Assembly (NCBI RefSeq): GCF_029953285.1
Contig: NZ_JASAOI010000085.1
Location: forward strand, 1 to 57,894
From: Yinghuangia seranimata
GTDB lineage: Bacteria; Actinomycetota; Actinomycetes; Streptomycetales; Streptomycetaceae
Reading direction: 5' to 3'
DNA: 57,894 bases
Part shown: piece after piece, positions 1 through 57,894 of the stretch
Layout of the letters: the number at the start of each line of letters is the position of its first letter
How positions within the stretch are numbered: position 1 is the stretch's first letter
The notes under the pieces: model-generated
What the model was told of the DNA's origin: nothing
Seen by the model: only the letters and a program-made list of their open reading frames with translations
Databases searched by the model: none
Translations under genes and position numbers: made by a program

Positions 1-294
1 GGCGCGCTCGGCGAAGCGGACCGGGTGCTCCTTGCGGGGCGACAGCGAGTTGATGCCGGTGCCCAGGTGGATGCGCTCGGTCTTCGCGGCGACGTAGCCC
101 ATCGCGACCTCGGGGGCCGACATGTGGGAGTACTCGGTCAGGGCGTGGTGCTCACCGAACCAGACGTACTTCCAGTTGTGCTTGTCGGCCTTGATCGCGA
201 GCTCCAGCTCACGCATCAGCGCCAGGTGCTCGGAGGGGCGGTCGTGGGCGGCGAGGCCCGGTATGAATCCGTTGAGGAAGAGACCGAACTCCAC
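1..294 (-). CDS. LLM-class flavin-dependent oxidoreductase, N-terminal part
   Basis: The first 98 codons of a luciferase-like TIM-barrel oxidoreductase; the rest lies beyond the left edge. The start is GTG at 294, preceded seven bases upstream by a strong AAGGAGG. The visible protein begins MEFGLFLNGFIPG and contains WFGEHHALTEYS and HLGTGINSLSPRKEHP, typical of the first strands of the bacterial luciferase/F420 superfamily. Such enzymes use FMNH2 or F420 to oxidise or reduce small organic substrates. It is divergent from the amidohydrolase at 542, with inverted TTACACAAA-type boxes between them. The substrate cannot be read from the sequence. Confidence 0.85.
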   Translation of the reverse strand, partial: MEFGLFLNGFIPGLAAHDRPSEHLALMRELELAIKADKHNWKYVWFGEHHALTEYSHMSAPEVAMGYVAAKTERIHLGTGINSLSPRKEHPVRFAERA

Positions 295-397
295 AGGGAG
301 CCCTCCTTGCTGGTCTGGGCTGGTCTTGGCTGGCAGGGTCCGGTCCGGCTGCGCGCAGGCAGGCGTCGCCACGGTCCGGCGGGGGTCGTGGCGTAAC

Positions 398-462
398 GGT
401 TACACAAACCGGTGCGGGCCTCAAGAGCGGGCGGGGCACTCCCTTGCCTTTTTTGTGTAACC
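398..462. promoter_or_regulatory. Inverted 11-bp operator pair between divergent genes
   Basis: GGTTACACAAA (398-408) is repeated as its exact reverse complement TTTGTGTAACC (452-462), about 54 bp centre to centre, or roughly five helical turns. The left copy overlaps a second palindrome, GTAAC-G-GTTAC (393-403). The site sits in the 247-bp gap between the divergent LLM oxidoreductase and amidohydrolase genes, in one of the few AT-rich stretches of this region. I infer a looping repressor or activator site; the regulator is not identified. Confidence 0.5.
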
Positions 463-541
463 CATATTTTATTTCGTCAGGGCGGGCGCCCGAAGCGCGC
501 CCGAGCCCCTTCGCACGGCTTCACCACGAGGAGCACACCCC

Positions 542-1729
542 ATGGCCGTCATCGACGTCGACGCCCACTTCGAACCCGCGCGGGACTGGCTGGACCAGTT
601 CCCGAAGCTGCGGGACCGGCTCCCGGCGTGGCTGCCGGACGACGACCCCGAGTTCGCGCCGAACACGCCCGAGCACTTCGCGTACGCCGCCTTCCCGCTC
701 CGGCAGGCCGCCGCCCGTGACGGGCGCGTCCCGATGTCGGACATGACCACGCCGTTCATGCGGGCGATCTTCCCCGAGGAGCGGCCCGCGGACTTCAACC
801 TCGGCGGGCACTCGCAGTGGCAGGAGGTCGACACCGCCGCCCGCATACGGCTGCTGGACCAGCAGGGCATCGCGCTCCAGAACATCATGAGCGGCCTCGG
901 CATGGTGTACATGTCCCTCATCCGCGATACGGAACTCGGCAAGCTCGCCGTGGGCTCCCTCAACACCCACATGGCCGAGGCGACCGCCGGTCACCGTGAC
1001 CGCCTTCTCCCCGTGACGCTGCTGCGCTACGACGACCTCGACTGGTCGATCCAGGAGCTGACCCGGATGCGCGCGCTCGGCAGCCGCGCCTTCCACGTCA
1101 CCACCGAAGCTGTCGGCGGAGTCCCGCTGTTCCACCGGGACTTCGACCGCTTCTGGTCCACTGCCGAGAACCTCGGCATGATCGCCATCCTGCACGTCGG
1201 CCTCGCGAACGCGGCGTTCGATCCGGGATACGCCAACACCCCCGACCCGAGCGTCCTCACGCACATCGCCACGGCGCAGACCCACCAGATGGGCGAGGTC
1301 TTCCTCAACGCGATGGTCTTCGGGGGAGTCTTCGAACGGCACCCCAAGCTCACCGCGCTCATCGCCGAACTGGGTGTCGGTTGGGTGCCGTACACCGTCG
1401 CCAACATGGACGGTCGGGCCACCCCGGAGTCGGCCGTGTTCCTGCACGAGTACAAGCTGCCGCTGAAGCCTTCGGAGTACGTGCAGCGCAACGTGCGCAT
1501 CACGCCGCTGCCTAACGCGGGCCAGCTGCCCTTCGACCTGTTCGAGCAGTTGCCGGGCGTCGCGGTGTTCTCCTCCGACATCCCGCACTTCGAGGGCAAC
1601 CTGACCCCGGTCGAGTTCTATGAGAAGGAGCTCGCGGAGACGGCGGCCGACGTCCGGGACGGCTTCCTCTCGGGGAACATCGCCGAGTCCTATGCCCGGA
1701 TGGGCGACCCGCTGGCGCTGCCTTCCTGA
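542..1729 (+). CDS. Amidohydrolase-2 family protein (ACMSD-like)
   Basis: A 395-aa member of the amidohydrolase_2 superfamily, which holds metal-dependent TIM-barrel decarboxylases and hydrolases related to ACMSD and resorcylate decarboxylase. Visible metal-site motifs are DVDAHFE at residues 5-11, the strand-5 histidine in LHVG (H218) and the late aspartate in FSSDIPHFEG (D346). Length is normal. The start follows GAGGAGC. An NTF2-like gene lies 49 bp downstream in the same direction. A second, more distant amidohydrolase lies at 9.9-11.1 kb, so the island may remove carboxylates or open rings at two steps. The substrate is unknown. Confidence 0.85.
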   Translation: MAVIDVDAHFEPARDWLDQFPKLRDRLPAWLPDDDPEFAPNTPEHFAYAAFPLRQAAARDGRVPMSDMTTPFMRAIFPEERPADFNLGGHSQWQEVDTAARIRLLDQQGIALQNIMSGLGMVYMSLIRDTELGKLAVGSLNTHMAEATAGHRDRLLPVTLLRYDDLDWSIQELTRMRALGSRAFHVTTEAVGGVPLFHRDFDRFWSTAENLGMIAILHVGLANAAFDPGYANTPDPSVLTHIATAQTHQMGEVFLNAMVFGGVFERHPKLTALIAELGVGWVPYTVANMDGRATPESAVFLHEYKLPLKPSEYVQRNVRITPLPNAGQLPFDLFEQLPGVAVFSSDIPHFEGNLTPVEFYEKELAETAADVRDGFLSGNIAESYARMGDPLALPS

Positions 1730-1778
1730 ACCCCGCGCCCGCGCGCACCGTCCGTATTGATCCGAGGAGACCCGCACT

Positions 1779-2234
1779 ATGCACGACCGCCTTGCCGTCC
1801 ACGAGCTCCTGCAGCGCTGGTGGTTCATCTACGACGAAGGTGACTTCGACGCCTGGGAGGACGCCTTCACCGAGGACGTGTGGTTCACCACCCGGACGGA
1901 CACCGGCAACCACCCGCACGAGGAGTTCATCGCCTCGGACAACCGCGGCCGCGCGGACGTCCTCACGTGGCAGCGCGAGCACCGGCTCGGCAGCCCGTAC
2001 CCGCTGCGCCACAATGGCACGAACATCCACATCACCGCGCAGACGGACGACGAGGTCTCGGTGTCGTCGTACATCTTCGTGACCACGACGCAGGACGGGC
2101 TTCCCTCGAACCTGGCCAGCGGCATCGTTCGAGCCGTGCTGCGGCGCGAGGAGGGGGTGTATCGCTTCGGCGAGGTGCACGTCGTCCTCGACACCATGAA
2201 GGCCGTGACGCTCGCCGAGCACCGAGCGGTTTGA
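1779..2234 (+). CDS. NTF2-like / SnoaL-like fold protein
   Basis: A 151-aa protein of the nuclear transport factor 2-like (SnoaL/ring-hydroxylating dioxygenase beta-like) fold. The N-terminus HDRLAVHELLQRWWFIYDEGD and the following FTEDVWFTT match the family's first helix and strand. Members act as small cone-shaped enzymes (isomerases, dehydratases, cyclases) or as accessory subunits. It follows the amidohydrolase and precedes a bidirectional terminator. GAGGAGACC upstream supports the ATG. No diagnostic catalytic pair could be assigned, so the function within the pathway is open. Confidence 0.75.
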   Translation: MHDRLAVHELLQRWWFIYDEGDFDAWEDAFTEDVWFTTRTDTGNHPHEEFIASDNRGRADVLTWQREHRLGSPYPLRHNGTNIHITAQTDDEVSVSSYIFVTTTQDGLPSNLASGIVRAVLRREEGVYRFGEVHVVLDTMKAVTLAEHRAV

Positions 2235-2251
2235 TCCCGGCCCGGACGACA

Positions 2252-2293
2252 GCGTGGGGCGGAACCGACCATCCGGCCGGCTCCGCCCCACGC
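2252..2293. terminator. Bidirectional hairpin terminator
   Basis: Perfect 12-bp arms GCGTGGGGCGGA (2252-2263) and TCCGCCCCACGC (2282-2293) around an 18-nt loop that can itself pair (CCGGCCGG). It lies between the convergent stops of the NTF2-like gene (2234) and aldehyde dehydrogenase (2321), so it can serve both strands. Confidence 0.8.
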
Positions 2294-2320
2294 GTGTCTC
2301 CTCCGGGCGTGGAGACTGGC

Positions 2321-3745
2321 CTACAGCTGGAGGGACTGCACCTCGTAGTACTCCTCGAGCCCGAGGCGCCCGAACTCCCGCCCGGTTCCCGAGAGTTTCA
2401 TACCGCCGAACGGGGCCGCGGAATTGAAGGCCCCGCCGTTGACGTCGACCTGGCCGCTGCGCAGTCGGCGCGCGACCGAGACGGCGGAGTCCTCGTCCGG
2501 GCCCCACACCGCGCCCGACAGGCCGTACGGCGTGCCGTTGGCGATCCGCACGGCGTCGTCGACGCCCTCGTACGGCAGCACCACGAGCACGGGGCCGAAC
2601 ACCTCCTCCTGGGCGATTTCGCTGCCCGGATCGGCGTCGGCGATGACCGTCGGACGGACGAAATAGCCGCGGTCCAGCCCGTCTGGCACCGCCGCGCCCC
2701 CCGTCGCGATGGCTGCCCCGTCGGCGACGGCCCGGTCGATGAAGCCGCGAACACGGTCGCGCTGCGTCGCGGAGACGAGCGGTCCCTGCTTGGTGGCCGA
2801 CTCGCGGGGGTTGCCGGGGGTGAACCGGGCGGCGATGGCCGCGGCCAGCTCGACGGCCTCGGCGTAGCGCTCGCGGGGGACGAGGAGACGGCTGATCGCC
2901 AGACAGGTCTGCCCGGAGTTGAGCAGGCAGCTGCTTACCGTCGCCTTGACCGCGCGTTCCAGATCGGCGTCGGGGAGGGCGATCGCGGCGGACTTGCCGC
3001 CCAGCTCCAACGCCACGCGCTTGATCCCCCGCGCCGCCGCCGCGGCGACCGCCCGCCCGCCGGCGGTCGAGCCAGTGAAGGAGACCATGTCCACGTCCGG
3101 GTGCCCGGCCAGTGCTGCCCCGATCTCCGGACCGACGCCGCTGACCATATTGAAGACCCCAGGCGGCAGGCCGGCTTCGTGGATGGCTTCCGCCAGGACA
3201 TACGGCACCAGGGGTGCGACCTCGCTGGGCTTGAGAACGACCGTACTGCCACTCAGAAGGGCGGGCACCACCTTGCCGATGGTCTGGAGCAGCGGATAGT
3301 TCCACGGGGTGATGGCCGCGACCACGCCGACGGGGGAGCGGTGGATGCGCGAATTGCGGAACCGGACGGGCTCCTCGATGCCGTCGGCGGCGCCGATGAA
3401 ATCCCGGACGGCGGCCAGCGGAAGCTGCGTCTGGAGCTTGTCGGCGATGCGGTGCGGGGTGCCGACGTCGTCGACGACGGCCTCGGTGAGCTGCGACGCC
3501 CGGGCCTCGAGCGCTTTGTGCAGCGACTCCACGGCGGCGACGCGCTCTGCCTGCGGCCGTGCTCCCCAGGCGTCCTGGGCCGCGCGAGCCGCCGCGACTG
3601 CGCGGTCCGCGTCGGATGCGGACCCACGGGGGACGTAAGCGAACACCTCCTCCGTCGTGGGGTTGGTCACGGCGATCCGATTCTGGCCCGATGCTTCGAA
3701 CCACTGGCCGTCCACGTACAGCGGTTTCGCGGGGGAACGGGACAT
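2321..3745 (-). CDS. Aldehyde dehydrogenase family protein
   Basis: A 474-aa NAD(P)-dependent aldehyde dehydrogenase oxidising an aldehyde to the acid. It shows FTGSTAGG of the cofactor fold, the general-base motif ELGGKS and the nucleophile in SGQTCLAISR. A longer reading is possible to 3829, but the ATG at 3745 has AAGGAGG eight bases upstream and gives a standard N-terminus (SRSPAKPLYVDGQWFEASG). It is divergent from a Zn-alcohol dehydrogenase, so the pair may convert alcohol to aldehyde to acid. A second, dissimilar aldehyde dehydrogenase is at 40.6 kb. Confidence 0.92.
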   Translation of the reverse strand: MSRSPAKPLYVDGQWFEASGQNRIAVTNPTTEEVFAYVPRGSASDADRAVAAARAAQDAWGARPQAERVAAVESLHKALEARASQLTEAVVDDVGTPHRIADKLQTQLPLAAVRDFIGAADGIEEPVRFRNSRIHRSPVGVVAAITPWNYPLLQTIGKVVPALLSGSTVVLKPSEVAPLVPYVLAEAIHEAGLPPGVFNMVSGVGPEIGAALAGHPDVDMVSFTGSTAGGRAVAAAAARGIKRVALELGGKSAAIALPDADLERAVKATVSSCLLNSGQTCLAISRLLVPRERYAEAVELAAAIAARFTPGNPRESATKQGPLVSATQRDRVRGFIDRAVADGAAIATGGAAVPDGLDRGYFVRPTVIADADPGSEIAQEEVFGPVLVVLPYEGVDDAVRIANGTPYGLSGAVWGPDEDSAVSVARRLRSGQVDVNGGAFNSAAPFGGMKLSGTGREFGRLGLEEYYEVQSLQL

Positions 3746-3796
3746 GAAGTGCCTCCTTGCGCGCCCGGGCGGTGCGCCTCGGCGAAGGCCCGGGCC

Positions 3797-3843
3797 TTGA
3801 CGTTCAACCCTGGTGATGATGTATTTCATGTACAGGAATTACA
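3797..3843 (+). promoter_or_regulatory. Promoter with overlapping TGTA-N7-TACA boxes
   Basis: TTGACG (3797-3802) and TGTATT (3820-3825), separated by 17 bp, form a plausible sigma-70-type promoter toward the Zn-dehydrogenase. Two overlapping dyads TGTA-N7-TACA (3820-3834 and 3829-3843) cover the -10 and start region, a position suited to repression. This is inferred from sequence alone. Confidence 0.45.
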
Positions 3844-3925
3844 AGATCCTGTCACCGTCGGGTCACGTGAGGCGCACCGCCTCCGAGCACGCGCAGAGCG
3901 CGGAGACCCAGGAAGGCTGCCTCTC

Positions 3926-5035
3926 GTGTTCGAAGGACGTATCGCGCAATTCGTCGCGCCGAACGAGCCGTTCGAGATCCGTGAAGTCTCCCTCGCCGGC
4001 CGCGGCGTGCGGCCCGGCGAGATTCTCGTCAAGGTGACCCGGGCCAACGTCTGCGGCAGCGACCTGCACGCCTGGCACGGCCGCTTCAACACCCGCGGCC
4101 TGGGCGGCAAGCTGCCCACGGTTCTGGGCCACGAGATGGTCGGGGTGATCGCGGGGCTGGGCGAGGGCGTCTCGCGCGACGCCGACGGCGCGGCGCTGGC
4201 CGAGGGCGCGCGGGTGGTCTTCCCGTACTTCTTCCCGTGTCGCGTCTGCCGATACTGCGTGGCCGGGCGCAGCGCGAGCTGCGCACGCATGACCATGGCG
4301 ATGCTGGCGAGCTCGGCCGAACCGCCCTACTACGTCGGAGGATTCGCGGACTACTTCCTCCTGCCGGCCGGCGCGCTCGTCTACACCGTCCCCGACAGCC
4401 TGTCCGACGAGGTGGTCAGCGGCGCCAACTGCGCGCTCGCCCAGGTCATGCAGGCTTTCGACCGCGCACAGCTCACCTTCGGGGAGACCGTGGTCATCCA
4501 GGGTGCCGGCGGACTTGGCTTGTACGCGACCGCGCTGGCCAAGGCACGCGGGGCCGCCACGGTCGTCGTGGTCGACGCCGTGGCCGAACGCCTGGAGCTG
4601 GCCCGCGAACTCGGTGCTGATGCGGTGGTGGACATCAGTGCCGAGAGTGACGAGCGGGCCCGCGTGAGGCGCGTCCACGAACTCACCGGAGGCGGTGCGG
4701 ACGTCGCGGTCGAACTCGTCGGCTCCCCGGGCGTCGTCAATGAGGGGATCAAGATGCTCGGGCGCTTTGGCCGTTATCTGAGCGTCGGCAACATCGGCCA
4801 CGGCCAGGCGTACGATGCCGACCCGTCGCGTCTCACCCTCACCAACAAGAGCATCATCGGCGTGTCCCTCTACGAGCCGGATGCGCTCGGCAAGAGCCTG
4901 GTGTTCCTCGAATCGGTACGCGACCGGCTGCCCAAGCGCTGGCTGGAGAGCACCACCTTCCCGCTCGCGGAGATCAACGACGCGTTCCTCGCCGCCGACC
5001 GCCGCGAGGTCGTCCGCGCCAGCATCGTGCCGTAG
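3926..5035 (+). CDS. Zinc-binding medium-chain alcohol dehydrogenase
   Basis: A 369-aa medium-chain dehydrogenase/reductase. Catalytic zinc ligands are C43 in NVCGSDLHAW and H69-E70 in LGHEMVG. The structural zinc cysteines C105, C108, C111 and C119 are all present, and the Rossmann motif GAGGLG is at 193-198. I chose GTG at 3926 because AGGAAGG precedes it and the protein then begins at the usual place; the open frame extends much further upstream but without coding character. It is followed 35 bp later by the enoyl-CoA hydratase, heading an operon to 9016. It probably oxidises an alcohol intermediate. Confidence 0.9.
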   Translation: MFEGRIAQFVAPNEPFEIREVSLAGRGVRPGEILVKVTRANVCGSDLHAWHGRFNTRGLGGKLPTVLGHEMVGVIAGLGEGVSRDADGAALAEGARVVFPYFFPCRVCRYCVAGRSASCARMTMAMLASSAEPPYYVGGFADYFLLPAGALVYTVPDSLSDEVVSGANCALAQVMQAFDRAQLTFGETVVIQGAGGLGLYATALAKARGAATVVVVDAVAERLELARELGADAVVDISAESDERARVRRVHELTGGGADVAVELVGSPGVVNEGIKMLGRFGRYLSVGNIGHGQAYDADPSRLTLTNKSIIGVSLYEPDALGKSLVFLESVRDRLPKRWLESTTFPLAEINDAFLAADRREVVRASIVP

Positions 5036-5070
5036 CCCATACGTCTGATTTCGTCACGCCAGGAGCCAGA

Positions 5071-5868
5071 GTGAGTGATTCGGAGAGCCGCGAGCTCGAC
5101 TACCACGTCGCGGACCACATCGCGACGATCACGCTGAACCGCCCGGACCGCAAGAACGCCTTCACCATGGAGGTGGTCGACGCGTGGGCGGACGCGTTGC
5201 GCAGCGCCCAGGCCGACCCGGACGTACGCGTCGTCGTGGTCACCGGCGCGGGAGACGCGTTCTGCTCGGGCGTGGACCTCGAGGCCTTCGCCGAACGCGA
5301 GCGCACGCCGTGGGCGGAGAAGAGCCTGCTGACCGACCGCATCCATCAAGTCGCCTTCGCTGCCGAAGCGTTGACCAAGCCGTACCTCGCCGCGGTCAAC
5401 GGCGTCGCGGTCGGCGCCGGCATGGACATGGCACTCATGGCGGACATCCGCATCGCCGCGCGCTCCGCCCGCTTCAGCGAGGGCTACATCCGTGTCGGCC
5501 TGGTCCCCGGCGACGGAGGCTGCTGGTACCTGCCGCGCATCGTGGGCACGGCGACCGCGCTGCGCCTGCTTTGGACGGGCGACTTCGTCGACGCCGACGA
5601 AGCACTCGGAATGGGCCTGGTGAGCGCCGTGCACGACGACGCCGACTTCGCCGCCTCAGTCCGCGCCTTCGCGGCGCGCCTCGCGGCCCAGCCCCCGGTG
5701 GCCGTCCAGCTGATCAAGCGCGCCGTCCGCGAAGGCGAGCGGCACGACCTGCGCACCGCACTGGACCTCATCTCGTCGCACCAGGCCGTCGTCACCGCGA
5801 CGCAGGACTCCCAGGAGGCACTCGCCGCCTTCCGGGAGAAGCGCCCCGGCACCTACACCGGCCGCTGA
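5071..5868 (+). CDS. Enoyl-CoA hydratase/isomerase family protein
   Basis: A 265-aa crotonase-fold protein. It has ITLNRPDRKNAF at the N-terminus, the oxyanion-hole strands AFCSGVDLEAF and NGVAVGAGMDMAL, and the helix motif ARFSEGYIRVGLVPGDGG. In this motif an Asp occupies the position often held by a catalytic Glu, so hydratase is not certain and an isomerase or hydrolase is possible. The start is GTG with AGGAG nearby. It is separated by 7 bp from an acyl-CoA dehydrogenase, which suggests successive beta-oxidation-like steps. Confidence 0.85.
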   Translation: MSDSESRELDYHVADHIATITLNRPDRKNAFTMEVVDAWADALRSAQADPDVRVVVVTGAGDAFCSGVDLEAFAERERTPWAEKSLLTDRIHQVAFAAEALTKPYLAAVNGVAVGAGMDMALMADIRIAARSARFSEGYIRVGLVPGDGGCWYLPRIVGTATALRLLWTGDFVDADEALGMGLVSAVHDDADFAASVRAFAARLAAQPPVAVQLIKRAVREGERHDLRTALDLISSHQAVVTATQDSQEALAAFREKRPGTYTGR

Positions 5869-5875
5869 GGCGCAC

Positions 5876-6997
5876 ATGACGACCACGACATCACCCGAAG
5901 CACCCGAGCTCGCGGACCTGCGCACCCAAGTCCGCGAACTGACCGGCCAGTGGCGGGCCGACGGCCGCTACGAGCCGCGCAGCGACAACTGGATGCGCGG
6001 CTTCGACCCCGACTTCAGCCGCGAGCTCGCGGCCCGCGGCCTCATCGGCATCACCTGGCCGCGCACATACGGGGGCGGGGGCCGCAGCCAGGCCGCCCGG
6101 CTGGCCGTGAACGAGGAACTCTTGCGCGCGGGCGCCCCCGTCGCCGCGCACTGGATCGGCGACCGGCAGATCGGCCCCGCCGTCCTCCGCCACGGAACCC
6201 CCGAGCTACGGGCGGAGATCCTGCCGGGCATCGCCGCGGCCCGGTACGTCTTCTGCCTGGGCATGAGCGAACCGGAGGCCGGCTCCGACTTGGCCGCGGT
6301 CCGCACCACCGCCGCGCGGGTCGACGGTGGCTGGCGGGTCAACGGGCGGAAGATCTGGACGACCGGCGCCCACAAGGCCACCCATACCTACCTGCTCGCC
6401 CGCACGGAGCGCACCGAGCGCAAGCACGAGGGCCTCACCGAGTTCATCGTGGACATGGACACGCCCGGTATCGAGGTGTCGCCGATCGTCGACCTCGCCG
6501 GTGACCACCACTTCAACGAGATGACCTTCACCGACGTCTTCGTCCCCGAGCACCGGGTGCTCGGTACGGTCGGGAACGCCTGGCGGCAGGTCACCGAGCA
6601 GCTGTCCTTCGAGCGGGGTGGGCCGGAGCGGTTCCTGTCCACGTACCCGCTGTTCGCCCTGACGCTGCGCGACGCCGAGGCGCACGGTGCCGACACCGAG
6701 GAACGGCTCGGCCGGCTCGTCGCCGACCTCGCCACGCTGCGGCGCCTTACGTGGCAGGTGGCCGCGAGTCTCGATCAGGGCGCCGCACCTGTCGTCGACG
6801 CCGCCACCTTGAAGTACCTGGGCAACGCCTTCGAGAACGACGTCGTCGACTTCGCCCGCCGCGTGTGCACACCCGATCGGGCCGAACTGCACGCGGCATG
6901 GGCCCAGGCGTTGCTCGCGTCTCCGGGGTTCACGATCCGAGGCGGCGCCGCCGATGTCCTGCTGTCCATCATCGCCAAACAGGAGACCCGGCCGTGA
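5876..6997 (+). CDS. Acyl-CoA dehydrogenase, larger subunit-like
   Basis: A 373-aa acyl-CoA dehydrogenase with the FAD/substrate motif FCLGMSEPEAGSDLA and the middle-domain strand VNGRKIWTTGAH. It overlaps the next gene by 4 bp (GTGA). The next gene encodes a shorter family member, and such pairs form alpha2beta2 dehydrogenases in actinobacterial steroid side-chain catabolism. I infer the same architecture here. It catalyses FAD-dependent alpha,beta-desaturation of an acyl-CoA, passing electrons to ETF. The acyl group is unknown. Confidence 0.88.
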   Translation: MTTTTSPEAPELADLRTQVRELTGQWRADGRYEPRSDNWMRGFDPDFSRELAARGLIGITWPRTYGGGGRSQAARLAVNEELLRAGAPVAAHWIGDRQIGPAVLRHGTPELRAEILPGIAAARYVFCLGMSEPEAGSDLAAVRTTAARVDGGWRVNGRKIWTTGAHKATHTYLLARTERTERKHEGLTEFIVDMDTPGIEVSPIVDLAGDHHFNEMTFTDVFVPEHRVLGTVGNAWRQVTEQLSFERGGPERFLSTYPLFALTLRDAEAHGADTEERLGRLVADLATLRRLTWQVAASLDQGAAPVVDAATLKYLGNAFENDVVDFARRVCTPDRAELHAAWAQALLASPGFTIRGGAADVLLSIIAKQETRP

Positions 6998-8001
6998 GCG
7001 AGTATGCCGAGGAACTGCGAGGACTCGTCAGCGACGTCGTCGGCGGCACGCCGGTCGAGGCGCGGTCGTCGGATGAGGTGTGGCGCAAGCTGGCCGAGCT
7101 GGGTTTGCCCCTTGTCGGGGTCGACGAGGCTGCGGGCGGGTCCGGCGGGAGCTACGACGACCTCGTGACCGTCGTGCGCGCCCTGGGCGAGCACGCGACC
7201 GGCCTGCCCGTCGGCGAATCCGCCCTCGCGTCATGGGCGCTCGCGCACGACCGCGCCGCGGGGGAGCGGGTAACACTCGCCTTCGGCATGGACGCCGTGT
7301 ACGAGGACGACCTGTCGGTGGTGCGCATCCCCTGCGTCCCCTGGCTGCGGCAGGCGAGCGCAGTTGTTGTCTACGGCCGAAGCGGCGGAGCCACGTACGT
7401 CGACCTCGACGCGCCGGGTGTCGAGGTCCACGAGGGTGTGAACCTGGCCGGCGAGCCACGCGACGACCTGGTGCTGCGCGGCGCGGCGATGCCGAACCTG
7501 CCCGGGGCACCGGACCTGGCGGAGGCTCGTGCCCGCTTCGGACTGCTGAGGTCTGTGGCCGTGGCCGGCGCGGCAGTCGGGGCGTACACGCTGACGCGTG
7601 GATACGTCATGCAGCGCGAGCAGTTCGGGAAGCCGCTTGCCCGCATACCCGCGGTCGCGACCGCGCTGGCCACGATGCGGGTGGCGACCGTGCGACTCGA
7701 CGCCGCCCTGGAACGGGCCGTCGCGAACCTTGCCCGTTCCGGCGGCACCTCGCAGCGGTTCCTCGCCGCCGCGGCCGCCGCCGGAGTCACGGCGGCCGCG
7801 ACCGCGGCCACCTGCGCCCGAACGGCGCACCAGCTGCACGGGGCAATGGGCGTCACGGCCGAGTATCCGCTGCACCACTACACCAAGCGGCTGTGGTCGT
7901 GGCCCGAAGAGGCGGGCGCCGAGGCCGACTGCGCCCGGTACCTGGGGCAGCTCGCGCTCGCCGGGGGAGAGGCGGCCGTGTGGGACGAACTGACCTGCTG
8001 A
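6994..8001 (+). CDS. Acyl-CoA dehydrogenase, short partner subunit
   Basis: A 335-aa acyl-CoA dehydrogenase homologue starting at GTG 6994 within the stop of the preceding gene. It is shorter than the 380-aa norm: the N-terminal helical domain is compact and the middle domain reduced. It keeps YVMQREQFGKPLARIPAV and the C-terminal HQLHGAMGVTAEYPLHHYTKR. This matches partner subunits of heteromeric actinobacterial dehydrogenases, where the active sites need both chains. Translational coupling to the 373-aa subunit supports a 1:1 complex. Confidence 0.82.
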   Translation: MSEYAEELRGLVSDVVGGTPVEARSSDEVWRKLAELGLPLVGVDEAAGGSGGSYDDLVTVVRALGEHATGLPVGESALASWALAHDRAAGERVTLAFGMDAVYEDDLSVVRIPCVPWLRQASAVVVYGRSGGATYVDLDAPGVEVHEGVNLAGEPRDDLVLRGAAMPNLPGAPDLAEARARFGLLRSVAVAGAAVGAYTLTRGYVMQREQFGKPLARIPAVATALATMRVATVRLDAALERAVANLARSGGTSQRFLAAAAAAGVTAAATAATCARTAHQLHGAMGVTAEYPLHHYTKRLWSWPEEAGAEADCARYLGQLALAGGEAAVWDELTC

Positions 8002-8038
8002 GCACGCGAGAACGGAACTGCGAAAGGATCACCGCCCC

Positions 8039-9016
8039 ATGACCCGCCCGCTCCGCTACGGGATGACGCTGCCGTTCTCCGCACCGCTGCCCGACCACCC
8101 GCGCATCGCAGGCGAGTTGGCTGCGGTCGGCTACACCGACATCTGGAGCTGCGAGGTCGACGGCCTCGACGGCTTCACGCCGCTGGCCCTCGCCGCGACC
8201 GGCGCCCCCGATGTCCACCTGGGCACCGCGATCGTCTCGCCCTTCACCCGCGGCCCCGCCGTCCTCGCGATGACCGCCGCCGCGCTCGCCGAACTCGCGC
8301 CCGGGCGCTTCCACCTGGGCATCGGCTCGGCGTCCCGGCCGATCGTGCAGAACTGGAACGCGGCCGCGTTCGAGCAGCCGTACGAACGCGTGCGCGACAC
8401 CGTCCGATTCCTCCGCGCCGCACTCGCGGGGGAACGGGTCGCCGAGCGGTACGAGACCTTCGCGGTCGACGGCTTCCGGCTCGCACGTCCGCCGCAGACG
8501 CCGCCTCCGATCTACCTCGCCGCGCTGCGCGAGGGCATGCTGCGGCTGGCCGGCCGCGAGGCCGACGGCGTGATCCTGAACTGGCTGTCCGCCGACGACG
8601 TCAAGAAGGTCGTGCCCTACGTACACGAAGGTGGCCCTGGGAAGGAGATCGTCGGCCGCATCTTCGTGTGCCCGACGGACGATGCCGACGCGGCCCGCGC
8701 GGTCTGCCGCCGCATGGTCACCTCGTACCTCAACGTCCCCGGCTACGCGAACTACCAGCGATGGCTGGGCCGGACCGAGCTGCTGCAGCCGATGTGGGAC
8801 GCCTGGGCGGCAGGTGACCGCCGCCGCGCGCTCGCGGCGGTCCCGGACGAGGTGGTCGACGACCTGATCGTGCACGGCACCCCGGCGCAGTGCCGCGCGG
8901 CCATCCAGCGCTACGTCGACAACGGTGTGACCGTTCCGGTCATCATGTTCGTCGACCCGGGTCTGGGGACCGACCCGTTGGAGGACGCGCTGGCGCTCGC
9001 GCCGGACCCGGCGTGA
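8039..9016 (+). CDS. LLM-class F420-dependent oxidoreductase
   Basis: A 325-aa luciferase-like TIM-barrel protein, beginning MTRPLRYGMTLPFSAPL. HLGTAIVSPFTRGP and PGRFHLGIGSAS are typical of F420-binding members in mycobacteria and streptomycetes. It closes the + strand operon starting at the Zn-dehydrogenase, 37 bp after the acyl-CoA dehydrogenase pair, with GAAAGGA upstream. It probably performs an F420- or FMN-dependent hydride transfer or oxygenation on a pathway intermediate. It is one of three LLM genes in the window. Confidence 0.87.
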   Translation: MTRPLRYGMTLPFSAPLPDHPRIAGELAAVGYTDIWSCEVDGLDGFTPLALAATGAPDVHLGTAIVSPFTRGPAVLAMTAAALAELAPGRFHLGIGSASRPIVQNWNAAAFEQPYERVRDTVRFLRAALAGERVAERYETFAVDGFRLARPPQTPPPIYLAALREGMLRLAGREADGVILNWLSADDVKKVVPYVHEGGPGKEIVGRIFVCPTDDADAARAVCRRMVTSYLNVPGYANYQRWLGRTELLQPMWDAWAAGDRRRALAAVPDEVVDDLIVHGTPAQCRAAIQRYVDNGVTVPVIMFVDPGLGTDPLEDALALAPDPA

Positions 9017-9049
9017 ACCGCCCGCTGCCGAGCATCGGGGCCGGCACGC

Positions 9050-9859
9050 TCAGGCGCCCGCGGCCTCCCACACCGCGCGGGTCGTGGTCAGCGCCGTGTC
9101 GGCGAAGGCGTCGAGGTTCGCGGCGCGCCATTCGTCCGACAGGAGTTCGACGCTGACGACACCGTCGTAGCCCTTGCCGACGAGTTCCCCGCAGAATCGG
9201 GCGAGGTCGAACTCGCCCTGCCCCGGCATCACCCGGCGGTGCATCGACTCGGTGTGCACGTCGTCCGACACCGGCGCCGGCGCATCCGCGAACTGGACGA
9301 AGCCGATCCGGCCCAACGGCAGCGCCGCGAGGTCGTCCCAGCCGCTGGGGCCGCGGAAGAAGTGCCAGCTCTCCACGACGATGCGCAGGTTGGGATGACC
9401 GACGCGGTCCTGCAGGCGCACCGCTTCGGGAATCGAGTCCAGATGCCGGGTGGGTAGGAACTCGACCGAAAGACCGATGCCTTCCCGGTCCAGCGCGGCC
9501 GCGCACATGGCGGTGTTGGCCACGACGCCCCTGTCGACCTCACCGGTCACCACGCACAGAACCTCAGCCGGTTCCAGGACCGCCGCTGCCTCAAGCACCC
9601 GCGCCAGACTTCTGCGGGTCGCATCCGCATCCGCCGAAATGGAGAGGGACACCAGCTCGTAGCACGGCAGTTTGTACTCCTTCAGCAGTGCCGCCAGCGC
9701 CTCGACTGGCAGCCCCGCGCGTTCGTGGGCCAGCACCGAGAAGACGTCGAGGCCGATGCGGTCATAGCCTGCCGCCGCAGCCGCGGCGATCTGCTCGGGC
9801 AGGGACGGTGCCAGGCCGTAGTAGGTCGAATGGTTGAAGGTGTTGAAGCTGTACAGCAC
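9050..9859 (-). CDS. Sugar phosphate isomerase/epimerase-type TIM-barrel protein
   Basis: A 269-aa AP-endonuclease-2/xylose-isomerase-like TIM barrel. It has NTFNHSTYYG at the first strand, GLDVFSV at the second, the metal-site strands IVVESWHFF and IGFVQFADAP, and a late Glu in SVELLSDEW. Family members isomerise, epimerise or dehydrate polyols and keto compounds using a divalent metal. The GTG start has GGAGGA upstream. It lies 18 bp after the minus-strand amidohydrolase, so they form a two-gene operon controlled from the GntR promoter region. Confidence 0.82.
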   Translation of the reverse strand: MLYSFNTFNHSTYYGLAPSLPEQIAAAAAAGYDRIGLDVFSVLAHERAGLPVEALAALLKEYKLPCYELVSLSISADADATRRSLARVLEAAAVLEPAEVLCVVTGEVDRGVVANTAMCAAALDREGIGLSVEFLPTRHLDSIPEAVRLQDRVGHPNLRIVVESWHFFRGPSGWDDLAALPLGRIGFVQFADAPAPVSDDVHTESMHRRVMPGQGEFDLARFCGELVGKGYDGVVSVELLSDEWRAANLDAFADTALTTTRAVWEAAGA

Positions 9860-9877
9860 CCGGCTCCTCCGCGGGCG

Positions 9878-11140
9878 TCAATCGGCTGCCCGCTCCAGGG
9901 CGAGCGCCGGATGGTCGGCGCCGAAGTGGTCGATGAACACCGAGCCGAGCGCATCGGCCGCGACTTCGCCGCGATCCAGAGGGACCGCGACATCCGCGAC
10001 CAACGGGCCCGCCTGCGCCGCCAGTGCGTCGAGCCGGTCCAGATCGAAGCCATACACGCGCGCCGCGTTGCCGGCAAGCATCGCGCGGACCTCGGCCTCG
10101 GGCACACCCTCGAACGTCAGGCGCAGCGACTCAAGCGTGTACGGGAACGAGCCCTCGGCGTGCGGGTAGTCCGAACCCCACATCAGCCGGTCGACGCCGA
10201 TCTGGTCACGCGTGGCGCAGTCCGCCTGCCGCAGCGGGCTCGCACCGATGAAGCAGTTGCGGGCGAAGTACTCGCTCGGCAGAAGACTCAACCCCTCGGC
10301 CATGTCCGCGCCGAAGAAATGCTGGGCGGTGCCGTCGAGCGGCATCGTGCGGACGAACTGGTCGAGCTTCGCCAGCTCCCGGGGCACCCACGCGGAACCC
10401 TGCTCGGTGAAGACGACCTTGAGGCCGGGGAAGCGCTCGAACACGCCGCCGAACACGAGGTGCCCCAGCACCCGGTTGGAGAACCAGGTGATCTCCGACA
10501 GCAACACCGCCAGGCCGCGCGGGTCGTGCGGATAGTCGGGTACTCCGCCGCCACTGTGCAGATTGACGACCACGTCCTCGCTCTCGCACGCGCGCCAGAT
10601 CGGGTCGTACACCGGATCGAACAGCGGTGCCTGCGCGGCGCCCGGCGGTACGCCAGGGACGAGGATGCCGCCGAACATCCCGTGCGCCTTGGCCCAGTGG
10701 ACCTCGGCGACCGCGTCGTCGATGTCGTTCAGCATGATCTGCGCGACCCCGGCTCGCCGTCCCGGTGACGCCGCGCAGAAGTCGGCCATCCAGCGGTTGT
10801 GTGCCCGCAGCCCAGCCCAACGGCGCTCGTACTCCTGGCGATTGGTCGGTGGCGGCGGGACGAAGAACTGGGTCTGCGGAAAGAACGGCGGCACGGTGTT
10901 CGGGAACACCACTTCGCCCACGATCCCCTGCGCCAGCAGGTCGGCGTCGCGTACGGCGCCGTCCCAGTTGCACTCCTGGCTCTTGCTCAGCAGGTGCTCG
11001 GACTCGAACGGATTGACCATCGCCGCCGCCCACGCGTCGAAGGCCTCATGGTGCTCGGTTGTGAGGTAGGGGCGGTAGTCGAGCAGGTCGGCACCCGCAT
11101 GGCAGTCGGAAGAGATGACGGTGTAGCGGTCGGCAGTCAT
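9878..11140 (-). CDS. Amidohydrolase-2 family protein
   Basis: A 420-aa amidohydrolase-superfamily member. The N-terminal ISSDCHAGADL replaces the usual His-x-His strand, the strand-5 motif is VVNLHSGGG and the late aspartate lies in LMWGSDYPHAEG. These fit the ACMSD/decarboxylase branch. The start at 11140 (MTADRYTVI) has AAGGAGC six bases upstream; codons further upstream run into the operator region. It is divergent from the GntR gene and co-transcribed with the TIM-barrel isomerase. The hydrolase at 542 is a different, shorter branch rather than a recent duplicate. Confidence 0.85.
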   Translation of the reverse strand: MTADRYTVISSDCHAGADLLDYRPYLTTEHHEAFDAWAAAMVNPFESEHLLSKSQECNWDGAVRDADLLAQGIVGEVVFPNTVPPFFPQTQFFVPPPPTNRQEYERRWAGLRAHNRWMADFCAASPGRRAGVAQIMLNDIDDAVAEVHWAKAHGMFGGILVPGVPPGAAQAPLFDPVYDPIWRACESEDVVVNLHSGGGVPDYPHDPRGLAVLLSEITWFSNRVLGHLVFGGVFERFPGLKVVFTEQGSAWVPRELAKLDQFVRTMPLDGTAQHFFGADMAEGLSLLPSEYFARNCFIGASPLRQADCATRDQIGVDRLMWGSDYPHAEGSFPYTLESLRLTFEGVPEAEVRAMLAGNAARVYGFDLDRLDALAAQAGPLVADVAVPLDRGEVAADALGSVFIDHFGADHPALALERAAD

Positions 11141-11178
11141 GAAGCTCCTTCTCGCAGTCAAGGGGCTTAACATGTCTA

Positions 11179-11191
11179 ACATAGCTATGAT
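11179..11191. repeat. 13-bp box, copy 1 (probable GntR operator)
   Basis: ACATAGCTATGAT contains the perfect 10-bp palindrome CATAGCTATG. An identical 13-mer occurs at 11255-11267, 76 bp away. This copy is on the amidohydrolase side of the divergent promoter, where its reverse complement supplies a -10-like TATGTT for that gene. Two identical boxes flanking a GntR/FCD promoter are best read as its autoregulatory operators. Confidence 0.6.
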
Positions 11192-11254
11192 TAGACCGCT
11201 AGAGCGCGACCGAACCCGCGGGCAGGACACGACATCCGCCCGGACGTGGTCGCT

Positions 11255-11267
11255 ACATAGCTATGAT
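11255..11267. repeat. 13-bp box, copy 2 (probable GntR operator)
   Basis: Second exact copy of ACATAGCTATGAT, immediately upstream of the GntR coding region. The embedded TATGAT (11262-11267) is a good -10 hexamer seven bases before the ATG at 11275, so the regulator may be expressed as a leaderless mRNA. Repressor bound here would block its own promoter. Confidence 0.6.
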
Positions 11268-11274
11268 CGACACC

Positions 11275-12081
11275 ATGGTGGACAGCCCCGGGAGGGTCAG
11301 GGTCGCGCAGCGCCCGGCAGGCGAGGCAGCCGACGAGATCCGCTACGCGGCCATCGCCGAGGTCGTCGCCGGCGTACTCCGCCGCCGCATCCTCGACGGC
11401 GAACTCGCCGACGGCGACGTACTGCCCAAGCAGGACGAGCTGATGGCGGAGTTCGACGTCGGCCGCACCACACTTCGCCAGGCCATTCGCATTCTCGAGA
11501 CCGAAGGCCTGCTCACCGTGCGCCGCGGCAAAGTCGGCGGCTCCGTCGTGCACCAGCCGACGCCCGAGGACGCGGCACGCATGTTCGGCATGGTGATGCA
11601 CACCCGGCACGTCACCCTCGCCGACCTCGCTCAGGCGCTGCGCCGCCTCGAACCGGTGTGCGTCGCCCTGTGCGCAGGGCGGGAGGACCGGGCCGACGCG
11701 GTCGTGCCCCGCCTGCGTGAAGTCCACGAACGCATGGCCCTGACCGTCGACGACGGCCTCGCCTACATCCGAGCCAGCCGCGAATTCCACGAAGCGATCG
11801 TCGGCTCATGCGGCAACCAGACCATGCAGATCGTCCTCGGGATGGTCGAGACCCTCTGGGCGCGCCAGGAGCAACTCTGGGCCGAGCGCTCAGCCGCCGA
11901 GGTAGGCGCCGACATCCGCCGCGCCGGCGTCCGGGAACACGAACACCTCATCGACCTGATCGCCGACGGCGACGAGACCCTGGCCTACCGCTACGCGGTC
12001 CGCCACCTCGAAGGCGCCCACGCATACCCACTCCAGGAGTACGCGGCCCGACCCGTCCAGTCAGGCCCGGCCGGCGCCTGA
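11275..12081 (+). CDS. GntR/FadR-family transcriptional regulator
   Basis: A 268-aa regulator with an N-terminal winged helix (DELMAEFDVGRTTLRQAIRI and the wing LLTVRRGKVGGSVV) and a C-terminal all-helical FCD ligand domain (FHEAIVGSCGN, HEHLIDLIADGD). FCD members sense carboxylates and usually repress nearby catabolic genes. An ATG at 11263 would also be in frame, but neither start has a ribosome site. The ATG at 11275 is seven bases after TATGAT, which fits leaderless transcription. It is divergent from the amidohydrolase-isomerase operon, with a 13-bp box before each gene. Confidence 0.88.
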   Translation: MVDSPGRVRVAQRPAGEAADEIRYAAIAEVVAGVLRRRILDGELADGDVLPKQDELMAEFDVGRTTLRQAIRILETEGLLTVRRGKVGGSVVHQPTPEDAARMFGMVMHTRHVTLADLAQALRRLEPVCVALCAGREDRADAVVPRLREVHERMALTVDDGLAYIRASREFHEAIVGSCGNQTMQIVLGMVETLWARQEQLWAERSAAEVGADIRRAGVREHEHLIDLIADGDETLAYRYAVRHLEGAHAYPLQEYAARPVQSGPAGA

Positions 12082-12123
12082 CAGCCACCCGGGTGCGTCG
12101 GTGCGCAGAAGCTGTATGCCGCT

Positions 12124-14220
12124 TCAGCGTGCGAGTGCCGGCTCGTCGGCCAGGCTTTGCTCGGCCCAGATGGTCTTGCCGGATTGTTGGTATCTGCTGC
12201 CCCACCGTTGGGTGAGTTGGGCGATCAGGAAGAGTCCGCGGCCGCCTTCGTCGGTGGTGCGGGCATGGCGCAGGCGCGGTTGCGTGTTGCTGGGGTCGGA
12301 CACTTCGCAGACCAACACGTTCCCGCGGATCAGGCGGAGCGTGATGGGACCGCCTCCCCCGTAGCGGACGGCGTTGGTGACCAGTTCGCTGACGACGAGT
12401 TCAGTGGTGAAAGCGAGTTCGTCCAAGTTCCAGGCGGCGAGCTGTCGTGTGGCCAGGTCGCGGGCCGGTCCGACGCAGGCGGGGTCGGCGGGCAGCTCCC
12501 AGGTGGCGCTGTCCTCGTCCGGCAGCCGATGTACGCGGGCCAGCAACAGGGTTGTGTCGTCGTTGCGGGGCGCGGTGACGTCGTCGAGCAGGTCGTGGCC
12601 GGCTTTGTCCAAGTCCCGGTGCGCGACGTCGAATCGCTCGATCTGGTCCAGCAATCTGCGCATGCCGTTGTCGAGGTCGCGGTCGGGGCCTGCCACCAGG
12701 CCGTCGCTGTACAGGACCAGGACACTTCCTGGAGCCAAGGTGATGTCGGTGAACTCGAAGGGCATGCCGCCGACGCCCAGCGGCGGCCCAGGCTCCAGCT
12801 CGATGTAGCGTGCGCGTCCGTCGGGCTCGATGACCGCAGGCGGTGGATGGCCGGCCGAGGCCACGCGGCAATGGCCGGAGACCGGGTCGTACTCGGTGTA
12901 CAGGCAGGTCGCGCCGGCGATCGCCTGCGGGCTTTCGGGTTCGCCGGAGAGCCGCAGGATGAGGTCGTCCACGCGAGCTAGCAACTCGTCCGGGGGAAGG
13001 TCCATATCGGCGAGTGCCTGAACGGCGGTGCGCAGCCGCCCCATCGTGCCGCTTGCCGCCAAGCCGTGGCCGACGACGTCGCCGACGACGAGGGCCAGCC
13101 GCGTCGACGACAGCGGGATCACGTCGTACCAGTCGCCGCCCACGCCTGCGGCGGTCGCTGTGGGCAGGTAGGCACCGAACGTCTCTGCAGCCGGTTCGTC
13201 CGCTCGCCTGTCGGGCAGCAGACTGTGCTGCAGGGCCAGCGCGACACGGTGCTCGCGGGTGTATCGGCGTGCGTTGTCCACGCTGAGCGCGGCGCGTGAG
13301 GCAACTTCCTCCAGGAGTCGGGCATCGTCCTCGTCGAAAGGATCTGGGCGCTCGGTGCGCCACAACTGCACAGCACCGAGCAGGTGGCCGCGGGCGAACA
13401 ACGGGACCGCGAGGCTGCTGTGGCCGCCGACTGGGATCAGCCGCCGGAGAATGTCGGGACCGTCGCCTGGCCTCGCGACTACCTGCGGTAGCAGCAGCGT
13501 CGCGCCGCGCTCGATGGTCCGGGCCTCCGGGCTGTCCAGCGGGACCAATGGCTCTTCCCCGACCTGGACAAGATACGGCGGCCACGAGTCCCCGGTCGCG
13601 GCGACCGCGGTTCGGATTGCGGCTGTGTAGCCGGTTGACGGGTCTCGCACAGGTTCCTCGCCGGCCAAGACCGCCGTGGCCAGGTCCACGGCCGCCAGGT
13701 CCGCCCAGCCTGGCACAAGCAGGTCGGCCAGTTGCTGCGTGGTCTCCGTGACGTCCAAGGAAGCGCCGATTGCCGCTGCCGCTTCGTGGACGATGGCGGC
13801 CCGGGCCTCGGCGTGTACCTGCTCGGTGACATCGTTGAATGTCACTAGCAGCCCGAGCGGCTGGCCGCCGCTTGGGGGGACGCGGAGCATCGCGAGTCTG
13901 AGGTACAGCGTGTGGCCGTCCTGCCCACGGGCGGCGAGCGGTTGCCGGTCGAGGAGCGGGGCGTCCGCGGCGAGTGCCTGTCGGAGCAGCGGCAGAGCAT
14001 CGTCAAGGCCGAGAGCTGTCAATGCCGCGTCCGCGGGGTCACCGACCCGGACCGGAGCACGTTGCAGGACCTCCGCACTCGCGTTGGTGGCGATCACCCG
14101 CAGGTCGGCGTCGAAGACCACCAGGCCGATCGACCCTTGGGAGAACACGGTCGTCGCAAGACGTTCCGCCCATTCCGATGGCAGCCCGAGCCCCGCCACC
14201 AATCGGTGCTGTTCGTGCAC
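12124..14220 (-). CDS. PAS-GAF-SpoIIE phosphatase with C-terminal HATPase
   Basis: A 698-aa signalling protein. A PAS domain (about 20-130) is followed by GAF (about 140-310), a PP2C/SpoIIE phosphatase (about 335-560) and an RsbW-type HATPase (about 570-690). Phosphatase metal motifs are GGDWYDV near 361, VGDVVGHG, YSDGLV and NDDTTLLL. The ATPase shows ELVTNAVRYG and GRGLFLI. Streptomycetes use such proteins to control anti-anti-sigma phosphorylation in response to small-molecule or redox signals. No sigma or STAS gene is adjacent; the nearest STAS gene is 42 kb away. The C-terminus lies convergent and 42 bp from the GntR gene. Confidence 0.9.
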   Translation of the reverse strand: MHEQHRLVAGLGLPSEWAERLATTVFSQGSIGLVVFDADLRVIATNASAEVLQRAPVRVGDPADAALTALGLDDALPLLRQALAADAPLLDRQPLAARGQDGHTLYLRLAMLRVPPSGGQPLGLLVTFNDVTEQVHAEARAAIVHEAAAAIGASLDVTETTQQLADLLVPGWADLAAVDLATAVLAGEEPVRDPSTGYTAAIRTAVAATGDSWPPYLVQVGEEPLVPLDSPEARTIERGATLLLPQVVARPGDGPDILRRLIPVGGHSSLAVPLFARGHLLGAVQLWRTERPDPFDEDDARLLEEVASRAALSVDNARRYTREHRVALALQHSLLPDRRADEPAAETFGAYLPTATAAGVGGDWYDVIPLSSTRLALVVGDVVGHGLAASGTMGRLRTAVQALADMDLPPDELLARVDDLILRLSGEPESPQAIAGATCLYTEYDPVSGHCRVASAGHPPPAVIEPDGRARYIELEPGPPLGVGGMPFEFTDITLAPGSVLVLYSDGLVAGPDRDLDNGMRRLLDQIERFDVAHRDLDKAGHDLLDDVTAPRNDDTTLLLARVHRLPDEDSATWELPADPACVGPARDLATRQLAAWNLDELAFTTELVVSELVTNAVRYGGGGPITLRLIRGNVLVCEVSDPSNTQPRLRHARTTDEGGRGLFLIAQLTQRWGSRYQQSGKTIWAEQSLADEPALAR

Positions 14221-14867
14221 GCTGAGACCGCTTCCAGGACCCCGTCGAAAACCTCTCGGTGGCTACCAGTATCGCCCGGCGGCGGGATGTCAGCAGATGG
14301 CCTGATGCGGTGCCGCGACGAGCACCTTGGCACGGTGCGTCCACCCTGTGGGTGCCGAAATCCCATCCACCCAGGTCAGGCCACATGCTGGTATTCGTGG
14401 ACGGTGCCGCCGAGTCGGTCGTGCCGGGTCGGTCGGTCGCGGCCGCTCGCCCGATTCGGGCGCGTTCATGCTGGCCGGCGCGACAGCGGCCTCGGCGCCT
14501 CGTGCGGCAGGGGCCACGCGATTGCCGCGGCGAAGTGGCTTTACGCAGAGGCGACTTCATGAATTCGGGAAGCCGGGGGGCGTTCTCTTCGGATCCCGAT
14601 AAATGAACGCCAGGCATTTGCGTGCATGAAACCCGCTCATGGTGAAGCGGATTAGGCGCCTCCGGTAGGCGTGGATTCCGGTTTCCGTTACGACGCTGTT
14701 AAATGTACACCTGGTGCGCCCATTCCTACCTGTGGGTATTACGCAAGGTAGCCTCTCGGCTGCGCATAATTCATTGACTTCGTCTCTCCGATGGGTGTTC
14801 CCTGCTCATGGTCCAACCGGCGAGTCGAATGGTCGGACCCGATTGCTCTCAAGGGGGATGGGAAGCA
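14221..14867. other. Gene-free region upstream of the biosynthetic operon
   Basis: 647 bp with no credible gene. The right half (from about 14560) is markedly more AT-rich than its surroundings. It contains a dyad CTACCT (14726-14731) / AGGTAG (14746-14751) and a -10-like CATAAT (14765-14770), about 100 bp before the first biosynthetic gene. I read it as the divergent control region for the phosphatase gene (leftward) and the 14-gene cluster (rightward). No clear -35 or known cluster-regulator site could be assigned. Confidence 0.4.
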
Positions 14868-15581
14868 GTGGGCTCTCGTTCAGTCGGCGGCGATGCGGCC
14901 GCCACCGCTCTGCCGGGATGGAAATTCGTTCCGCACGTCAGGGATCCTGACCTGCCTTCTTCGGTGTACCGCGCGGCCAGCGATGCGGACTTTGTGGCCA
15001 TCGATGGGCTCTGGGCCGACGTCTACGGCGCGGAATTCGGCTGGCTGCCCTCAGGCACCGGGCCGGCCTACAAGGACCGGTATCACGAGAACGCGACGTA
15101 CCTGCTGGCCCGTGTCGAACACCAGGTGGTCGGCACGATGCGCCTCGTCGCCGATTCCGCGGGTGGCCTCCCCATCGAGCAGTTCGTCGGTATCGACGAC
15201 ATCAGGCCGGGACGCCGCCTCATCGAGTGTCAGCGCCTCATGATCCTCCCGGAGTTCCGCAACCGGCGGTTCCCGGAATTCCCGCAGGGGGTGCTGGCGG
15301 GCCTGGTCAAGGGGTGCATCCACTGGTGTCTGGCGAACGGTGTCACGCACATTCTGGCCGACCTTTTCACGCAGACCGCCACCACGCCCATCGGCCCGCT
15401 GCGGGCGCTCGGCTTCGAGGAAACCGGCAAGGAGTTCGTCGATACCGAGCTTTCCCAGGCCGGTTCGAGCGTGGCGCTGCTGCTCCGGACCGGGGAGTTG
15501 TTCTCCCGGACCTTCCGGACCGCCAGTCCGTTCTATCGCTACCTCATGGAGTACGACGAATTCGTCGACGTGTACAACTGA
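14868..15581 (+). CDS. FeeM/LuxI-like N-acyltransferase
   Basis: A 237-aa GNAT-fold protein resembling N-acyl amino acid synthases (FeeM) and acyl-homoserine-lactone synthases. VGTMRLV followed by LIECQRLMILPEFRNRR corresponds to the family strand and acyl-donor helix. Such enzymes move a fatty acyl group, normally from acyl carrier protein, to an amine. The GTG at 14868 is preferred because GGGGGATGGGAAG precedes it; ATGs at 14808 and 14829 lack a ribosome site. It is the first gene of the 14-gene cluster, 19 bp before the halogenase. The amine and acyl chain are unknown, and no carrier protein gene is nearby. Confidence 0.72.
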   Translation: MGSRSVGGDAAATALPGWKFVPHVRDPDLPSSVYRAASDADFVAIDGLWADVYGAEFGWLPSGTGPAYKDRYHENATYLLARVEHQVVGTMRLVADSAGGLPIEQFVGIDDIRPGRRLIECQRLMILPEFRNRRFPEFPQGVLAGLVKGCIHWCLANGVTHILADLFTQTATTPIGPLRALGFEETGKEFVDTELSQAGSSVALLLRTGELFSRTFRTASPFYRYLMEYDEFVDVYN

Positions 15582-15600
15582 CGGGGAAACGGAGTACCGG

Positions 15601-17214
15601 ATGACAAGGATCTCGGCGGACTTTGATGTCGTGGTCATCGGGGGCGGTCCCGGTGGCTCGATGGCGAGCACCCTGCTCGCCGATTTCGGAAAATCGGTGG
15701 TGCTCTTCGAGACTGCGAAGTTCCCGCGGTACCACATCGGAGAATCGCTGCTGTCGGGTACGGCGGACCTGCTCAAGCGGATCGGTGTGCTCGACCGCCT
15801 GGAGGACGCCGGCTACATCAAGAAGTACGGCGTCGAGTGGGTCTGGGGCGACCGGCGCGAGCCGTGGACCGTGTACTTCAAGGACGCGCTCGCGATGCCG
15901 TACGACTACGGCTACCAGGTCGAGCGCGGCCCCTTCGACCAGATGCTCCTGGAAAACGCGCGGGAGCACGGCGTCGACGCCCGCGAGCAGCACAAGGTGA
16001 CCGATTTCGCGATCGCCCCGGACGGTTCGGCCACGGTCGACTTCGAGAACACCGCGACCGGGGAAACCGGCCGTGTCACGGCGCGCTGGATCGTGGACGC
16101 GTCGGGCCAAGGCGGTCTGGTCACCAAGCGCCTCCACACACAGGAGTGGGACGACTACCTCCGGAACATGGCCGTCTGGACCTATTGGAAGGGTGCCAAG
16201 CGCCCGCCGGGCCTGGACGCGGGCAACACCTTCCTGCCCACGTTCTCCGACGGGTGGTGGTGGTTCATTCCGTTGCGCGACGACATCACCAGCGTCGGCG
16301 CCGTGGTGGACCGCCAGGCCTTCCAGGAGAAAAAGGGCATGGGCCTGGAGGCGTACTACAAGGAGTGCGTCGAGAAGACCCCCGAACTGGCCGACCGGCT
16401 CAAGGACGCCGAGCAGGTGGACGAGATCCGCGTCCAGCGCGACTGGTCGTACATCTACGACGGGTTCGCCGGCGACGGCTACATCGCCTGCGGTGACGCC
16501 GCCTGCTTCATCGACCCGCTCTTCTCCACGGGCGTCCATCTCGCCATGCTCAGCGGATTCCTCGCCGCCGTCACGGTGAACACCGTCCTGGACAAGCCCG
16601 AGTTCGACCGCGGACGCGTCCTGGACTTCTACGAGAACGCCTACCGCAAGGAGTTCGCGCGGCTGCGCGCGCAGGTGTACTTCCTCTACGGCGGCCACGG
16701 CAGCAGCAAGGACTCGTACTTCTGGCACGCGCGCAGCCAGTTCGACGTGCCCGGGATCGATCCCGAGAAGGCCTTCATCTCGCTCATCGCGGGCGCCTTC
16801 ACCCACCGGTCCTGGTACCGGCGCTATCTCGAACGGCTCGACGTCCCGGCAGAGCTGCGCGGCACGATCGAGAGCATCTTCGCCGGGAAGTCGGCCGGCG
16901 CGAACATCGACCTCGACTCGGTCCTGATACCAGGCGAGGACTTCACGAAGGCGGACGGCTTCGCGGTGGACGGCGCGCACCTGCGCGAGTCGGTCTCCCT
17001 GGAGACCCGGGAAGGCGCCTCGTTGGCCCTCACCCCGGCCATGGAGCTGCTCCTGGAACTGGCCGCCGACGGCTCCCGAACCGGCCGGCAGCTGACGGAG
17101 GCGCTCGTGGACCAGGGGGCCTGCGGCCAGGACCAGGCCCAGAACCTGGTGCACGAGTCCGTCAGCTACGGCTTCCTCACCGGCGTCGAGAAGGTGCGCG
17201 ATGGCGTTCGTTGA
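15601..17214 (+). CDS. Flavin-dependent halogenase (CmlS-type)
   Basis: A 537-aa FAD enzyme. The dinucleotide motif is GGGPGG at 14-19, a Lys pair lies at K74-K75 (YIKKYGVEWVWG) at the expected hypohalous-acid lysine, and the halogenase signature W-x-W-x-I-P is at W219-P224 (DGWWWFIPL). GDAACFIDPLFSTGVHLA follows near 296. About 100 C-terminal residues beyond the oxidoreductase core look like the winged-helix tail of CmlS, the chloramphenicol halogenase. It would chlorinate an activated substrate using FADH2, O2 and chloride. A flavin reductase is not encoded in the cluster. A plain monooxygenase is the alternative. Confidence 0.78.
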   Translation: MTRISADFDVVVIGGGPGGSMASTLLADFGKSVVLFETAKFPRYHIGESLLSGTADLLKRIGVLDRLEDAGYIKKYGVEWVWGDRREPWTVYFKDALAMPYDYGYQVERGPFDQMLLENAREHGVDAREQHKVTDFAIAPDGSATVDFENTATGETGRVTARWIVDASGQGGLVTKRLHTQEWDDYLRNMAVWTYWKGAKRPPGLDAGNTFLPTFSDGWWWFIPLRDDITSVGAVVDRQAFQEKKGMGLEAYYKECVEKTPELADRLKDAEQVDEIRVQRDWSYIYDGFAGDGYIACGDAACFIDPLFSTGVHLAMLSGFLAAVTVNTVLDKPEFDRGRVLDFYENAYRKEFARLRAQVYFLYGGHGSSKDSYFWHARSQFDVPGIDPEKAFISLIAGAFTHRSWYRRYLERLDVPAELRGTIESIFAGKSAGANIDLDSVLIPGEDFTKADGFAVDGAHLRESVSLETREGASLALTPAMELLLELAADGSRTGRQLTEALVDQGACGQDQAQNLVHESVSYGFLTGVEKVRDGVR

Positions 17215-17761
17215 GCTCGTGGCCACCGAGGGCGCGGATCCCGAGGTCCGCGCGGTGTTCGCCGCCGTCGAGGAGCAGTACGGGTTCGTCCCGAACATCC
17301 TCCGCGCACTGGCCAACTGCCCCGACCTCCTCCAGACGTTCGTGCCGTTCTGGGGGCAGGTCTACAGCTCGCCCACGATCGGTCCCCGCATGCGGGCGCT
17401 GGCGGCGCTCGGCACCGCCAAGGCCCAGGACTGCGACTACTGCGTGGCGCACATGACCGCCTCCGCCGTACGAGCCGGGCTCGTGGGCCGGGAGATCCAG
17501 GCGATCGGCGACACCATCGTCGAGCGGAACGTCTTTCCCGACCGCGAGTCCGTCGCCCTCGAACTCGCCGAGACCCTGACGCAGGACCCCGACAGCATCA
17601 CGGACGATCTGCGCGACCGGCTGCGGGCCGCGTTCACCGACCCCGAGATCGTCAACATCGTGGTCGCGATCGGCATGTACAACCTCACGAGCCGCTTCCT
17701 GAAAGCGCTGTCCGTCGAGGTGGAGGACCTTTTCGACAACGTTGGCAGGAGCTCCGCATGA
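17201..17761 (+). CDS. Carboxymuconolactone decarboxylase / AhpD-like protein
   Basis: A 186-aa all-helical AhpD-fold protein with the redox motif CDYC at C78-C81 and H84 (CxxCxxxH). This arrangement is typical of peroxidase members rather than true carboxymuconolactone decarboxylases. It overlaps the halogenase end by 14 bp and has AGAAGG before its ATG, so the two are translated together. I infer a peroxide-scavenging or thiol-redox role protecting the cluster's oxygen-activating enzymes. A direct catalytic role in the pathway cannot be excluded. Confidence 0.82.
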   Translation: MAFVELVATEGADPEVRAVFAAVEEQYGFVPNILRALANCPDLLQTFVPFWGQVYSSPTIGPRMRALAALGTAKAQDCDYCVAHMTASAVRAGLVGREIQAIGDTIVERNVFPDRESVALELAETLTQDPDSITDDLRDRLRAAFTDPEIVNIVVAIGMYNLTSRFLKALSVEVEDLFDNVGRSSA

Positions 17762-18453
17762 CCGCCGCCGTGACGCCCCGCGACGAAATCATCGAGACCT
17801 ACGGCGAGGACGTCTGGAACCTCATCCTCACCGTCTACGTGAACTTCCACGACTCCGAGCTGGAGATCATCGATTTGTGCGCCCGCTGGATCCCCCGGCG
17901 CACCGACCTGCGCGAAAAGACGTACCTCGTCCACCACGCCTCCGACGAGGTCACCCACGCGCGCCTCTTCCGCGAGGGGGTGGAGCGTCTCGGGCAGCCG
18001 TGGCACGAGCTCGACCATGCCAAGTACAAGATCCAGGACATCGACGACCGGTTCCGCAAGCTGTTCGACAGCGAGGACGAACTGGAGGTCCTGATCGGCC
18101 TGAACCTCTACGCCGAGGGCGTCCTGGCGATGGAGGAGCTCTACCAGCTCGGCCGGGGCAAGCCGCAGTACTTCTACCAGTTCGACCGCATCGAACGCGA
18201 GGAGCGCAGGCACGTCGGCTTCGGCGTCACGGTGGCCAAGCGGCTGCTCGCCGAGAGCGCGGAGAACCGCAAGCGCGCCACGGCGTACTGCAACTGGTAC
18301 CAGGAACACCTCGACGGCTACCTCGGCGGCGAGCTCGCCGACAAGATCGGCTGGGCCGTCGAGGCGGGCTTCGTCGCGGACGACTACATCCCCCGCACCA
18401 AAGAGCGCTTCCGCTCCACGATGTCCGAGCTCGGCATTCTCGAGGAGGCCTGA
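17758..18453 (+). CDS. Ferritin-like diiron oxygenase
   Basis: A 231-aa four-helix-bundle protein with a complete ferritin-type diiron set: a Glu on helix 1 (E34 or E36), E64-x-x-H67 (SDEVTHAR), E120 (LYAEGV) and E149-x-x-H152 (EREERRHVGFG). Proteins of this class activate O2 for hydroxylation, N-oxygenation, desaturation or decarbonylation. It overlaps the AhpD-like gene by 4 bp and is followed 3 bp later by a second, structurally different diiron enzyme. No close match to CmlI/AurF N-oxygenases could be asserted by eye, so the reaction is undetermined. Confidence 0.75.
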   Translation: MTAAVTPRDEIIETYGEDVWNLILTVYVNFHDSELEIIDLCARWIPRRTDLREKTYLVHHASDEVTHARLFREGVERLGQPWHELDHAKYKIQDIDDRFRKLFDSEDELEVLIGLNLYAEGVLAMEELYQLGRGKPQYFYQFDRIEREERRHVGFGVTVAKRLLAESAENRKRATAYCNWYQEHLDGYLGGELADKIGWAVEAGFVADDYIPRTKERFRSTMSELGILEEA

Positions 18454-18456
18454 ACC

Positions 18457-19116
18457 ATGGCGCAGGGATATGAGACCGCGCTCGCGGACGTCGCCCCCGT
18501 CCTCAAGAACCTGGTCGTGGAGCATCCGTTCATCCAACGGATCGTGCGGGGCGAGCTCACCGAACCGGTGTACGCGGCCTACCTCCGCGAGACCTTCCAC
18601 CTCGTCGGCGAGACGCCGCACTTCCTTGCGGCGGCCGCGGCACGCACCGAGGAGGAATGGCTGCAGGACTGGTTCCTCGACCTCGCGGTCGACGAACGCC
18701 ACCACGACCGGCTGTGCGTGCGGGACTTGAGGAACCTGGGCTACGACCCGGACTCCTACCTCGCGGGCCTGCCCGGACTGGGCACGTGGACCATGGTGGG
18801 GCAGAACCACTACCTGGCCGCCATGTCCGACACCGCCGGCATCCTCGGCTTCGCCGCCGCGACCGAGGGGCTCGGAGCCACCCTGGGCCCCCAGGTCGCC
18901 GCGGCCTTGCAGCAGTACCCGTTCGCGCTGAAGGCCTCGGCCTTCCTCCAAGTGCACGCGATGGAGGACCAGGACCACATCGCGCGGGTGAAGCAGGCGT
19001 TCGACCGCCTCGCCGAGTCGCCGGAGCGCTACGCGCTCATGACGGCCACCTGGGAGTACACCCTGCGGGCGTACGGACAGCTGTTCACCGACGCACTCGA
19101 ACGGGGCGCGCCGTGA
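18457..19116 (+). CDS. Heme-oxygenase-like diiron enzyme (HDO, TenA/PqqC fold)
   Basis: A 219-aa iron-containing redox protein of the heme-oxygenase-like fold. Metal-ligand candidates follow the HDO order: E45 and H48/H55 (RETFHLVGETPHF), E80 with H82/H83 (DERHHDR), E137 (ATEGLG), then H167, D171 and H174 (HAMEDQDH). Known HDOs include UndA, BesC, SznF and CADD, which cleave C-C bonds, oxidise nitrogen or fragment amino acids. GAGGAGG precedes the ATG and the stop overlaps the ligase start. A TenA-like thiaminase is unlikely because the acidic ligands are present and no thiamine genes are nearby. Confidence 0.72.
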   Translation: MAQGYETALADVAPVLKNLVVEHPFIQRIVRGELTEPVYAAYLRETFHLVGETPHFLAAAAARTEEEWLQDWFLDLAVDERHHDRLCVRDLRNLGYDPDSYLAGLPGLGTWTMVGQNHYLAAMSDTAGILGFAAATEGLGATLGPQVAAALQQYPFALKASAFLQVHAMEDQDHIARVKQAFDRLAESPERYALMTATWEYTLRAYGQLFTDALERGAP

Positions 19117-20720
19117 CCACTGCCCCGTGCAGGCTGCGGGCGATAGTGGACGCGATGCCGGACAAACCGGCCGGCATGCTCCACTATCGCCGCGGCGGCG
19201 AGTCGGCCGGCGCGTCCTATCCCCAGTGCCACCGCGACGCACTCGCGGTGGCGGCACTGCTGCGCGAGCGTGGAGTACGCCCCGGGGACCGGGTCGCCAT
19301 CCACGGGGACACGTCCTACGCGTGGGTGCTGGCCGACCTCGGCTGCCTGCTCGCGGGAGCCGTCTCGGTGGCGCTCTACCCCAGCGCCCCCGTGACGCGG
19401 GCCATCGGCACCGCGGCGGAAAGCGGGTGCCGGCTCGTCTTCACGGACAACCCCGGCTACGTCGCGGGATTCCGCGCGGCAGGGTTCGAGGTGGTGTTCC
19501 TCGGCGAAGGCGACGCCCCCGAGGGCGTGACGGCTTCGGTCGGCGACCTGAAATCCGGCGCGGCGCCGCCGGTGACCGAGGCCCGACCCGACGGACCGTT
19601 CACGATCGTCTCCACCAGTGGGACCCTGGCCGAACCCAAGCTCTTCGCCGTGCATTCCGCTCCGCTGCTGTTCACCATGGACCGGTTCGCGGAACTCTAC
19701 GGAATCGGCGGGAGCGACCGCCTGCTGCTGTACCTGCCGCTCTCGCACCTCCCGCAACGCATGATGCTGTACTGGGGGTTGGCCGCGGGCATGGACTTCG
19801 TCCTGTCCGACCCCGGCCATTTCGTCGCCGACACTGCCGCGTTGTCGCCGACGCTGCACGTCGCGGTGCCCAAATCGCTGCAGCACGTGCACTGGCGCGC
19901 CGTCGAGCAGGCGAAGCGGACGGGCGGTGACCGCGCGGCGGCCCTGCGCGCCGCGTTCGGGCCGTCGATCAGGGCGATCTTCGTGGGCAGCGCGCCCGCC
20001 GATCCCCACGTGCTCACCGAACTGCTGGACGCGGGGCTCCCCGTCTACGAGGTCTACGGGACCACCGAACTGGGGATGATCGGCCTGAACCGCCCCGGCG
20101 GCACCCGGCCCGGCACGGTCGGCCGCCCCATCCCCTGGGGGCAGGTACGGCTCGCCCCCCAGACCGACGAGATCCTGGTCCGCACTCCCACACCGTTCCT
20201 GTACGGCCGGCTCGGCAACGGCGGCATCGCCGTCGAGGAGCGGCCGCCGGGTACGTGGTGGCCGACCGGCGACGTGGGCGAGCTGGACCCCGACGGGTAC
20301 CTGACGGTGCGCGGCCGCCTGCGCGACTTCCTCGCGTTGAGCAGCGGCGAGAAGGTCTTCGTCCGGCCCATCGAGGAGTCGGCGGTCCGCGCGACGGGCG
20401 CCGTCCACTGCGTCCTGTCCCAGACGGAGGCGCCCGGCCTGGGCGCGCTGCTCTTCTTCGACCCCGACCGGCCAGGGGACGCGGAGGCGTGCGGCGCGCA
20501 CCTGCGCGATCTCAACGCATCCCTCCATCCATGGGAGCGGATCCGGAGATTCGCGCTGATCGACGGCCTCCCCTCGATCGAGCAGGGCACCGTCACCGAA
20601 ACCATGAAGCTGCGCCGCCACAAGATCGACGAGATCCACGGCCGCGGCGCGGCCTGGCAGTCCGTGCGGCGCGGGCCGGCGGCCGCGTCCACCGCACCGA
20701 TCAGGGGGGAACAGACATGA
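19113..20720 (+). CDS. AMP-binding acyl ligase with a variant P-loop
   Basis: A 535-aa ANL-superfamily enzyme, nearest in look to long-chain acyl-CoA synthetases: LPLSHLPQRM, YEVYGTTELG, WWPTGDVGELDPDGY and the C-terminal lysine in TVTETMKLRR. The phosphate loop reads VSTSGTLAEPK instead of TSGTTGxPKG; the lysine is kept but the second Thr and both glycines after it are replaced. It would adenylate a carboxylic acid and pass it to CoA, an amine or an unlinked carrier protein. The start is GTG overlapping the HDO stop. The next gene overlaps by ATGA. Confidence 0.82.
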   Translation: MTTAPCRLRAIVDAMPDKPAGMLHYRRGGESAGASYPQCHRDALAVAALLRERGVRPGDRVAIHGDTSYAWVLADLGCLLAGAVSVALYPSAPVTRAIGTAAESGCRLVFTDNPGYVAGFRAAGFEVVFLGEGDAPEGVTASVGDLKSGAAPPVTEARPDGPFTIVSTSGTLAEPKLFAVHSAPLLFTMDRFAELYGIGGSDRLLLYLPLSHLPQRMMLYWGLAAGMDFVLSDPGHFVADTAALSPTLHVAVPKSLQHVHWRAVEQAKRTGGDRAAALRAAFGPSIRAIFVGSAPADPHVLTELLDAGLPVYEVYGTTELGMIGLNRPGGTRPGTVGRPIPWGQVRLAPQTDEILVRTPTPFLYGRLGNGGIAVEERPPGTWWPTGDVGELDPDGYLTVRGRLRDFLALSSGEKVFVRPIEESAVRATGAVHCVLSQTEAPGLGALLFFDPDRPGDAEACGAHLRDLNASLHPWERIRRFALIDGLPSIEQGTVTETMKLRRHKIDEIHGRGAAWQSVRRGPAAASTAPIRGEQT

Positions 20721-21502
20721 GCGCGGACACCGTCGAGCTCAAGGACGGCGCGATCCGCTACCGGATCCGCGGAGACGGCCCGCCGCTCGTCCTGCTCTCC
20801 ACCCTCATGGGGACCTGGCTGCGGCAGGTCCGCGTCCTGAGCGAGCACTTCACCGTCATCACCTACGACATGCGCGGATTCGGGGACTCGCCATCGGCGA
20901 CCGGGTTCCCGTCGAACGCGGAGCACGCCGACGACCTGGCCGAACTCCTCACGGCCTGGGGCTATGACGAGGCCGTGGTGGTCGGTCTGTCCCACGGAGG
21001 CCTTGTCGCGCAGCACTTCGCGGACCGGCATCACGACCGGCTCGCAGGCTTGGCGCTCGTCGCCACGTTCGCCAAGGCCCACGACGGCACCGAGTTGTTC
21101 CTGCGCATGCTGAACGGCTTCCTCGACCGCGACGACCTGCCCAATTTCTGGGAAGTGCTCAAGAGCTTCCTGTTCTCCGCCGCGAACGCCGAGTTGCTGG
21201 ACCGCCGTGAGGCCGCGCTCAAGGCGGCGATGTTCGACCAGTACGAGGTGGCGAGCCTCCGCAGCATTTACGGGCAGGCGATGGTCCACGACAGCACCGC
21301 GTGGCTCGGTGCCGTCACCTGCCCGACGCTCACGATCGGGGGGCGGTACGACATGCTGTTCCCCCCGCCCATGACCGAGGAACTCGCCGGCCTGGTGCCG
21401 GGCTCGCGCACCGTCATGCTGCCGGCGGCGCACATCCCGCCGGTGGAAGCGCCCCGGGCCTTCAACGACGTCGTCGTCGACTTCTTCGGGGGCACCCGGT
21501 GA
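20717..21502 (+). CDS. Alpha/beta hydrolase
   Basis: A 261-aa alpha/beta hydrolase with an intact triad: nucleophile elbow GLSHGG, aspartate in GGRYDML and histidine in LPAAHIPP. It is a candidate thioesterase, esterase or amidase, possibly releasing a thioester made by the adjacent ligase. It overlaps the ligase (ATGA) and the next hydrolase (GTGA). The next gene product has the same fold but has lost nucleophile and histidine, so this is the only catalytically conventional hydrolase in the cluster. Confidence 0.85.
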   Translation: MSADTVELKDGAIRYRIRGDGPPLVLLSTLMGTWLRQVRVLSEHFTVITYDMRGFGDSPSATGFPSNAEHADDLAELLTAWGYDEAVVVGLSHGGLVAQHFADRHHDRLAGLALVATFAKAHDGTELFLRMLNGFLDRDDLPNFWEVLKSFLFSAANAELLDRREAALKAAMFDQYEVASLRSIYGQAMVHDSTAWLGAVTCPTLTIGGRYDMLFPPPMTEELAGLVPGSRTVMLPAAHIPPVEAPRAFNDVVVDFFGGTR

Positions 21503-22365
21503 CCGGGACGGCGGCCTCACAGAGCGCGGGGCGGCTGGTCTCCCTCCGCGACGCGGACGTACGGATCTACGACGAGGGCCGTCCTGACGGCCCGGCCATC
21601 GTGCTGCTGCACGGATTCCTCACCTCGGCCCACACCTGGCGGGGGATGCTCCCGCTCCTCGCCCGGGACCATCGTGTGCTGCTCCTCGACCTCCCCGGCA
21701 GCGGCCGGTCCCCGGCGCCGCGGACACGCGACTGGACGGCCGACCGGTTCGCGGACCTGCTCGCGGAACTCCTCGACGCGGAGGGCCTCACCGCACCGGT
21801 GCTGGTCGGCAGCCAGATGGGTGGCTCGCTGGCCGCGTGGTTCGCCGCCTCCCACCCCGAACGGGTCGGCCGCCTCGTGGTGATGGCGGCCGGCGTGCTG
21901 GGGGAGACCTCGACGAACCTCACGCTGTACCGGGCGCTCGCCCACCGGGTGATCGGCCCCAGGCTGGCCCGGCACTTCCCGCGCCGGGCGTTCGAGGGCC
22001 GGTGGTGGGCCGCACACGGTCCAGGGCACCTCCGGGACCCGGAGGCCTTCGCCTACTACCTCGCGCAGCTTCGTGCCCGCGGCAACGCCATGGCGGCCTT
22101 CGGTCTCGGGATCCGGATGAGCTACGGGGACACCTTCGACGCGCTGGCCGAGCCCATCCGGGGGCTGACGGTGCCGACCCTGCTCGTGTTCGGGGACGCC
22201 GACCCGCTCGTGCCCGTGTCGACCGGCCGGCGGTTCGAAGAGCTGCTCGCCGACGCGCGGCTGACCGTGTTGCCGGGCTGCGGCGACTTCCCGCAGGAGG
22301 AACGTCCCCGGGAAGTGGCCGAAGCCGTGCTGCGATTCCTCGAAGCCGAACGGACGGTGGAATGA
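21499..22365 (+). CDS. Alpha/beta-hydrolase-fold protein without nucleophile or His
   Basis: A 288-aa alpha/beta-hydrolase-fold protein. The elbow normally reading G-H-S-M-G-G is G-S-Q-M-G-G (S105-Q106), so Gln replaces the nucleophilic Ser. The motif normally G-H-F-P is GCGDFP, with Asp (D263) for the His. The acid strand VFGDADPLVP and the oxyanion strand LLHGFLTS are intact. It therefore cannot be an ordinary esterase. Cofactor-free lyases, cyclases and a structural role are alternatives. It is translationally coupled on both sides. Confidence 0.78.
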   Translation: MTGTAASQSAGRLVSLRDADVRIYDEGRPDGPAIVLLHGFLTSAHTWRGMLPLLARDHRVLLLDLPGSGRSPAPRTRDWTADRFADLLAELLDAEGLTAPVLVGSQMGGSLAAWFAASHPERVGRLVVMAAGVLGETSTNLTLYRALAHRVIGPRLARHFPRRAFEGRWWAAHGPGHLRDPEAFAYYLAQLRARGNAMAAFGLGIRMSYGDTFDALAEPIRGLTVPTLLVFGDADPLVPVSTGRRFEELLADARLTVLPGCGDFPQEERPREVAEAVLRFLEAERTVE

Positions 22366-23039
22366 CCGACCTGAACGAAGTGCGGCGGCTCCTCGACCAG
22401 GAGGGATACGCGTATCTCGCCGAGCTGCCGCAAGGGTTCGACCACTTGGAGTTCCTCAGCGGACTCGGCGAGGTGCTCCCGCAGTACGACGGTCGGCGCG
22501 TGTGGGACCTGGTTCCGGAACCGGGGATGGACGACGTCTACCACTCGCGCAACACCCAGGCGCTGGTCCCACATACGGAAGGCTACGAACTGCCCGGGCT
22601 CCCGCCGCGGTACGTCGCCCTGTGGTGTGTGCGCCCCGCCGAGGGAGTCGGCGGAGAGACCACACTCGCGGACGGATATGCCCTGCTGGAGCGCTTCAGC
22701 CCGGACGACCGCGCGGCGATGCGCGACGCTCGCTACACGTGGCGCTCGAGCGAGGGACTGGCCCGAAAAGGGATCGTGATCGAGAACCGCCATCCCATCG
22801 TCACCCGGCACCGGGACCGCTGGATCCTGCGTTTCTCGGAGAACAACGTCGAACCCACCGGCGACCAATTGCTCGGCAGGGTCATCCGCGAAGGGACGCG
22901 ATTCTTCGAACGCGAGCACCGGGCCGTCTCCATCGTCCGGAACGGGCTGTTGGCCTGGGACAACTGGCGGATGATCCACTCCCGGAACGCGTTCGTGGAC
23001 CGCGGGCGGCATCTCAAGCGCGTCCTGCTCGGCTCATGA
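22362..23039 (+). CDS. TauD/TfdA-like Fe(II)/2-oxoglutarate dioxygenase
   Basis: A 225-aa protein of the TauD/CAS fold. The facial triad is H71-x-E73 (VPHTEGYE), with Glu in place of the usual Asp, and the distal H206 (MIHSRNAF). The 2-oxoglutarate-binding arginine is R216 or R220 near the C-terminus (GRHLKRVLLGS). It is shorter than TauD (about 280 aa) and resembles compact natural-product hydroxylases. A carboxylate in the triad argues for hydroxylation or desaturation rather than halogenation. ATGA overlaps join it to its neighbours. The substrate is unknown. Confidence 0.75.
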   Translation: MTDLNEVRRLLDQEGYAYLAELPQGFDHLEFLSGLGEVLPQYDGRRVWDLVPEPGMDDVYHSRNTQALVPHTEGYELPGLPPRYVALWCVRPAEGVGGETTLADGYALLERFSPDDRAAMRDARYTWRSSEGLARKGIVIENRHPIVTRHRDRWILRFSENNVEPTGDQLLGRVIREGTRFFEREHRAVSIVRNGLLAWDNWRMIHSRNAFVDRGRHLKRVLLGS

Positions 23040-23743
23040 GCGGGTACCCGTTTCCGATCGGGGTCATCGCGGGACTCGGTCCGCTCGCCGGCGCCACGTT
23101 CTACCGCCACCTGGTGGAGGAGACGTCCGCCCGCCGCGACGCGGATCACCCGGAAGTCGTCCTGATCTCGGACCCCGCCGTCCCGAGTCGACTCGACCAC
23201 TTGAGCGGACGCGGCCCGTCCCCCGTCCCGCGGTTGGCGACCGTGGCCCACCGCCTCGAAGCGTACGGCTGCGGGCTGATCGCACTGACGTCCATCACGA
23301 CGCACGCCTACTACCAAGAGCTCTCCGACACCGTCCGCACACCCATCGTGGACGGGCGCACGGCCGTGGCCGCGAGTCTGACCTCCGCCGGGGTCACCCG
23401 CATCGCGCTCGCCGTCACCGGCCCGGCGCGCGATCTGGGGCTGCTGGACAAGCCGCTGCGGGACGTCGGCATCCATGTCCACTACCCCGACGACGGTGAC
23501 CAGCGGGAGATCCAGACGCTGGTGGACAGCGTCAAGGCCACCGGGGCGACACCGGACCTCGGCCGCCGACTGGACGCGGTGCTCGCTCGGCGGTGGAGCG
23601 CCCGAGCGGACGCCATCCTCATCGGCTGCACCGACATCTCGCCGCTCGCCGGCTACCTCGACACCGGCGGTCGCGGCGGCGCCGTCTTCGACGTGTCCAG
23701 GCTCATCGCCCGCGCGGTCCTCGCCCAGGCGGCAGCGCGGTGA
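23036..23743 (+). CDS. Asp/Glu racemase superfamily protein with one catalytic Cys
   Basis: A 235-aa aspartate/glutamate racemase-superfamily protein beginning IGVIAGLGPLAGATFYRHL. The first catalytic motif, usually C-N-T-x-H, is S86-I-T-T-H90, so Cys is Ser. The second, LIGCTDIS (C198), is intact. Two-base racemases need both cysteines, whereas single-Cys relatives include arylmalonate decarboxylase and a Thr/Cys L-specific aspartate/glutamate racemase. It may epimerise, decarboxylate or deprotonate the amino acid portion of the product. It is coupled to the TauD-like gene (ATGA) and the unknown gene (GTGA). Confidence 0.78.
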   Translation: MSGYPFPIGVIAGLGPLAGATFYRHLVEETSARRDADHPEVVLISDPAVPSRLDHLSGRGPSPVPRLATVAHRLEAYGCGLIALTSITTHAYYQELSDTVRTPIVDGRTAVAASLTSAGVTRIALAVTGPARDLGLLDKPLRDVGIHVHYPDDGDQREIQTLVDSVKATGATPDLGRRLDAVLARRWSARADAILIGCTDISPLAGYLDTGGRGGAVFDVSRLIARAVLAQAAAR

Positions 23744-25155
23744 GCGGCCCCGACGTACTGCGCCGACTGGGACTGGGCGGAGCGCGCACCGACCACGACT
23801 GGGAAGCCCTGGCCGCACGCCGAAGCGGCCTTGCCTGGCGGCACCTGGGCCGTTCGGACGTCCCCATGGCCACGCTCGTCGACACCCTGCGCGCGGTTCC
23901 CGGGCGCCCTCCGCGCACCGGACACCTTGCGGACTGGGACGACATCTGGCGCGGACGCAGCAGGATCCTCGACTACAACGCCGTCGTCTGCCGTGAGTTG
24001 GACATCGGCTACCCCCTGCTCTACGACTTCACCCAGACGGAGACAGCGGGACTCGACGACGGCGACGTCCTCTTCCTCCCCGGATCGCGCGTTCGCGGGG
24101 GCCGCCGTGAGCGGCTGCGCCTCCTGCGGTGGAACGGCACGCGGTTCGTCCCCCACGACCGCACGGAGCCGCTCTTCCTCCCCTACGTCCAGGTCGACCG
24201 GGCCGGCACGCGGATGCCGTTGGTGCGCCTGCACCGACAGGACGACAGCGCGTCCGTCGCGGCCGACCACCACTCCGCCGTCTGGACGCGGCATCGAGAC
24301 CGCCTCGCGGAAGTCCTGCGCGTGCTGCTCGACCGGGCCCCCGACGATGCCGCCCTCTCCCAGGTGTTCGCGCGGACGATCCACCGGAACGGCAGCGTGC
24401 GGCGTGCCTCCGCGGCCCGGGAACGCGGCGGGATCCGGCTCGGCGAATCCTGGTACCGGACACCCGCGGCATTGGTGGACACCGCCCTTGCCCCGCTGGT
24501 GGCGGCCACGGCCGACGAGGACCTGGAGGCGGTCATCCGCGACCTCCCCGAGGAGGCTCCGCTGGCCACCGTGGACGTCGTCGCGCTCAGCTACGCCTTC
24601 CTGGGCACACACCGCCCCGAGCGCGCACCCGCGGGCGACGGCGGCCCCGACGTCCACATCCACTGGGGCGCACTCGCCATGGGCGGCCACCCGCCCGGCT
24701 CCAAAGGGTACTTCGCGCGGCGGGCGGACTCGGTCCGGTGGATGTACGACGCGGTCGTGTCGGAACTCGCATGGGCCTCGCCGGTCGTGTTCGTCATCGC
24801 ACCCGTGGCCCCCTTCCTGCTGTGGACACCGGACCGCTGCAAGGACGACCTCGTGGCCATCGGCGACCTGCTGGCACGGATCAGGGCGGCCGAAGCCCCC
24901 GGACGCGACCGGGTCGCCGCGCTGGCGCCCGTCGCGCGGCAGACCGTCGCACGGTGGCAGCGCGACCACCCGACGTCCGAGGAGTTCCGCGCCCGGTTCC
25001 AGTGGCGCAGCCGCCTCGCCCCGACCCCGGAGCCGCTCCCGGAGAGCAGGCTCCTGGAACCTCCCGGCTTCGGCGAGCTGACCGCCGCCGAAGCCTGCCT
25101 CGTGGTCAGCACCTTGGTCGCCGCCACCACACCGACCGAGAAGAAGGACGAATGA
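23740..25155 (+). CDS. Unrecognised 471-aa cluster protein
   Basis: I do not recognise this family. The protein is soluble-looking, Arg/Asp-rich, with no signal peptide, no cofactor motif and no clear nucleotide-binding loop. Features worth noting are DIWRGRSRILDYNAVVCREL near 63-82, an HRQDD stretch near 168, HIHWGALAMGG near 305 and a hydrophobic segment VVFVIAPVAPFLLW near 348. The coding frame is well supported: GTG overlaps the racemase stop and its own stop overlaps the methyltransferase start. Its size and place amid tailoring genes suggest a core catalytic or assembly role. Confidence 0.8.
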   Translation: MSGPDVLRRLGLGGARTDHDWEALAARRSGLAWRHLGRSDVPMATLVDTLRAVPGRPPRTGHLADWDDIWRGRSRILDYNAVVCRELDIGYPLLYDFTQTETAGLDDGDVLFLPGSRVRGGRRERLRLLRWNGTRFVPHDRTEPLFLPYVQVDRAGTRMPLVRLHRQDDSASVAADHHSAVWTRHRDRLAEVLRVLLDRAPDDAALSQVFARTIHRNGSVRRASAARERGGIRLGESWYRTPAALVDTALAPLVAATADEDLEAVIRDLPEEAPLATVDVVALSYAFLGTHRPERAPAGDGGPDVHIHWGALAMGGHPPGSKGYFARRADSVRWMYDAVVSELAWASPVVFVIAPVAPFLLWTPDRCKDDLVAIGDLLARIRAAEAPGRDRVAALAPVARQTVARWQRDHPTSEEFRARFQWRSRLAPTPEPLPESRLLEPPGFGELTAAEACLVVSTLVAATTPTEKKDE

Positions 25156-25865
25156 GTTCCCCGACACCTGCGGAGCCCAGCCCGCCGACGCTCGACCGGG
25201 TACTGGTCACCTCCCGCGACTTCGACGAGTACCTGGCGATGTTCGACGTCGTCCCCGACCGCCTCCTGACCGGACGGGTACTCGACTGTCCGGGCGGAGC
25301 CAGCGACTTCGGCGCCCGGCTCCGCGAACTGGGCGGTCAGGCGGTCGCGGTCGACCCGATCTACGGAGCGAGCCTGGCCGGACTCGCCCGGCTGGTCGAC
25401 GACGAACTGCGGCGCGGCGTCCAGCACGCGCACGACGCCCGCGAACTCTACGACTTCTCGTGGGCGGGCGGGTTCGACGCGTACCTCGACCGGCGTGCCA
25501 CGGCCGCCCGGCGCTTCCTTGCCGACTACGCCCGCCGCGAGGGCCACTACGTGCAGGCCGCCCTCCCCGACACACTGCCCTTCCCCGACGGGCATTTCAC
25601 TCTGGCCCTGGTGCCGAACCTGCTGTTCGCCTACGCCAACCTCTTCGACCTCGCCTGGCACGTCCGCGCGCTGCGCGAGCTCACGAGGGTCGCGGCCGAA
25701 GTACGCATCCACCCCGTCACCGACACCAGCGGACGACCGTACGCGGACCTGTCACGGCTCACGTCGCTGCTCGCCGACGTCGGCGTCCACACCCGGTCGA
25801 TCGAAGTCGGCTACCGGCTACGCGAAGGGACCGGCTCGACGCTGATCTGCGGGTCGGACCGATGA
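25152..25865 (+). CDS. SAM-dependent methyltransferase-like protein
   Basis: A 237-aa class I Rossmann protein. Motif I is GRVLDCPGGASDFGARL (residues about 41-57), followed by the acidic strand-2 end VAVDPIYG. FTLALVPNLLFAY is at strand 4. The Cys-Pro in motif I (DCPGG rather than DxGxG) is a known variant in some actinobacterial proteins. It could methylate an acid, amine or hydroxyl of the product, but no catalytic residue proves this. ATGA overlaps connect it to the unknown gene and to rarD. Confidence 0.7.
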   Translation: MSSPTPAEPSPPTLDRVLVTSRDFDEYLAMFDVVPDRLLTGRVLDCPGGASDFGARLRELGGQAVAVDPIYGASLAGLARLVDDELRRGVQHAHDARELYDFSWAGGFDAYLDRRATAARRFLADYARREGHYVQAALPDTLPFPDGHFTLALVPNLLFAYANLFDLAWHVRALRELTRVAAEVRIHPVTDTSGRPYADLSRLTSLLADVGVHTRSIEVGYRLREGTGSTLICGSDR

Positions 25866-26782
25866 CACGGCATCGCGGCGGTGTCCTCCTGGCGATCGCG
25901 GCGTACGCGCAGTGGGGGCTCTTCCCGCTCTACTGGCCGCTGCTGAAACCGGCGGGCGCGGCGGAGATCCTCCTCCACCGGATCGTGTGGTCGTGCGTGC
26001 TCGCCGCGCTGATCATCACGGTTCGGCACCGATGGGCGCAGCTCCGCGCTCTGGCGGCACGGCCGAAGGAACGGCTGCACGTCGTCCTCGCCGCCGGGGC
26101 GATGTCGCTCAATTGGGGCATTTACATTTGGGGCGTCAACAGCGGCGCCGTCGTCGAGACGTCGCTCGGCTACTTCATCACACCACTCACGACGGTCGCG
26201 GCGGGCGTGTTGCTGTGGCGCGAGCGGCTGTCGGCCGTCCAGTGGTCGGCGGTCGGCCTGGGTGCCGCGGCCGTTTGCGTGATCACCGTCGACTACGGCC
26301 GCCCCCCGTGGATCGCGCTCGCCTTGGCACTCACCTTCACCGCCTACGGGGCCTTCAAGAAATCCCTGCAGCTCCCGGGCCTGGACGGCTTCGCTGCGGA
26401 AACCCTCGTCCTGGTTCTCCCCGCGCTCGCCGGCCTCCTCGCGCTCACCGTGGCCGGCCGCTCGACCTTCGCCGCGCAGGGCGCGGGCCACAGTCTCCTG
26501 CTCGTCGGCAGCGGCCTCGTCACGGCGGGTCCGCTGCTGTGCTTCGGGGCCGCCGCGGTCCGGATCCCGCTGTCCACGCTCGGGATCATCCTTTACGTCG
26601 CCCCGATCCTGCAGTTCGTGCTCGGGGTGACGGTCTTCCACGAACACCTGCCGGCGGCCCGCTGGGCGGGCTTCGGCTTGATCTGGCTGGCACTGGTCCT
26701 TCCCGCCCTCCGTCCGGCGCGTTCCTCACCCAGGTCAGGACAGCGCGCCGATCCCGCCCACTCAGGGAGTAGAGGAGCATGA
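25862..26782 (+). CDS. rarD: RarD-type EamA drug/metabolite transporter
   Basis: A 306-aa inner-membrane protein with about ten predicted hydrophobic helices in two EamA halves. MSLNWGIYIWGVNSGAVVETSLGYFITPL is split by the conserved N-W-x-x-Y-I-W that marks the RarD (chloramphenicol-sensitive protein) subfamily. In the cluster it is the likely exporter of the product. It overlaps the methyltransferase and antiporter genes by ATGA. It is unrelated in detail to the EamA protein at 28.1-29.0 kb, although both belong to the same superfamily. Confidence 0.85.
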   Translation: MTRHRGGVLLAIAAYAQWGLFPLYWPLLKPAGAAEILLHRIVWSCVLAALIITVRHRWAQLRALAARPKERLHVVLAAGAMSLNWGIYIWGVNSGAVVETSLGYFITPLTTVAAGVLLWRERLSAVQWSAVGLGAAAVCVITVDYGRPPWIALALALTFTAYGAFKKSLQLPGLDGFAAETLVLVLPALAGLLALTVAGRSTFAAQGAGHSLLLVGSGLVTAGPLLCFGAAAVRIPLSTLGIILYVAPILQFVLGVTVFHEHLPAARWAGFGLIWLALVLPALRPARSSPRSGQRADPAHSGSRGA

Positions 26783-28140
26783 CAGCACTCGCGCTCGCCC
26801 CCGTGTCGCCCCTCGGCAGCCACGCCCTGCAGATTTTCCTTCTGCAAGTGGGCCTGCTCCTGACCTTCGCTACGGCGCTGGGGCGGCTGGCCGTTCGGTT
26901 CGGTTGGCCGGCCGTCGCCGGTGAGCTGTGCGCAGGGGTCCTCCTCGGGCCCTCGGTGCTGCGCCATCTGGCGCCCGGCGCCTCGGACTGGCTGTTTCCC
27001 CGGCAGCCGGACCAGTTCCACCTCCTGGACGCGGTCGGCCAGCTCAGCGTCATCCTCCTGGTGGGGATGACGGGCATGCAGATGGACCTGGGCATGGTGC
27101 GCAGGTGTGGGCGCGTCGCGGCGTACGTCAGTGTGGGCGGCCTGGTCGTTCCGCTGGTGTTCGGGGTCTCGGCGGGGCTGTTCCTGCCGGACTCGTTCGT
27201 CGTCGAGGGCACCGACCGCGCGGTGTTCGCGGCGTTCCTCGGTGTGGCGCTGTGTGTCAGCGCCATTCCGGTGATCGCGAAGACGCTCATGGACATGGAC
27301 CTGTTCCACCGGGATGTCGGGCAGCTCACCCTCGCGGCGGCCATCGTCGACGACATCGTGGGGTGGCTGCTCCTGTCGGTGGTCTCGGCGGCGGCGACCG
27401 CCGGGTTCAGCGGCGAACGGATCGCGCTGTCCGCGCTGTCGCTGATCGCCGTGGTCGTCGTCGCGCGTCTGGTGGTCCGACCGCTGGCCCGCAAGGCCCT
27501 GCGCGGCGGGGACGGGGCGGCCGAACACGGGACGACGGTCGCCGCGATCGTCGCCCTGGTACTGCTTGCGGCCGCCGGGGCTCAGGCCCTGGAACTTGAG
27601 CCGGTCTTCGGGGCGTTCATGTGCGGGATGGCCCTCGTTTCGAGCGGCGCGCTGTCCCCCCGGCACCTGGCGCCGCTGCGCACCCTGGTCCTCGGCGTGC
27701 TCGCGCCGCTGTTCTTCGCGGCCGCAGGACTGCGCATCGACCTGTCCGCGCTCCGTTCCCCGCAGGTGCTCGTCGTCGCGCTGCTCGTGCTGTCGCTCGC
27801 CGTCGCGGGGAAGTTCGCCGGGGCCTACCTCGGCGCACGGCTGGGCAGATTGGGGAGGCGCGAGGCCGTGGCGCTCGGCGCGGGCTTGAACGCACGGGGG
27901 GTCGTGGAGATCGTCATCGCCACGGTGGGGCTGCGCATCAACGTCCTGACACCGGAGATGTACACGATCATCGTGCTTACCGCCCTGGTCACCTCACTGA
28001 TAGCTCCGCCCGTTCTGCGCAGGGCCATGCGGCGCATCGAACCGACCCAGGAGGAGGCGGATCGGGCGCGGGCCCTCGGTGTCCGGCCGGCCGCGGGGGA
28101 TCAGCCCGCCGCCGATCCGTCGGCGACGGTCGAGGCTTGA
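26779..28140 (+). CDS. CPA2-family cation:proton antiporter
   Basis: A 453-aa membrane protein with about twelve helices, of the Kef/NapA-like CPA2 family. The ion-binding carboxylates are in AAIVDDIVGW. The extended helix pair VGMTGMQMDL and the C-terminal GLNARGVVEIVIATVGL are also typical. There is no RCK/TrkA-N domain; the C-terminal tail is short and hydrophilic. As the last gene of the operon it suggests that the product perturbs ion or proton gradients and that this antiporter gives self-protection. A general pH-homeostasis role is the alternative. Its 3' end overlaps the convergent EamA gene by 40 bp. Confidence 0.85.
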   Translation: MTALALAPVSPLGSHALQIFLLQVGLLLTFATALGRLAVRFGWPAVAGELCAGVLLGPSVLRHLAPGASDWLFPRQPDQFHLLDAVGQLSVILLVGMTGMQMDLGMVRRCGRVAAYVSVGGLVVPLVFGVSAGLFLPDSFVVEGTDRAVFAAFLGVALCVSAIPVIAKTLMDMDLFHRDVGQLTLAAAIVDDIVGWLLLSVVSAAATAGFSGERIALSALSLIAVVVVARLVVRPLARKALRGGDGAAEHGTTVAAIVALVLLAAAGAQALELEPVFGAFMCGMALVSSGALSPRHLAPLRTLVLGVLAPLFFAAAGLRIDLSALRSPQVLVVALLVLSLAVAGKFAGAYLGARLGRLGRREAVALGAGLNARGVVEIVIATVGLRINVLTPEMYTIIVLTALVTSLIAPPVLRRAMRRIEPTQEEADRARALGVRPAAGDQPAADPSATVEA

Positions 28141-29021
28141 GCGGTGCGCGCCGGGGCGGCAGAGGGCCGGCGTTCGGTGACGAAGAAGACCGCGCCCAGC
28201 ACCATGGCCATGCCCACCGGCATGCTCCAGGTCAGGGGCTCGCTGAGGAACACCGTGCCCCACAGCACCCCGAACAGGGGGACGAGGAACGTGACGGTCA
28301 GCGCGCCGGTCGGGCCGAGGCTGTTGACCAGGCGGAAGAACAGTACGAAGCCCAGTGCGGTGCAGCCCAGCGCGAGCGCGACCACCGACAGCACGACCGT
28401 GCCGGAGACGGACTCCCGGGGCGGCATGGCCAGCGCCGGGATCAGCAGGCAGACCGCGGCCCCGAGTTGCTGGCCCGTCGCGGTGACCAGTGGGGGCGTG
28501 TCGGGGAACCGGACCTTGGCGTACACGCCGCCCAGCGCGTAGAACAGCGCGGCCAGCAGGCTCGCGGCGACGGCCAGGAGCAGCGTGCCGTCCACCTCCA
28601 ACGGGCCCAGTCCGACGAGTGCGGCGACGCCCGCCAGCCCCAGGGCGACACCGGCGAGCTGCCGGCGGTGCGGGCGCTTGTGCTGCCAAACGGCGGAGAC
28701 CAGGAGCGCGAACAGCGGGGTGGTGGCGTTGAGGATCGCCGCCAGCGACGCGGTGATCTTCAGTTCCGCGGCGGCGATGAGGGTGAACGGCGCGGCCGCC
28801 ATGAGGACCCCGAGGATGAGGAAGCCGGACAGATCGCGGCGGAAGTCCGGAACCTTGCGCACCATCACCGCGATCGCGAGCAGCGCCAGCCCGGCCAGCA
28901 GGACGCGTGCCTCGATCGTGCCGACCGGTCCGAGTACCGGGGCGGCCTGCCGCATGAAGAGGAAGGACGCGCCCCACAGCGCGCCGACGGCCAACAGAAT
29001 GACGAGATCAACCAGACGCAT
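28101..29021 (-). CDS. EamA-family transporter
   Basis: A 306-aa transporter with ten hydrophobic helices and two EamA repeats (ALWGASFLFMR at the first helix; LVPLFGVLWGTVFLSEPLTW near helix 9). These proteins export amino acids, metabolites or drugs by proton exchange. The ATG at 29021 has GAGGGG upstream, and longer readings run into the shared promoter. It is divergent from a LysR gene 95 bp away, the standard arrangement of exporter and its activator. Its stop lies inside the antiporter gene on the other strand, with no terminator between. Confidence 0.88.
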   Translation of the reverse strand: MRLVDLVILLAVGALWGASFLFMRQAAPVLGPVGTIEARVLLAGLALLAIAVMVRKVPDFRRDLSGFLILGVLMAAAPFTLIAAAELKITASLAAILNATTPLFALLVSAVWQHKRPHRRQLAGVALGLAGVAALVGLGPLEVDGTLLLAVAASLLAALFYALGGVYAKVRFPDTPPLVTATGQQLGAAVCLLIPALAMPPRESVSGTVVLSVVALALGCTALGFVLFFRLVNSLGPTGALTVTFLVPLFGVLWGTVFLSEPLTWSMPVGMAMVLGAVFFVTERRPSAAPARTAQASTVADGSAAG

Positions 29022-29091
29022 GTCGTCCCCTCGGAGTTGTCGCGTGTACCTCTTGATAGGGCAGGCGCATACATGAAACAAACAAGTACGA

Positions 29092-29108
29092 CTCATTCGA
29101 CGCATGAG
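29092..29108. promoter_or_regulatory. CTCAT-N7-ATGAG dyad in exporter/LysR divergent promoter
   Basis: CTCAT (29092-29096) and ATGAG (29104-29108) form a 17-bp interrupted palindrome just before the LysR start. An ATGA...TCAT dyad overlaps it further left. Its position between divergent exporter and regulator genes fits a LysR recognition site, although it does not follow the T-N11-A rule exactly. Confidence 0.4.
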
Positions 29109-29116
29109 GGATGCTC

Positions 29117-30064
29117 ATGAATCTCGCCCAACTGCGCGCACTGCGGGCCGTGCACGAGGCCGGCAGCGTCACCGGCGCCGCCGACCTCATCGGCGTCACG
29201 CAGTCCGCGGTGAGCCATGCGCTGACCGCGTTGGAGAGCGAACTCGGTCTGCGGCTGGTCATCCGCGAACGCAGCGGCTGCCGGCTCACCGAAGTCGGCA
29301 GACGCCTGATGCCGCACGCGGTCGAAGCGCTGCGCCACGTGGACCGGTTCGCCGAAGAGGCCACCGCCGCGGCCGGACTGGTCACCGGTCGGCTGCACCT
29401 TGGCGCCTTCCCCAGCGCCTGCCGACTGCTGCCGCCGCTGATCCGCAGCTTCCGCAAGCTGTACCCCGCGGTCGAGGTCGTCCTGCTGGAGGGGACCGAC
29501 GAGGAAGTCAACGAGTGGATCAGCCGCCGGGTGGTCGAACTCGGCGTGGTGACCGGGCCGCGGCCCGACCTGTGCATGGTGCCGCTGGCCGAAGACGAAC
29601 TGGTCGCCGTCCTGCCGGTGGAGCACCCGCTGGCCACCGAGCCCGACGTGGAACTGGCGGAACTCGCCGACGACCCGTTCCTGGTCTCCAGCGGCGGCTG
29701 CGAGCCGATGATCCGCAGCCTCTACCACCAAGCCGGCGTCGCGTTCGAGCCCGTGCACCGGATCCACGAGATGTCCACGCTGCTGGCCATGGTCCGCGAG
29801 AACCTCGGGGTAAGCGTCGTCCCGTCCCTGGCCCTCCGCGACGCGGACGACGGCACCGTGGCCCTTCCGCTCCGCCCGCCGGCGCCGCGGACCCTGTTGC
29901 TGGCGACACCGTCCGCGGCCGACCTGAGCCCGGCCGGGGCCGCGTTCCTCGACGTCGTCGAGGCGACGTTCGGCCCCCGTAGCGGTCCGCAGTCGCGGGC
30001 CCACCACCCGCCCGAGCCCCGCACGCGCTGGGCCCGGCGACCCGGTTCCCGGTCGATCGCCTGA
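29117..30064 (+). CDS. LysR-family transcriptional regulator
   Basis: A 315-aa LysR protein: N-terminal winged helix (MNLAQLRALRAVHEAGS, GVTQSAVSHALTALESELG) and a periplasmic-binding-like effector domain (LHLGAFPSACRLLPPLI, VAVLPVEHPLA, MVRENLGVSVVPSLA). The ATG at 29117 is preferred over 29111 because GAGGG then lies at a proper distance. The last ~30 residues are Arg/Pro-rich and probably disordered. It most likely activates the divergent EamA exporter in response to an exported metabolite. Confidence 0.88.
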   Translation: MNLAQLRALRAVHEAGSVTGAADLIGVTQSAVSHALTALESELGLRLVIRERSGCRLTEVGRRLMPHAVEALRHVDRFAEEATAAAGLVTGRLHLGAFPSACRLLPPLIRSFRKLYPAVEVVLLEGTDEEVNEWISRRVVELGVVTGPRPDLCMVPLAEDELVAVLPVEHPLATEPDVELAELADDPFLVSSGGCEPMIRSLYHQAGVAFEPVHRIHEMSTLLAMVRENLGVSVVPSLALRDADDGTVALPLRPPAPRTLLLATPSAADLSPAGAAFLDVVEATFGPRSGPQSRAHHPPEPRTRWARRPGSRSIA

Positions 30065-30198
30065 ACCCGGGTGACCCGCCGCGTCGTCCGAGCCGCAGGC
30101 ATCCGCGGATGCCGCCACCGCGCGGCGATCAGGCGCCGCGGTAGGCCGGTGGTCCTCGCAGCGTCGGCCCTCGGCCGCACTTGTTGCCGGAATCCGAC

Positions 30199-30230
30199 GG
30201 TGGGGCCGCCCGATTTCGGGCGGCCCCACC
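30199..30230. terminator. Strong hairpin terminator
   Basis: Fifteen-base arms GGTGGGGCCGCCCGA (30199-30213) and TCGGGCGGCCCCACC (30216-30230) pair perfectly around a tight TT-centred loop. It lies between the convergent LysR gene (ends 30064) and the neocarzinostatin-fold gene (ends 30262) and can stop both transcripts. Confidence 0.85.
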
Positions 30231-30261
30231 GGGGTGGTGCTCGGGCGCGGGGTGGGGTCGG

Positions 30262-30930
30262 TCAGTTCGCGTGGGTTCCGCGGCGGCGGACCGTGAACAT
30301 GACGCCTGCGCCGAGGAGCACCAGGGCGCCGCTTGCCGCGCCGATCAGCAGGGTCGTGTTGCCGTCGCCGCCGGTGTGGGCGAGTTCGCTGCCGGGGGCG
30401 GACGACGCGGGCTTGGAGGTTCCGGACGATGCGGGCTTCTTGGTGCTCGCGGTCGCGGTCGGGGTCTTGGTCTCGGTGCCGCCGCCGGACGCGGCGAACG
30501 TGATGGACTTGGTGACCACGGTCGGGCCGCCGGGCTGGCCGATGGTGGACAGGTCGGTGACCGCGATCTCGCAGGCATGCGCGGCGTCGCAGACGCCGCC
30601 CTTGGTGCCCACGGCGCCCACCACGATCTTCAGGGTGGCCGAGGCGCCGCCGTCGGCGCCGGCCTTCTTGGTGGCCGCCCCGCCTGCCGCGCAGCCGTCC
30701 TGGCTGGTCGCGCCGGCCGCGCACTGCGCGAAGATCAGTGTGTCGCCGGCGCCGAATCCGCTTGCCGTGACCGTGACTTCCTGGCCTGCGGTGAGGCCGC
30801 TCGACGCCGAAACGGATATCGCCCCCGCGGCAGACGCCGGGGACGCGGTGGCGATGGCGAGCCCCGCGGCCGCGGCGATGTATGCCACGAGCGCGACTCC
30901 ACGCCGCAGCAAGGGTGTTGCGGACTGCAC
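30262..30930 (-). CDS. Sortase-anchored neocarzinostatin-fold protein
   Basis: A 222-aa secreted protein with a signal peptide (hydrophobic 10-27, cleavage near ASPASAAG). One Ig-like neocarzinostatin-family domain (about 35-150) shows SSGLTAGQEVTVTASGF, FAQCA and a C-D-A-A-H-A-C-E pair. A Thr/Ser/Pro/Lys-rich stalk follows, then the sorting signal LAHTG, a membrane helix and a basic tail (RRRG). LAxTG is the class E sortase motif of streptomycetes. Neocarzinostatin-fold proteins bind enediyne chromophores, but no enediyne genes are here, so ligand binding is only a possibility. The GTG start has GGGAGG. Confidence 0.82.
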   Translation of the reverse strand: MQSATPLLRRGVALVAYIAAAAGLAIATASPASAAGAISVSASSGLTAGQEVTVTASGFGAGDTLIFAQCAAGATSQDGCAAGGAATKKAGADGGASATLKIVVGAVGTKGGVCDAAHACEIAVTDLSTIGQPGGPTVVTKSITFAASGGGTETKTPTATASTKKPASSGTSKPASSAPGSELAHTGGDGNTTLLIGAASGALVLLGAGVMFTVRRRGTHAN

Positions 30931-30986
30931 AGGGGCCTCCCTGTCGTCGGATGATGAGTCCAGCAGCGTGCGGATCGACCGCAGAT

Positions 30987-31011
30987 GAAACGGTGTTTCT
31001 TCTGAAGAAAC
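30987..31011. promoter_or_regulatory. Two overlapping perfect palindromes upstream of the surface protein
   Basis: GAAAC-GGT-GTTTC (30987-30999) overlaps the 17-bp perfect palindrome GTTTCTTC-T-GAAGAAAC (30995-31011). They lie 57-81 bp before the start of the neocarzinostatin-fold gene, at promoter distance, and so are probable operator sites. The GAAAC-N3-GTTTC form recurs at 46153-46165. Confidence 0.5.
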
Positions 31012-31098
31012 GAGGTTCTGCTGGGTGCGCCGCAGCCTAGGCAGCCGGTCGGCAGGTGGTCAATCGTCTTCCGCGGACTTCCGGGATTTCTTTACTCT

Positions 31099-31117
31099 TG
31101 TTCCGATGTATGGAACA
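31099..31117. promoter_or_regulatory. TGTTCC-N7-GGAACA dyad
   Basis: Perfect 6-7-6 interrupted palindrome in the AT-rich gap between the surface-protein gene and the hydroxyacyl-CoA dehydrogenase remnant. The next palindromes lie about 90 bp away toward the surface-protein gene, so both may belong to one control region. No regulator is assigned. Confidence 0.4.
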
Positions 31118-31136
31118 GAGTTAACACTTGAGCGGC

Positions 31137-31373
31137 TCATGGGTGGTATTCGTAGAAGCCGCGGCCGGGCTTGCGGCCGAGCCGTCCCGCGGCGACCAGG
31201 CGTCGCAGCAGCGGCAGGGCGTTGACGATGAAGCCGGCGCGATCGGGTGCGCGGATCGCCGTCTTGCCCAGGCCGCCGACGACGAACTCCTCGGCACGGC
31301 GCACCGCATCGTCCTCGGTGAGCTGGGAGGGGACGACCTCGACGAGGCGTTGCCGCGGCACCGGGTTGAAGAA
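31137..31373 (-). pseudogene. Remnant of a 3-hydroxyacyl-CoA dehydrogenase C-terminus
   Basis: The 78 codons before the stop at 31137 read FFNPVPRQRLVEVV, TEDDAVRRAEEF, GLGKTAIRAPDRAGFIVN and then AAGRLGRKPGRGFYEY. All of these belong to the C-terminal half of 3-hydroxybutyryl-CoA dehydrogenases (Hbd/PaaH). The NAD domain is missing entirely. About 60 residues are also missing between GFIVN and PLLRRLVAAGRLG, apparently by an in-frame deletion. No start codon or ribosome site supports expression, and a terminator separates it from the gene upstream. It is a decayed relic of a beta-oxidation gene. Confidence 0.75.
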
Positions 31374-31413
31374 CCGACGCGCGGGTCGCCGCTCGCGTCG
31401 GCGTGGAAGGGGT

Positions 31414-31445
31414 GCCGCACCGGGCAGCGGCGTGCCCGGTGCGGC
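31414..31445 (-). terminator. Hairpin terminator after the bicupin gene
   Basis: Thirteen-base arms GCCGCACCGGGCA (31414-31426) and TGCCCGGTGCGGC (31433-31445) with a 6-nt loop, 84 bp downstream of the bicupin stop and just before the dehydrogenase remnant. Confidence 0.75.
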
Positions 31446-31528
31446 GCCGTGAACGGACCGCCGAGCTCCCGAGCCGCGGTCCGCGGCGGCGGACGGGTCG
31501 CCCCGGCCTCCGTCCGCCGTGGCTCCGG

Positions 31529-32794
31529 TTACATCCCGTCGCCGTCCCAGCGGCCGAGCGAGCGGCTGCGCACGGGGAGCGTGGAGATGATCGGCGGCAG
31601 GGGCTGGTCCACGCCCCGCTTCCAGGCACGACCCACTCCCCAGTTGTGCCGCTGCCCGTCGTGGCGTTCGTCCGGGTGCTCGAGGCTCTCCGGGGCCGGC
31701 CAGCCCAGCGTGACGTGGGAGTGCGTGCCATGGTCGTGACCATGACCGCCGTGGCCGTCGTGGTCGTGGTCGTGGGTGTGGTCGCCGTCGCCGTGTCCCT
31801 GGGCGAGGCGTGCCAGGTCGAAGGCCTGCGCCATGGCGACGAGGCTGCGGTCCGGTCCCGTGCCGTGCTGGACGTAGTCCGTGTCCGGGGCGCCGTGTTC
31901 CTTCTGGAAGTTGAGTGCGGTACCGAGCACGCGCAGGTCCTCGTCGCTGCGCCAGCTCTGTCCGCCGGCCAGGTCGTGCGACGAGTACGACCAGGTCATG
32001 CGGCCGCCCTCGGGCCCGTAGTTGACCGCGTCGCCGCCCCAGCGCACCCACTCGTTCTGGGTGTACCAGTTCTCCAGCTCGCCGTCTGAGCGCATGAGCC
32101 ACGTGGTGCCGCCCTCCATGGCGACGAAGTGGCCGTGCTTGACCCGCGCGGGGCGGAAGAAGTAAGTGCCCGGGTCGAGGTCGCCGAAGTTGTACGACAT
32201 CTTTCCTTCGAGCGTGTACGCCTCCTCGTAGCACGGGTGGTGGGCGAGGCGGTGGTCCGCCCAGCCTTCCGCCGAGTGCACGAGCCGCGTGTAGAAGCCG
32301 CTGACCGGGTCGACGTGCAGGTACTTCACGAACAGGCCCGGCATCGGTCCCGCGTTCGGCACCGCGATCCAGTCCATGCCCGCGCTGTCGTGCACGGTGA
32401 CCTCGCCGCGCGCGTCGGCGCGGGGCGGGGCGGCCACGGAGTCGACGGGGTCGAAGCCGGCGTCGCCGTATTCGCGGTAGTGGAGGATCCGGGTGCCCTC
32501 GGCGAACCGGACCGCCTCGACGGGGACGCCCTTGGGCGCGTGAACGTAGCTGCCCTTGCCGATCACCCGGTCCCCGTAGCGCATCTCGCCCTCCACCACG
32601 TAGTACTCGGTGTCGGCGTGGTGGATGCCGGGCCCGCGCCCCCAGTCGGTGTGGAAGTCGATGCGCAGCGACGACGAGCCGTCCTCCTCGTCGACCGACA
32701 GGCGCCGCTCGCTCGCCCGGCCCTCGCCGGCGACCAGTTCGGCGGCGTGCCAGACGTAGTCGTTTTCCTGGATGGTCTCCACATGGGGTCGCAT
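31529..32794 (-). CDS. Bicupin protein with a His-rich metal-binding segment
   Basis: A 421-aa two-domain cupin. The first cupin (about 40-125) has HHADTEYYVVEGEM and YVHAPKGVPVEAVRF. The second (about 180-260) has HHPCYEEAYTLEGKM and the strand VKHGHFVAMEG. These carry the His/Glu ligands of cupin dioxygenases, so an oxygenase or sensor role is possible. Residues 334-360 hold 11 His and 6 Asp, a probable zinc, nickel or iron buffering loop, encoded by a near-repetitive GTC/GTG tract (31715-31795). The ATG has AAGGGATG upstream. It is divergent from an acyl-CoA ligase. Confidence 0.75.
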   Translation of the reverse strand: MRPHVETIQENDYVWHAAELVAGEGRASERRLSVDEEDGSSSLRIDFHTDWGRGPGIHHADTEYYVVEGEMRYGDRVIGKGSYVHAPKGVPVEAVRFAEGTRILHYREYGDAGFDPVDSVAAPPRADARGEVTVHDSAGMDWIAVPNAGPMPGLFVKYLHVDPVSGFYTRLVHSAEGWADHRLAHHPCYEEAYTLEGKMSYNFGDLDPGTYFFRPARVKHGHFVAMEGGTTWLMRSDGELENWYTQNEWVRWGGDAVNYGPEGGRMTWSYSSHDLAGGQSWRSDEDLRVLGTALNFQKEHGAPDTDYVQHGTGPDRSLVAMAQAFDLARLAQGHGDGDHTHDHDHDGHGGHGHDHGTHSHVTLGWPAPESLEHPDERHDGQRHNWGVGRAWKRGVDQPLPPIISTLPVRSRSLGRWDGDGM

Positions 32795-32891
32795 TCGACA
32801 TCCCTTACGCAGTAGAAATGTTTCGATAGTCGGGACGACGTTCCAATCCTGTGGTCATGACGTTAAGCCAGCATCGCGCGGGAGGACAAGA

Positions 32892-34433
32892 GTGGGCACT
32901 ACGCCTGGGGGCGCACCCCTGACCATCGTGGACGGGCTGCGCGGCTTCGCGGCCGCGCAACCGCACACTGCCGCCGTCATCGACGGCGACCGCACGCTCG
33001 GCTATCGGCATCTCGACGAGCGCGCGAACCGGGTCGCCAACACGCTCCTTGCCGCAGGGCTCGACCGTGGCGAGCGTGTCGCGGTCCTGCTGGGCAACCG
33101 CCTGGAGTACTGCGAGATCGCGGCCGGCATCGCCAAGGCCGGCATGGTGATGGTGCCGCTCAATCCGAGGCTCACGTCCGCCGAAGTGCGGTATATAGTC
33201 CGGCACTCCGGAAGTCGGGCCCTGATCGCGGACGACGCGGGCGCGCCCATCGCGGGCGAGTCCGCCGCAGGCCTGCCCTTCGTGCTCTCGATCGACGGAA
33301 CCACGTTGGGGGGCGCCTACGAGGATGCGTTGGCAGGCGCCGAATCCTCCGACCCCGACCTGCCGTTGGTCGAGAGCGATGCTTTCTGCATCGCCTACAC
33401 GTCGGGAACCACCGGAAACCCCAAGGGAGTCGTGATATCCCATCGCTCCCGCGCTCTCACGTTCTACATGAGCGCCCTGGAGTGGAACCTCGGCATCGGC
33501 CGCCGGTCGCTGGCCGTCGCGCCGATGTACCACGGCGCCGGCTTCGCGTTCGGCTACGCGCCCGTGCACACCGGAGGGACGGTGTCGATGCTGCGGTCCT
33601 GGAGTCCCGAGAAGTGCCTGGCCCTCCTCGAACGCGACCGCATCCAATCGGTGTTCCTCGTGCCGACGCACGCCTACATGCTGCGCGCGCTCGGCGACGA
33701 GGCGATCGCGTCGTACGACCTGTCCGCACTGGACACGATCTTCTTCAACGCCGCGGCGCTGCCCGGGCCGCTCAAGGCCTGGGTGCTGGACGCCTTCCCG
33801 CAGGCAGGCGTGCACGAGCTGTACGGGTCCACCGAGTCCGGCATCATCGCCAACCTGCGTCCCGCCGACGCGCGTCGCAAGACCGGGTCCGTGGGGCACC
33901 CCTGGTTCCAGACCGAGGTGCGGGTCCTCGGTGCGGACGGCACGCCGGCCGCACCCGGTGAACCGGGTGAACTGTTCAGCCGTTCCCCGTACTTGATGAA
34001 CGGCTACTTGGACAACGCGGCGGCCACCGAGGAGTGCACCACCGGGGACGGCTTCGTGACCTGCGGCGACATCGTCGTCCGGGACGAGGAGGGCTACCTC
34101 TATATCGTCGACCGCAAGAAGGACGTGATCATCAGCGGTGGCGTCAACGTCTACCCGCGTGAAGTAGAGGAGGCGGTCCTCAGCCATCCCGCCGTGGACG
34201 ACGTCGCCGTGGTCGGGATCCCGCACGAGAAGTGGGGCGAACAGGTCGCCGCCGCGGTGGTACTGGCCGCCGGGGCCGATCTCACGTACGAGGAACTGGC
34301 CGCCCATGTACGGCCGTTGCTCGCCGGATACAAGGTTCCGCGGGAGCTCGCCGTGGTCCCGGAGCTGCCGCGCAACGCGGGCGGCAAGGTGCTCAAGCGG
34401 GAGCTGCGCGACCGCCTCGGCAAGCCTGGGTGA
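32892..34433 (+). CDS. Acyl-CoA synthetase (AMP-binding)
   Basis: A 513-aa ANL-family ligase with all core motifs: YTSGTTGNPKG, YGSTESG, CGDIVVRDEEGYLYIVDRKKD and the catalytic lysine in RNAGGKVLKREL. It activates a carboxylic acid as AMP ester and forms the CoA thioester. The GTG at 32892 with GGGAGGACA upstream gives the normal N-terminus; the frame is open further left but lacks a ribosome site. It is divergent from the bicupin, and its stop lies 25 bp from the convergent dihydropyrimidinase-like gene. It may feed an acid into the CoA-dependent genes to the right. Confidence 0.9.
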   Translation: MGTTPGGAPLTIVDGLRGFAAAQPHTAAVIDGDRTLGYRHLDERANRVANTLLAAGLDRGERVAVLLGNRLEYCEIAAGIAKAGMVMVPLNPRLTSAEVRYIVRHSGSRALIADDAGAPIAGESAAGLPFVLSIDGTTLGGAYEDALAGAESSDPDLPLVESDAFCIAYTSGTTGNPKGVVISHRSRALTFYMSALEWNLGIGRRSLAVAPMYHGAGFAFGYAPVHTGGTVSMLRSWSPEKCLALLERDRIQSVFLVPTHAYMLRALGDEAIASYDLSALDTIFFNAAALPGPLKAWVLDAFPQAGVHELYGSTESGIIANLRPADARRKTGSVGHPWFQTEVRVLGADGTPAAPGEPGELFSRSPYLMNGYLDNAAATEECTTGDGFVTCGDIVVRDEEGYLYIVDRKKDVIISGGVNVYPREVEEAVLSHPAVDDVAVVGIPHEKWGEQVAAAVVLAAGADLTYEELAAHVRPLLAGYKVPRELAVVPELPRNAGGKVLKRELRDRLGKPG

Positions 34434-34458
34434 TCGCCGACGGGGCGCGGAGACCGGT

Positions 34459-35895
34459 TCAGCCGCGCCGCAGATACGCCCCCGAAGGCTCGCCGACCAC
34501 GGCGCCGTCGCGGTAGCGCACCTTGCCGCCCACGACCGTGTGCACCGGCCACCCGGTGAGGTCGACGCCCTCGAACGGGCAGTGGTCCTGACCGGAGCGG
34601 CAGAGCTCGGTGGTGACCGTCTGCGTCTTGCCGAGGTCGACGACGGTGAGGTCGGCGTCGCACCCGGGGAGCAGGTTGCCCTTGCCGGGCAGGTTGTAGG
34701 CGCGGGCCGGGTTGGTCGACACCGCCTCCACGATCCGGGAGAGCGGGATGCCCCGCTTCAGGTGGCCTTCCGAGAGCATCACCGGGTACAGCAGCGCGGT
34801 GCCGCCGAACCCCGGTGTGGCGGGCCAGATCTGATCGCCCTTCAGCTCCTCCATGCAGCAGGCGTGGTCGGACGCGACCCAGTCGATGTCCCCGGCCGCG
34901 AACCTGGCCCACAGCGCCTCGTTGTCGGCGGTGGTGCGGATCGGCGGGTTGACCTTGCCCCCCAGGCCGCCGCGCGCGTCGAGTGTGTCGTGGTCGAGGC
35001 ACAAGTGGTGGAGCGTCGTCTCGAAGCGCATGTCGATGTGCGGGTACGCGTCGCGCGCCTGCCTGGCCGCCGCGGCGGCGTCCGCGCTCGACAGATGCAG
35101 CAGATTGACGTTCGTGCCGGTGTGCGACGCGATCGTGGTGGCTTCCCCGATGGCCACGCGTTCGGTCAGCGGCGGCCGGCCCTCGTGGTAGGCCTTGAGC
35201 GTCTGCGGGTCCCCGGCCGCCTTGACCCGGTCGATGAACACGCGCATGAGCTCGCTCTGTTCGCAGTGCAGCGACAGGGACAGCCGCAGGTGCGGATGCT
35301 CGGCCTGCGCCTCGGAGATCTTCTCCATGAGCAGGAACAGGTGGCCGAGGTCGTACTCGTCGCCCATCGTGAAGGCCCGCGCGTCGCGGCTGTTGGAGGC
35401 CAGGTCGAAGCCCTTGTAGAACATGTAGTACTTGAACGACGTGACCCCGTGCTCGCGCACCAGCTCGGGGATCTCCTCGATCTGCTTGACCGTCATGGGC
35501 GCCAGGTGGAAGCCGTAGTCGGTCCACGCCTTGCCCTCGACGGCCGCGAGCACCTCGGGGAACACCTCGCGGTACGGGCCGGTCCGGTTCAGGTAGTGGG
35601 CGCCGGTGCGGAAGTACGAGATCACCGTGGTCGCGCCGCCGACGAGCGACGAGCGGGTCTCCTCGAAGGCGTCAAGGCCGAGGTCGCGGTAGATGCCGAT
35701 GTGGAAGTGCGCGTCCACCGCGCCCGGCAGCACGACCTTGCCCGCGGCGTCGAGTACGTCGTCGGCCTCCGCGGTCGCGATGTCCTCCGCGATCACGGCG
35801 ACCTTGCCGTCCCGCACGGCGAGGTCGGCCCGCAACTGCGCGCCTCCGGGCATGACGATCGTCCCGTCCTTGACCACGAGTTCGTAGTTGGCCAT
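34459..35895 (-). CDS. Dihydropyrimidinase/hydantoinase-like cyclic amidohydrolase
   Basis: A 478-aa member of the dihydroorotase/dihydropyrimidinase group. Metal motifs are DAHFHIG (first strand), the lysine for carbamylation in TSFKYYMFYKG, SLHCEQSEL, HTGTNVNLLHLSS and WVASDHAC. The N- and C-terminal strands form the usual composite beta-sandwich. It opens cyclic ureides or imides such as hydantoins. The ATG at 35895 has AGGAG upstream. It is divergent from the CoA-transferase/cyclase/PrpD operon, whose cyclase and nitrilase-like members would fit processing of a ring-opened amide. Confidence 0.88.
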   Translation of the reverse strand: MANYELVVKDGTIVMPGGAQLRADLAVRDGKVAVIAEDIATAEADDVLDAAGKVVLPGAVDAHFHIGIYRDLGLDAFEETRSSLVGGATTVISYFRTGAHYLNRTGPYREVFPEVLAAVEGKAWTDYGFHLAPMTVKQIEEIPELVREHGVTSFKYYMFYKGFDLASNSRDARAFTMGDEYDLGHLFLLMEKISEAQAEHPHLRLSLSLHCEQSELMRVFIDRVKAAGDPQTLKAYHEGRPPLTERVAIGEATTIASHTGTNVNLLHLSSADAAAAARQARDAYPHIDMRFETTLHHLCLDHDTLDARGGLGGKVNPPIRTTADNEALWARFAAGDIDWVASDHACCMEELKGDQIWPATPGFGGTALLYPVMLSEGHLKRGIPLSRIVEAVSTNPARAYNLPGKGNLLPGCDADLTVVDLGKTQTVTTELCRSGQDHCPFEGVDLTGWPVHTVVGGKVRYRDGAVVGEPSGAYLRRG

Positions 35896-35937
35896 GGGTC
35901 GCTGCTTCTCCTGTCGTGCGGTCGTCAGAAAGTGATA

Positions 35938-35950
35938 CAGCGTTTCGCTG
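35938..35950. promoter_or_regulatory. CAGCG-TTT-CGCTG dyad in divergent promoter
   Basis: A 5-3-5 perfect inverted repeat (35938-35950) in the 131-bp gap between the dihydropyrimidinase-like gene and the CoA-transferase operon, embedded in an AT-richer stretch. It is probably an operator for both; the regulator is not in the immediate neighbourhood. Confidence 0.4.
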
Positions 35951-36026
35951 AATGGAATGCTGTGGCTATGATGACAATACGACCGCCGGTGGGGTCCGCC
36001 AAGGGAGATGGAGGAGAACCCTTTCC

Positions 36027-37268
36027 ATGACGACCGATCCGCACACGGCCGAGCGCCGCCGCGACCCTCCGCTCTCCGGAGTACGTGTTCTGGACGCCGC
36101 AACGCTGTTCGCCGGGCCGATGGCCGCGACCATCCTCGGCGACTACGGCGCCGACGTCGTGAAGATCGAGCACCCCAAGCGCGGCGACCCGGTGCGGGAC
36201 CACGGGCCGAGCCGAAGCGGCGTGGGGCTGTGGTGGACGATGCTCGGCCGCAACAAGCACACGATCGGTCTCGCGCTCAACACCGAGGAGGGGGCCGATG
36301 TCATGCGCCGGCTCGCCGCCGACGCGGACGTCCTGATCGAGAACTTCCGCCCCGGGACCCTGGAGCGCTGGGGGCTGGACCCGGCCGAGCTGCTGGAACG
36401 CAACCCACGCCTCGTGGTCGCCCGGGTGACCGGCTTCGGCCAGTTCGGCCCCTACGCCCGCCGGCCCGGCTTCGGCACGCTCGCCGAGTCCATGAGCGGT
36501 TTCGCGGCCATGACCGGGGAGCCCGACGGCCCGCCGACCCTCCCGCCGTTCGGGCTCGCCGACGGCATCGCCGCCCTGACCACCGCGCAGGCGGTGATGA
36601 CCGCGCTCTACGAGCGGGACGCCCGCAGCGGCCGCGGCCAGATCGTCGACCTGGCGATCATCGAGCCCATTCTGTCGGTCCTGGGCCCACAGCCGATCGT
36701 GTACGACCAACTGGGCACCGTCCAGCGGCGCACCGGGAACCGCTCGGTCAACAACGCGCCGCGCAACACCTACCGCTGCCGGGACGGCAAGTGGGTGGCC
36801 GTGTCCACGTCCGCCCAGTCGATCGCCGAGCGCGTCATGCACCTGGTCGGGCACCCCGAGGTCACCCGCGAGCCGTGGTTTGCCTCAGGTGTCGAACGCG
36901 CGGCACACGCACACGAGTTGGACGGCTACGTGGCCGCCTGGATCGCCGAACGGGATCTCGCCGACGTCGTCGCGGCGTTCGAAGCGGCCGAAGCCGCGGC
37001 CGCCCCGATCTACGACATCGCCGACGTCTTCGCCGACCCGCAGTACCAGGCGCTGGACACCATCACGACGGTCCAGGACCCGGTCCTCGGCCCGGTGCGC
37101 ATGCAGAACCTCCTCTACCGGCTGTCCGCAAGTCCGGGCCGCATCGCCTGGACCGGCCGGCCCCGCGGCGCGGACACCTACCGCGTGCTCCACGATCGGC
37201 TCGGCCTCACCGACCAGGAACTCGACCGGCTCGCCGCGGCGGGCGTGATCGCGGGGGAGACCGCATGA
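36027..37268 (+). CDS. CaiB/BaiF (family III) CoA-transferase
   Basis: A 413-aa family III CoA-transferase: VRVLDAATLFAGPMAATILGDYGADVVKIEHP at the N-terminus is split by the diagnostic A-G-P and K-I-E-x-P motifs. LNPR-like NPRLVVARVTGFGQFGP follows, and the acceptor aspartate lies in GRGQIVDLAIIEP. It transfers CoA from a donor thioester to a dicarboxylic or hydroxy acid. GGAGGAGAA lies upstream of the ATG. It heads an operon ending at 42854 and overlaps the cyclase by ATGA. A second, different family member is at 54.3 kb. Confidence 0.9.
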   Translation: MTTDPHTAERRRDPPLSGVRVLDAATLFAGPMAATILGDYGADVVKIEHPKRGDPVRDHGPSRSGVGLWWTMLGRNKHTIGLALNTEEGADVMRRLAADADVLIENFRPGTLERWGLDPAELLERNPRLVVARVTGFGQFGPYARRPGFGTLAESMSGFAAMTGEPDGPPTLPPFGLADGIAALTTAQAVMTALYERDARSGRGQIVDLAIIEPILSVLGPQPIVYDQLGTVQRRTGNRSVNNAPRNTYRCRDGKWVAVSTSAQSIAERVMHLVGHPEVTREPWFASGVERAAHAHELDGYVAAWIAERDLADVVAAFEAAEAAAAPIYDIADVFADPQYQALDTITTVQDPVLGPVRMQNLLYRLSASPGRIAWTGRPRGADTYRVLHDRLGLTDQELDRLAAAGVIAGETA

Positions 37269-38074
37269 CCTTCGACTGGACCGCGCTGGCCGGCTCCCGG
37301 GTGATCGACCTGGCGCAGCCGATGCGGCGGGGCATGCCCCAGTCTCCGAACCACCCGCCGTTCCAGATGTCCCTCGTGCGCAGGCACGGCGACTACATCA
37401 GGGACGACGGTTCGTCGGCGGCCAACGAACTGATCGTCACCGGCGGTCACGTCGGAACGCACGTCGACGCCCTCGCCCACGTGAGCCATCGCGGCCGGCT
37501 GCACGGCGACGTCGACGCGTTCACCGTCACCTCGCACGAAGGCTTCGGCGTCCTGGGCATCGACGAGTTCGTGCCGTATGTCGGCCGCTGCGTCCTCCTG
37601 GACGTGGCACGGGTGCACGGCACCGAGACGCTGCCCCCCGGGTACGGCGTCACCGCCGCGGACCTGGCCGCCGCCGAAAAGGCCTCGGGAACCGAGGTAC
37701 GCCCCGGAGACGCCGTCCTCGTCGGCACCGGATGGTCGCGTCTGTGGGACCGGCGCGAGGAGTTCGTGGGGGCCGAAGCCGGAGTCCCCGGGCCGGACGA
37801 GAGCGCCGCCGAGTGGCTCATCCAGGCCGGGGCCCGCCTGGCGGGCGGCGAGACCATCGCCTTCGAGCAGATCAAGCCCGGCGCCGGGCACGCGCTGTTG
37901 CCCGTGCACCGAATGTTCCTCGTCGACCACGGCATCAACATCGTCGAGACCATGCGGCTGACCGAGCTGCTCGACACCGGCGTAGGCGAATTCCTGCTCG
38001 TGCTGGCCCCGTTGAACGTCGTGGGAGCCACCGGCGCGCCGGCCCGGCCGCTCGCCGTGGTGGCGGCCACGTGA
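37265..38074 (+). CDS. Cyclase family protein (metal-dependent hydrolase)
   Basis: A 269-aa cyclase/kynurenine-formamidase-like protein. The signature H-x-G-T-H-x-D-x3-H is complete (H62, H66, D68, H72 in GGHVGTHVDALAH). The family includes arylformamidases, isatin hydrolase and other Zn/Mn enzymes opening amide bonds. Placed after a CoA-transferase and divergent from a dihydropyrimidinase-like gene, it may hydrolyse a formyl-amide or cyclic amide intermediate. It overlaps both neighbours by 4 bp. Confidence 0.88.
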   Translation: MTFDWTALAGSRVIDLAQPMRRGMPQSPNHPPFQMSLVRRHGDYIRDDGSSAANELIVTGGHVGTHVDALAHVSHRGRLHGDVDAFTVTSHEGFGVLGIDEFVPYVGRCVLLDVARVHGTETLPPGYGVTAADLAAAEKASGTEVRPGDAVLVGTGWSRLWDRREEFVGAEAGVPGPDESAAEWLIQAGARLAGGETIAFEQIKPGAGHALLPVHRMFLVDHGINIVETMRLTELLDTGVGEFLLVLAPLNVVGATGAPARPLAVVAAT

Positions 38075-39498
38075 GCGCCCCCCGCACCCACGTGCGCGAA
38101 CTCGCGGACTTCGCGACCGCCTGCCGCGACGAGCCCCTGCCCTGCGAGGTCACCGAGGACGTCGTCCACCGCATCCTGGACACGCTCGGCAACTGCCTCG
38201 CCGGCCGCGCCGCATCGGAAGGAGAGCGGGCACCGGACGCCGCCGTCCTGCGCGTGGTCGGCGGATGGGGAGGCCGACCCGAGGCGACCGTGATCGGATC
38301 CGGCGAGCGGCTGCCCGCGCCGAGCGCGGCCCTGGCCAACGGAACCTTCGCCCACCTCCTCGACTTCGACGACACCCACCTGCCCAGCGTCCTGCACCCC
38401 ACCGCGAACGTGGTGCCCGCCGCCCTGGCCGTCGCCGAGGCCGTCGGCGCGAGCACCCCCCGCCTCCTCGCCGCCACGGCGGCCGGCGTCGAGGTCACCA
38501 ACCGCCTCGGCATGGCGTCGTACTCGACCGCGCTCGGCAACTCGGTCTTCTTCGAGAAGGGCCTGCACGCCACGTCGATCTGCGGCGCGCTCGGCGCCGC
38601 GACGGCCGCCGGCCTGCTCTACGGCCTCGACGCCGACGCGCTCGCCTCCGCGCTGGGCATCGCCGCCAGCATGGGCGCCGGGGTGATCGAGGCCAACCGC
38701 ACCGGAGGCACCGTCAAGCGCATCCACTGCGGGTGGGCGGCACACAGCGGGGTGGTGGCGGCCGCGCTCGCGCACGCCGGGGTGACCGGCCCGCCGACCG
38801 TCCTGGAAGGCCGGTTCGGCTTCTTCCGCGCCTACCTGGACGGCGGCTACGACGCCGCGGCGCTGCTCGGCGACCTCGGCACCCGGTGGGAGCTGCTGCG
38901 CACCGTGTACAAGCCCTACCCGAGCAACCACTTCACGCACCCGGCCATCGACTGCGCCCTCGCACTGCGCGCCCGGGGCCTGGCCGTGGAGCAGGTGGAG
39001 AGCGTCGAACTCGGGGTCGCGGAACCCGTGCTGCGCACCATCGCGGAGCCCCGGGAGAACAAGATCCGGCCGGACAGCGGCTACCACGCCAAGTTCAGCG
39101 GCCCGTACACCGTGGCCCGGGCCCTGCTCGGCGGCGGCGGACTCGGGCTCCACCTCGACGACTTCGCGGACGACAGGGTCGCCGATCCCCGGTTGCGCGA
39201 GCTGGCCGCACGCGTCGACGTCGTGGCGGACCAGCGCGCCACGTCCCTGTTCCCGAACTCGTTCGCGGCGGTGCTCCGGGTCACCACCCGCGACGGCGAC
39301 GTCCTCGAACATCGCGTCGACTCGTCGCTGGGCGGACCGGGAAATCCGCTCTCCCGCCGGGAACTGCTGGAGAAATTCCGCCTCAACGCCGTCCGCGCGC
39401 TGCCGCGGGCCCGGGTCGACGCGCTGCTCGAATCGGTCGTCGCGATGGCCGACGGCCGCGGCGACTTCGGGGAAGTCCTCAAGCTGACCAGGGTCTGA
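38071..39498 (+). CDS. MmgE/PrpD family protein
   Basis: A 475-aa MmgE/PrpD protein: HLLDFDDTHLPSVLHPTANVVP in the helical domain (split at DFDD and HP), GTVKRIHCGWAAHSG, and YPSNHFTHPAIDC in the smaller domain. Members include 2-methylcitrate dehydratase, cis-aconitate decarboxylase and iminodisuccinate epimerase-like enzymes, all acting on polycarboxylic acids without metal. The start is GTG overlapping the cyclase stop. The window has a second PrpD (52.9 kb), again beside a CaiB transferase, so this pairing seems functional. Confidence 0.87.
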   Translation: MSAPRTHVRELADFATACRDEPLPCEVTEDVVHRILDTLGNCLAGRAASEGERAPDAAVLRVVGGWGGRPEATVIGSGERLPAPSAALANGTFAHLLDFDDTHLPSVLHPTANVVPAALAVAEAVGASTPRLLAATAAGVEVTNRLGMASYSTALGNSVFFEKGLHATSICGALGAATAAGLLYGLDADALASALGIAASMGAGVIEANRTGGTVKRIHCGWAAHSGVVAAALAHAGVTGPPTVLEGRFGFFRAYLDGGYDAAALLGDLGTRWELLRTVYKPYPSNHFTHPAIDCALALRARGLAVEQVESVELGVAEPVLRTIAEPRENKIRPDSGYHAKFSGPYTVARALLGGGGLGLHLDDFADDRVADPRLRELAARVDVVADQRATSLFPNSFAAVLRVTTRDGDVLEHRVDSSLGGPGNPLSRRELLEKFRLNAVRALPRARVDALLESVVAMADGRGDFGEVLKLTRV

Positions 39499-39569
39499 GC
39501 GATGCCGGCCCCGGCCTCTCGCCACACCATCCCACCACGGCATCCACGAACACGATCGGAGGTCGGGCG

Positions 39570-40625
39570 ATGACCGACACACCGCCTCCCGCGCCGGGCC
39601 CCGCGTACCGCGCGGTGGCACTGCAGACCGCCACACACGCGGTCAACGCCCTCGGCGTCGACGAAGCGCGCGCGGCGATCGGCGCGTCCATCGACCGGAT
39701 CGCCGCGCAGATCGCCGCCGCGGTGGCCTGGCACGGCCCGGACACCGCGCTGGTCGTACTGCCCGAGTACGCGCTGACCGGCTTCCCGATGGGCGACGCG
39801 ATCGGCGCGTGGGCCGACAAGGCCGCGATCGCGCCGGACGGGCCCGAGTACGAGCGCCTGGCCGCAGTCGCCCAGCGACACCGCATCCACCTCGCGGTCA
39901 ACGCGTACGAGACCGACCCGCACTACCCGGACCTGTACTTCCAGGGCTGTGTGGTCCTCGGCCCCACCGGCGAGACGCTGCTGCGGTACCGCCGCCTGCA
40001 CTCGATGTACACCCCCAGCCCCTACGACGTGTGGGACTCCTACCTGGACCACTACGGGCTCGACGGCGTCCTCCCGGTGGCCCGCACCGCCATCGGGAAC
40101 CTCGCCGCGGTCGCGAGTGAAGAGATCCTCTACCCCGAACTCCTGCGCGCCCTCGCCTTCCGCGGCGCCGAGGTGTTCGTGCACTCGACGAGCGAGGCGA
40201 CCAGCCCCGACCCCACGGTCAAGGAGTACGCGCGCCGCTGCCGGGCCGCCGAGAACCTGGCCTGCGTCGTCACCGCCAACAGCGCCGGCATCACCGGCAT
40301 CCCGCTGTCCGGCGACTCCACCAACGGCCACTCGGAGATCGTGGACCACCTCGGCCGCTCGCTCGCCCGCGCCGCGAGCGGCGAAAGCCTCGTCGCCGCC
40401 GCCGAGATCGACCTCGCCGCAGTGCGCCGGGAACGGCTCCGCCCGTCCATGGCCAACCTCCCCGCCCGGGTGAAATCCACCTTGTGGGCGGAGGAATACG
40501 CCCGCCACCCCGTCGACGAGCCCAACGGGCTCAAGGGCGTCGCCCCCGAACGCGCCTTCTTCGCCACGCGCCACCGGGAGAACATCGCCCGAGCGCAGGC
40601 CGCGTCGCGCACCGGGACGCCGTGA
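39570..40625 (+). CDS. Nitrilase-superfamily protein lacking catalytic Cys and Lys
   Basis: A 351-aa carbon-nitrogen hydrolase-fold protein. The Glu is present (E66 in VLPEYALTG). The catalytic lysine position is R142 (RYRRLHSMY), and the nucleophilic cysteine position is S183 (AVASEEILYPEL, where C-x-D/E-x-x-F-P-E is usual). Other family segments, such as NSAGITGIPLSGDSTNGHS, are kept, so the fold should be intact. Ordinary thioimidate chemistry looks impossible. It may be a regulatory or binding protein, or use Ser. The start has GGAGG; the stop overlaps the aldehyde dehydrogenase start. Confidence 0.78.
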   Translation: MTDTPPPAPGPAYRAVALQTATHAVNALGVDEARAAIGASIDRIAAQIAAAVAWHGPDTALVVLPEYALTGFPMGDAIGAWADKAAIAPDGPEYERLAAVAQRHRIHLAVNAYETDPHYPDLYFQGCVVLGPTGETLLRYRRLHSMYTPSPYDVWDSYLDHYGLDGVLPVARTAIGNLAAVASEEILYPELLRALAFRGAEVFVHSTSEATSPDPTVKEYARRCRAAENLACVVTANSAGITGIPLSGDSTNGHSEIVDHLGRSLARAASGESLVAAAEIDLAAVRRERLRPSMANLPARVKSTLWAEEYARHPVDEPNGLKGVAPERAFFATRHRENIARAQAASRTGTP

Positions 40626-42037
40626 TGGGCGGCATCGAGGTCAGGTCGCCCCGCACGGGCGAGGTCGAACGCCTCCTCGACCCGCCCGGCGAGAACGAAC
40701 TCACCGCGCGGGTCAACGCACTGCGGACCGCGCAGCCGACCTGGGAGGCACGCGGCCCGGAGGGCCGAGCCGCCGTCCTGCGCACCTGGGCCGACGTCCT
40801 GGACAAGCACGCCGAAGCGCTCACCGACGCCCTGATCCGCGACACCGGCCGCGACTACGAGTCACGCATGGAGACCGCGCAGGTCGCGGCCATGGCCCGG
40901 CGCTGGGCAGCGGCGGCGGGACCGCTGCTGGCCCCCGCCGAACGCTCCACGGCCCTCCCCGGGATCGGCATCGAGACGGGCTCACGCGCCTACCCGCTCG
41001 TCGGGGTGATCAGCCCCTGGAACTTCCCGCTGTTGCTCGCTCTCATCGACGCGATCCCGGCCCTCGCCGCCGGCTGCGCCGTCCTCGTCAAACCCAGCGA
41101 GGTCACCCCCCGCTTCATCGCACCGCTGCTTCGGACCATCGACGAAGTCCCCGAGATCGCCGAGGTGCTGCAGGTCGTCGAAGGCGGTCCGGAGACCGGC
41201 GCGGCGATGGTCGGCCTCGTCGACGCGGTGTGCTTCACCGGAAGTGTGGCCACCGGGCGCCTGGTCGGCGAAGCGGCACAGCGCGCGTTCGTCCCCGTGT
41301 TCCTCGAACTGGGCGGCAAGGACCCGGCGGTCGTCCTGGACGGCGCCGACCTCGACCGGGCGAGTTCGGCCGTCCTGTGGGGGTCGGTGGCCAACGCGGG
41401 GCAGTCCTGCCTGTCCATCGAGCGCATCTACGTCCAGGACGGCAGCCACGACGAGTTCGTCAGGCGGCTGACGGCGAAGGCGGAAAGCGTCGGCCTGGCC
41501 CTGCCCGGCCCCGCGGACGGCGCCATCGGGCCGCTCATCGACCCCGGGCAGGCCGCCGTCATCGGGGCCCATCTCGCCGACGCGACCGCCAAGGGCGCCA
41601 CCGTGCACACCGGCGGCCGCATCGAACGGCACGGCGGCGGCCACTGGATACGGCCCACCGTGCTGACCGGCGTCGACCACACCATGACCGTCATGCGCGA
41701 GGAGACCTTCGGCCCGCTCATGCCGGTCATGCGGTTCGGCAGCGCCGACGAGGCCGTCGCCCTCGCCAACGACTCGGTGTACGGGCTGTCCGGTGCGGTC
41801 TTCGCCGCCGACCAGGACACCGCCAAGGCCCTCGCCCGCCGCCTGGACGTCGGCGCGGTCAGCATCAACGACGCCGCGCTGACCGCCCTGGTCCACGAAG
41901 GCGAGAAGAACTCGTTCCGCTACAGCGGCCTCGGCGGCTCGCGCATGGGCGAGGCCGCGCTGCGGCGCTTCGTGCGCCGCCAGACGCTCATCACCAACTC
42001 CGCCACGGGCCCGGACCCGTGGTGGCACACCCCGTGA
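40625..42037 (+). CDS. Aldehyde dehydrogenase family protein
   Basis: A 470-aa aldehyde dehydrogenase with ISPWNFPLLLALIDAIPALAAG (split at PWNFP), FTGSVATGRLVG, general base in FLELGGKDP and nucleophile in NAGQSCLSIERIY. It overlaps the nitrilase-like stop by one base (TGATG). It would oxidise an aldehyde or semialdehyde at the end of the operon's pathway. The enzyme at 2.3 kb is a separate subfamily. Confidence 0.9.
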   Translation: MGGIEVRSPRTGEVERLLDPPGENELTARVNALRTAQPTWEARGPEGRAAVLRTWADVLDKHAEALTDALIRDTGRDYESRMETAQVAAMARRWAAAAGPLLAPAERSTALPGIGIETGSRAYPLVGVISPWNFPLLLALIDAIPALAAGCAVLVKPSEVTPRFIAPLLRTIDEVPEIAEVLQVVEGGPETGAAMVGLVDAVCFTGSVATGRLVGEAAQRAFVPVFLELGGKDPAVVLDGADLDRASSAVLWGSVANAGQSCLSIERIYVQDGSHDEFVRRLTAKAESVGLALPGPADGAIGPLIDPGQAAVIGAHLADATAKGATVHTGGRIERHGGGHWIRPTVLTGVDHTMTVMREETFGPLMPVMRFGSADEAVALANDSVYGLSGAVFAADQDTAKALARRLDVGAVSINDAALTALVHEGEKNSFRYSGLGGSRMGEAALRRFVRRQTLITNSATGPDPWWHTP

Positions 42038-42080
42038 GCCCGACGCCCGAACCCCTCATCCGACGACCTCGAGGAACGCC

Positions 42081-42854
42081 ATGGGAATCCGCGAAGGAAT
42101 GCCCCTGCTCGCCAAGCACGAAGGCGACTGGGAGGGGACGTACACGTACGTCGACCCGGAAGGCAAGATCATCGACCAGCACCGGTCGCATCTGACGTGC
42201 GCCTTCCCGGCGGACAGCGAATACCCGTACCACCAGACCAACACCTACACGTGGCCCGACGGCCGCACCGAGGTGCACGAGTTCCCGGGCACCTATGACG
42301 GCTACGGCCGCATGCACTTCGACACCGAGCGCATCAAAGGTGTCACCTGGGGGCTCGACGAGAACACCATCTACCTCACCTGGATCTACAAGGAAAAGGG
42401 CTCGGACCTGCGACTGTTCGAGCTCATCGTGCTCTCCGACGACGGCAACCACCGCAGCCGCACCTGGCAGTGGCTGCGCGACGGCAAACTCGAGATGCGC
42501 ACCCTCATCAACGAGACCAGGGTGTCGGCCGGTGCGGCGGCACAGGCCAATCCGTTCGGCGAGCAGATCATCGCGGCGGTGGTCGACCATATGAACCTCG
42601 ACCACCCCGAGGACTCCCTGCTCATCGTCCGGTCGCTCGGGCAGCGTCCTGAGGCCACATCCGCCGAGACCGTGGGCCTGGACGGCGAGGGGATCGACTT
42701 CAAGGCCGTCGTCGGCGGCGCAGAGGAGACGGTCCGGGTGCCGTGGAGCGCCCCCATCTCCGAGCGCCCGCAGATCCGGGTGGAGGTGACCCGAATGTAT
42801 TACGATGCGTGTGCTGCGCTGGGGGTGGAGCCCAGGCCCGCCGAGGAGCACTAG
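42081..42854 (+). CDS. DUF3598-like / DUF2470 fusion protein
   Basis: A 257-aa protein with two parts. Residues 1-150 look like a DUF3598/calycin-type beta-barrel (HEGDWEGTYTYVDPEG, WGLDENTIYLTWIYKE). Residues about 158-250 match DUF2470: VVDHMNLDHPEDSLLIV, LDGEGIDFKAVVGG and VRVPWSAPISERPQIRVE. DUF2470 is otherwise the C-terminal domain of HugZ-type heme-utilisation proteins. The gene is last in the CoA-transferase operon, 43 bp after the aldehyde dehydrogenase, and is followed by a terminator. A heme oxygenase module lies 1-3 kb away, so a heme or tetrapyrrole link is plausible. Confidence 0.68.
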   Translation: MGIREGMPLLAKHEGDWEGTYTYVDPEGKIIDQHRSHLTCAFPADSEYPYHQTNTYTWPDGRTEVHEFPGTYDGYGRMHFDTERIKGVTWGLDENTIYLTWIYKEKGSDLRLFELIVLSDDGNHRSRTWQWLRDGKLEMRTLINETRVSAGAAAQANPFGEQIIAAVVDHMNLDHPEDSLLIVRSLGQRPEATSAETVGLDGEGIDFKAVVGGAEETVRVPWSAPISERPQIRVEVTRMYYDACAALGVEPRPAEEH

Positions 42855-42882
42855 CGACACCACCGGAGCACTGGACCAGAGC

Positions 42883-42908
42883 ACAGCCCGGCGCCCGCGC
42901 CGGGCTGT
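42883..42908 (+). terminator. Hairpin terminator ending the CoA-transferase operon
   Basis: Perfect 12-base arms ACAGCCCGGCGC (42883-42894) and GCGCCGGGCTGT (42897-42908), then TTCCTC. It lies 29 bp past the stop of the DUF2470 fusion gene. Confidence 0.8.
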
Positions 42909-42951
42909 TCCTCATTCACGCTGTTCTTCACGCACAGGGAGCCGCGCGACA

Positions 42952-43584
42952 GTGCCGAGAATCTCCGGGGTTTCGCTCGAAGACCACCGCGGCCGCACCA
43001 ACGCGCGCATCTTCGAAGCCATGGCGCGTCTCCTGGACGAGCGCGGCTACGACGCCGTCACCCTCGCCGAGATCGCCGCCGCGGCCGGGCTGGCGCGCAC
43101 CGCGATGTACAACTACTACCCGGACAAAGAGACGCTGCTCATCGCGTACACGGCGCACGAAACCGCGCTCTACCTCGACAAGTTGCGCGCCGCCCTGGAG
43201 ACGGTGTCGACGCCCGTCGACCAACTGCGGGTGTATGTGCGCATGCAGCTCGAACACCTGGCGACCGGGCACATCGCGGCGGCCTCGGTGGCCGGAGTCC
43301 TCACGGACGAGGGCCACAAGAAGATGGCGGAGCATGTCGCCCCGCTGTGGGGCACACTGCGGCAGATCATCGCCGACGCCGTCGCGGAACGCTACCTGCC
43401 CGACGAGGATGTCGAGCTGCTGCTGCCCCTGGTCACCGCCACCATCGCCGGCCGCAGCACCGCGGATCTGTCCGCCGACCGCCTCGAACACGCCATCGAC
43501 GCGACCGTGACCTATGTCCTCCGCGGCCTCGGCGCCCGGCTCACCGCGGACGGCAGGCCCCGGCGCTTCCCGGCCGCGCGCTGA
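42952..43584 (+). CDS. TetR-family transcriptional regulator
   Basis: A 210-aa TetR repressor. The N-terminal helix-turn-helix is clear (ARIFEAMARLLDERGYDAVT, EIAAAAGLARTAMYNYYPDK), followed by an all-helical ligand domain. The start is GTG with AGGGAG upstream; the frame is open further left across the terminator but that part is non-coding. It is convergent with the ferredoxin-NuoF-heme oxygenase operon. Similar 23-bp palindromes precede the heme oxygenase (46048) and the DUF1838-like gene (57701); this TetR is a candidate ligand for them, but its own upstream region lacks the motif. Confidence 0.88.
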   Translation: MPRISGVSLEDHRGRTNARIFEAMARLLDERGYDAVTLAEIAAAAGLARTAMYNYYPDKETLLIAYTAHETALYLDKLRAALETVSTPVDQLRVYVRMQLEHLATGHIAAASVAGVLTDEGHKKMAEHVAPLWGTLRQIIADAVAERYLPDEDVELLLPLVTATIAGRSTADLSADRLEHAIDATVTYVLRGLGARLTADGRPRRFPAAR

Positions 43585-43605
43585 GCCCCACCCCGGACAG
43601 GCCGA

Positions 43606-43636
43606 AGCGGCGGCAGGGGATCTCCCCGCCGCCGCT
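43606..43636. terminator. Bidirectional hairpin terminator
   Basis: AGCGGCGGC (43606-43614) pairs with GCCGCCGCT (43628-43636). After a one-base bulge, GGGGA pairs with TCCCC around the centre. It separates the convergent TetR gene (ends 43584) and ferredoxin gene (ends 43665). Confidence 0.7.
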
Positions 43637-43664
43637 CCCAGCCGCGACCCTGTGCGGCCCGCTC

Positions 43665-43859
43665 TCAGTCCTGGAGGGCGATCGCCTGCTCGGGGCACGC
43701 GGACACCGCCGTGCGGGCGTCGGCGAGCTGCTCCTCATCCAGATCCTGGGTCACGAGGACACGCGGATAGCCGTCCTCATCCGATTCGAACACCAGCGGC
43801 GCGAGCCGCGCGCAGTAGCCGCGGCCCTCGCAGCGTGACGCATCGACGGTCACCTTCAT
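43665..43859 (-). CDS. [3Fe-4S]-type ferredoxin
   Basis: A 64-aa soluble ferredoxin of the kind that reduces cytochromes P450 in actinomycetes. Cysteines are C10 and C16 (CEGRGYC, with the middle cysteine of a 4Fe-4S motif replaced) and C55 (ACPEQAI), consistent with a 3Fe-4S cluster. There is no P450 nearby; its neighbours are a NuoF-like flavoprotein (26 bp upstream) and a heme oxygenase. I infer the chain NADH to flavoprotein to ferredoxin to heme oxygenase. Confidence 0.88.
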   Translation of the reverse strand: MKVTVDASRCEGRGYCARLAPLVFESDEDGYPRVLVTQDLDEEQLADARTAVSACPEQAIALQD

Positions 43860-43885
43860 GCTCGCTCCTTGCCTGACGGGGGGAT

Positions 43886-45196
43886 TCAGTCCGGGAACCG
43901 GACACGGAACCGGGTGTCGGCCGAGCTGGTCGGCGCGACCCGGTCGGCGCACACGGGGCACGGCGCCGCCATGTGTGCCTGGATCTCGTCGGCGAAGTTG
44001 TCGACGAGAGTGCGCAGCAGTGCGGCGAGTGCGTCGGGCAGCGCGCAGTTGCCGCGGCCGGGCAGGGCGGCTGTCCGCCGTCGGAGCACCGCCAGGTGCT
44101 CCGGTGTTCCGGCGCCGCGTGCGATGGCGACGAGCTGCGCCGCGGAAATCTCCGTGCCGCGCACGCACGCCCCGCACTGGCCCGCGCTGGACGCCGCCAG
44201 GTACGAAGCCGCGTCAGCGGCCGCCCCCACCGGGCAGTCGTCCGCCCCCACCAGCACGACGGCGCCGCAGCCGAGCAGGGCGCCGCGTGCGCGCATGCCG
44301 TCGTGCGACACCGTGGTGTCGAGCATGTCGGGGCGCCAGATGCCGCCGGCGAATCCGCCGAGGAGCACCGCGGCCAGGCCGTCCGCCCCGCCGCGCAGCC
44401 GCTCCACGACCGCGCGGAGCGCCGCGGAGGAGGAAGCCTCGGTGATCCAGGCCCGCGCACCGTCGACGACAGTGAGCAGGACCGTGCCGTCGCCCGCGGT
44501 GCCCGGGGCGGCGCGCGCGGCGAGCGCCACGCGGGCCAGCGACTCGACGTTGGACACCAGGGTCGGACGGCCGCCGACCCCCTTTTCGTACGGCCGTGGC
44601 GGTTTCGGCAACGGCTTGGCGACGTCGCCGCCGATCGCGCGGACGACCGCGGTCTCCTCGCCGGCGACGTACGCCGGCTCCACCTCCACCACCGTGGGGG
44701 AGAAGCCGGCACCGTACACCTGGGCCGTCGCGGGGTCCGCACGCAGCTCGGCGAGCGCGTTGCGGAGTGCCTCGGCGGCGGCAGGGTCGGAGACATACAG
44801 GTGGGTGGTCTCCGACCCGACCGCGTGGGCCGCATGGCGCAGCCCGTCGATGACCAGATGCGGGCGGTTGCGCATCAGCCACCGGTCCTTGGCGGACGCC
44901 GGTTCGCCCTCCTCTCCGTTGGCGACCGCGACGCGCGGGCCCGCGGCGGCGGCCACGGCGTCCAGCTTGACCGCGGTCGGGAAGCCGGCGCCCCCGGCGC
45001 CGCGCAGGCCGGCCGTGCGGACGGCGTCGCGTATCGCCTGCGGCGACGGGAGACGCGGGTAGCCCCCGGACTCCCGGTACGCCCTCAATGATTCGCGCCC
45101 GGCCGGGTCGGTGCCGAGCAGCGGTCCGGATCCGGCGACCGCCGCGGTGACACGGGAGGCCTGCGGCGGGCCGTGCACGCTGCCGTGGGTCTTCAT
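43886..45196 (-). CDS. NuoF-like NADH:ferredoxin flavoprotein
   Basis: A 436-aa stand-alone homologue of the complex I 51-kDa subunit. FMN/NADH motifs are GLRGAGGAGFPTAVKLDAV and NGEEGEPASAKDR. The SLBB-like linker VVEVEPAYVAGEETA and the C-terminal iron-sulfur region AGQCGACVRGT with GRGNC follow. The usual CxxCxxC is reduced to CGAC, one Cys short; PCPVC at the C-terminus may supply replacements. Such proteins occur next to ferredoxins as redox partners. It lies between the ferredoxin and heme oxygenase genes, so it probably supplies the latter with electrons from NADH. Confidence 0.82.
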   Translation of the reverse strand: MKTHGSVHGPPQASRVTAAVAGSGPLLGTDPAGRESLRAYRESGGYPRLPSPQAIRDAVRTAGLRGAGGAGFPTAVKLDAVAAAAGPRVAVANGEEGEPASAKDRWLMRNRPHLVIDGLRHAAHAVGSETTHLYVSDPAAAEALRNALAELRADPATAQVYGAGFSPTVVEVEPAYVAGEETAVVRAIGGDVAKPLPKPPRPYEKGVGGRPTLVSNVESLARVALAARAAPGTAGDGTVLLTVVDGARAWITEASSSAALRAVVERLRGGADGLAAVLLGGFAGGIWRPDMLDTTVSHDGMRARGALLGCGAVVLVGADDCPVGAAADAASYLAASSAGQCGACVRGTEISAAQLVAIARGAGTPEHLAVLRRRTAALPGRGNCALPDALAALLRTLVDNFADEIQAHMAAPCPVCADRVAPTSSADTRFRVRFPD

Positions 45197-45218
45197 CGTG
45201 GTCGTGGTGCCTTCGGGG

Positions 45219-45911
45219 TCAGCTTGCGGCGGCGAGGTAGCGCGGCAGGTCGCGGCCGAGCTCGGCGAGGACCTTGGTGTTGACCCGGTACGCGACGAGG
45301 GCCTCGTCGATGACCTTCTGCTGCTCCTCATCCGACCAGGAGACGGTGTCCAGCAGGAGCCGGTAGTCGACCTTGAACGCCTTGAAGTCCTCGATCGCGG
45401 GGAAGTCGTAGAAGGCCACGCCCTTTCCGTCGCCGAGCTGTTCGGGGAAGGCGCGGACGAGTGAGGCGCGGATGACCTGGCCGCCGGACAGGTCGCCGAG
45501 GTAGCGGGTGTAGCTGTGCGCGACGTAGCCGCCGGGCCAGTCGAAGCACACCTCGCGCATCCGCGCGACGTACTCCTTGGTGGCCTCGTTCGGGGCGATC
45601 CTGTCGCGCCACTCGGCGCCGAGCAGGTGCTCCAGGTCTTCTTCGAGCGCCTTGGTGCGCAGCAGGCCGTCGAAGACGAACTTGCCGCCGACCGCGTCGT
45701 CGCGCATGGCCTCGGCGGCCTCTTCGAGCACGACGTAGGCGAAGTAGTGCTGCGCGACCATGTCGCTGTAGCCGGAGATGTTCAGCTTTCCGCCGAGCAT
45801 CGCCTGCATGTACTCGGTGTACTCGGCCTTCTCGTGGTCGTCCCACGTGATGCTCTTCAGTGCCTCGGAGAACTTGGCGCTGGCCGACGTGGCATCAGGA
45901 GCCGTGGTCAT
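45219..45911 (-). CDS. Biliverdin-producing heme oxygenase
   Basis: A 230-aa heme oxygenase. The proximal heme ligand is H26 (ITWDDHEKAEY) and the distal-helix signature is RYLGDLSGGQVI (near residues 138-146). Length matches bacterial HmuO-type enzymes. It cleaves heme to biliverdin, CO and iron using seven electrons. The ATG follows CGGAGGAAC. It is the first gene of a three-gene minus-strand operon with its own candidate reductase and ferredoxin. Its promoter is overlaid by a perfect palindrome. Roles in iron acquisition or tetrapyrrole production both fit. Confidence 0.92.
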   Translation of the reverse strand: MTTAPDATSASAKFSEALKSITWDDHEKAEYTEYMQAMLGGKLNISGYSDMVAQHYFAYVVLEEAAEAMRDDAVGGKFVFDGLLRTKALEEDLEHLLGAEWRDRIAPNEATKEYVARMREVCFDWPGGYVAHSYTRYLGDLSGGQVIRASLVRAFPEQLGDGKGVAFYDFPAIEDFKAFKVDYRLLLDTVSWSDEEQQKVIDEALVAYRVNTKVLAELGRDLPRYLAAAS

Positions 45912-46046
45912 AAGGGGGTTCCTCCGAATCCGGGAGTGGAACTGGGGCCGCCGGCCTGCAAAGGGGGCGCGTGCGGGAGGCGAACGGAGCGCGGAACGAG
46001 GGCTCGCGTAAGGCGATCGCGGCAGCCGTGCGCCGATCTGCGGACC

Positions 46047-46076
46047 ACTTTACGACACGTTGTCGTAAAGAACCAA
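46047..46076 (-). promoter_or_regulatory. Heme oxygenase promoter with a 10-3-10 palindromic operator
   Basis: Reading leftward, TTGGTT (46071-46076) and TAAAGT (46047-46052) form -35 and -10 elements with an 18-bp spacer. The palindrome CTTTACGACA (46048-46057) / TGTCGTAAAG (46061-46070), with a 3-bp centre, fills the spacer and part of the -10. A protein bound there must exclude RNA polymerase. The half-site shares eight of ten bases with the operator at 57701. Confidence 0.65.
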
Positions 46077-46084
46077 GAGAGAAT

Positions 46085-46097
46085 GGAACATCGTTTC
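46085..46097. repeat. GGAAC-ATC-GTTTC box, flanking-repeat copy 1
   Basis: A 13-mer that matches the reverse complement of 46153-46165 at 12 of 13 positions; each copy is nearly palindromic itself. The pair brackets the terminator at 46110-46139. They could be regulator sites for the heme oxygenase promoter or outer stem arms. Confidence 0.4.
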
Positions 46098-46109
46098 AAA
46101 AATGCGTCA

Positions 46110-46139
46110 GGCGTGCCCGCGTCGGAACGCGGGCACGCC
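46110..46139 (-). terminator. Hairpin terminator of the right catabolic operon
   Basis: Thirteen-base arms GGCGTGCCCGCGT (46110-46122) and ACGCGGGCACGCC (46127-46139) with a CGGA loop. It lies 45 bp past the LLM oxidoreductase stop and isolates that operon from the heme oxygenase promoter. Confidence 0.8.
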
Positions 46140-46152
46140 AAGTCGTCTCTCC

Positions 46153-46165
46153 GAAACGATGTTTC
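46153..46165. repeat. GAAAC-GAT-GTTTC box, flanking-repeat copy 2
   Basis: A perfect 5-3-5 palindrome just beyond the LLM gene stop; it is the partner of 46085-46097. The same GAAAC-N3-GTTTC form occurs at 30987-30999 before the surface-protein gene. Confidence 0.4.
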
Positions 46166-46183
46166 GCCAAATATCCGAGACTG

Positions 46184-47218
46184 CTACAGGGTGGCGATCA
46201 GGTCGATGATCCGGTCCTGGCAGCGCCGCGTCACCGACGCGTCCAGGCTGTGGGCGGGCGGCGACAGCTTCACCGAGTCGGCGATGCCCGCGAAGGACAG
46301 GATCTTCGCGCGGACGTCGTCCGCCGTGCCCGACGCGGTGACCGCGTCCACCATGTGGTCCGGAGCGGCGTCGGCCAGGTCGTCCGCGGACAACCCGCCG
46401 CGGAACGCCGCGACCACGGCCTGCTGCTCCTCGGCGAGACCGTGGAACGCCCAGAAGTCGGCGTATGTCCGCACCGACGCGTAGAACCCGACCGTCCCGG
46501 CGGCCCACCGCTTGGCGCGGGCCGGATCGTCGTCTATGGCGCAGAGAACCGAGGCGACGACGTCGATGCGGCCGCGCGAACGACCGCCCCTGGCCAGACC
46601 CTTCTCCAGTTCGGGAAGCACCGCCTCGGACAGGTATCGCGCCGAGTGCAGCTCGTGCGAGATCCAGCCGTCGGCGATCTCGCCGGCCAGCCTGGTCATC
46701 GCCGGGCCCATCGCCGCCAGATACACCGGAATCGTGTCCCGCTGCTGGTGGAACGGCCGCTGGTAGCCGCGGATCCGCATGGGCTCGTGCTCGCCCGGCA
46801 GGTCGATCGGGACTCCGTTGCGGGCCAGGTCCCAGAATGCCCGCAGGTTCCGCACCGTCTCGCGCAGGTGCGCGACCGGCTTGCCGAACCGCGCGTTGTG
46901 CCAGTCCTCGTTGAGCCGCTGCACTCCGGTGCCCAGCCCGAGGATGAACCGGCCCCGGGACAACTCGTCCAGGTCGAGGGCCTCCAGCGCCTGCACCATC
47001 GGGCTGCGCGTGAACGCGAGGGCGATGCCCGTTCCCACCCTCGCGGTCTCCGTGGCCTGCGCCAGCGCCGCGACGGGCACCGTGGCGCTCCGGTGGAGCT
47101 CCGGCACCCACAGGACCTCGGCCCCGGCCCGTTCCGCACGCCGTGCGGCGTCCGCGAGTTCGTCCAGGGTCTCGCCCCAGGGGCCGTACGTGATCCGCAT
47201 CGTCGGCTCCGTCCTCAT
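46184..47218 (-). CDS. LLM-class flavin/F420-dependent oxidoreductase
   Basis: A 344-aa luciferase-like TIM barrel, beginning MRTEPTMRITYGPWGETLDELADAA-type sequence (first barrel strand and helix). RVGTGIALAFTRSP and RGRFILGLGTGVQRLNEDW are also present, characteristic of mycobacterial/streptomycete F420 subfamilies. The ATG overlaps the CitE-like stop by 4 bp. It is the last gene of the right operon, followed by a terminator. Its role there is an oxidation or reduction of unknown substrate. Confidence 0.87.
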   Translation of the reverse strand: MRTEPTMRITYGPWGETLDELADAARRAERAGAEVLWVPELHRSATVPVAALAQATETARVGTGIALAFTRSPMVQALEALDLDELSRGRFILGLGTGVQRLNEDWHNARFGKPVAHLRETVRNLRAFWDLARNGVPIDLPGEHEPMRIRGYQRPFHQQRDTIPVYLAAMGPAMTRLAGEIADGWISHELHSARYLSEAVLPELEKGLARGGRSRGRIDVVASVLCAIDDDPARAKRWAAGTVGFYASVRTYADFWAFHGLAEEQQAVVAAFRGGLSADDLADAAPDHMVDAVTASGTADDVRAKILSFAGIADSVKLSPPAHSLDASVTRRCQDRIIDLIATL

Positions 47219-48093
47219 CGCTGCCGGGCCGCGGCCAGGGTGCGCCGAGCACTCCGGACCACCGCGAAGTCCACCATGCGCCCGCTCTCGTCCACGAACA
47301 CCCCTTCTCCGGAGGCGGAGGCCGCCTCATAGCGGGCGATCAGTACGCGAGCCTTCTCGACCTCGTCGTCACTCGGGGTGAAGACCTCGTTGACCACGGC
47401 GAGTTGGTTCGGATGGATGCACGCCCGGCCGAGGTAGCCGAGGCGTTGCAGCGCCAGCGTCGACTCACGCAGCCCACCCGGGTCGGTGAAGTTCGTGCTG
47501 ACCGGTCCGACCGGCGGCTCGATCCCGGCGGCCGCGGACGCCAGCACGACCTGGCTGCGCACCCACAGCAGTTCGCGCTCGTCGGGACCAGGCGTCACCC
47601 CGATGTCGGCGCGCAGGTCCGCCTCGCCGACCTGGAGCCGGACCACGCGCGGCGCGGACGCGATGTCCCGCGCGGCGAACACGGCCGCGGCGGATTCCAG
47701 CAGTGGCGACAGCGCGATCCGACCGGACGGGATGCCCCGCTCCCGCTCCAGCGCGTCGACCAGAGCGGCGCATTCGGCGACCGCGTCCACCGACTCCGCC
47801 TTGGCGATGCAGATACCGCTGATTGCGGGACTCACCACGGCCTTGAGGTCCACCCGGCCTGCGGCAGCAGGGTTGATGCGCACCCACAACGCGGGTGTTC
47901 CGTCCGCCACGCGTTCGGCCAGGAAGTCCGCGACCACGCGGCGCGCGGTGTCCTTGGCGGAGGCCGCCACCGCGTCCTCCAGGTCGATGATGAGCGCGTC
48001 CGCGCCACGCGCCACGGCCTTGCGGAGCACGTCGGGCCGGTCGCCGGGCACATAGAGGTGGGACCGCAGGGCAGTCCCGACGGGAGGGTTCAA
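47215..48093 (-). CDS. CitE-like CoA ester lyase (HpcH/HpaI family)
   Basis: A 292-aa citrate-lyase-beta-like protein: RSHLYVPGDRPDVLRKA, the metal-site LIIDLEDAVAASAKD, WVRINP, GICIAKAES and GRACIHPNQLAVVN. Stand-alone CitE proteins cleave malyl-, citramalyl- or related beta-hydroxyacyl-CoA esters. The start is TTG (48093): AAGGAGAAGG lies upstream, and no ATG or GTG gives a full N-terminus. The TTG overlaps the acyl-CoA dehydrogenase stop (TTGA), so it is translationally coupled. With the MaoC and CaiB genes of this operon it forms a transferase-hydratase-lyase set. Confidence 0.88.
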   Translation of the reverse strand: MNPPVGTALRSHLYVPGDRPDVLRKAVARGADALIIDLEDAVAASAKDTARRVVADFLAERVADGTPALWVRINPAAAGRVDLKAVVSPAISGICIAKAESVDAVAECAALVDALERERGIPSGRIALSPLLESAAAVFAARDIASAPRVVRLQVGEADLRADIGVTPGPDERELLWVRSQVVLASAAAGIEPPVGPVSTNFTDPGGLRESTLALQRLGYLGRACIHPNQLAVVNEVFTPSDDEVEKARVLIARYEAASASGEGVFVDESGRMVDFAVVRSARRTLAAARQR

Positions 48094-49253
48094 CCGACCT
48101 TCTCCTTGCCGGAGGTCAGGGCGCGGGCGATGACCGTGCGCATGACGTCGCTGGTGCCTTCGCCGATGACCATGAGGGGGACGTCGCGGTACAGCCGCTC
48201 GACGGTGAACTCCTGCGAGTAGCCGTGGCCGCCGTGGATCCGCATCGCCTCCAGGGCGGCGGTCGCGGCGGTCTCGGAGGCGAACAGCTTGGCCATGCCC
48301 GTCTGCATGTCGACGCGTTCGCCGCGGTCCGCGCACGCGGCCGCCCAGTAGACCAGCAGCCGGGAGGCCTGGATGCTCGTGGCCATGTCGGCGAGTTTGA
48401 TCTGGATCGCCTGGAAGTCCGAGATCGGCTGACCGAAGGCGTGGCGGTCGCGGGAGTACTTCAGGGCCGCGTCGTAGGCGGCCTGGGCGACCCCGAGGGA
48501 GCGCGCGGCCACGTTGATGCGGCCGGTCTCCAGGCCGGACAGGACCTGCTGCATGCCGCGGCCCTCGACGCCGCCGAGCAGGTTGGCGGCCGGCACCCGG
48601 GCGCCGTCGAGGACCACCTCGCACGACTCGGGGCCCTTGTAGCCGAGCTTCGGCAGGTCGCGGCTGACCGTGAAGCCGGGGGTGCCCTGCTCCACGAGCA
48701 GCACGCTCATTCCCTTGTGCGCGGGTGCGGCGTGCGGGTCGGTCTTGACCAGGACGGGGAGCGGATCGGCGTACCGTGCGTTGGTGATCCAGGTCTTGCT
48801 GCCGGTCACCACATACGCGTCGCCGTCCCGGACCGCGCGCGTGGTGATGCCCTGCAGGTCGGTGCCGGCCCCCGGCTCGGTGAGGGCGATCCCGGACCGC
48901 CGTTCCCCGGTGGCGAGTTCGGGCAGGTAGCGGGACTTCTGCTCCTCGGTGCCGTACCGGGCGATGATCCAGCACGCCAGCGAATGCGAGCCGAGGATGC
49001 CGGCCACCCCCATCCACCCCCGGGAGATCTCCTCGAACACGATCGCGAAGCTGACCATGTCGAGGCCGAGGCCGCCGTACTCCTCGGGCACGGTCATGCC
49101 GAACAGGCCGAGCTGCTTCATCGTCTCGACGATCTCGGCCGGATAGCGCCCGGTGTGCTCCCACTCCTGCGCCACCGGGGTGACCTCACGGGCCACGAAG
49201 TCCCGGATGGTGTCCCGGAACATGCGTTGCTCGTCGGAGAGTTCGAAATCCAT
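48090..49253 (-). CDS. Acyl-CoA dehydrogenase
   Basis: A 387-aa full-length acyl-CoA dehydrogenase: MDFELSDEQRMFRDTIRDFV, IALTEPGAGTDLQG (substrate/FAD loop), VTGSKTWITNARYAD, DRHAFGQPISDFQ and the C-terminal RIHGGHGYSQEFTVERLYRD. It desaturates an acyl-CoA with electron transfer to ETF. It lies 2 bp after the DUF35 gene in the minus operon. It should act before the MaoC-type hydratases encoded at 50.8-51.7 kb. Confidence 0.92.
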   Translation of the reverse strand: MDFELSDEQRMFRDTIRDFVAREVTPVAQEWEHTGRYPAEIVETMKQLGLFGMTVPEEYGGLGLDMVSFAIVFEEISRGWMGVAGILGSHSLACWIIARYGTEEQKSRYLPELATGERRSGIALTEPGAGTDLQGITTRAVRDGDAYVVTGSKTWITNARYADPLPVLVKTDPHAAPAHKGMSVLLVEQGTPGFTVSRDLPKLGYKGPESCEVVLDGARVPAANLLGGVEGRGMQQVLSGLETGRINVAARSLGVAQAAYDAALKYSRDRHAFGQPISDFQAIQIKLADMATSIQASRLLVYWAAACADRGERVDMQTGMAKLFASETAATAALEAMRIHGGHGYSQEFTVERLYRDVPLMVIGEGTSDVMRTVIARALTSGKEKVG

Positions 49254-49255
49254 CG

Positions 49256-49684
49256 TCAGTCTCCTCGCCGCCCGGCGGACGGGACCGCGCAGGCTCGGAA
49301 GGCGGGCAGGTGGCGGCCGTCCGCGAGGGGCAGCCAGGTGAGTTCGAGTTCCGCGTCGAAGGCCGTGCCGTCGTCCGGCACGCCGGTGAGTCGGGTGAGG
49401 ATCAACGGCCCCTCCGCGAGGCGGACGCGCGCCACCGTGTAAGGGACCGCCACCCCGGGCGCCGGGGCGCGATGCACCACGGTGTAGCTGTCCACCGTCC
49501 CCAGGCCGCACGCCTCGACCCAGGTGTGTGCGTCGACCGCACCGCACGATGTGCACACCCGGCGCGGGTAGTGCTGCACGGCGGCGCAGGCGCCGCACTT
49601 CTGCAGCAGCAGGCGCCGCTCGCGCGTGGCGTCCCACCATGGGGCGGTGAGGTCGTCCACCGGCGGCAGCATGTCGTCGGTCAT
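49256..49684 (-). CDS. DUF35 OB-fold zinc-ribbon protein
   Basis: A 142-aa rubredoxin-like zinc ribbon plus OB-fold protein. Zinc cysteines are C30, C33, C44 and C47 (QKCGACA, RRVCTSCG). The OB strand VDSYTVVHRAPAPGVAVPYTVA is split at the family's P-Y-x-V-A. DUF35 proteins are obligate partners of thiolase-like enzymes; in steroid side-chain catabolism the DUF35 domain activates the aldolase Ltp2. It overlaps the thiolase-like gene by 4 bp (ATGA), as expected for a complex. Confidence 0.9.
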   Translation of the reverse strand: MTDDMLPPVDDLTAPWWDATRERRLLLQKCGACAAVQHYPRRVCTSCGAVDAHTWVEACGLGTVDSYTVVHRAPAPGVAVPYTVARVRLAEGPLILTRLTGVPDDGTAFDAELELTWLPLADGRHLPAFRACAVPSAGRRGD

Positions 49685-50826
49685 CGGTCCACTCCCAGCA
49701 GCACGGTCGCGGAATGGCTGAAGATGCCGCCGGTGCCGTGCGCCACCGCGACCTCGGCGCCCGGGACCTGCCGCGCGCCGCACGTGCCGCGCAGCTGACG
49801 CACGGCCTCGACCAGCAGCAGCACGCCGTACTGGCCTGGATGGCAGTACGACAGGCCGCCGCCGTTGGTGTTCACCGGCAGCCGCCCGCCGGGCCGGGTG
49901 TGTCCGTCGGCCACGACCCCCGCTGCCTGCCCGGGCGGGCACAACCCGAGCGCTTCGAGGGACAGCAGCGGGGTGATGGTGAAGGAGTCGTACACCATGG
50001 CTACGTCGACGTCGCCGGGGGCGAGCCCGGCACGGCGGTACGCGGCCCGCGCGGAGCGGTCCGCGCCGGTGTCGAGGATGTCGTCGCGGGTGGCCATCGC
50101 CGTGTGGCTGGTCGACTCGCCGTAGCCGAGCACCACGGCCGGCGGATGCCGCAGGTCGCGTGCGCGCTCCAGGGAGGTGACCACGACCGCGCCGCCGCCG
50201 TCGGTGACCAGGCAGCAGTCGGCGGTGGTCAACGGTGACGACACCATGGGCGCGGCGAGCACGTCGGCGACGGTCAGCGGCCCCGCGCCGTGCCGGAACG
50301 CCGCGGGGTTGAGCAGCGCCCATGCCCGCGCGGCCACGGCGACCTCGGCGAGCTGTTCGCGGGTCGCGCCGTACCGGTGCAGGTAGGCCTGCGCGGCCAT
50401 GGCGTAGTAGGAGATCGGGTACAGCGGCGCGTACGGTACCTCGAACTGGGCCTCGGGCAGGTGGTCTTCGCGCACCCCGCCGAGGCTGCGCGACCGTGCC
50501 GAGCGCTGGTTCGACGCGTACGAGACGACCACCACCTCGGCCTGCCCGGCGGTGATGGCCTGCGCGGCGCGCGCCACATACGCCTCGAACGCCGACCCGC
50601 CGACAAACGACGAGTCCACCCACGCGGGCCGCAGCCCCAGGTAGTCGGCGAGCGCGGTGGTAGAGAAGCGCCCCACGTTGTTCGTCGCCATCCCGTCGAC
50701 GTCCGCCAGCCGTAGCCCGGCGTCGTCCAAAGCCCGTTTCACAGCTTGGACTTGCAGGTCCAGGACGGACATTCCGGTGCTGCCCAGGTCGCACTCGGCA
50801 GCTCCCGCCAGCGCGATGCCGCTCAC
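49681..50826 (-). CDS. Thiolase-like protein lacking nucleophilic Cys (Ltp2-type aldolase candidate)
   Basis: A 381-aa thiolase-superfamily protein of the SCP-x/lipid-transfer branch. The catalytic cysteine position of the first half reads DSSFVGGSAFEAY (71-83), with no Cys. The C-terminal half keeps NTNGGGLSYCHPGQYG, and the last motif is AVAHGTGGIF with His rather than Cys-x-G. Non-thiolytic members such as Ltp2 perform retro-aldol cleavage of beta-hydroxyacyl-CoA together with a DUF35 partner, which is encoded next door. The GTG overlaps the MaoC stop. A biosynthetic condensation role is less likely. Confidence 0.8.
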   Translation of the reverse strand: MSGIALAGAAECDLGSTGMSVLDLQVQAVKRALDDAGLRLADVDGMATNNVGRFSTTALADYLGLRPAWVDSSFVGGSAFEAYVARAAQAITAGQAEVVVVSYASNQRSARSRSLGGVREDHLPEAQFEVPYAPLYPISYYAMAAQAYLHRYGATREQLAEVAVAARAWALLNPAAFRHGAGPLTVADVLAAPMVSSPLTTADCCLVTDGGGAVVVTSLERARDLRHPPAVVLGYGESTSHTAMATRDDILDTGADRSARAAYRRAGLAPGDVDVAMVYDSFTITPLLSLEALGLCPPGQAAGVVADGHTRPGGRLPVNTNGGGLSYCHPGQYGVLLLVEAVRQLRGTCGARQVPGAEVAVAHGTGGIFSHSATVLLGVDR

Positions 50827-51239
50827 CGGACGTGCACCTCGAGGTGGGCGGGCGCCACGGCCACCCGCGCGTCGGCGCCGACCACCCCGACCGACGCCGC
50901 CAGGGTGACCAGCGCGGTGCCGTCGGCGAGGCCCTCGCAGGCGGTGACCCGGGCGGTGCACCGCACGGTCTCCCCGGCGAACACCAGGTTCCTGAACCGG
51001 AATTGCAGGCGGCGCAGGAATGCGGACGGGCCGAGCGCATCCTGCGCCTGCTCGGCGAGCAGTGCGGCGAGCATCTGGCCGTCCACGACCGGTGCGGAAA
51101 GCCCGCGTTCGGCGAGGTACCCGGGGTCGTAGTGCAGGCGGTGCCAGTCCCACGTCGCACCCGCGTAGGCCACCATGTCCGTGAGCGTGACGGCACGCTG
51201 CAGCGGGGGCAGTTCGGTGCCGGCCTCGATCGCGGTCAT
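50823..51239 (-). CDS. MaoC-type hotdog dehydratase/hydratase, catalytic half
   Basis: A 138-aa hotdog-fold protein with the hydratase-2 motif DWHRLHYDPGYLAE (D31, H36). It is only half the length of a double-hotdog enzyme, and the gene upstream encodes a matching partner, with a 4-bp overlap. The pair resembles the heteromeric ChsH1/ChsH2 hydratase of cholesterol side-chain breakdown, or HadAB-like dehydratases. It would add water to an enoyl-CoA before the aldolase step. Confidence 0.85.
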   Translation of the reverse strand: MTAIEAGTELPPLQRAVTLTDMVAYAGATWDWHRLHYDPGYLAERGLSAPVVDGQMLAALLAEQAQDALGPSAFLRRLQFRFRNLVFAGETVRCTARVTACEGLADGTALVTLAASVGVVGADARVAVAPAHLEVHVR

Positions 51240-51742
51240 GCGTCCACCTCGCCGAGTGCGATGTGAATGATGGTCTCGGTGTTGACGAGGAGGAGAGTGC
51301 CGTGCTGATCGGTGAACGTCGCCTCGCTGGTCACGATGAGCATCTCCTGGCCGGCGCCGGAGGTGCGCTCGCTGATGTCCGCCAGGCGCCATGTCACCGT
51401 GACAACGTCGTCGGGGTACGCCGGCCGGTGGAACACGTAGTCGTTGCCGCCGCGCACCATCCGGCAGTTCGGCGGCTCGATGCCCCAGCTGTGTCCCGCG
51501 AACCCGTCGGCGTCCCGCTCGGTCCCTCCGAGGTACTGGTTGCTGTCGCACAGCAGCGTCGGCGGGGCGATGACATCGGCCCAGCCGACCGCCCGCGCCC
51601 TGTCGCGATCGGTGTAGAGCGGATTGGCGTCGCCGACCGCGGCGGCGTAGTAGCGGATCGATGCCCGCGACAACGGCTCGGCGGCGGTGTAGGCGCGGAT
51701 CTCCCCGACGCGCGCCCGCAAGTCGTCGGTGAGCAGCGGCAT
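51236..51742 (-). CDS. MaoC N-terminal (FAS1-like) dehydratase subunit
   Basis: A 168-aa hotdog protein of the MaoC_dehydratase N type: SRASIRYYAAAVGDANPLY, IAPPTLL, HRPAYPDDVVTVTWRL and TFTDQHGTLLLVNTET. These lack the catalytic Asp-His of true hydratases and pair with a catalytic half, here the next gene. The ATG overlaps the triple-Rid stop (TGATG), so translation is coupled. Confidence 0.85.
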   Translation of the reverse strand: MPLLTDDLRARVGEIRAYTAAEPLSRASIRYYAAAVGDANPLYTDRDRARAVGWADVIAPPTLLCDSNQYLGGTERDADGFAGHSWGIEPPNCRMVRGGNDYVFHRPAYPDDVVTVTWRLADISERTSGAGQEMLIVTSEATFTDQHGTLLLVNTETIIHIALGEVDA

Positions 51743-52890
51743 CAGGCCCCCTCGGGTATCGCAGCCACCGCGGCCACGTCGAGGAGCGCGCCGGAGTACG
51801 CCGTGCCGGTGCACACGATCCCCGTGGACACCGGGTAGGGCTCCTTCAGGAGCGCGCGCCGGACCTCGGCGACCTCGCGGTAGTCGGCGAGCGCGTCGGC
51901 GGCCACGAACTCGACGGTGGACAACAGGTGTTCCGGGCCCGCACCCACTGCCTGCATGGTGTGCAGCAGTCGCCCGTAGAGGGTCTCGGCCTGGCCACGC
52001 AGGTCCGGCACACCGGGCGGCGCCGCGAGGCCGCTGAGGAACAGGAGTCCACCCGCGCGGACGGCCGGACTGCGTCCCATCGTGGGGTCGGCCAGGCCCC
52101 GTGGGTCCACGAGGGTGGCGGGGTGCCGGGACGCAGTGGCCTCCAGGGAGACGAGGACGCCGGGACGCAGCTGGGCCTGCGTGTGCACCCGCGTTCCCGC
52201 CGGGAAGACCGGGCCCGGCAGGTCGCACCGCACCCGGTCCAGATCCGCGGCCGCGCGCTGGGCTTCGGGACTCAGGAACTCGACGGCCGAGACGAGCGAG
52301 CCGAGGTCCAGGCCGATTCCGTCGAGCAGGCGGGCGGCTTCCTCCAGGCAGTAGCGGTACTGGCCGGCCGGATCGCCGGGGGCCACGACGGCCCCGTCGG
52401 CGTCGACGGGAGTGAGCGAGGGGAGCAGGACGGTGCCGCCGTGTTCCACGCGCACCTCGGCCGGTCGGTCAGACGGCGGATCCGCGGTCGCGTGGACCTC
52501 GACCTCGATGAGCGCCTTGCGGCGCACCAGCCGGTCGACCACGACCGTGACGACCACAGGCCGGTGCGCGCCGAACAGTTCGCGGCGTACCGCCTCGGCT
52601 TCGGCGTAGTGCGGGAGGCCGGCCACGGTGACGTTCTCCACGACCCGGGTGACATGCGAGAAGTCCAGCCCCGCAGCGGCCAGCACCGCGGCCTGTTTGG
52701 CGTAGGCGACGCCGGCCTGTTCGGCCATCCCGCCGGCCACGTCGGGACGGCCGGTGGCCGGGTCGAGGGAAGAGCCGGAGTGTCCGGAGCACCAGACGTC
52801 CGCGCCGTGGCGCAGCGCGAGCGAGAAGGTGAATCCCCGCGGGTCGTACCAGGGGAAGACGTCGGGCTCGATGGGCGAAGTAATGGTCAC
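51742..52890 (-). CDS. Triple-Rid (RidA/YjgF) fusion protein
   Basis: A 382-aa protein made of three consecutive Rid-like domains: about 14-136, 144-254 and 273-378. Each has the family helix and final strand (GQYRYCLEEAARLLDGIG in domain 2, QAETLYGRLLHTMQAVG in domain 3). RidA is a homotrimer of about 130 aa, so one chain could form the whole trimer. The enamine/imine deaminase arginine appears only in domain 1 (R120 in VVDRL); the matching places are Q240 and T363, judged by eye. The GTG start has AAGGA. Its role is an imine or enamine hydrolysis, or acyl-intermediate tautomerisation, in the operon. Confidence 0.72.
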   Translation of the reverse strand: MTITSPIEPDVFPWYDPRGFTFSLALRHGADVWCSGHSGSSLDPATGRPDVAGGMAEQAGVAYAKQAAVLAAAGLDFSHVTRVVENVTVAGLPHYAEAEAVRRELFGAHRPVVVTVVVDRLVRRKALIEVEVHATADPPSDRPAEVRVEHGGTVLLPSLTPVDADGAVVAPGDPAGQYRYCLEEAARLLDGIGLDLGSLVSAVEFLSPEAQRAAADLDRVRCDLPGPVFPAGTRVHTQAQLRPGVLVSLEATASRHPATLVDPRGLADPTMGRSPAVRAGGLLFLSGLAAPPGVPDLRGQAETLYGRLLHTMQAVGAGPEHLLSTVEFVAADALADYREVAEVRRALLKEPYPVSTGIVCTGTAYSGALLDVAAVAAIPEGA

Positions 52891-52893
52891 GGC

Positions 52894-54270
52894 TCAGTCC
52901 TTGTCGACGCGGGCGGCGAGCTCCGCGATCCGGGTCAGATCGGCTTCGTCGTCCAGGTGGAGCAGGCGGTCGAGCAGTTCCTCGGCGGTGCCGCCGCCGC
53001 CCGTGTTGCCGAGGAACTTCGCGTGCAGGGCGGCTTGGGGGAGCGGGGTGTCCGGTCCGCCGTGGCTCCGTCCGACGCGGCCGGTCAGCACGCGGCCGTC
53101 CGTCAGCCGGACGGTGACCCGGGCCGCAGCGTCCGCGGCCACCTTCGGGCCGGGGACGGTGACGGTCCGGATCGTTTCGGCCAGGGCGGCGACATCGGGA
53201 CGGGCGAGGGACACGTCGGCGTAGGTGTCCAGCGTCAGGACCCCGTCCGTCAGGAGCGCGGCCAGGCTCCACGGGAGGGAGAACCTGGCGTCGTAGGCGT
53301 TTCGCGGCCGGGCCTTCGCCTCCGCGGGCTCGCACACGACGGCGGCCGAGTCCGGGTGGACCTCCACCGTGATGTGTGCGACGTCGGCCTCGGCCAGCCG
53401 CCCTGCGGCCGCCACGACCGACGCGCCGGCGTCGAGCGCGGCATGCATCAACTGGCAGGACGGATAGGGCTTGATGGTGATGCGGGTGGTCTCCCACGTG
53501 CTTCCGAGCCGGTCGGTGACCTGCTCCGGGCGAGCCTCACGCGCGGACAGCGCGGCGTAGACCCCGCGCGGGCCTTCCAGGACGGTGGTCGGCCCGCTCG
53601 CGCCCAAGGCGGCCAGGCGCGCGGCGATCACTCCGGACATCGACGCGGAGCCCGGGTGGAGCTGCTTGGTGGCGTCGCCGGTGGAGAGGAATTCCAGGAG
53701 CCCGCCGGCGCTCGAGCCGGCGATGCCGAGGGCCGCCGCGGTGGTGGGGGCGTCCAGCCGGAGCAGCTTGGCGGTGACCGCGGCGGCGGAGAACACCCCG
53801 GCCACCTGGGTGGCGTGCAGCCCGCGCGCGTGGAACCCGTACGGGCTCGCCGCGGCTATCCGGCACGCGGTCTCGTAGCCGACCACACAGGCCGTCAGCA
53901 CCTCGGTGCCGGTCGCGCCGACCTGCTGGCCGACCGCGAAGGCCGCGGGCAGGACGACGGCGGTCGGGTGGATCAGGCCGCCGGCGTGGGTGTCGTCGAA
54001 GTCGAGCCCGTGGACCAGGACGCCCGTGGCGAACGCGGCCACCGGTGCCGAGAGCCGCTCGGTGGTGCCGAGCACCGAGGACTCCGGGGGGCCGCCCAGG
54101 CCGACGGCGAGGGCGATCCCGTGGTCGACGGCGTCGAGCCGCCGCGCGGCCAAGGCGGTGCCCACGCCGTCGACGAGGTGGCGGACGGCGGCCGCGCGCA
54201 CCTCGTGCGGCACGGCCGCGTCCTGGAGCCCGGTGCCCCAGCCGGCGAGTTCTTCGGCAACGGTCGTCAC
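52894..54270 (-). CDS. MmgE/PrpD family protein
   Basis: A 458-aa MmgE/PrpD protein: HGLDFDDTHAGGLIHPTAVVLP (split at DFDDTH and HPT), GDATKQLHPGSASMSG, IKPYPSCQLMHAALDAG. It is clearly divergent from the copy at 38.1 kb, so this is not a recent duplication. The family acts on di- and tricarboxylic acids by dehydration, decarboxylation or epimerisation. The GTG overlaps the CoA-transferase stop by 4 bp, repeating the transferase-PrpD pairing of the 36 kb operon. Confidence 0.87.
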   Translation of the reverse strand: MTTVAEELAGWGTGLQDAAVPHEVRAAAVRHLVDGVGTALAARRLDAVDHGIALAVGLGGPPESSVLGTTERLSAPVAAFATGVLVHGLDFDDTHAGGLIHPTAVVLPAAFAVGQQVGATGTEVLTACVVGYETACRIAAASPYGFHARGLHATQVAGVFSAAAVTAKLLRLDAPTTAAALGIAGSSAGGLLEFLSTGDATKQLHPGSASMSGVIAARLAALGASGPTTVLEGPRGVYAALSAREARPEQVTDRLGSTWETTRITIKPYPSCQLMHAALDAGASVVAAAGRLAEADVAHITVEVHPDSAAVVCEPAEAKARPRNAYDARFSLPWSLAALLTDGVLTLDTYADVSLARPDVAALAETIRTVTVPGPKVAADAAARVTVRLTDGRVLTGRVGRSHGGPDTPLPQAALHAKFLGNTGGGGTAEELLDRLLHLDDEADLTRIAELAARVDKD

Positions 54271-55523
54271 TCGGCCGCCTCCCGGTAGCGGTCCGGGATG
54301 CCGGGGACGGTGTCGGTCGAGCCGAAGGCGCCGTTCCGGACGAGCTCGGCGACGCGGTCGTCGGTGAATCCGGCGACCTCGCAGAGCACGTACCCGAAGT
54401 CCTCGTTGCGCCGCGGCGCGCGCCGGTCGGGGCGGGGCAGGTCGCCGACCCGGACCGCGGTGGCGGGAAGCCGCAGGCGGCCGTAGCGGGGGTGGTCGGT
54501 CTCCACGACCATGTCACGCGCGTCGGTGTGCGGGTCGGCGAGGGCTTCGGCGACCGAGTTGACCGGGCCGCAGGGCACGCCGACGGCGTACAGGTCGGCG
54601 AGCCAGCGGGCCGCGGGGCGGGTGCGGAAGAGCGGCTCCAGCAGCGCGAGCAGCGCCTCGCGGTTGCGCTCCCGGTCGGCGAAGGTGGCGAACCGCGGGT
54701 CGGCGGCCCACTCCGGGTGTCCCACGACCTCGGTGAGCCGGTGCCAGAACTTCTCCTTGGGACAGCCCACCACGATCCATTTGTCGGCGGTCTCGAAGAG
54801 CTGGAACGGGACCAGGGAGGGGTGCGACGAGTGCCGGGTGCGCTGCGGCTCGTACCCGGCGTTGAGGTGCCAGGCGGCCGGGTAGTTCAGCAGCGCGAGC
54901 GCGGTGTCGAACAGCGAGACGTCGCAGTCCATGCCGATCCCGTCGCGGCGGGCCGCGTGCACGCCCGCCAGCAGCGATATCGCCGCGATGAACCCCGCCG
55001 AGTAGTCCACCATCGACAGCCCGGACTTGGTGGGCGGCCCGTCGGGCTCACCGGTGACGTCCATCCAGCCGAGCAGGCCCTGAAGGATGTAGTCGTAGCC
55101 CGGCTCCTTCACACGCGGGCCCGACATCCCGAAACCGGACAGCGAGCAGCACACGATGCGCGGGTTGAGGTGCTTCAGGTCGGCGTAGGTGATGCCGATC
55201 TTCGCCGGGACGTCGCCGCGCAGGTTCGAGTAGACGACGTCGGAGACCCGCACGAGCTCCTCGAAGACGGCACGCCCCGACGCGGAGGCCAGGTCGAGCG
55301 ACAGGCTGCGCTTGTTGCGGTTGAACACCTCGAAGAACAGCGAGTCCTCGCCGTCCGCATACGGCGGGACGTAGCGGCCGACGTCGCCGTCCGCGCCGGG
55401 GTCCTCGATCTTGATGACCTCGGCTCCGAGGTCGGCGAGGTGCAGCGAGCCCCACGGGCCCGCGCCGTACTGCTCGACGGCGATGATGCGGACGTCCTCC
55501 AGGGGACGCCGGGCGGTACCCAT
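54267..55523 (-). CDS. CaiB/BaiF (family III) CoA-transferase
   Basis: A 418-aa family III CoA-transferase: VRIIAVEQYGAGPWGSLHLADLG, VIKIEDPG, NRNKRSLSLDL, SLSGFGMSGP and the acceptor aspartate in CDVSLFDTALALL. It transfers CoA to a free acid. It is separated by one base from the MaoC gene and overlaps PrpD. With a MaoC hydratase and a CitE-like lyase in the same operon it matches the gene logic of itaconate/mesaconate-type catabolism, although the transferase family differs from the Pseudomonas enzyme. Confidence 0.9.
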   Translation of the reverse strand: MGTARRPLEDVRIIAVEQYGAGPWGSLHLADLGAEVIKIEDPGADGDVGRYVPPYADGEDSLFFEVFNRNKRSLSLDLASASGRAVFEELVRVSDVVYSNLRGDVPAKIGITYADLKHLNPRIVCCSLSGFGMSGPRVKEPGYDYILQGLLGWMDVTGEPDGPPTKSGLSMVDYSAGFIAAISLLAGVHAARRDGIGMDCDVSLFDTALALLNYPAAWHLNAGYEPQRTRHSSHPSLVPFQLFETADKWIVVGCPKEKFWHRLTEVVGHPEWAADPRFATFADRERNREALLALLEPLFRTRPAARWLADLYAVGVPCGPVNSVAEALADPHTDARDMVVETDHPRYGRLRLPATAVRVGDLPRPDRRAPRRNEDFGYVLCEVAGFTDDRVAELVRNGAFGSTDTVPGIPDRYREAAE

Positions 55524-55524
55524 C

Positions 55525-56049
55525 TCAGGCCTCCAGCGGGCCGGCGGTGCAGGTCGGGAAGTAGTCCTGCCCGAGGCCGGACGTGCGGGCGGGGACCATG
55601 ACCGACCGTGTCCAGGTGACCAGTTCGATGCCGTCCTGGTTGAGTCCACGGGTCTTCATGGTGAGGATGCCCATGCCGGGCCGCGAGCCGCTCTCCCGCT
55701 TGTCCGTGATGAGGCTCTCCGCGTAGACGGTGTCGCCGACGTACACCGGGTTGAGCAGCCTGATGTCGGTCCAGCCGAGGTTCGCCACGGCGTTCTGGCT
55801 GGTGTCGATGACCGACAGGCCGAGCACCAGGGCCACCGTCAGGCCGGAGTTGACGATGATCCGGCCCCCGGTGATCGGGTTGGTCGCGGCGAGGTGCGCG
55901 TTGAAGTGGTTCTGGTTGGTGTTGCAGGTCAACAGGGTGAACCAGGTCGAGTCAGCCTCGCTGATGGTGCGCCCGAACGGGTGCTGGTACGTGTCTCCGA
56001 CCTCGAAGTCTTCGAGGAAGCGGCCGAGTTGGGCCTTGTGGACGGTCAT
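55525..56049 (-). CDS. MaoC-family hydratase
   Basis: A 174-aa single-hotdog MaoC protein: FEVGDTYQHPFGRTISEADSTWFT (split at GRTISEAD), NTNQNHFNAHLA with the Asn/His catalytic region, and NPVYVGDTVYAES. It resembles Rv2499c-like and mesaconyl-CoA hydratase-like proteins, which hydrate branched C5 enoyl-CoAs. It is the promoter-proximal gene of the ten-kilobase right operon, with a recognisable promoter at 56100-56129. Confidence 0.87.
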   Translation of the reverse strand: MTVHKAQLGRFLEDFEVGDTYQHPFGRTISEADSTWFTLLTCNTNQNHFNAHLAATNPITGGRIIVNSGLTVALVLGLSVIDTSQNAVANLGWTDIRLLNPVYVGDTVYAESLITDKRESGSRPGMGILTMKTRGLNQDGIELVTWTRSVMVPARTSGLGQDYFPTCTAGPLEA

Positions 56050-56099
56050 ACCCGTGTCCCTCCCGAAGGCGGCGTGCGGAATGGCCGCCGATAGGCGCC

Positions 56100-56129
56100 A
56101 TACTAAATTCTGTTTCACATGGCGATCAA
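56100..56129 (-). promoter_or_regulatory. Promoter of the right catabolic operon
   Basis: Reading leftward: TTGATC (56124-56129), an 18-bp spacer and TAGTAT (56100-56105), about 50 bp before the MaoC start. The region is AT-rich compared with its surroundings. The repeated TGTTTCA/TGTTCCA in and just before the spacer may be activator or repressor half-sites. Confidence 0.55.
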
Positions 56130-56170
56130 GTGTTCCACTGGGAGAGACGCAATCCTTCGCGACGGATTGT

Positions 56171-56190
56171 CGTGATCCTTGCGGATCACG
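56171..56190 (-). terminator. Hairpin at the end of the STAS gene
   Basis: CGTGATCC (56171-56178) and GGATCACG (56183-56190) pair perfectly with a TTGC loop, overlapping the STAS stop codon. A second dyad, CAATCC/GGATTG (56150-56155, 56164-56169), follows. Together they probably end the STAS transcript before the operon promoter. Confidence 0.6.
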
Positions 56191-56524
56191 CCGCCGAGTC
56201 CGGTGCGGCCTCCACGGTCGCGAACCGGGGGAGTCCGGCGATGCGCAGGCGGACCAGGGCGCGTCTGCCGGCGTTGACGACGCGCAGCGAGCCGCCGCGG
56301 GCATCCGCGATGCGGAGGAGGTGGAAGAGCGCGGCGACGCCTTCCATGTCGATGTACTCGACACCGTCGAGGTCGACGACGAGGCCGGGTGACCCCGACT
56401 CCACACGGGAGACCGCCGCCGCGCGCAGGGCACGCGACGCGTCGCGGGTCAGTTCGGGGCCGGCCACGTGCAGCGGGGTGGTGTCGGGCTGGTGCGAGGC
56501 GCGCGGGTGAGGCAGGGCAGACAT
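56186..56524 (-). CDS. STAS-domain anti-anti-sigma-like protein with non-phosphorylatable site
   Basis: A 112-aa single STAS domain, like SpoIIAA/RsbV: LVVDLDGVEYIDMEGVAALF. The phosphorylated serine motif D-S-S-G is D59-M60-E61-G62, so Glu stands where kinases of the RsbW type phosphorylate. It may be permanently in one state or bind a different partner. The ATG at 56524 has GAAAGGACG upstream; the frame continues open to 56695 but without support. No kinase or sigma gene is adjacent. Confidence 0.82.
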   Translation of the reverse strand: MSALPHPRASHQPDTTPLHVAGPELTRDASRALRAAAVSRVESGSPGLVVDLDGVEYIDMEGVAALFHLLRIADARGGSLRVVNAGRRALVRLRIAGLPRFATVEAAPDSAA

Positions 56525-56741
56525 CACGGCGTCCTTTCTCCGTGCCGTCGGGGCAACACGAGCCGCGTTCCCCCGCTCCCGCGCTGGCCGTGGCCCCGGA
56601 CTTGTGGTGGCGCTCTTTCCCTTACTGTTCTTGGTCGGCAAGGGCGCCCGCATCGCGCCCACGATTGCACCGCGCGCACCGAACGGCGCACTCATAAATC
56701 AACCGTCTGATTGATGCAGGCGTCCTGCCCGGTCCGCTCGG

Positions 56742-57686
56742 TCAGCAGGCGCTTTCGGCGCACCATGCACGCCAGGAGATGCCCCGCGGGGCGAGTTCGC
56801 GCGCGTGGAACGCGGTCCACGTCGTGTCGTTGGGCGCGGCCGAGGGGGCATCGGGGGCCGCCGCGTACAGCGGGAACCGCTCGTTGACCGCGTCCCGCAG
56901 CCAGGGCTCCAGGTCGGTGAACGCGTCGAGGGTCCAACTCCTGGCGTGGTAGACGAGGTTGCCGTGCGCCTCGGCCTCGGCGATGGCCATGGCCGGGATG
57001 TAGGGGCAGGCACGCGTCCAGCAGTTGACGATCCGCATCGCTCCGTGCGGTATCGCGCCGCCGACGGTCGCACGCGCCTCGGCTTCGCGGCGGTCGACCA
57101 GGAAGTCGAAGAGCTCCCAGGCCGCGTAGGTGCGGTTCGCCAGCCCGAAGTCGTCGTCGATCCGGTAGCGCTCGGCCAGGCTGTACAGCGGAGGGGCGTC
57201 CACCGTCCACACCAGCGAGTCGTGCAGCCGCGCGGGCGTCACCGAGTCCCCGAGCGGAACCTGTGCGGGCCCGAACAGCCCGTACAGGACGCCGTCCCGG
57301 ACGCGGTATCGCGAGTCCACGTGGTCGTTGGCGATCGGCGGCAGCGGGCGCGTGCGGCCGTCGAGCGGGTTCGTCCACGAGGTCAGCGGCGTGCCCGTCT
57401 TGGGGTCCGTGTAGAAGACGATCTCGCGGGACAGCAGGTGCAGGTCGCCGGTCCCCGGATCGGCGGCCAGGCGCCGGATGTTGAAGCCCTCGACGCCGAA
57501 CAGCGTCGCGCCGTGCGGGAAGGCGTCGCCGTAGGCGTTGCCGCGCACGTGGTTCAGCACCTTGCCGCTGATCCGGTAGAGCATGTCCCGCCCGTCCGGC
57601 CGACCGAGCAACTGCACGAACAGCCGTGCGTCCGGGTCCGGGAGTGAGGCGAACAACGCGCCGGGGGAGGTGAGGATTTGCGTCAT
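56742..57686 (-). CDS. DUF1838-like protein
   Basis: A 314-aa protein resembling the DUF1838 family: LQLLGRPDGRDMLYRISGKVLNHV-like opening (split here at GRPDGR), LFGVEGFNIRRL, FYTDPKTGTPLTSWTNPLDG and HARSWTLDAFTDLEPWLRD. There is no signal peptide and no known catalytic motif. The function of the family is not established. The ATG has AGGAAC upstream and a perfect 10-3-10 palindrome begins 15 bp before it, so expression is tightly controlled. The palindrome is related to the heme oxygenase operator. Confidence 0.72.
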   Translation of the reverse strand: MTQILTSPGALFASLPDPDARLFVQLLGRPDGRDMLYRISGKVLNHVRGNAYGDAFPHGATLFGVEGFNIRRLAADPGTGDLHLLSREIVFYTDPKTGTPLTSWTNPLDGRTRPLPPIANDHVDSRYRVRDGVLYGLFGPAQVPLGDSVTPARLHDSLVWTVDAPPLYSLAERYRIDDDFGLANRTYAAWELFDFLVDRREAEARATVGGAIPHGAMRIVNCWTRACPYIPAMAIAEAEAHGNLVYHARSWTLDAFTDLEPWLRDAVNERFPLYAAAPDAPSAAPNDTTWTAFHARELAPRGISWRAWCAESAC

Positions 57687-57700
57687 ACGATGTTCCTACA

Positions 57701-57723
57701 CTTGCCGACACCATGTCGGCAAG
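57701..57723. promoter_or_regulatory. 10-3-10 palindromic operator before the DUF1838-like gene
   Basis: CTTGCCGACA (57701-57710), CCA, TGTCGGCAAG (57714-57723): perfect ten-base arms overlapping the expected transcription start. Eight of ten positions per half-site equal those at 46048-46070. The size and spacing are typical of TetR-family operators. Confidence 0.65.
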
Positions 57724-57731
57724 AGCGTGGT

Positions 57732-57761
57732 GGGGCCTGAACGCCGCGGCGTCCGGGCCCC
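57732..57761. terminator. Possible hairpin before the IS edge
   Basis: GGGGCC (57732-57737) pairs with GGCCCC (57756-57761) and ACGCC (57741-57745) with GGCGT (57748-57752), with a small internal loop. It may be the terminator of a gene now separated by the IS insertion. Confidence 0.4.
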
Positions 57762-57770
57762 GTTCCGCTA

Positions 57771-57894
57771 GGCCGTGTCTGATGAATGTGATCGTCGTTT
57801 GATGTGATGTGGGTGTTCGTGGTGGCCTGACCGATGGCCAGTGGGCGTTGATAGAGCCGTTCCTGCCGGACCGCACGCCGCAGCGCGGTGGTCA
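57771..57894 (+). mobile_element. IS5-like insertion sequence, left end
   Basis: GGCCGTGTCTGATGAATG begins at 57771 after CTA, as expected for an IS terminal inverted repeat next to a short target duplication. It is followed at once by a transposase start. The element continues past the window, so the right repeat and duplication cannot be checked. Confidence 0.6.
57809..57894 (+). CDS. IS5-family transposase, N-terminal fragment
   Basis: The first 28 codons, from GTG 57809, include LTDGQWALIEPFLPDRTPQRGG. This is the conserved N-terminal sequence of DUF4096/IS5-type transposases abundant in streptomycetes. The gene runs off the window edge. The start is chosen as the first GTG after an in-frame stop at 57800. 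Confidence 0.7.
   Translation, partial: MGVRGGLTDGQWALIEPFLPDRTPQRGG

Follow-up and report, generated by a model that had tools for sequence, protein, structure and literature searches.

The window analysed here, 57,894 nucleotides of contig NZ_JASAOI010000085.1 from the actinomycete Yinghuangia seranimata, carries an operon that consists of two separable halves, module A and module B, and that recurs in the same gene order in bacteria only distantly related to it. We give about even chances to the reading that this operon is a rare, conserved specialised-metabolite cluster, free of polyketide synthases (PKS) and nonribosomal peptide synthetases (NRPS), in which an N-acyl amine or N-acyl amino acid would be made, oxidised and chlorinated.

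Layout of the operon

Fourteen genes, all on the plus strand, occupy positions 14868–28140. Ten of the thirteen junctions overlap by 4 bp and the one between the halogenase and AhpD-like genes by 14 bp, so that 11 of 13 overlap, while the remaining two are gaps of 19 bp and 3 bp. The start of the first gene is ambiguous (14808, 14829 or 14868). Module A comprises eight genes, encoding an N-acyltransferase (NAT), a halogenase, an AhpD-like protein, a ferritin-like diiron protein, a heme-oxygenase-like diiron oxidase (HDO), a ligase and two alpha/beta-hydrolases. Module B encodes a 2-oxoglutarate (2OG) oxygenase, a racemase homologue, a DUF6025 protein, a methyltransferase and a RarD-type transporter. 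No flavin reductase or carrier protein was recognised among the 14 genes. The conserved neighbourhood extends further, to position 30064, through an EamA gene on the minus strand and then a LysR gene on the plus strand.

An earlier note, made from the DNA letters of this stretch, had described a PKS/NRPS-free biosynthetic operon of fourteen same-strand genes with 11 of 13 junctions overlapping. The junction-by-junction count and the strands bear this layout out, and its reading as a biosynthetic operon, conserved as a unit and encoding an HDO, a CmlS-like halogenase and a member of the N-acyltransferase family, is likewise supported. The families that it named (FeeM, flavin halogenase, HDO, TauD, Asp/Glu racemase, AMP-binding, EamA and Na/H exchanger) all hold; the AhpD-like protein and the two alpha/beta-hydrolases had gone unnamed. 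Instead of the five oxygen- or flavin-dependent enzymes that it counted, four are recognisable: the halogenase, the ferritin-like diiron protein, the HDO and the 2OG oxygenase.

Occurrence in other genomes

In Lentzea terrae (locus L003) 13 genes, from NAT to RarD, are found in the same order at 47–67% identity, and genome G1268 (locus L036) carries 13 of the 14 genes in that order, RarD being the one without a match at that locus. The EamA and LysR genes past the earlier end also recur in both. Genome G757 has module A, after which its contig ends; no DUF6025 match was found in this assembly, in which that break truncates the cluster. At its locus in Microbispora oryzae, module B is not accompanied by module A, and the genome gave no match to the ferritin-like diiron protein. 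Five loci are thus available, three full (the window, Lentzea and G1268) and two partial. The recurrence of this order elsewhere shows that the arrangement is more than chance proximity. Against the possibility, raised earlier, that the genes lie scattered and unlinked in relatives, they are linked in the three full loci (the window's own included), as is module A in G757. The gene set is rare: the ferritin-like diiron protein was found in one of 394 genomes, its own, and then in two of 298 genomes.

The surroundings of the operon bear on whether it builds or degrades. The scanned flanks in the window are mostly catabolic (amidohydrolases, CoA-transferase, MmgE/PrpD, acyl-CoA dehydrogenases), the LysR gene is conserved, and hydrolases and oxygenases are common in catabolism, as would suit a catabolic or detoxification operon that takes up and breaks down an acylated or halogenated compound. 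We consider this improbable: the block lies in different surroundings at L003, L033 and L036, as judged by eye from the translations; the combination of halogenase, N-acyltransferase and methyltransferase is one for building a molecule, not for degrading it; and the RarD/EamA families are mostly exporters. Both the Lentzea locus (about 4 kb downstream) and the G757 locus carry an ATP-grasp gene with a PGM1_C domain, of which no homologue was found in the source genome.

The histories of the two modules were compared by counting site patterns on alignments. In module A (2350 sites) the window shared 153 patterns with G1268, 30 with G757 and 18 with Lentzea. In module B (1114 sites) it shared 34 with Microbispora, 14 with G1268 and 17 with Lentzea; by gene, in the same order, the counts were 8/0/3 for TauD, 10/4/1 for the racemase homologue, 11/6/7 for DUF6025 and 5/4/6 for the methyltransferase, which therefore does not decide the grouping. 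As the window groups with Microbispora in module B, not with G1268, a joining of B to A and a loss of A in Microbispora are indistinguishable.

Module A: acyl transfer, ligation and hydrolysis

The NAT (14868–15581, plus strand, as are all genes below unless stated) matches the FeeM Pfam model PF21926 (E 1.7e-10) at 41.3 bits, above the curated cut-off of 27, and is 60–70% identical to its counterparts in L003, L033 and L036. Its FeeM family assignment points to a putative activity of acyl transfer to the nitrogen of an amino acid. At 41 bits the protein is remote from characterised enzymes and may use other acceptors. The NAT also matches Autoind_synth and AHL-synthase models, all below cut-off, and a LysR gene lies nearby, as might be expected if the operon made an acyl-amino signalling lipid of the FeeM/AHL-synthase superfamily and not an antibiotic. 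This reading is compatible with the one we prefer, and we leave it a small chance: known signal synthases come with fewer tailoring enzymes and fewer transporters than this operon, which has many of the former and two to three of the latter.

The AMP-forming acyl ligase (19113–20720; PF00501, E 2.3e-46) is 59–75% identical to its counterparts in the three other loci. The source genome contains 61 AMP-binding matches, so the position of the ligase beside the other genes is not telling by itself. It also matches two Embleya plasmids at 31–32% identity, in one of them over a stretch without an annotated gene. The first alpha/beta-hydrolase (20717–21502; PF00561, E 8.4e-24) has the nucleophilic Ser and the C-terminal His, with G(L/M/Q)SHGG and AH(I/V)PP in four of four loci. 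In the second (21499–22365; PF00561, E 4.8e-33) both the nucleophilic Ser and the catalytic His that define serine alpha/beta-hydrolases are replaced, and the sequences GSQ(M/L)G and GCGDFP stand in all four loci. The AhpD/CMD-like, peroxidase-related protein (17201–17761; PF02627, E 1.4e-11) retains CxxCxxH in all four.

Module A: halogenase and diiron proteins

The flavin-dependent halogenase (15601–17214) is CmlS-like, with an E-value of 6.3e-83 to CmlS (PDB 3i3l) and 320.4 bits to the CmlS equivalog model NF033113, below its cut-off of 900. A GWxWxIP motif and a conserved flavin-site Asp are hallmarks of the CmlS/CndH branch of flavin-dependent halogenases; both are present here, as GWWWFIP and RDWSY, in four of four loci. 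In the PDB chain of CmlS the Asp aligns, by our own count, with position 297, and we take that residue to be the flavin-linked Asp277. Homologues of this protein include enzymes that are not named halogenases, QhpG (189 bits) and LodB (150 bits).

The ferritin-like diiron protein (17758–18453) is distantly similar to R2lox, a protein that binds a fatty acid. It matches the R2lox model NF006200 with an E-value of 2.1e-8 and 33.7 bits, below the cut-off of 194; it was above cut-off for none of the family models searched and matched no plasmid record. E64, H67, E120, E149 and H152 are invariant in four of four loci, and residues that align with the metal ligands of solved R2-type proteins, as we presume these ligands to be, are kept in all four. 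The HDO (18457–19116) matches PF14518 at 53 bits (E 4.7e-14; cut-off 28.9). Its E80, H83, E137, H167, D171 and H174 are invariant and form the 3-His/3-carboxylate set with HX3(D/E)X2H. This set is common to the N-oxygenating HDO HrmI and to UndA, which acts on C-C bonds, as described in the accessible part of PMC13108848. An Asp follows His83, and likewise His89 in MboA, according to an excerpt of PMC13185094. For the extra carboxylate of the SznF type (3H/4C, auxiliary helix 2), the tentative candidate in the window is E52, at a position where the other three loci have Gln. An attempt to read the chemistry of the HDO from this auxiliary-helix residue led to no assignment.

These residues are also where a different chemistry has to be weighed, in which the HDO, the ferritin-like protein or both oxidise nitrogen, the product being an N-N, nitro, oxime or nitrile compound, with chlorination in a secondary role and acylation by the NAT as protection of the amine. 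N-oxidases occur in both families (HDOs SznF and HrmI; ferritin-like CmlI, AurF and Dob3), as far as the consulted text of PMC13108848 and PMC13061610 goes. The diiron protein has a weak similarity to Pfam AurF (E 0.0036, below cut-off), and a nitronate-monooxygenase-family gene lies downstream at the Lentzea locus, the one whose flanks were scanned for it. However, the AurF match covers about 80 residues as against about 155 aligned with R2-type chains, and the fourth carboxylate of the HDO is not clearly conserved. HrmI itself N-oxygenates without a fourth carboxylate, as the same part of PMC13108848 describes. We regard nitrogen oxidation as unlikely, but as an alternative to be taken seriously.

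Module B, transporters and regulator

The TauD-family Fe/2OG oxygenase (22362–23039; PF02668, E 5.3e-23) retains the HTE...H...R motifs in four of four loci and had no match among PDB sequences. Aspartate racemases use two catalytic cysteines. In the Asp/Glu racemase homologue (23036–23743; PF01177, E 9.6e-24) an alignment with 1jfl shows the first replaced by Ser and the second kept (TSITTH and CTD), so that the cysteine pair is incomplete in all four loci; the protein scores 145.1 bits against the cysteate racemase CuyB model NF052483, below the cut-off of 190. The 471-aa protein that had been called unrecognised (23740–25155) belongs to DUF6025 (PF19490, E 4.8e-142). Against PDB sequences it gave chance-level matches only, and our literature search found no paper mentioning DUF6025 and nothing relevant on a DUF6025/citrate-synthase cluster. 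The class I methyltransferase-like protein (25152–25865) has a best Pfam E-value of only 0.17; homologues were found in 18 of 197 genomes (its own included) and in 22 plasmid records, of which those listed are mostly annotated as methyltransferases. Two of these plasmid loci showed no similar cluster.

The EamA/RarD-type transporter (25862–26782; PF00892, E 1.5e-11) is 72% identical to its counterpart in Microbispora and 48% to that in Lentzea. A likeness to chloramphenicol biosynthesis drawn from the name RarD was weak and was dropped. The Na+/H+ exchanger family transporter (26779–28140; PF00999, E 1.3e-48) has a counterpart of 67% identity in G1268. In Lentzea the counterpart is displaced and reaches only 36% identity, and the Microbispora module B locus gave no match. 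The earlier proposal that the product disturbs ion gradients had this antiporter as its sole basis and finds no support in such a distribution. Beyond the span first described, the second EamA transporter (28101–29105, minus strand; PF00892, E 2e-34) is 74% identical in G1268, at the same place, and 32% in L003 and L033. The LysR-family regulator (29111–30064; PF03466, E 2.2e-42) is 68% identical in G1268, again at the same place, and 42% in Lentzea, where its orientation differs.

A proposed pathway

Gene content and order, their conservation, the active-site residues and the separability of the modules are observed. We infer each of the following chemical steps, and their order. The ligase would activate a free, probably fatty, acid to an acyl-AMP or acyl-CoA, and the FeeM-like NAT would transfer the acyl group to an amine or amino acid, at its nitrogen. 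Both diiron enzymes, the HDO and the ferritin-like protein, could then use O2 to oxidise this acyl-amino product. The HDO would probably do so by binding a free carboxylate through iron, and the CmlS-like halogenase would chlorinate the product, most likely in its acyl part. Peroxide leaking from the oxidative enzymes may be handled by the AhpD-like thiol protein. Module B, as a separable operon, is predicted to supply or tailor the amine half: the 2OG oxygenase may act as an amino acid hydroxylase, the racemase homologue with its single cysteine may catalyse a one-base reaction (decarboxylation or isomerisation) rather than a two-base racemisation, and DUF6025 may add one further, unassigned step. 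The methyltransferase would cap the amine half and RarD would export the product.

More tentatively, and with somewhat less than even confidence, we suggest that a fixed, carrier-free core of eight genes, for activating the acyl donor, N-acylation, chlorination and diiron oxidation of two kinds, is paired with different amine-side modules in different bacteria, that DUF6025, the one-cysteine racemase homologue and the triad-less hydrolase perform undescribed chemistry, and that the ferritin-like diiron protein represents a new enzyme family. The amine-side modules would then be 2OG oxygenase/DUF6025/methyltransferase in the three full loci and, provided that G757 really lacks module B, a WelO5-family oxygenase with an ATP-grasp protein in that genome. 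If this holds, halogenated acyl-amines would need no assembly line: the core would work with exchangeable partner modules and be easy to rebuild in a laboratory host. It would also give a substrate context to DUF6025, to the unnamed ferritin-like diiron family and to a ligase/HDO pair that is found in thermostable-hemolysin operons as well. The five loci allow immediate residue-level tests.

Comparison with known clusters

To the earlier note no cluster of this composition was known from the literature, and our literature search likewise brought up none. The acyl-oxazolone (Tyz/Oxz) pathways likewise combine a FeeM-like acyltransferase with O2-dependent oxidation, free of PKS and NRPS: TyzA, whose predicted structure is nearest to FeeM, joins acyl-CoA to amino acids, an O2-dependent flavoenzyme desaturates the product and an ATP-dependent cyclisation follows, as the available portion of PMC10404671 describes. 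Tyz/Oxz use ThiF and a nitroreductase-type desaturase, neither of which has a Pfam match among the 14 window proteins, whereas the window has two diiron proteins, the halogenase and module B instead. With the chloramphenicol cluster, which has CmlS, CmlI, CmlK and an NRPS, the window shares a CmlS-like halogenase, an acid-activating ligase and diiron chemistry. It differs in having no NRPS module in the operon, a halogenase at 320 of 900 bits and different diiron families.

Homologues of the ligase and HDO are adjacent in dth-type thermostable-hemolysin operons on Variovorax and Pseudoalteromonas plasmids, after a T_hemolysin gene. Identities to the window are 32% and 23% for the HDO and, for the ligase, 32% in an alignment of 206 residues and 20% in one of 471, and we found no paper on the chemistry of this pair. 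The first gene of these operons is T_hemolysin (PF12261), and they have an SDR and no halogenase, whereas no SDR family match was obtained among the 14 window proteins. Homology of the window NAT to T_hemolysin was considered and rejected, there being no sequence match. In the mbo (mangotoxin) and bes clusters an HDO oxidises small amino-acid-derived molecules without an NRPS, and an ATP-grasp ligase is present. The HDO of the window has other partners than in the mbo type, with no ATP-grasp Pfam match among the 14 proteins. At least 25 kinds of cluster that pair an HDO with an ATP-grasp ligase are counted in the consulted part of PMC13185094, and the Lentzea- or G757-type cluster may be among them.

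Operon architecture and gene families

Fourteen plus-strand genes occupy positions 14868-28140 of the window, whose source genome measures 9.8 Mb. Neighbouring genes overlap at 11 of the 13 junctions, as the earlier note had claimed: at ten of them by 4 bp and at one by 14 bp. Gaps of 19 and 3 bp separate the genes at the remaining two. Family scans agreed with the family names it had given and added detail. The FeeM-like N-acyltransferase (NAT) matches FeeM at 41.3 bits (cut-off 27), and the operon further encodes a CmlS-like halogenase, an AhpD/CMD protein, a heme-oxygenase-like diiron oxidase (HDO), an AMP ligase, two alpha/beta-hydrolases, a TauD (Fe/2OG) oxygenase, an Asp/Glu racemase homologue, a methyltransferase-like protein (MT), RarD/EamA and a Na/H exchanger. 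The ferritin-like diiron protein passed no family cut-off in these scans. The 471-aa protein described as unrecognised is DUF6025 (E 4.8e-142), and only four O2- or flavin-dependent enzymes can be counted where five had been named.

The scanned flanks hold catabolic genes for the most part, among them two MmgE/PrpD-family genes 13 kb apart (37732-39498 and 52894-54270). On the minus strand, a heme oxygenase family gene (45222-45911, PF01126, E 2.3e-54) stands beside a Nuo51/NADH-FMN-type flavoprotein gene (43889-45331).

Two modules with conserved gene order

One scan of genome contigs for DUF6025 gave two loci. DUF6025 is rare: among the 296 genomes of the class sample only the window's own has it, the family sample of 394 gives seven carriers with the window's genome counted, and its profile matches 2 of 249 genomes of the order of Microbispora (Microbispora itself and G1268). 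The diiron profile matches 1 of 394 class genomes (again the window's own) and 2 of 298 in the order of Lentzea, Lentzea itself and G757.

Judged by the gene content of the compared loci, the operon has two parts. Module A consists of NAT, the halogenase, the AhpD-like and diiron proteins, the HDO, the ligase and both hydrolases; module B comprises TauD, the racemase homologue, DUF6025, MT and RarD. In Lentzea terrae, NAT through RarD is complete and ordered as in the window, at 47-67% identity; LysR, EamA and antiporter homologues follow (42, 32 and 36% identical to their window counterparts), with LysR and EamA oppositely oriented. A ParB/StrR-type regulator-like gene, judged by eye and without a Pfam match, lies immediately upstream (L003, the Lentzea locus, 125-952). 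The G1268 locus carries NAT to MT and the antiporter in window order (60-85%), with EamA (74%) and LysR (68%) positioned and oriented as in the window. The G757 locus carries all eight module A genes (60-71%); its contig ends at most ~60 bases from the last of them, and DUF6025 had no match in that assembly. Of the NAT-RarD series, Microbispora oryzae has only the last five genes, TauD to RarD (67-76%), preceded by sugar transport-, glycosidase- and NADH dehydrogenase-like genes (translations judged by eye); the diiron protein had no match in its genome.

Gene order is identical in all four loci holding the diiron gene (module A) and in all four with the close DUF6025 type (module B), except that RarD had no match at the G1268 locus. 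Module B site patterns (34:14:17 of 1114) place the window nearer to Microbispora than to G1268, a grouping recovered in 1978 of 2000 resamplings; MT taken alone is undecided. This points to either of two pasts: the modules may have separate histories, or else module A may have been lost in Microbispora.

The genes preceding NAT in G757 encode an ATP-grasp ligase carrying a PGM1_C domain, a WelO5-family oxygenase and an EamA transporter. The oxygenase gene (9024-9824 of L033, the G757 locus) adjoins the ATP-grasp gene and module A; its motif reads HND, a hydroxylase-type HxD, in place of the halogenase-type one. In Lentzea, an ATP-grasp gene 57% identical to that of G757 lies downstream of RarD, ~4 kb away, and it had no match in G000 (the window's genome), G748 or G1268.

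The operon is real, rare, conserved and clearly two-part, and the biosynthetic reading is supported; as far as searches of the open-licence literature go, it is undescribed. The chlorinated or N-oxidised acyl-amino product and the mode of action that had been proposed are not supported, the ion-gradient role because antiporter conservation in Lentzea is weak.

Active-site residues

The halogenase motifs GWWWFIP and RDWSY are kept in 4/4 loci. The RDWSY Asp aligns with CmlS chain position 297 (counted along the chain), which we take to be the flavin-linked Asp277, offset by a 20-residue tag; some CmlS-like proteins are not named halogenases. In the HDO, the 3-His/3-carboxylate set E80, H83, E137, H167, D171 and H174 is invariant across four loci and two hemolysin-operon HDOs. 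Compared with PDB sequences, the HDO scores best against 3dde, CADD, a further 4-aminobenzoate synthase and MboA. In the diiron protein, residues E64, H67, E120, E149 and H152 fall on the metal-ligand motifs of aligned chains that carry the name ribonucleotide reductase small subunit and that we take to be R2lox. The racemase homologue has Ser for the first catalytic Cys in all four loci and keeps the second, a pattern like that of arylmalonate decarboxylase. Hydrolase 1 retains its serine and histidine signatures; in hydrolase 2 these are replaced by GSQ(M/L)G and GCGDFP (4/4). TauD retains HTE, H and R in all four loci.

Proposed chemistry

The acyl donor would come from the ligase, and the HDO, diiron protein and halogenase may act on this donor or on the product; every chemical step is inferred. 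The closest biochemical parallel is TyzA. PMC10404671 describes this actinobacterial acyltransferase, whose predicted structure resembles FeeM, as coupling lauroyl-CoA and tyrosine, the product then being desaturated by an O2-dependent flavoenzyme. In five solved 3H/3C HDOs the substrate itself ligates Fe1 (PMC13108848), in MboA through its carboxylate (PMC13185094).

Two of three HDO plasmid matches were examined, and in both (one Variovorax, one Pseudoalteromonas) a ligase/HDO pair follows a T_hemolysin gene. These plasmid loci (L026 5825-10215; L029 3844-8081) comprise T_hemolysin, AMP ligase, HDO, SDR and one more protein. We read the Vibrio cholerae 'dth-region', in which PMC12208996 places the adenylating enzyme DthC beside a thermostable hemolysin, as an operon of this type.

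Another DUF6025 branch

Six genomes of the window's family (L011-L016) carry a DUF6025 of another branch, 29-35% identical, which by DUF6025 match also occurs on two Vibrio tubiashii plasmids, one examined in detail (NZ_CP117031.1, L010 7464-21654). No paper on this DUF6025/citrate synthase cluster was found in the open-licence literature. Among the matches listed, its conserved genes encode an AMP ligase, citrate synthase, aconitase, an enolase-like protein, an LLM monooxygenase and two ATP-grasp proteins, with a hydroxyacid dehydrogenase matched in all clusters but L015. At its N terminus the citrate synthase bears a carrier-protein domain (checked against Pfam for L011 only), and the listed LLM proteins of Vibrio share 62-66% identity with those of the six family genomes.
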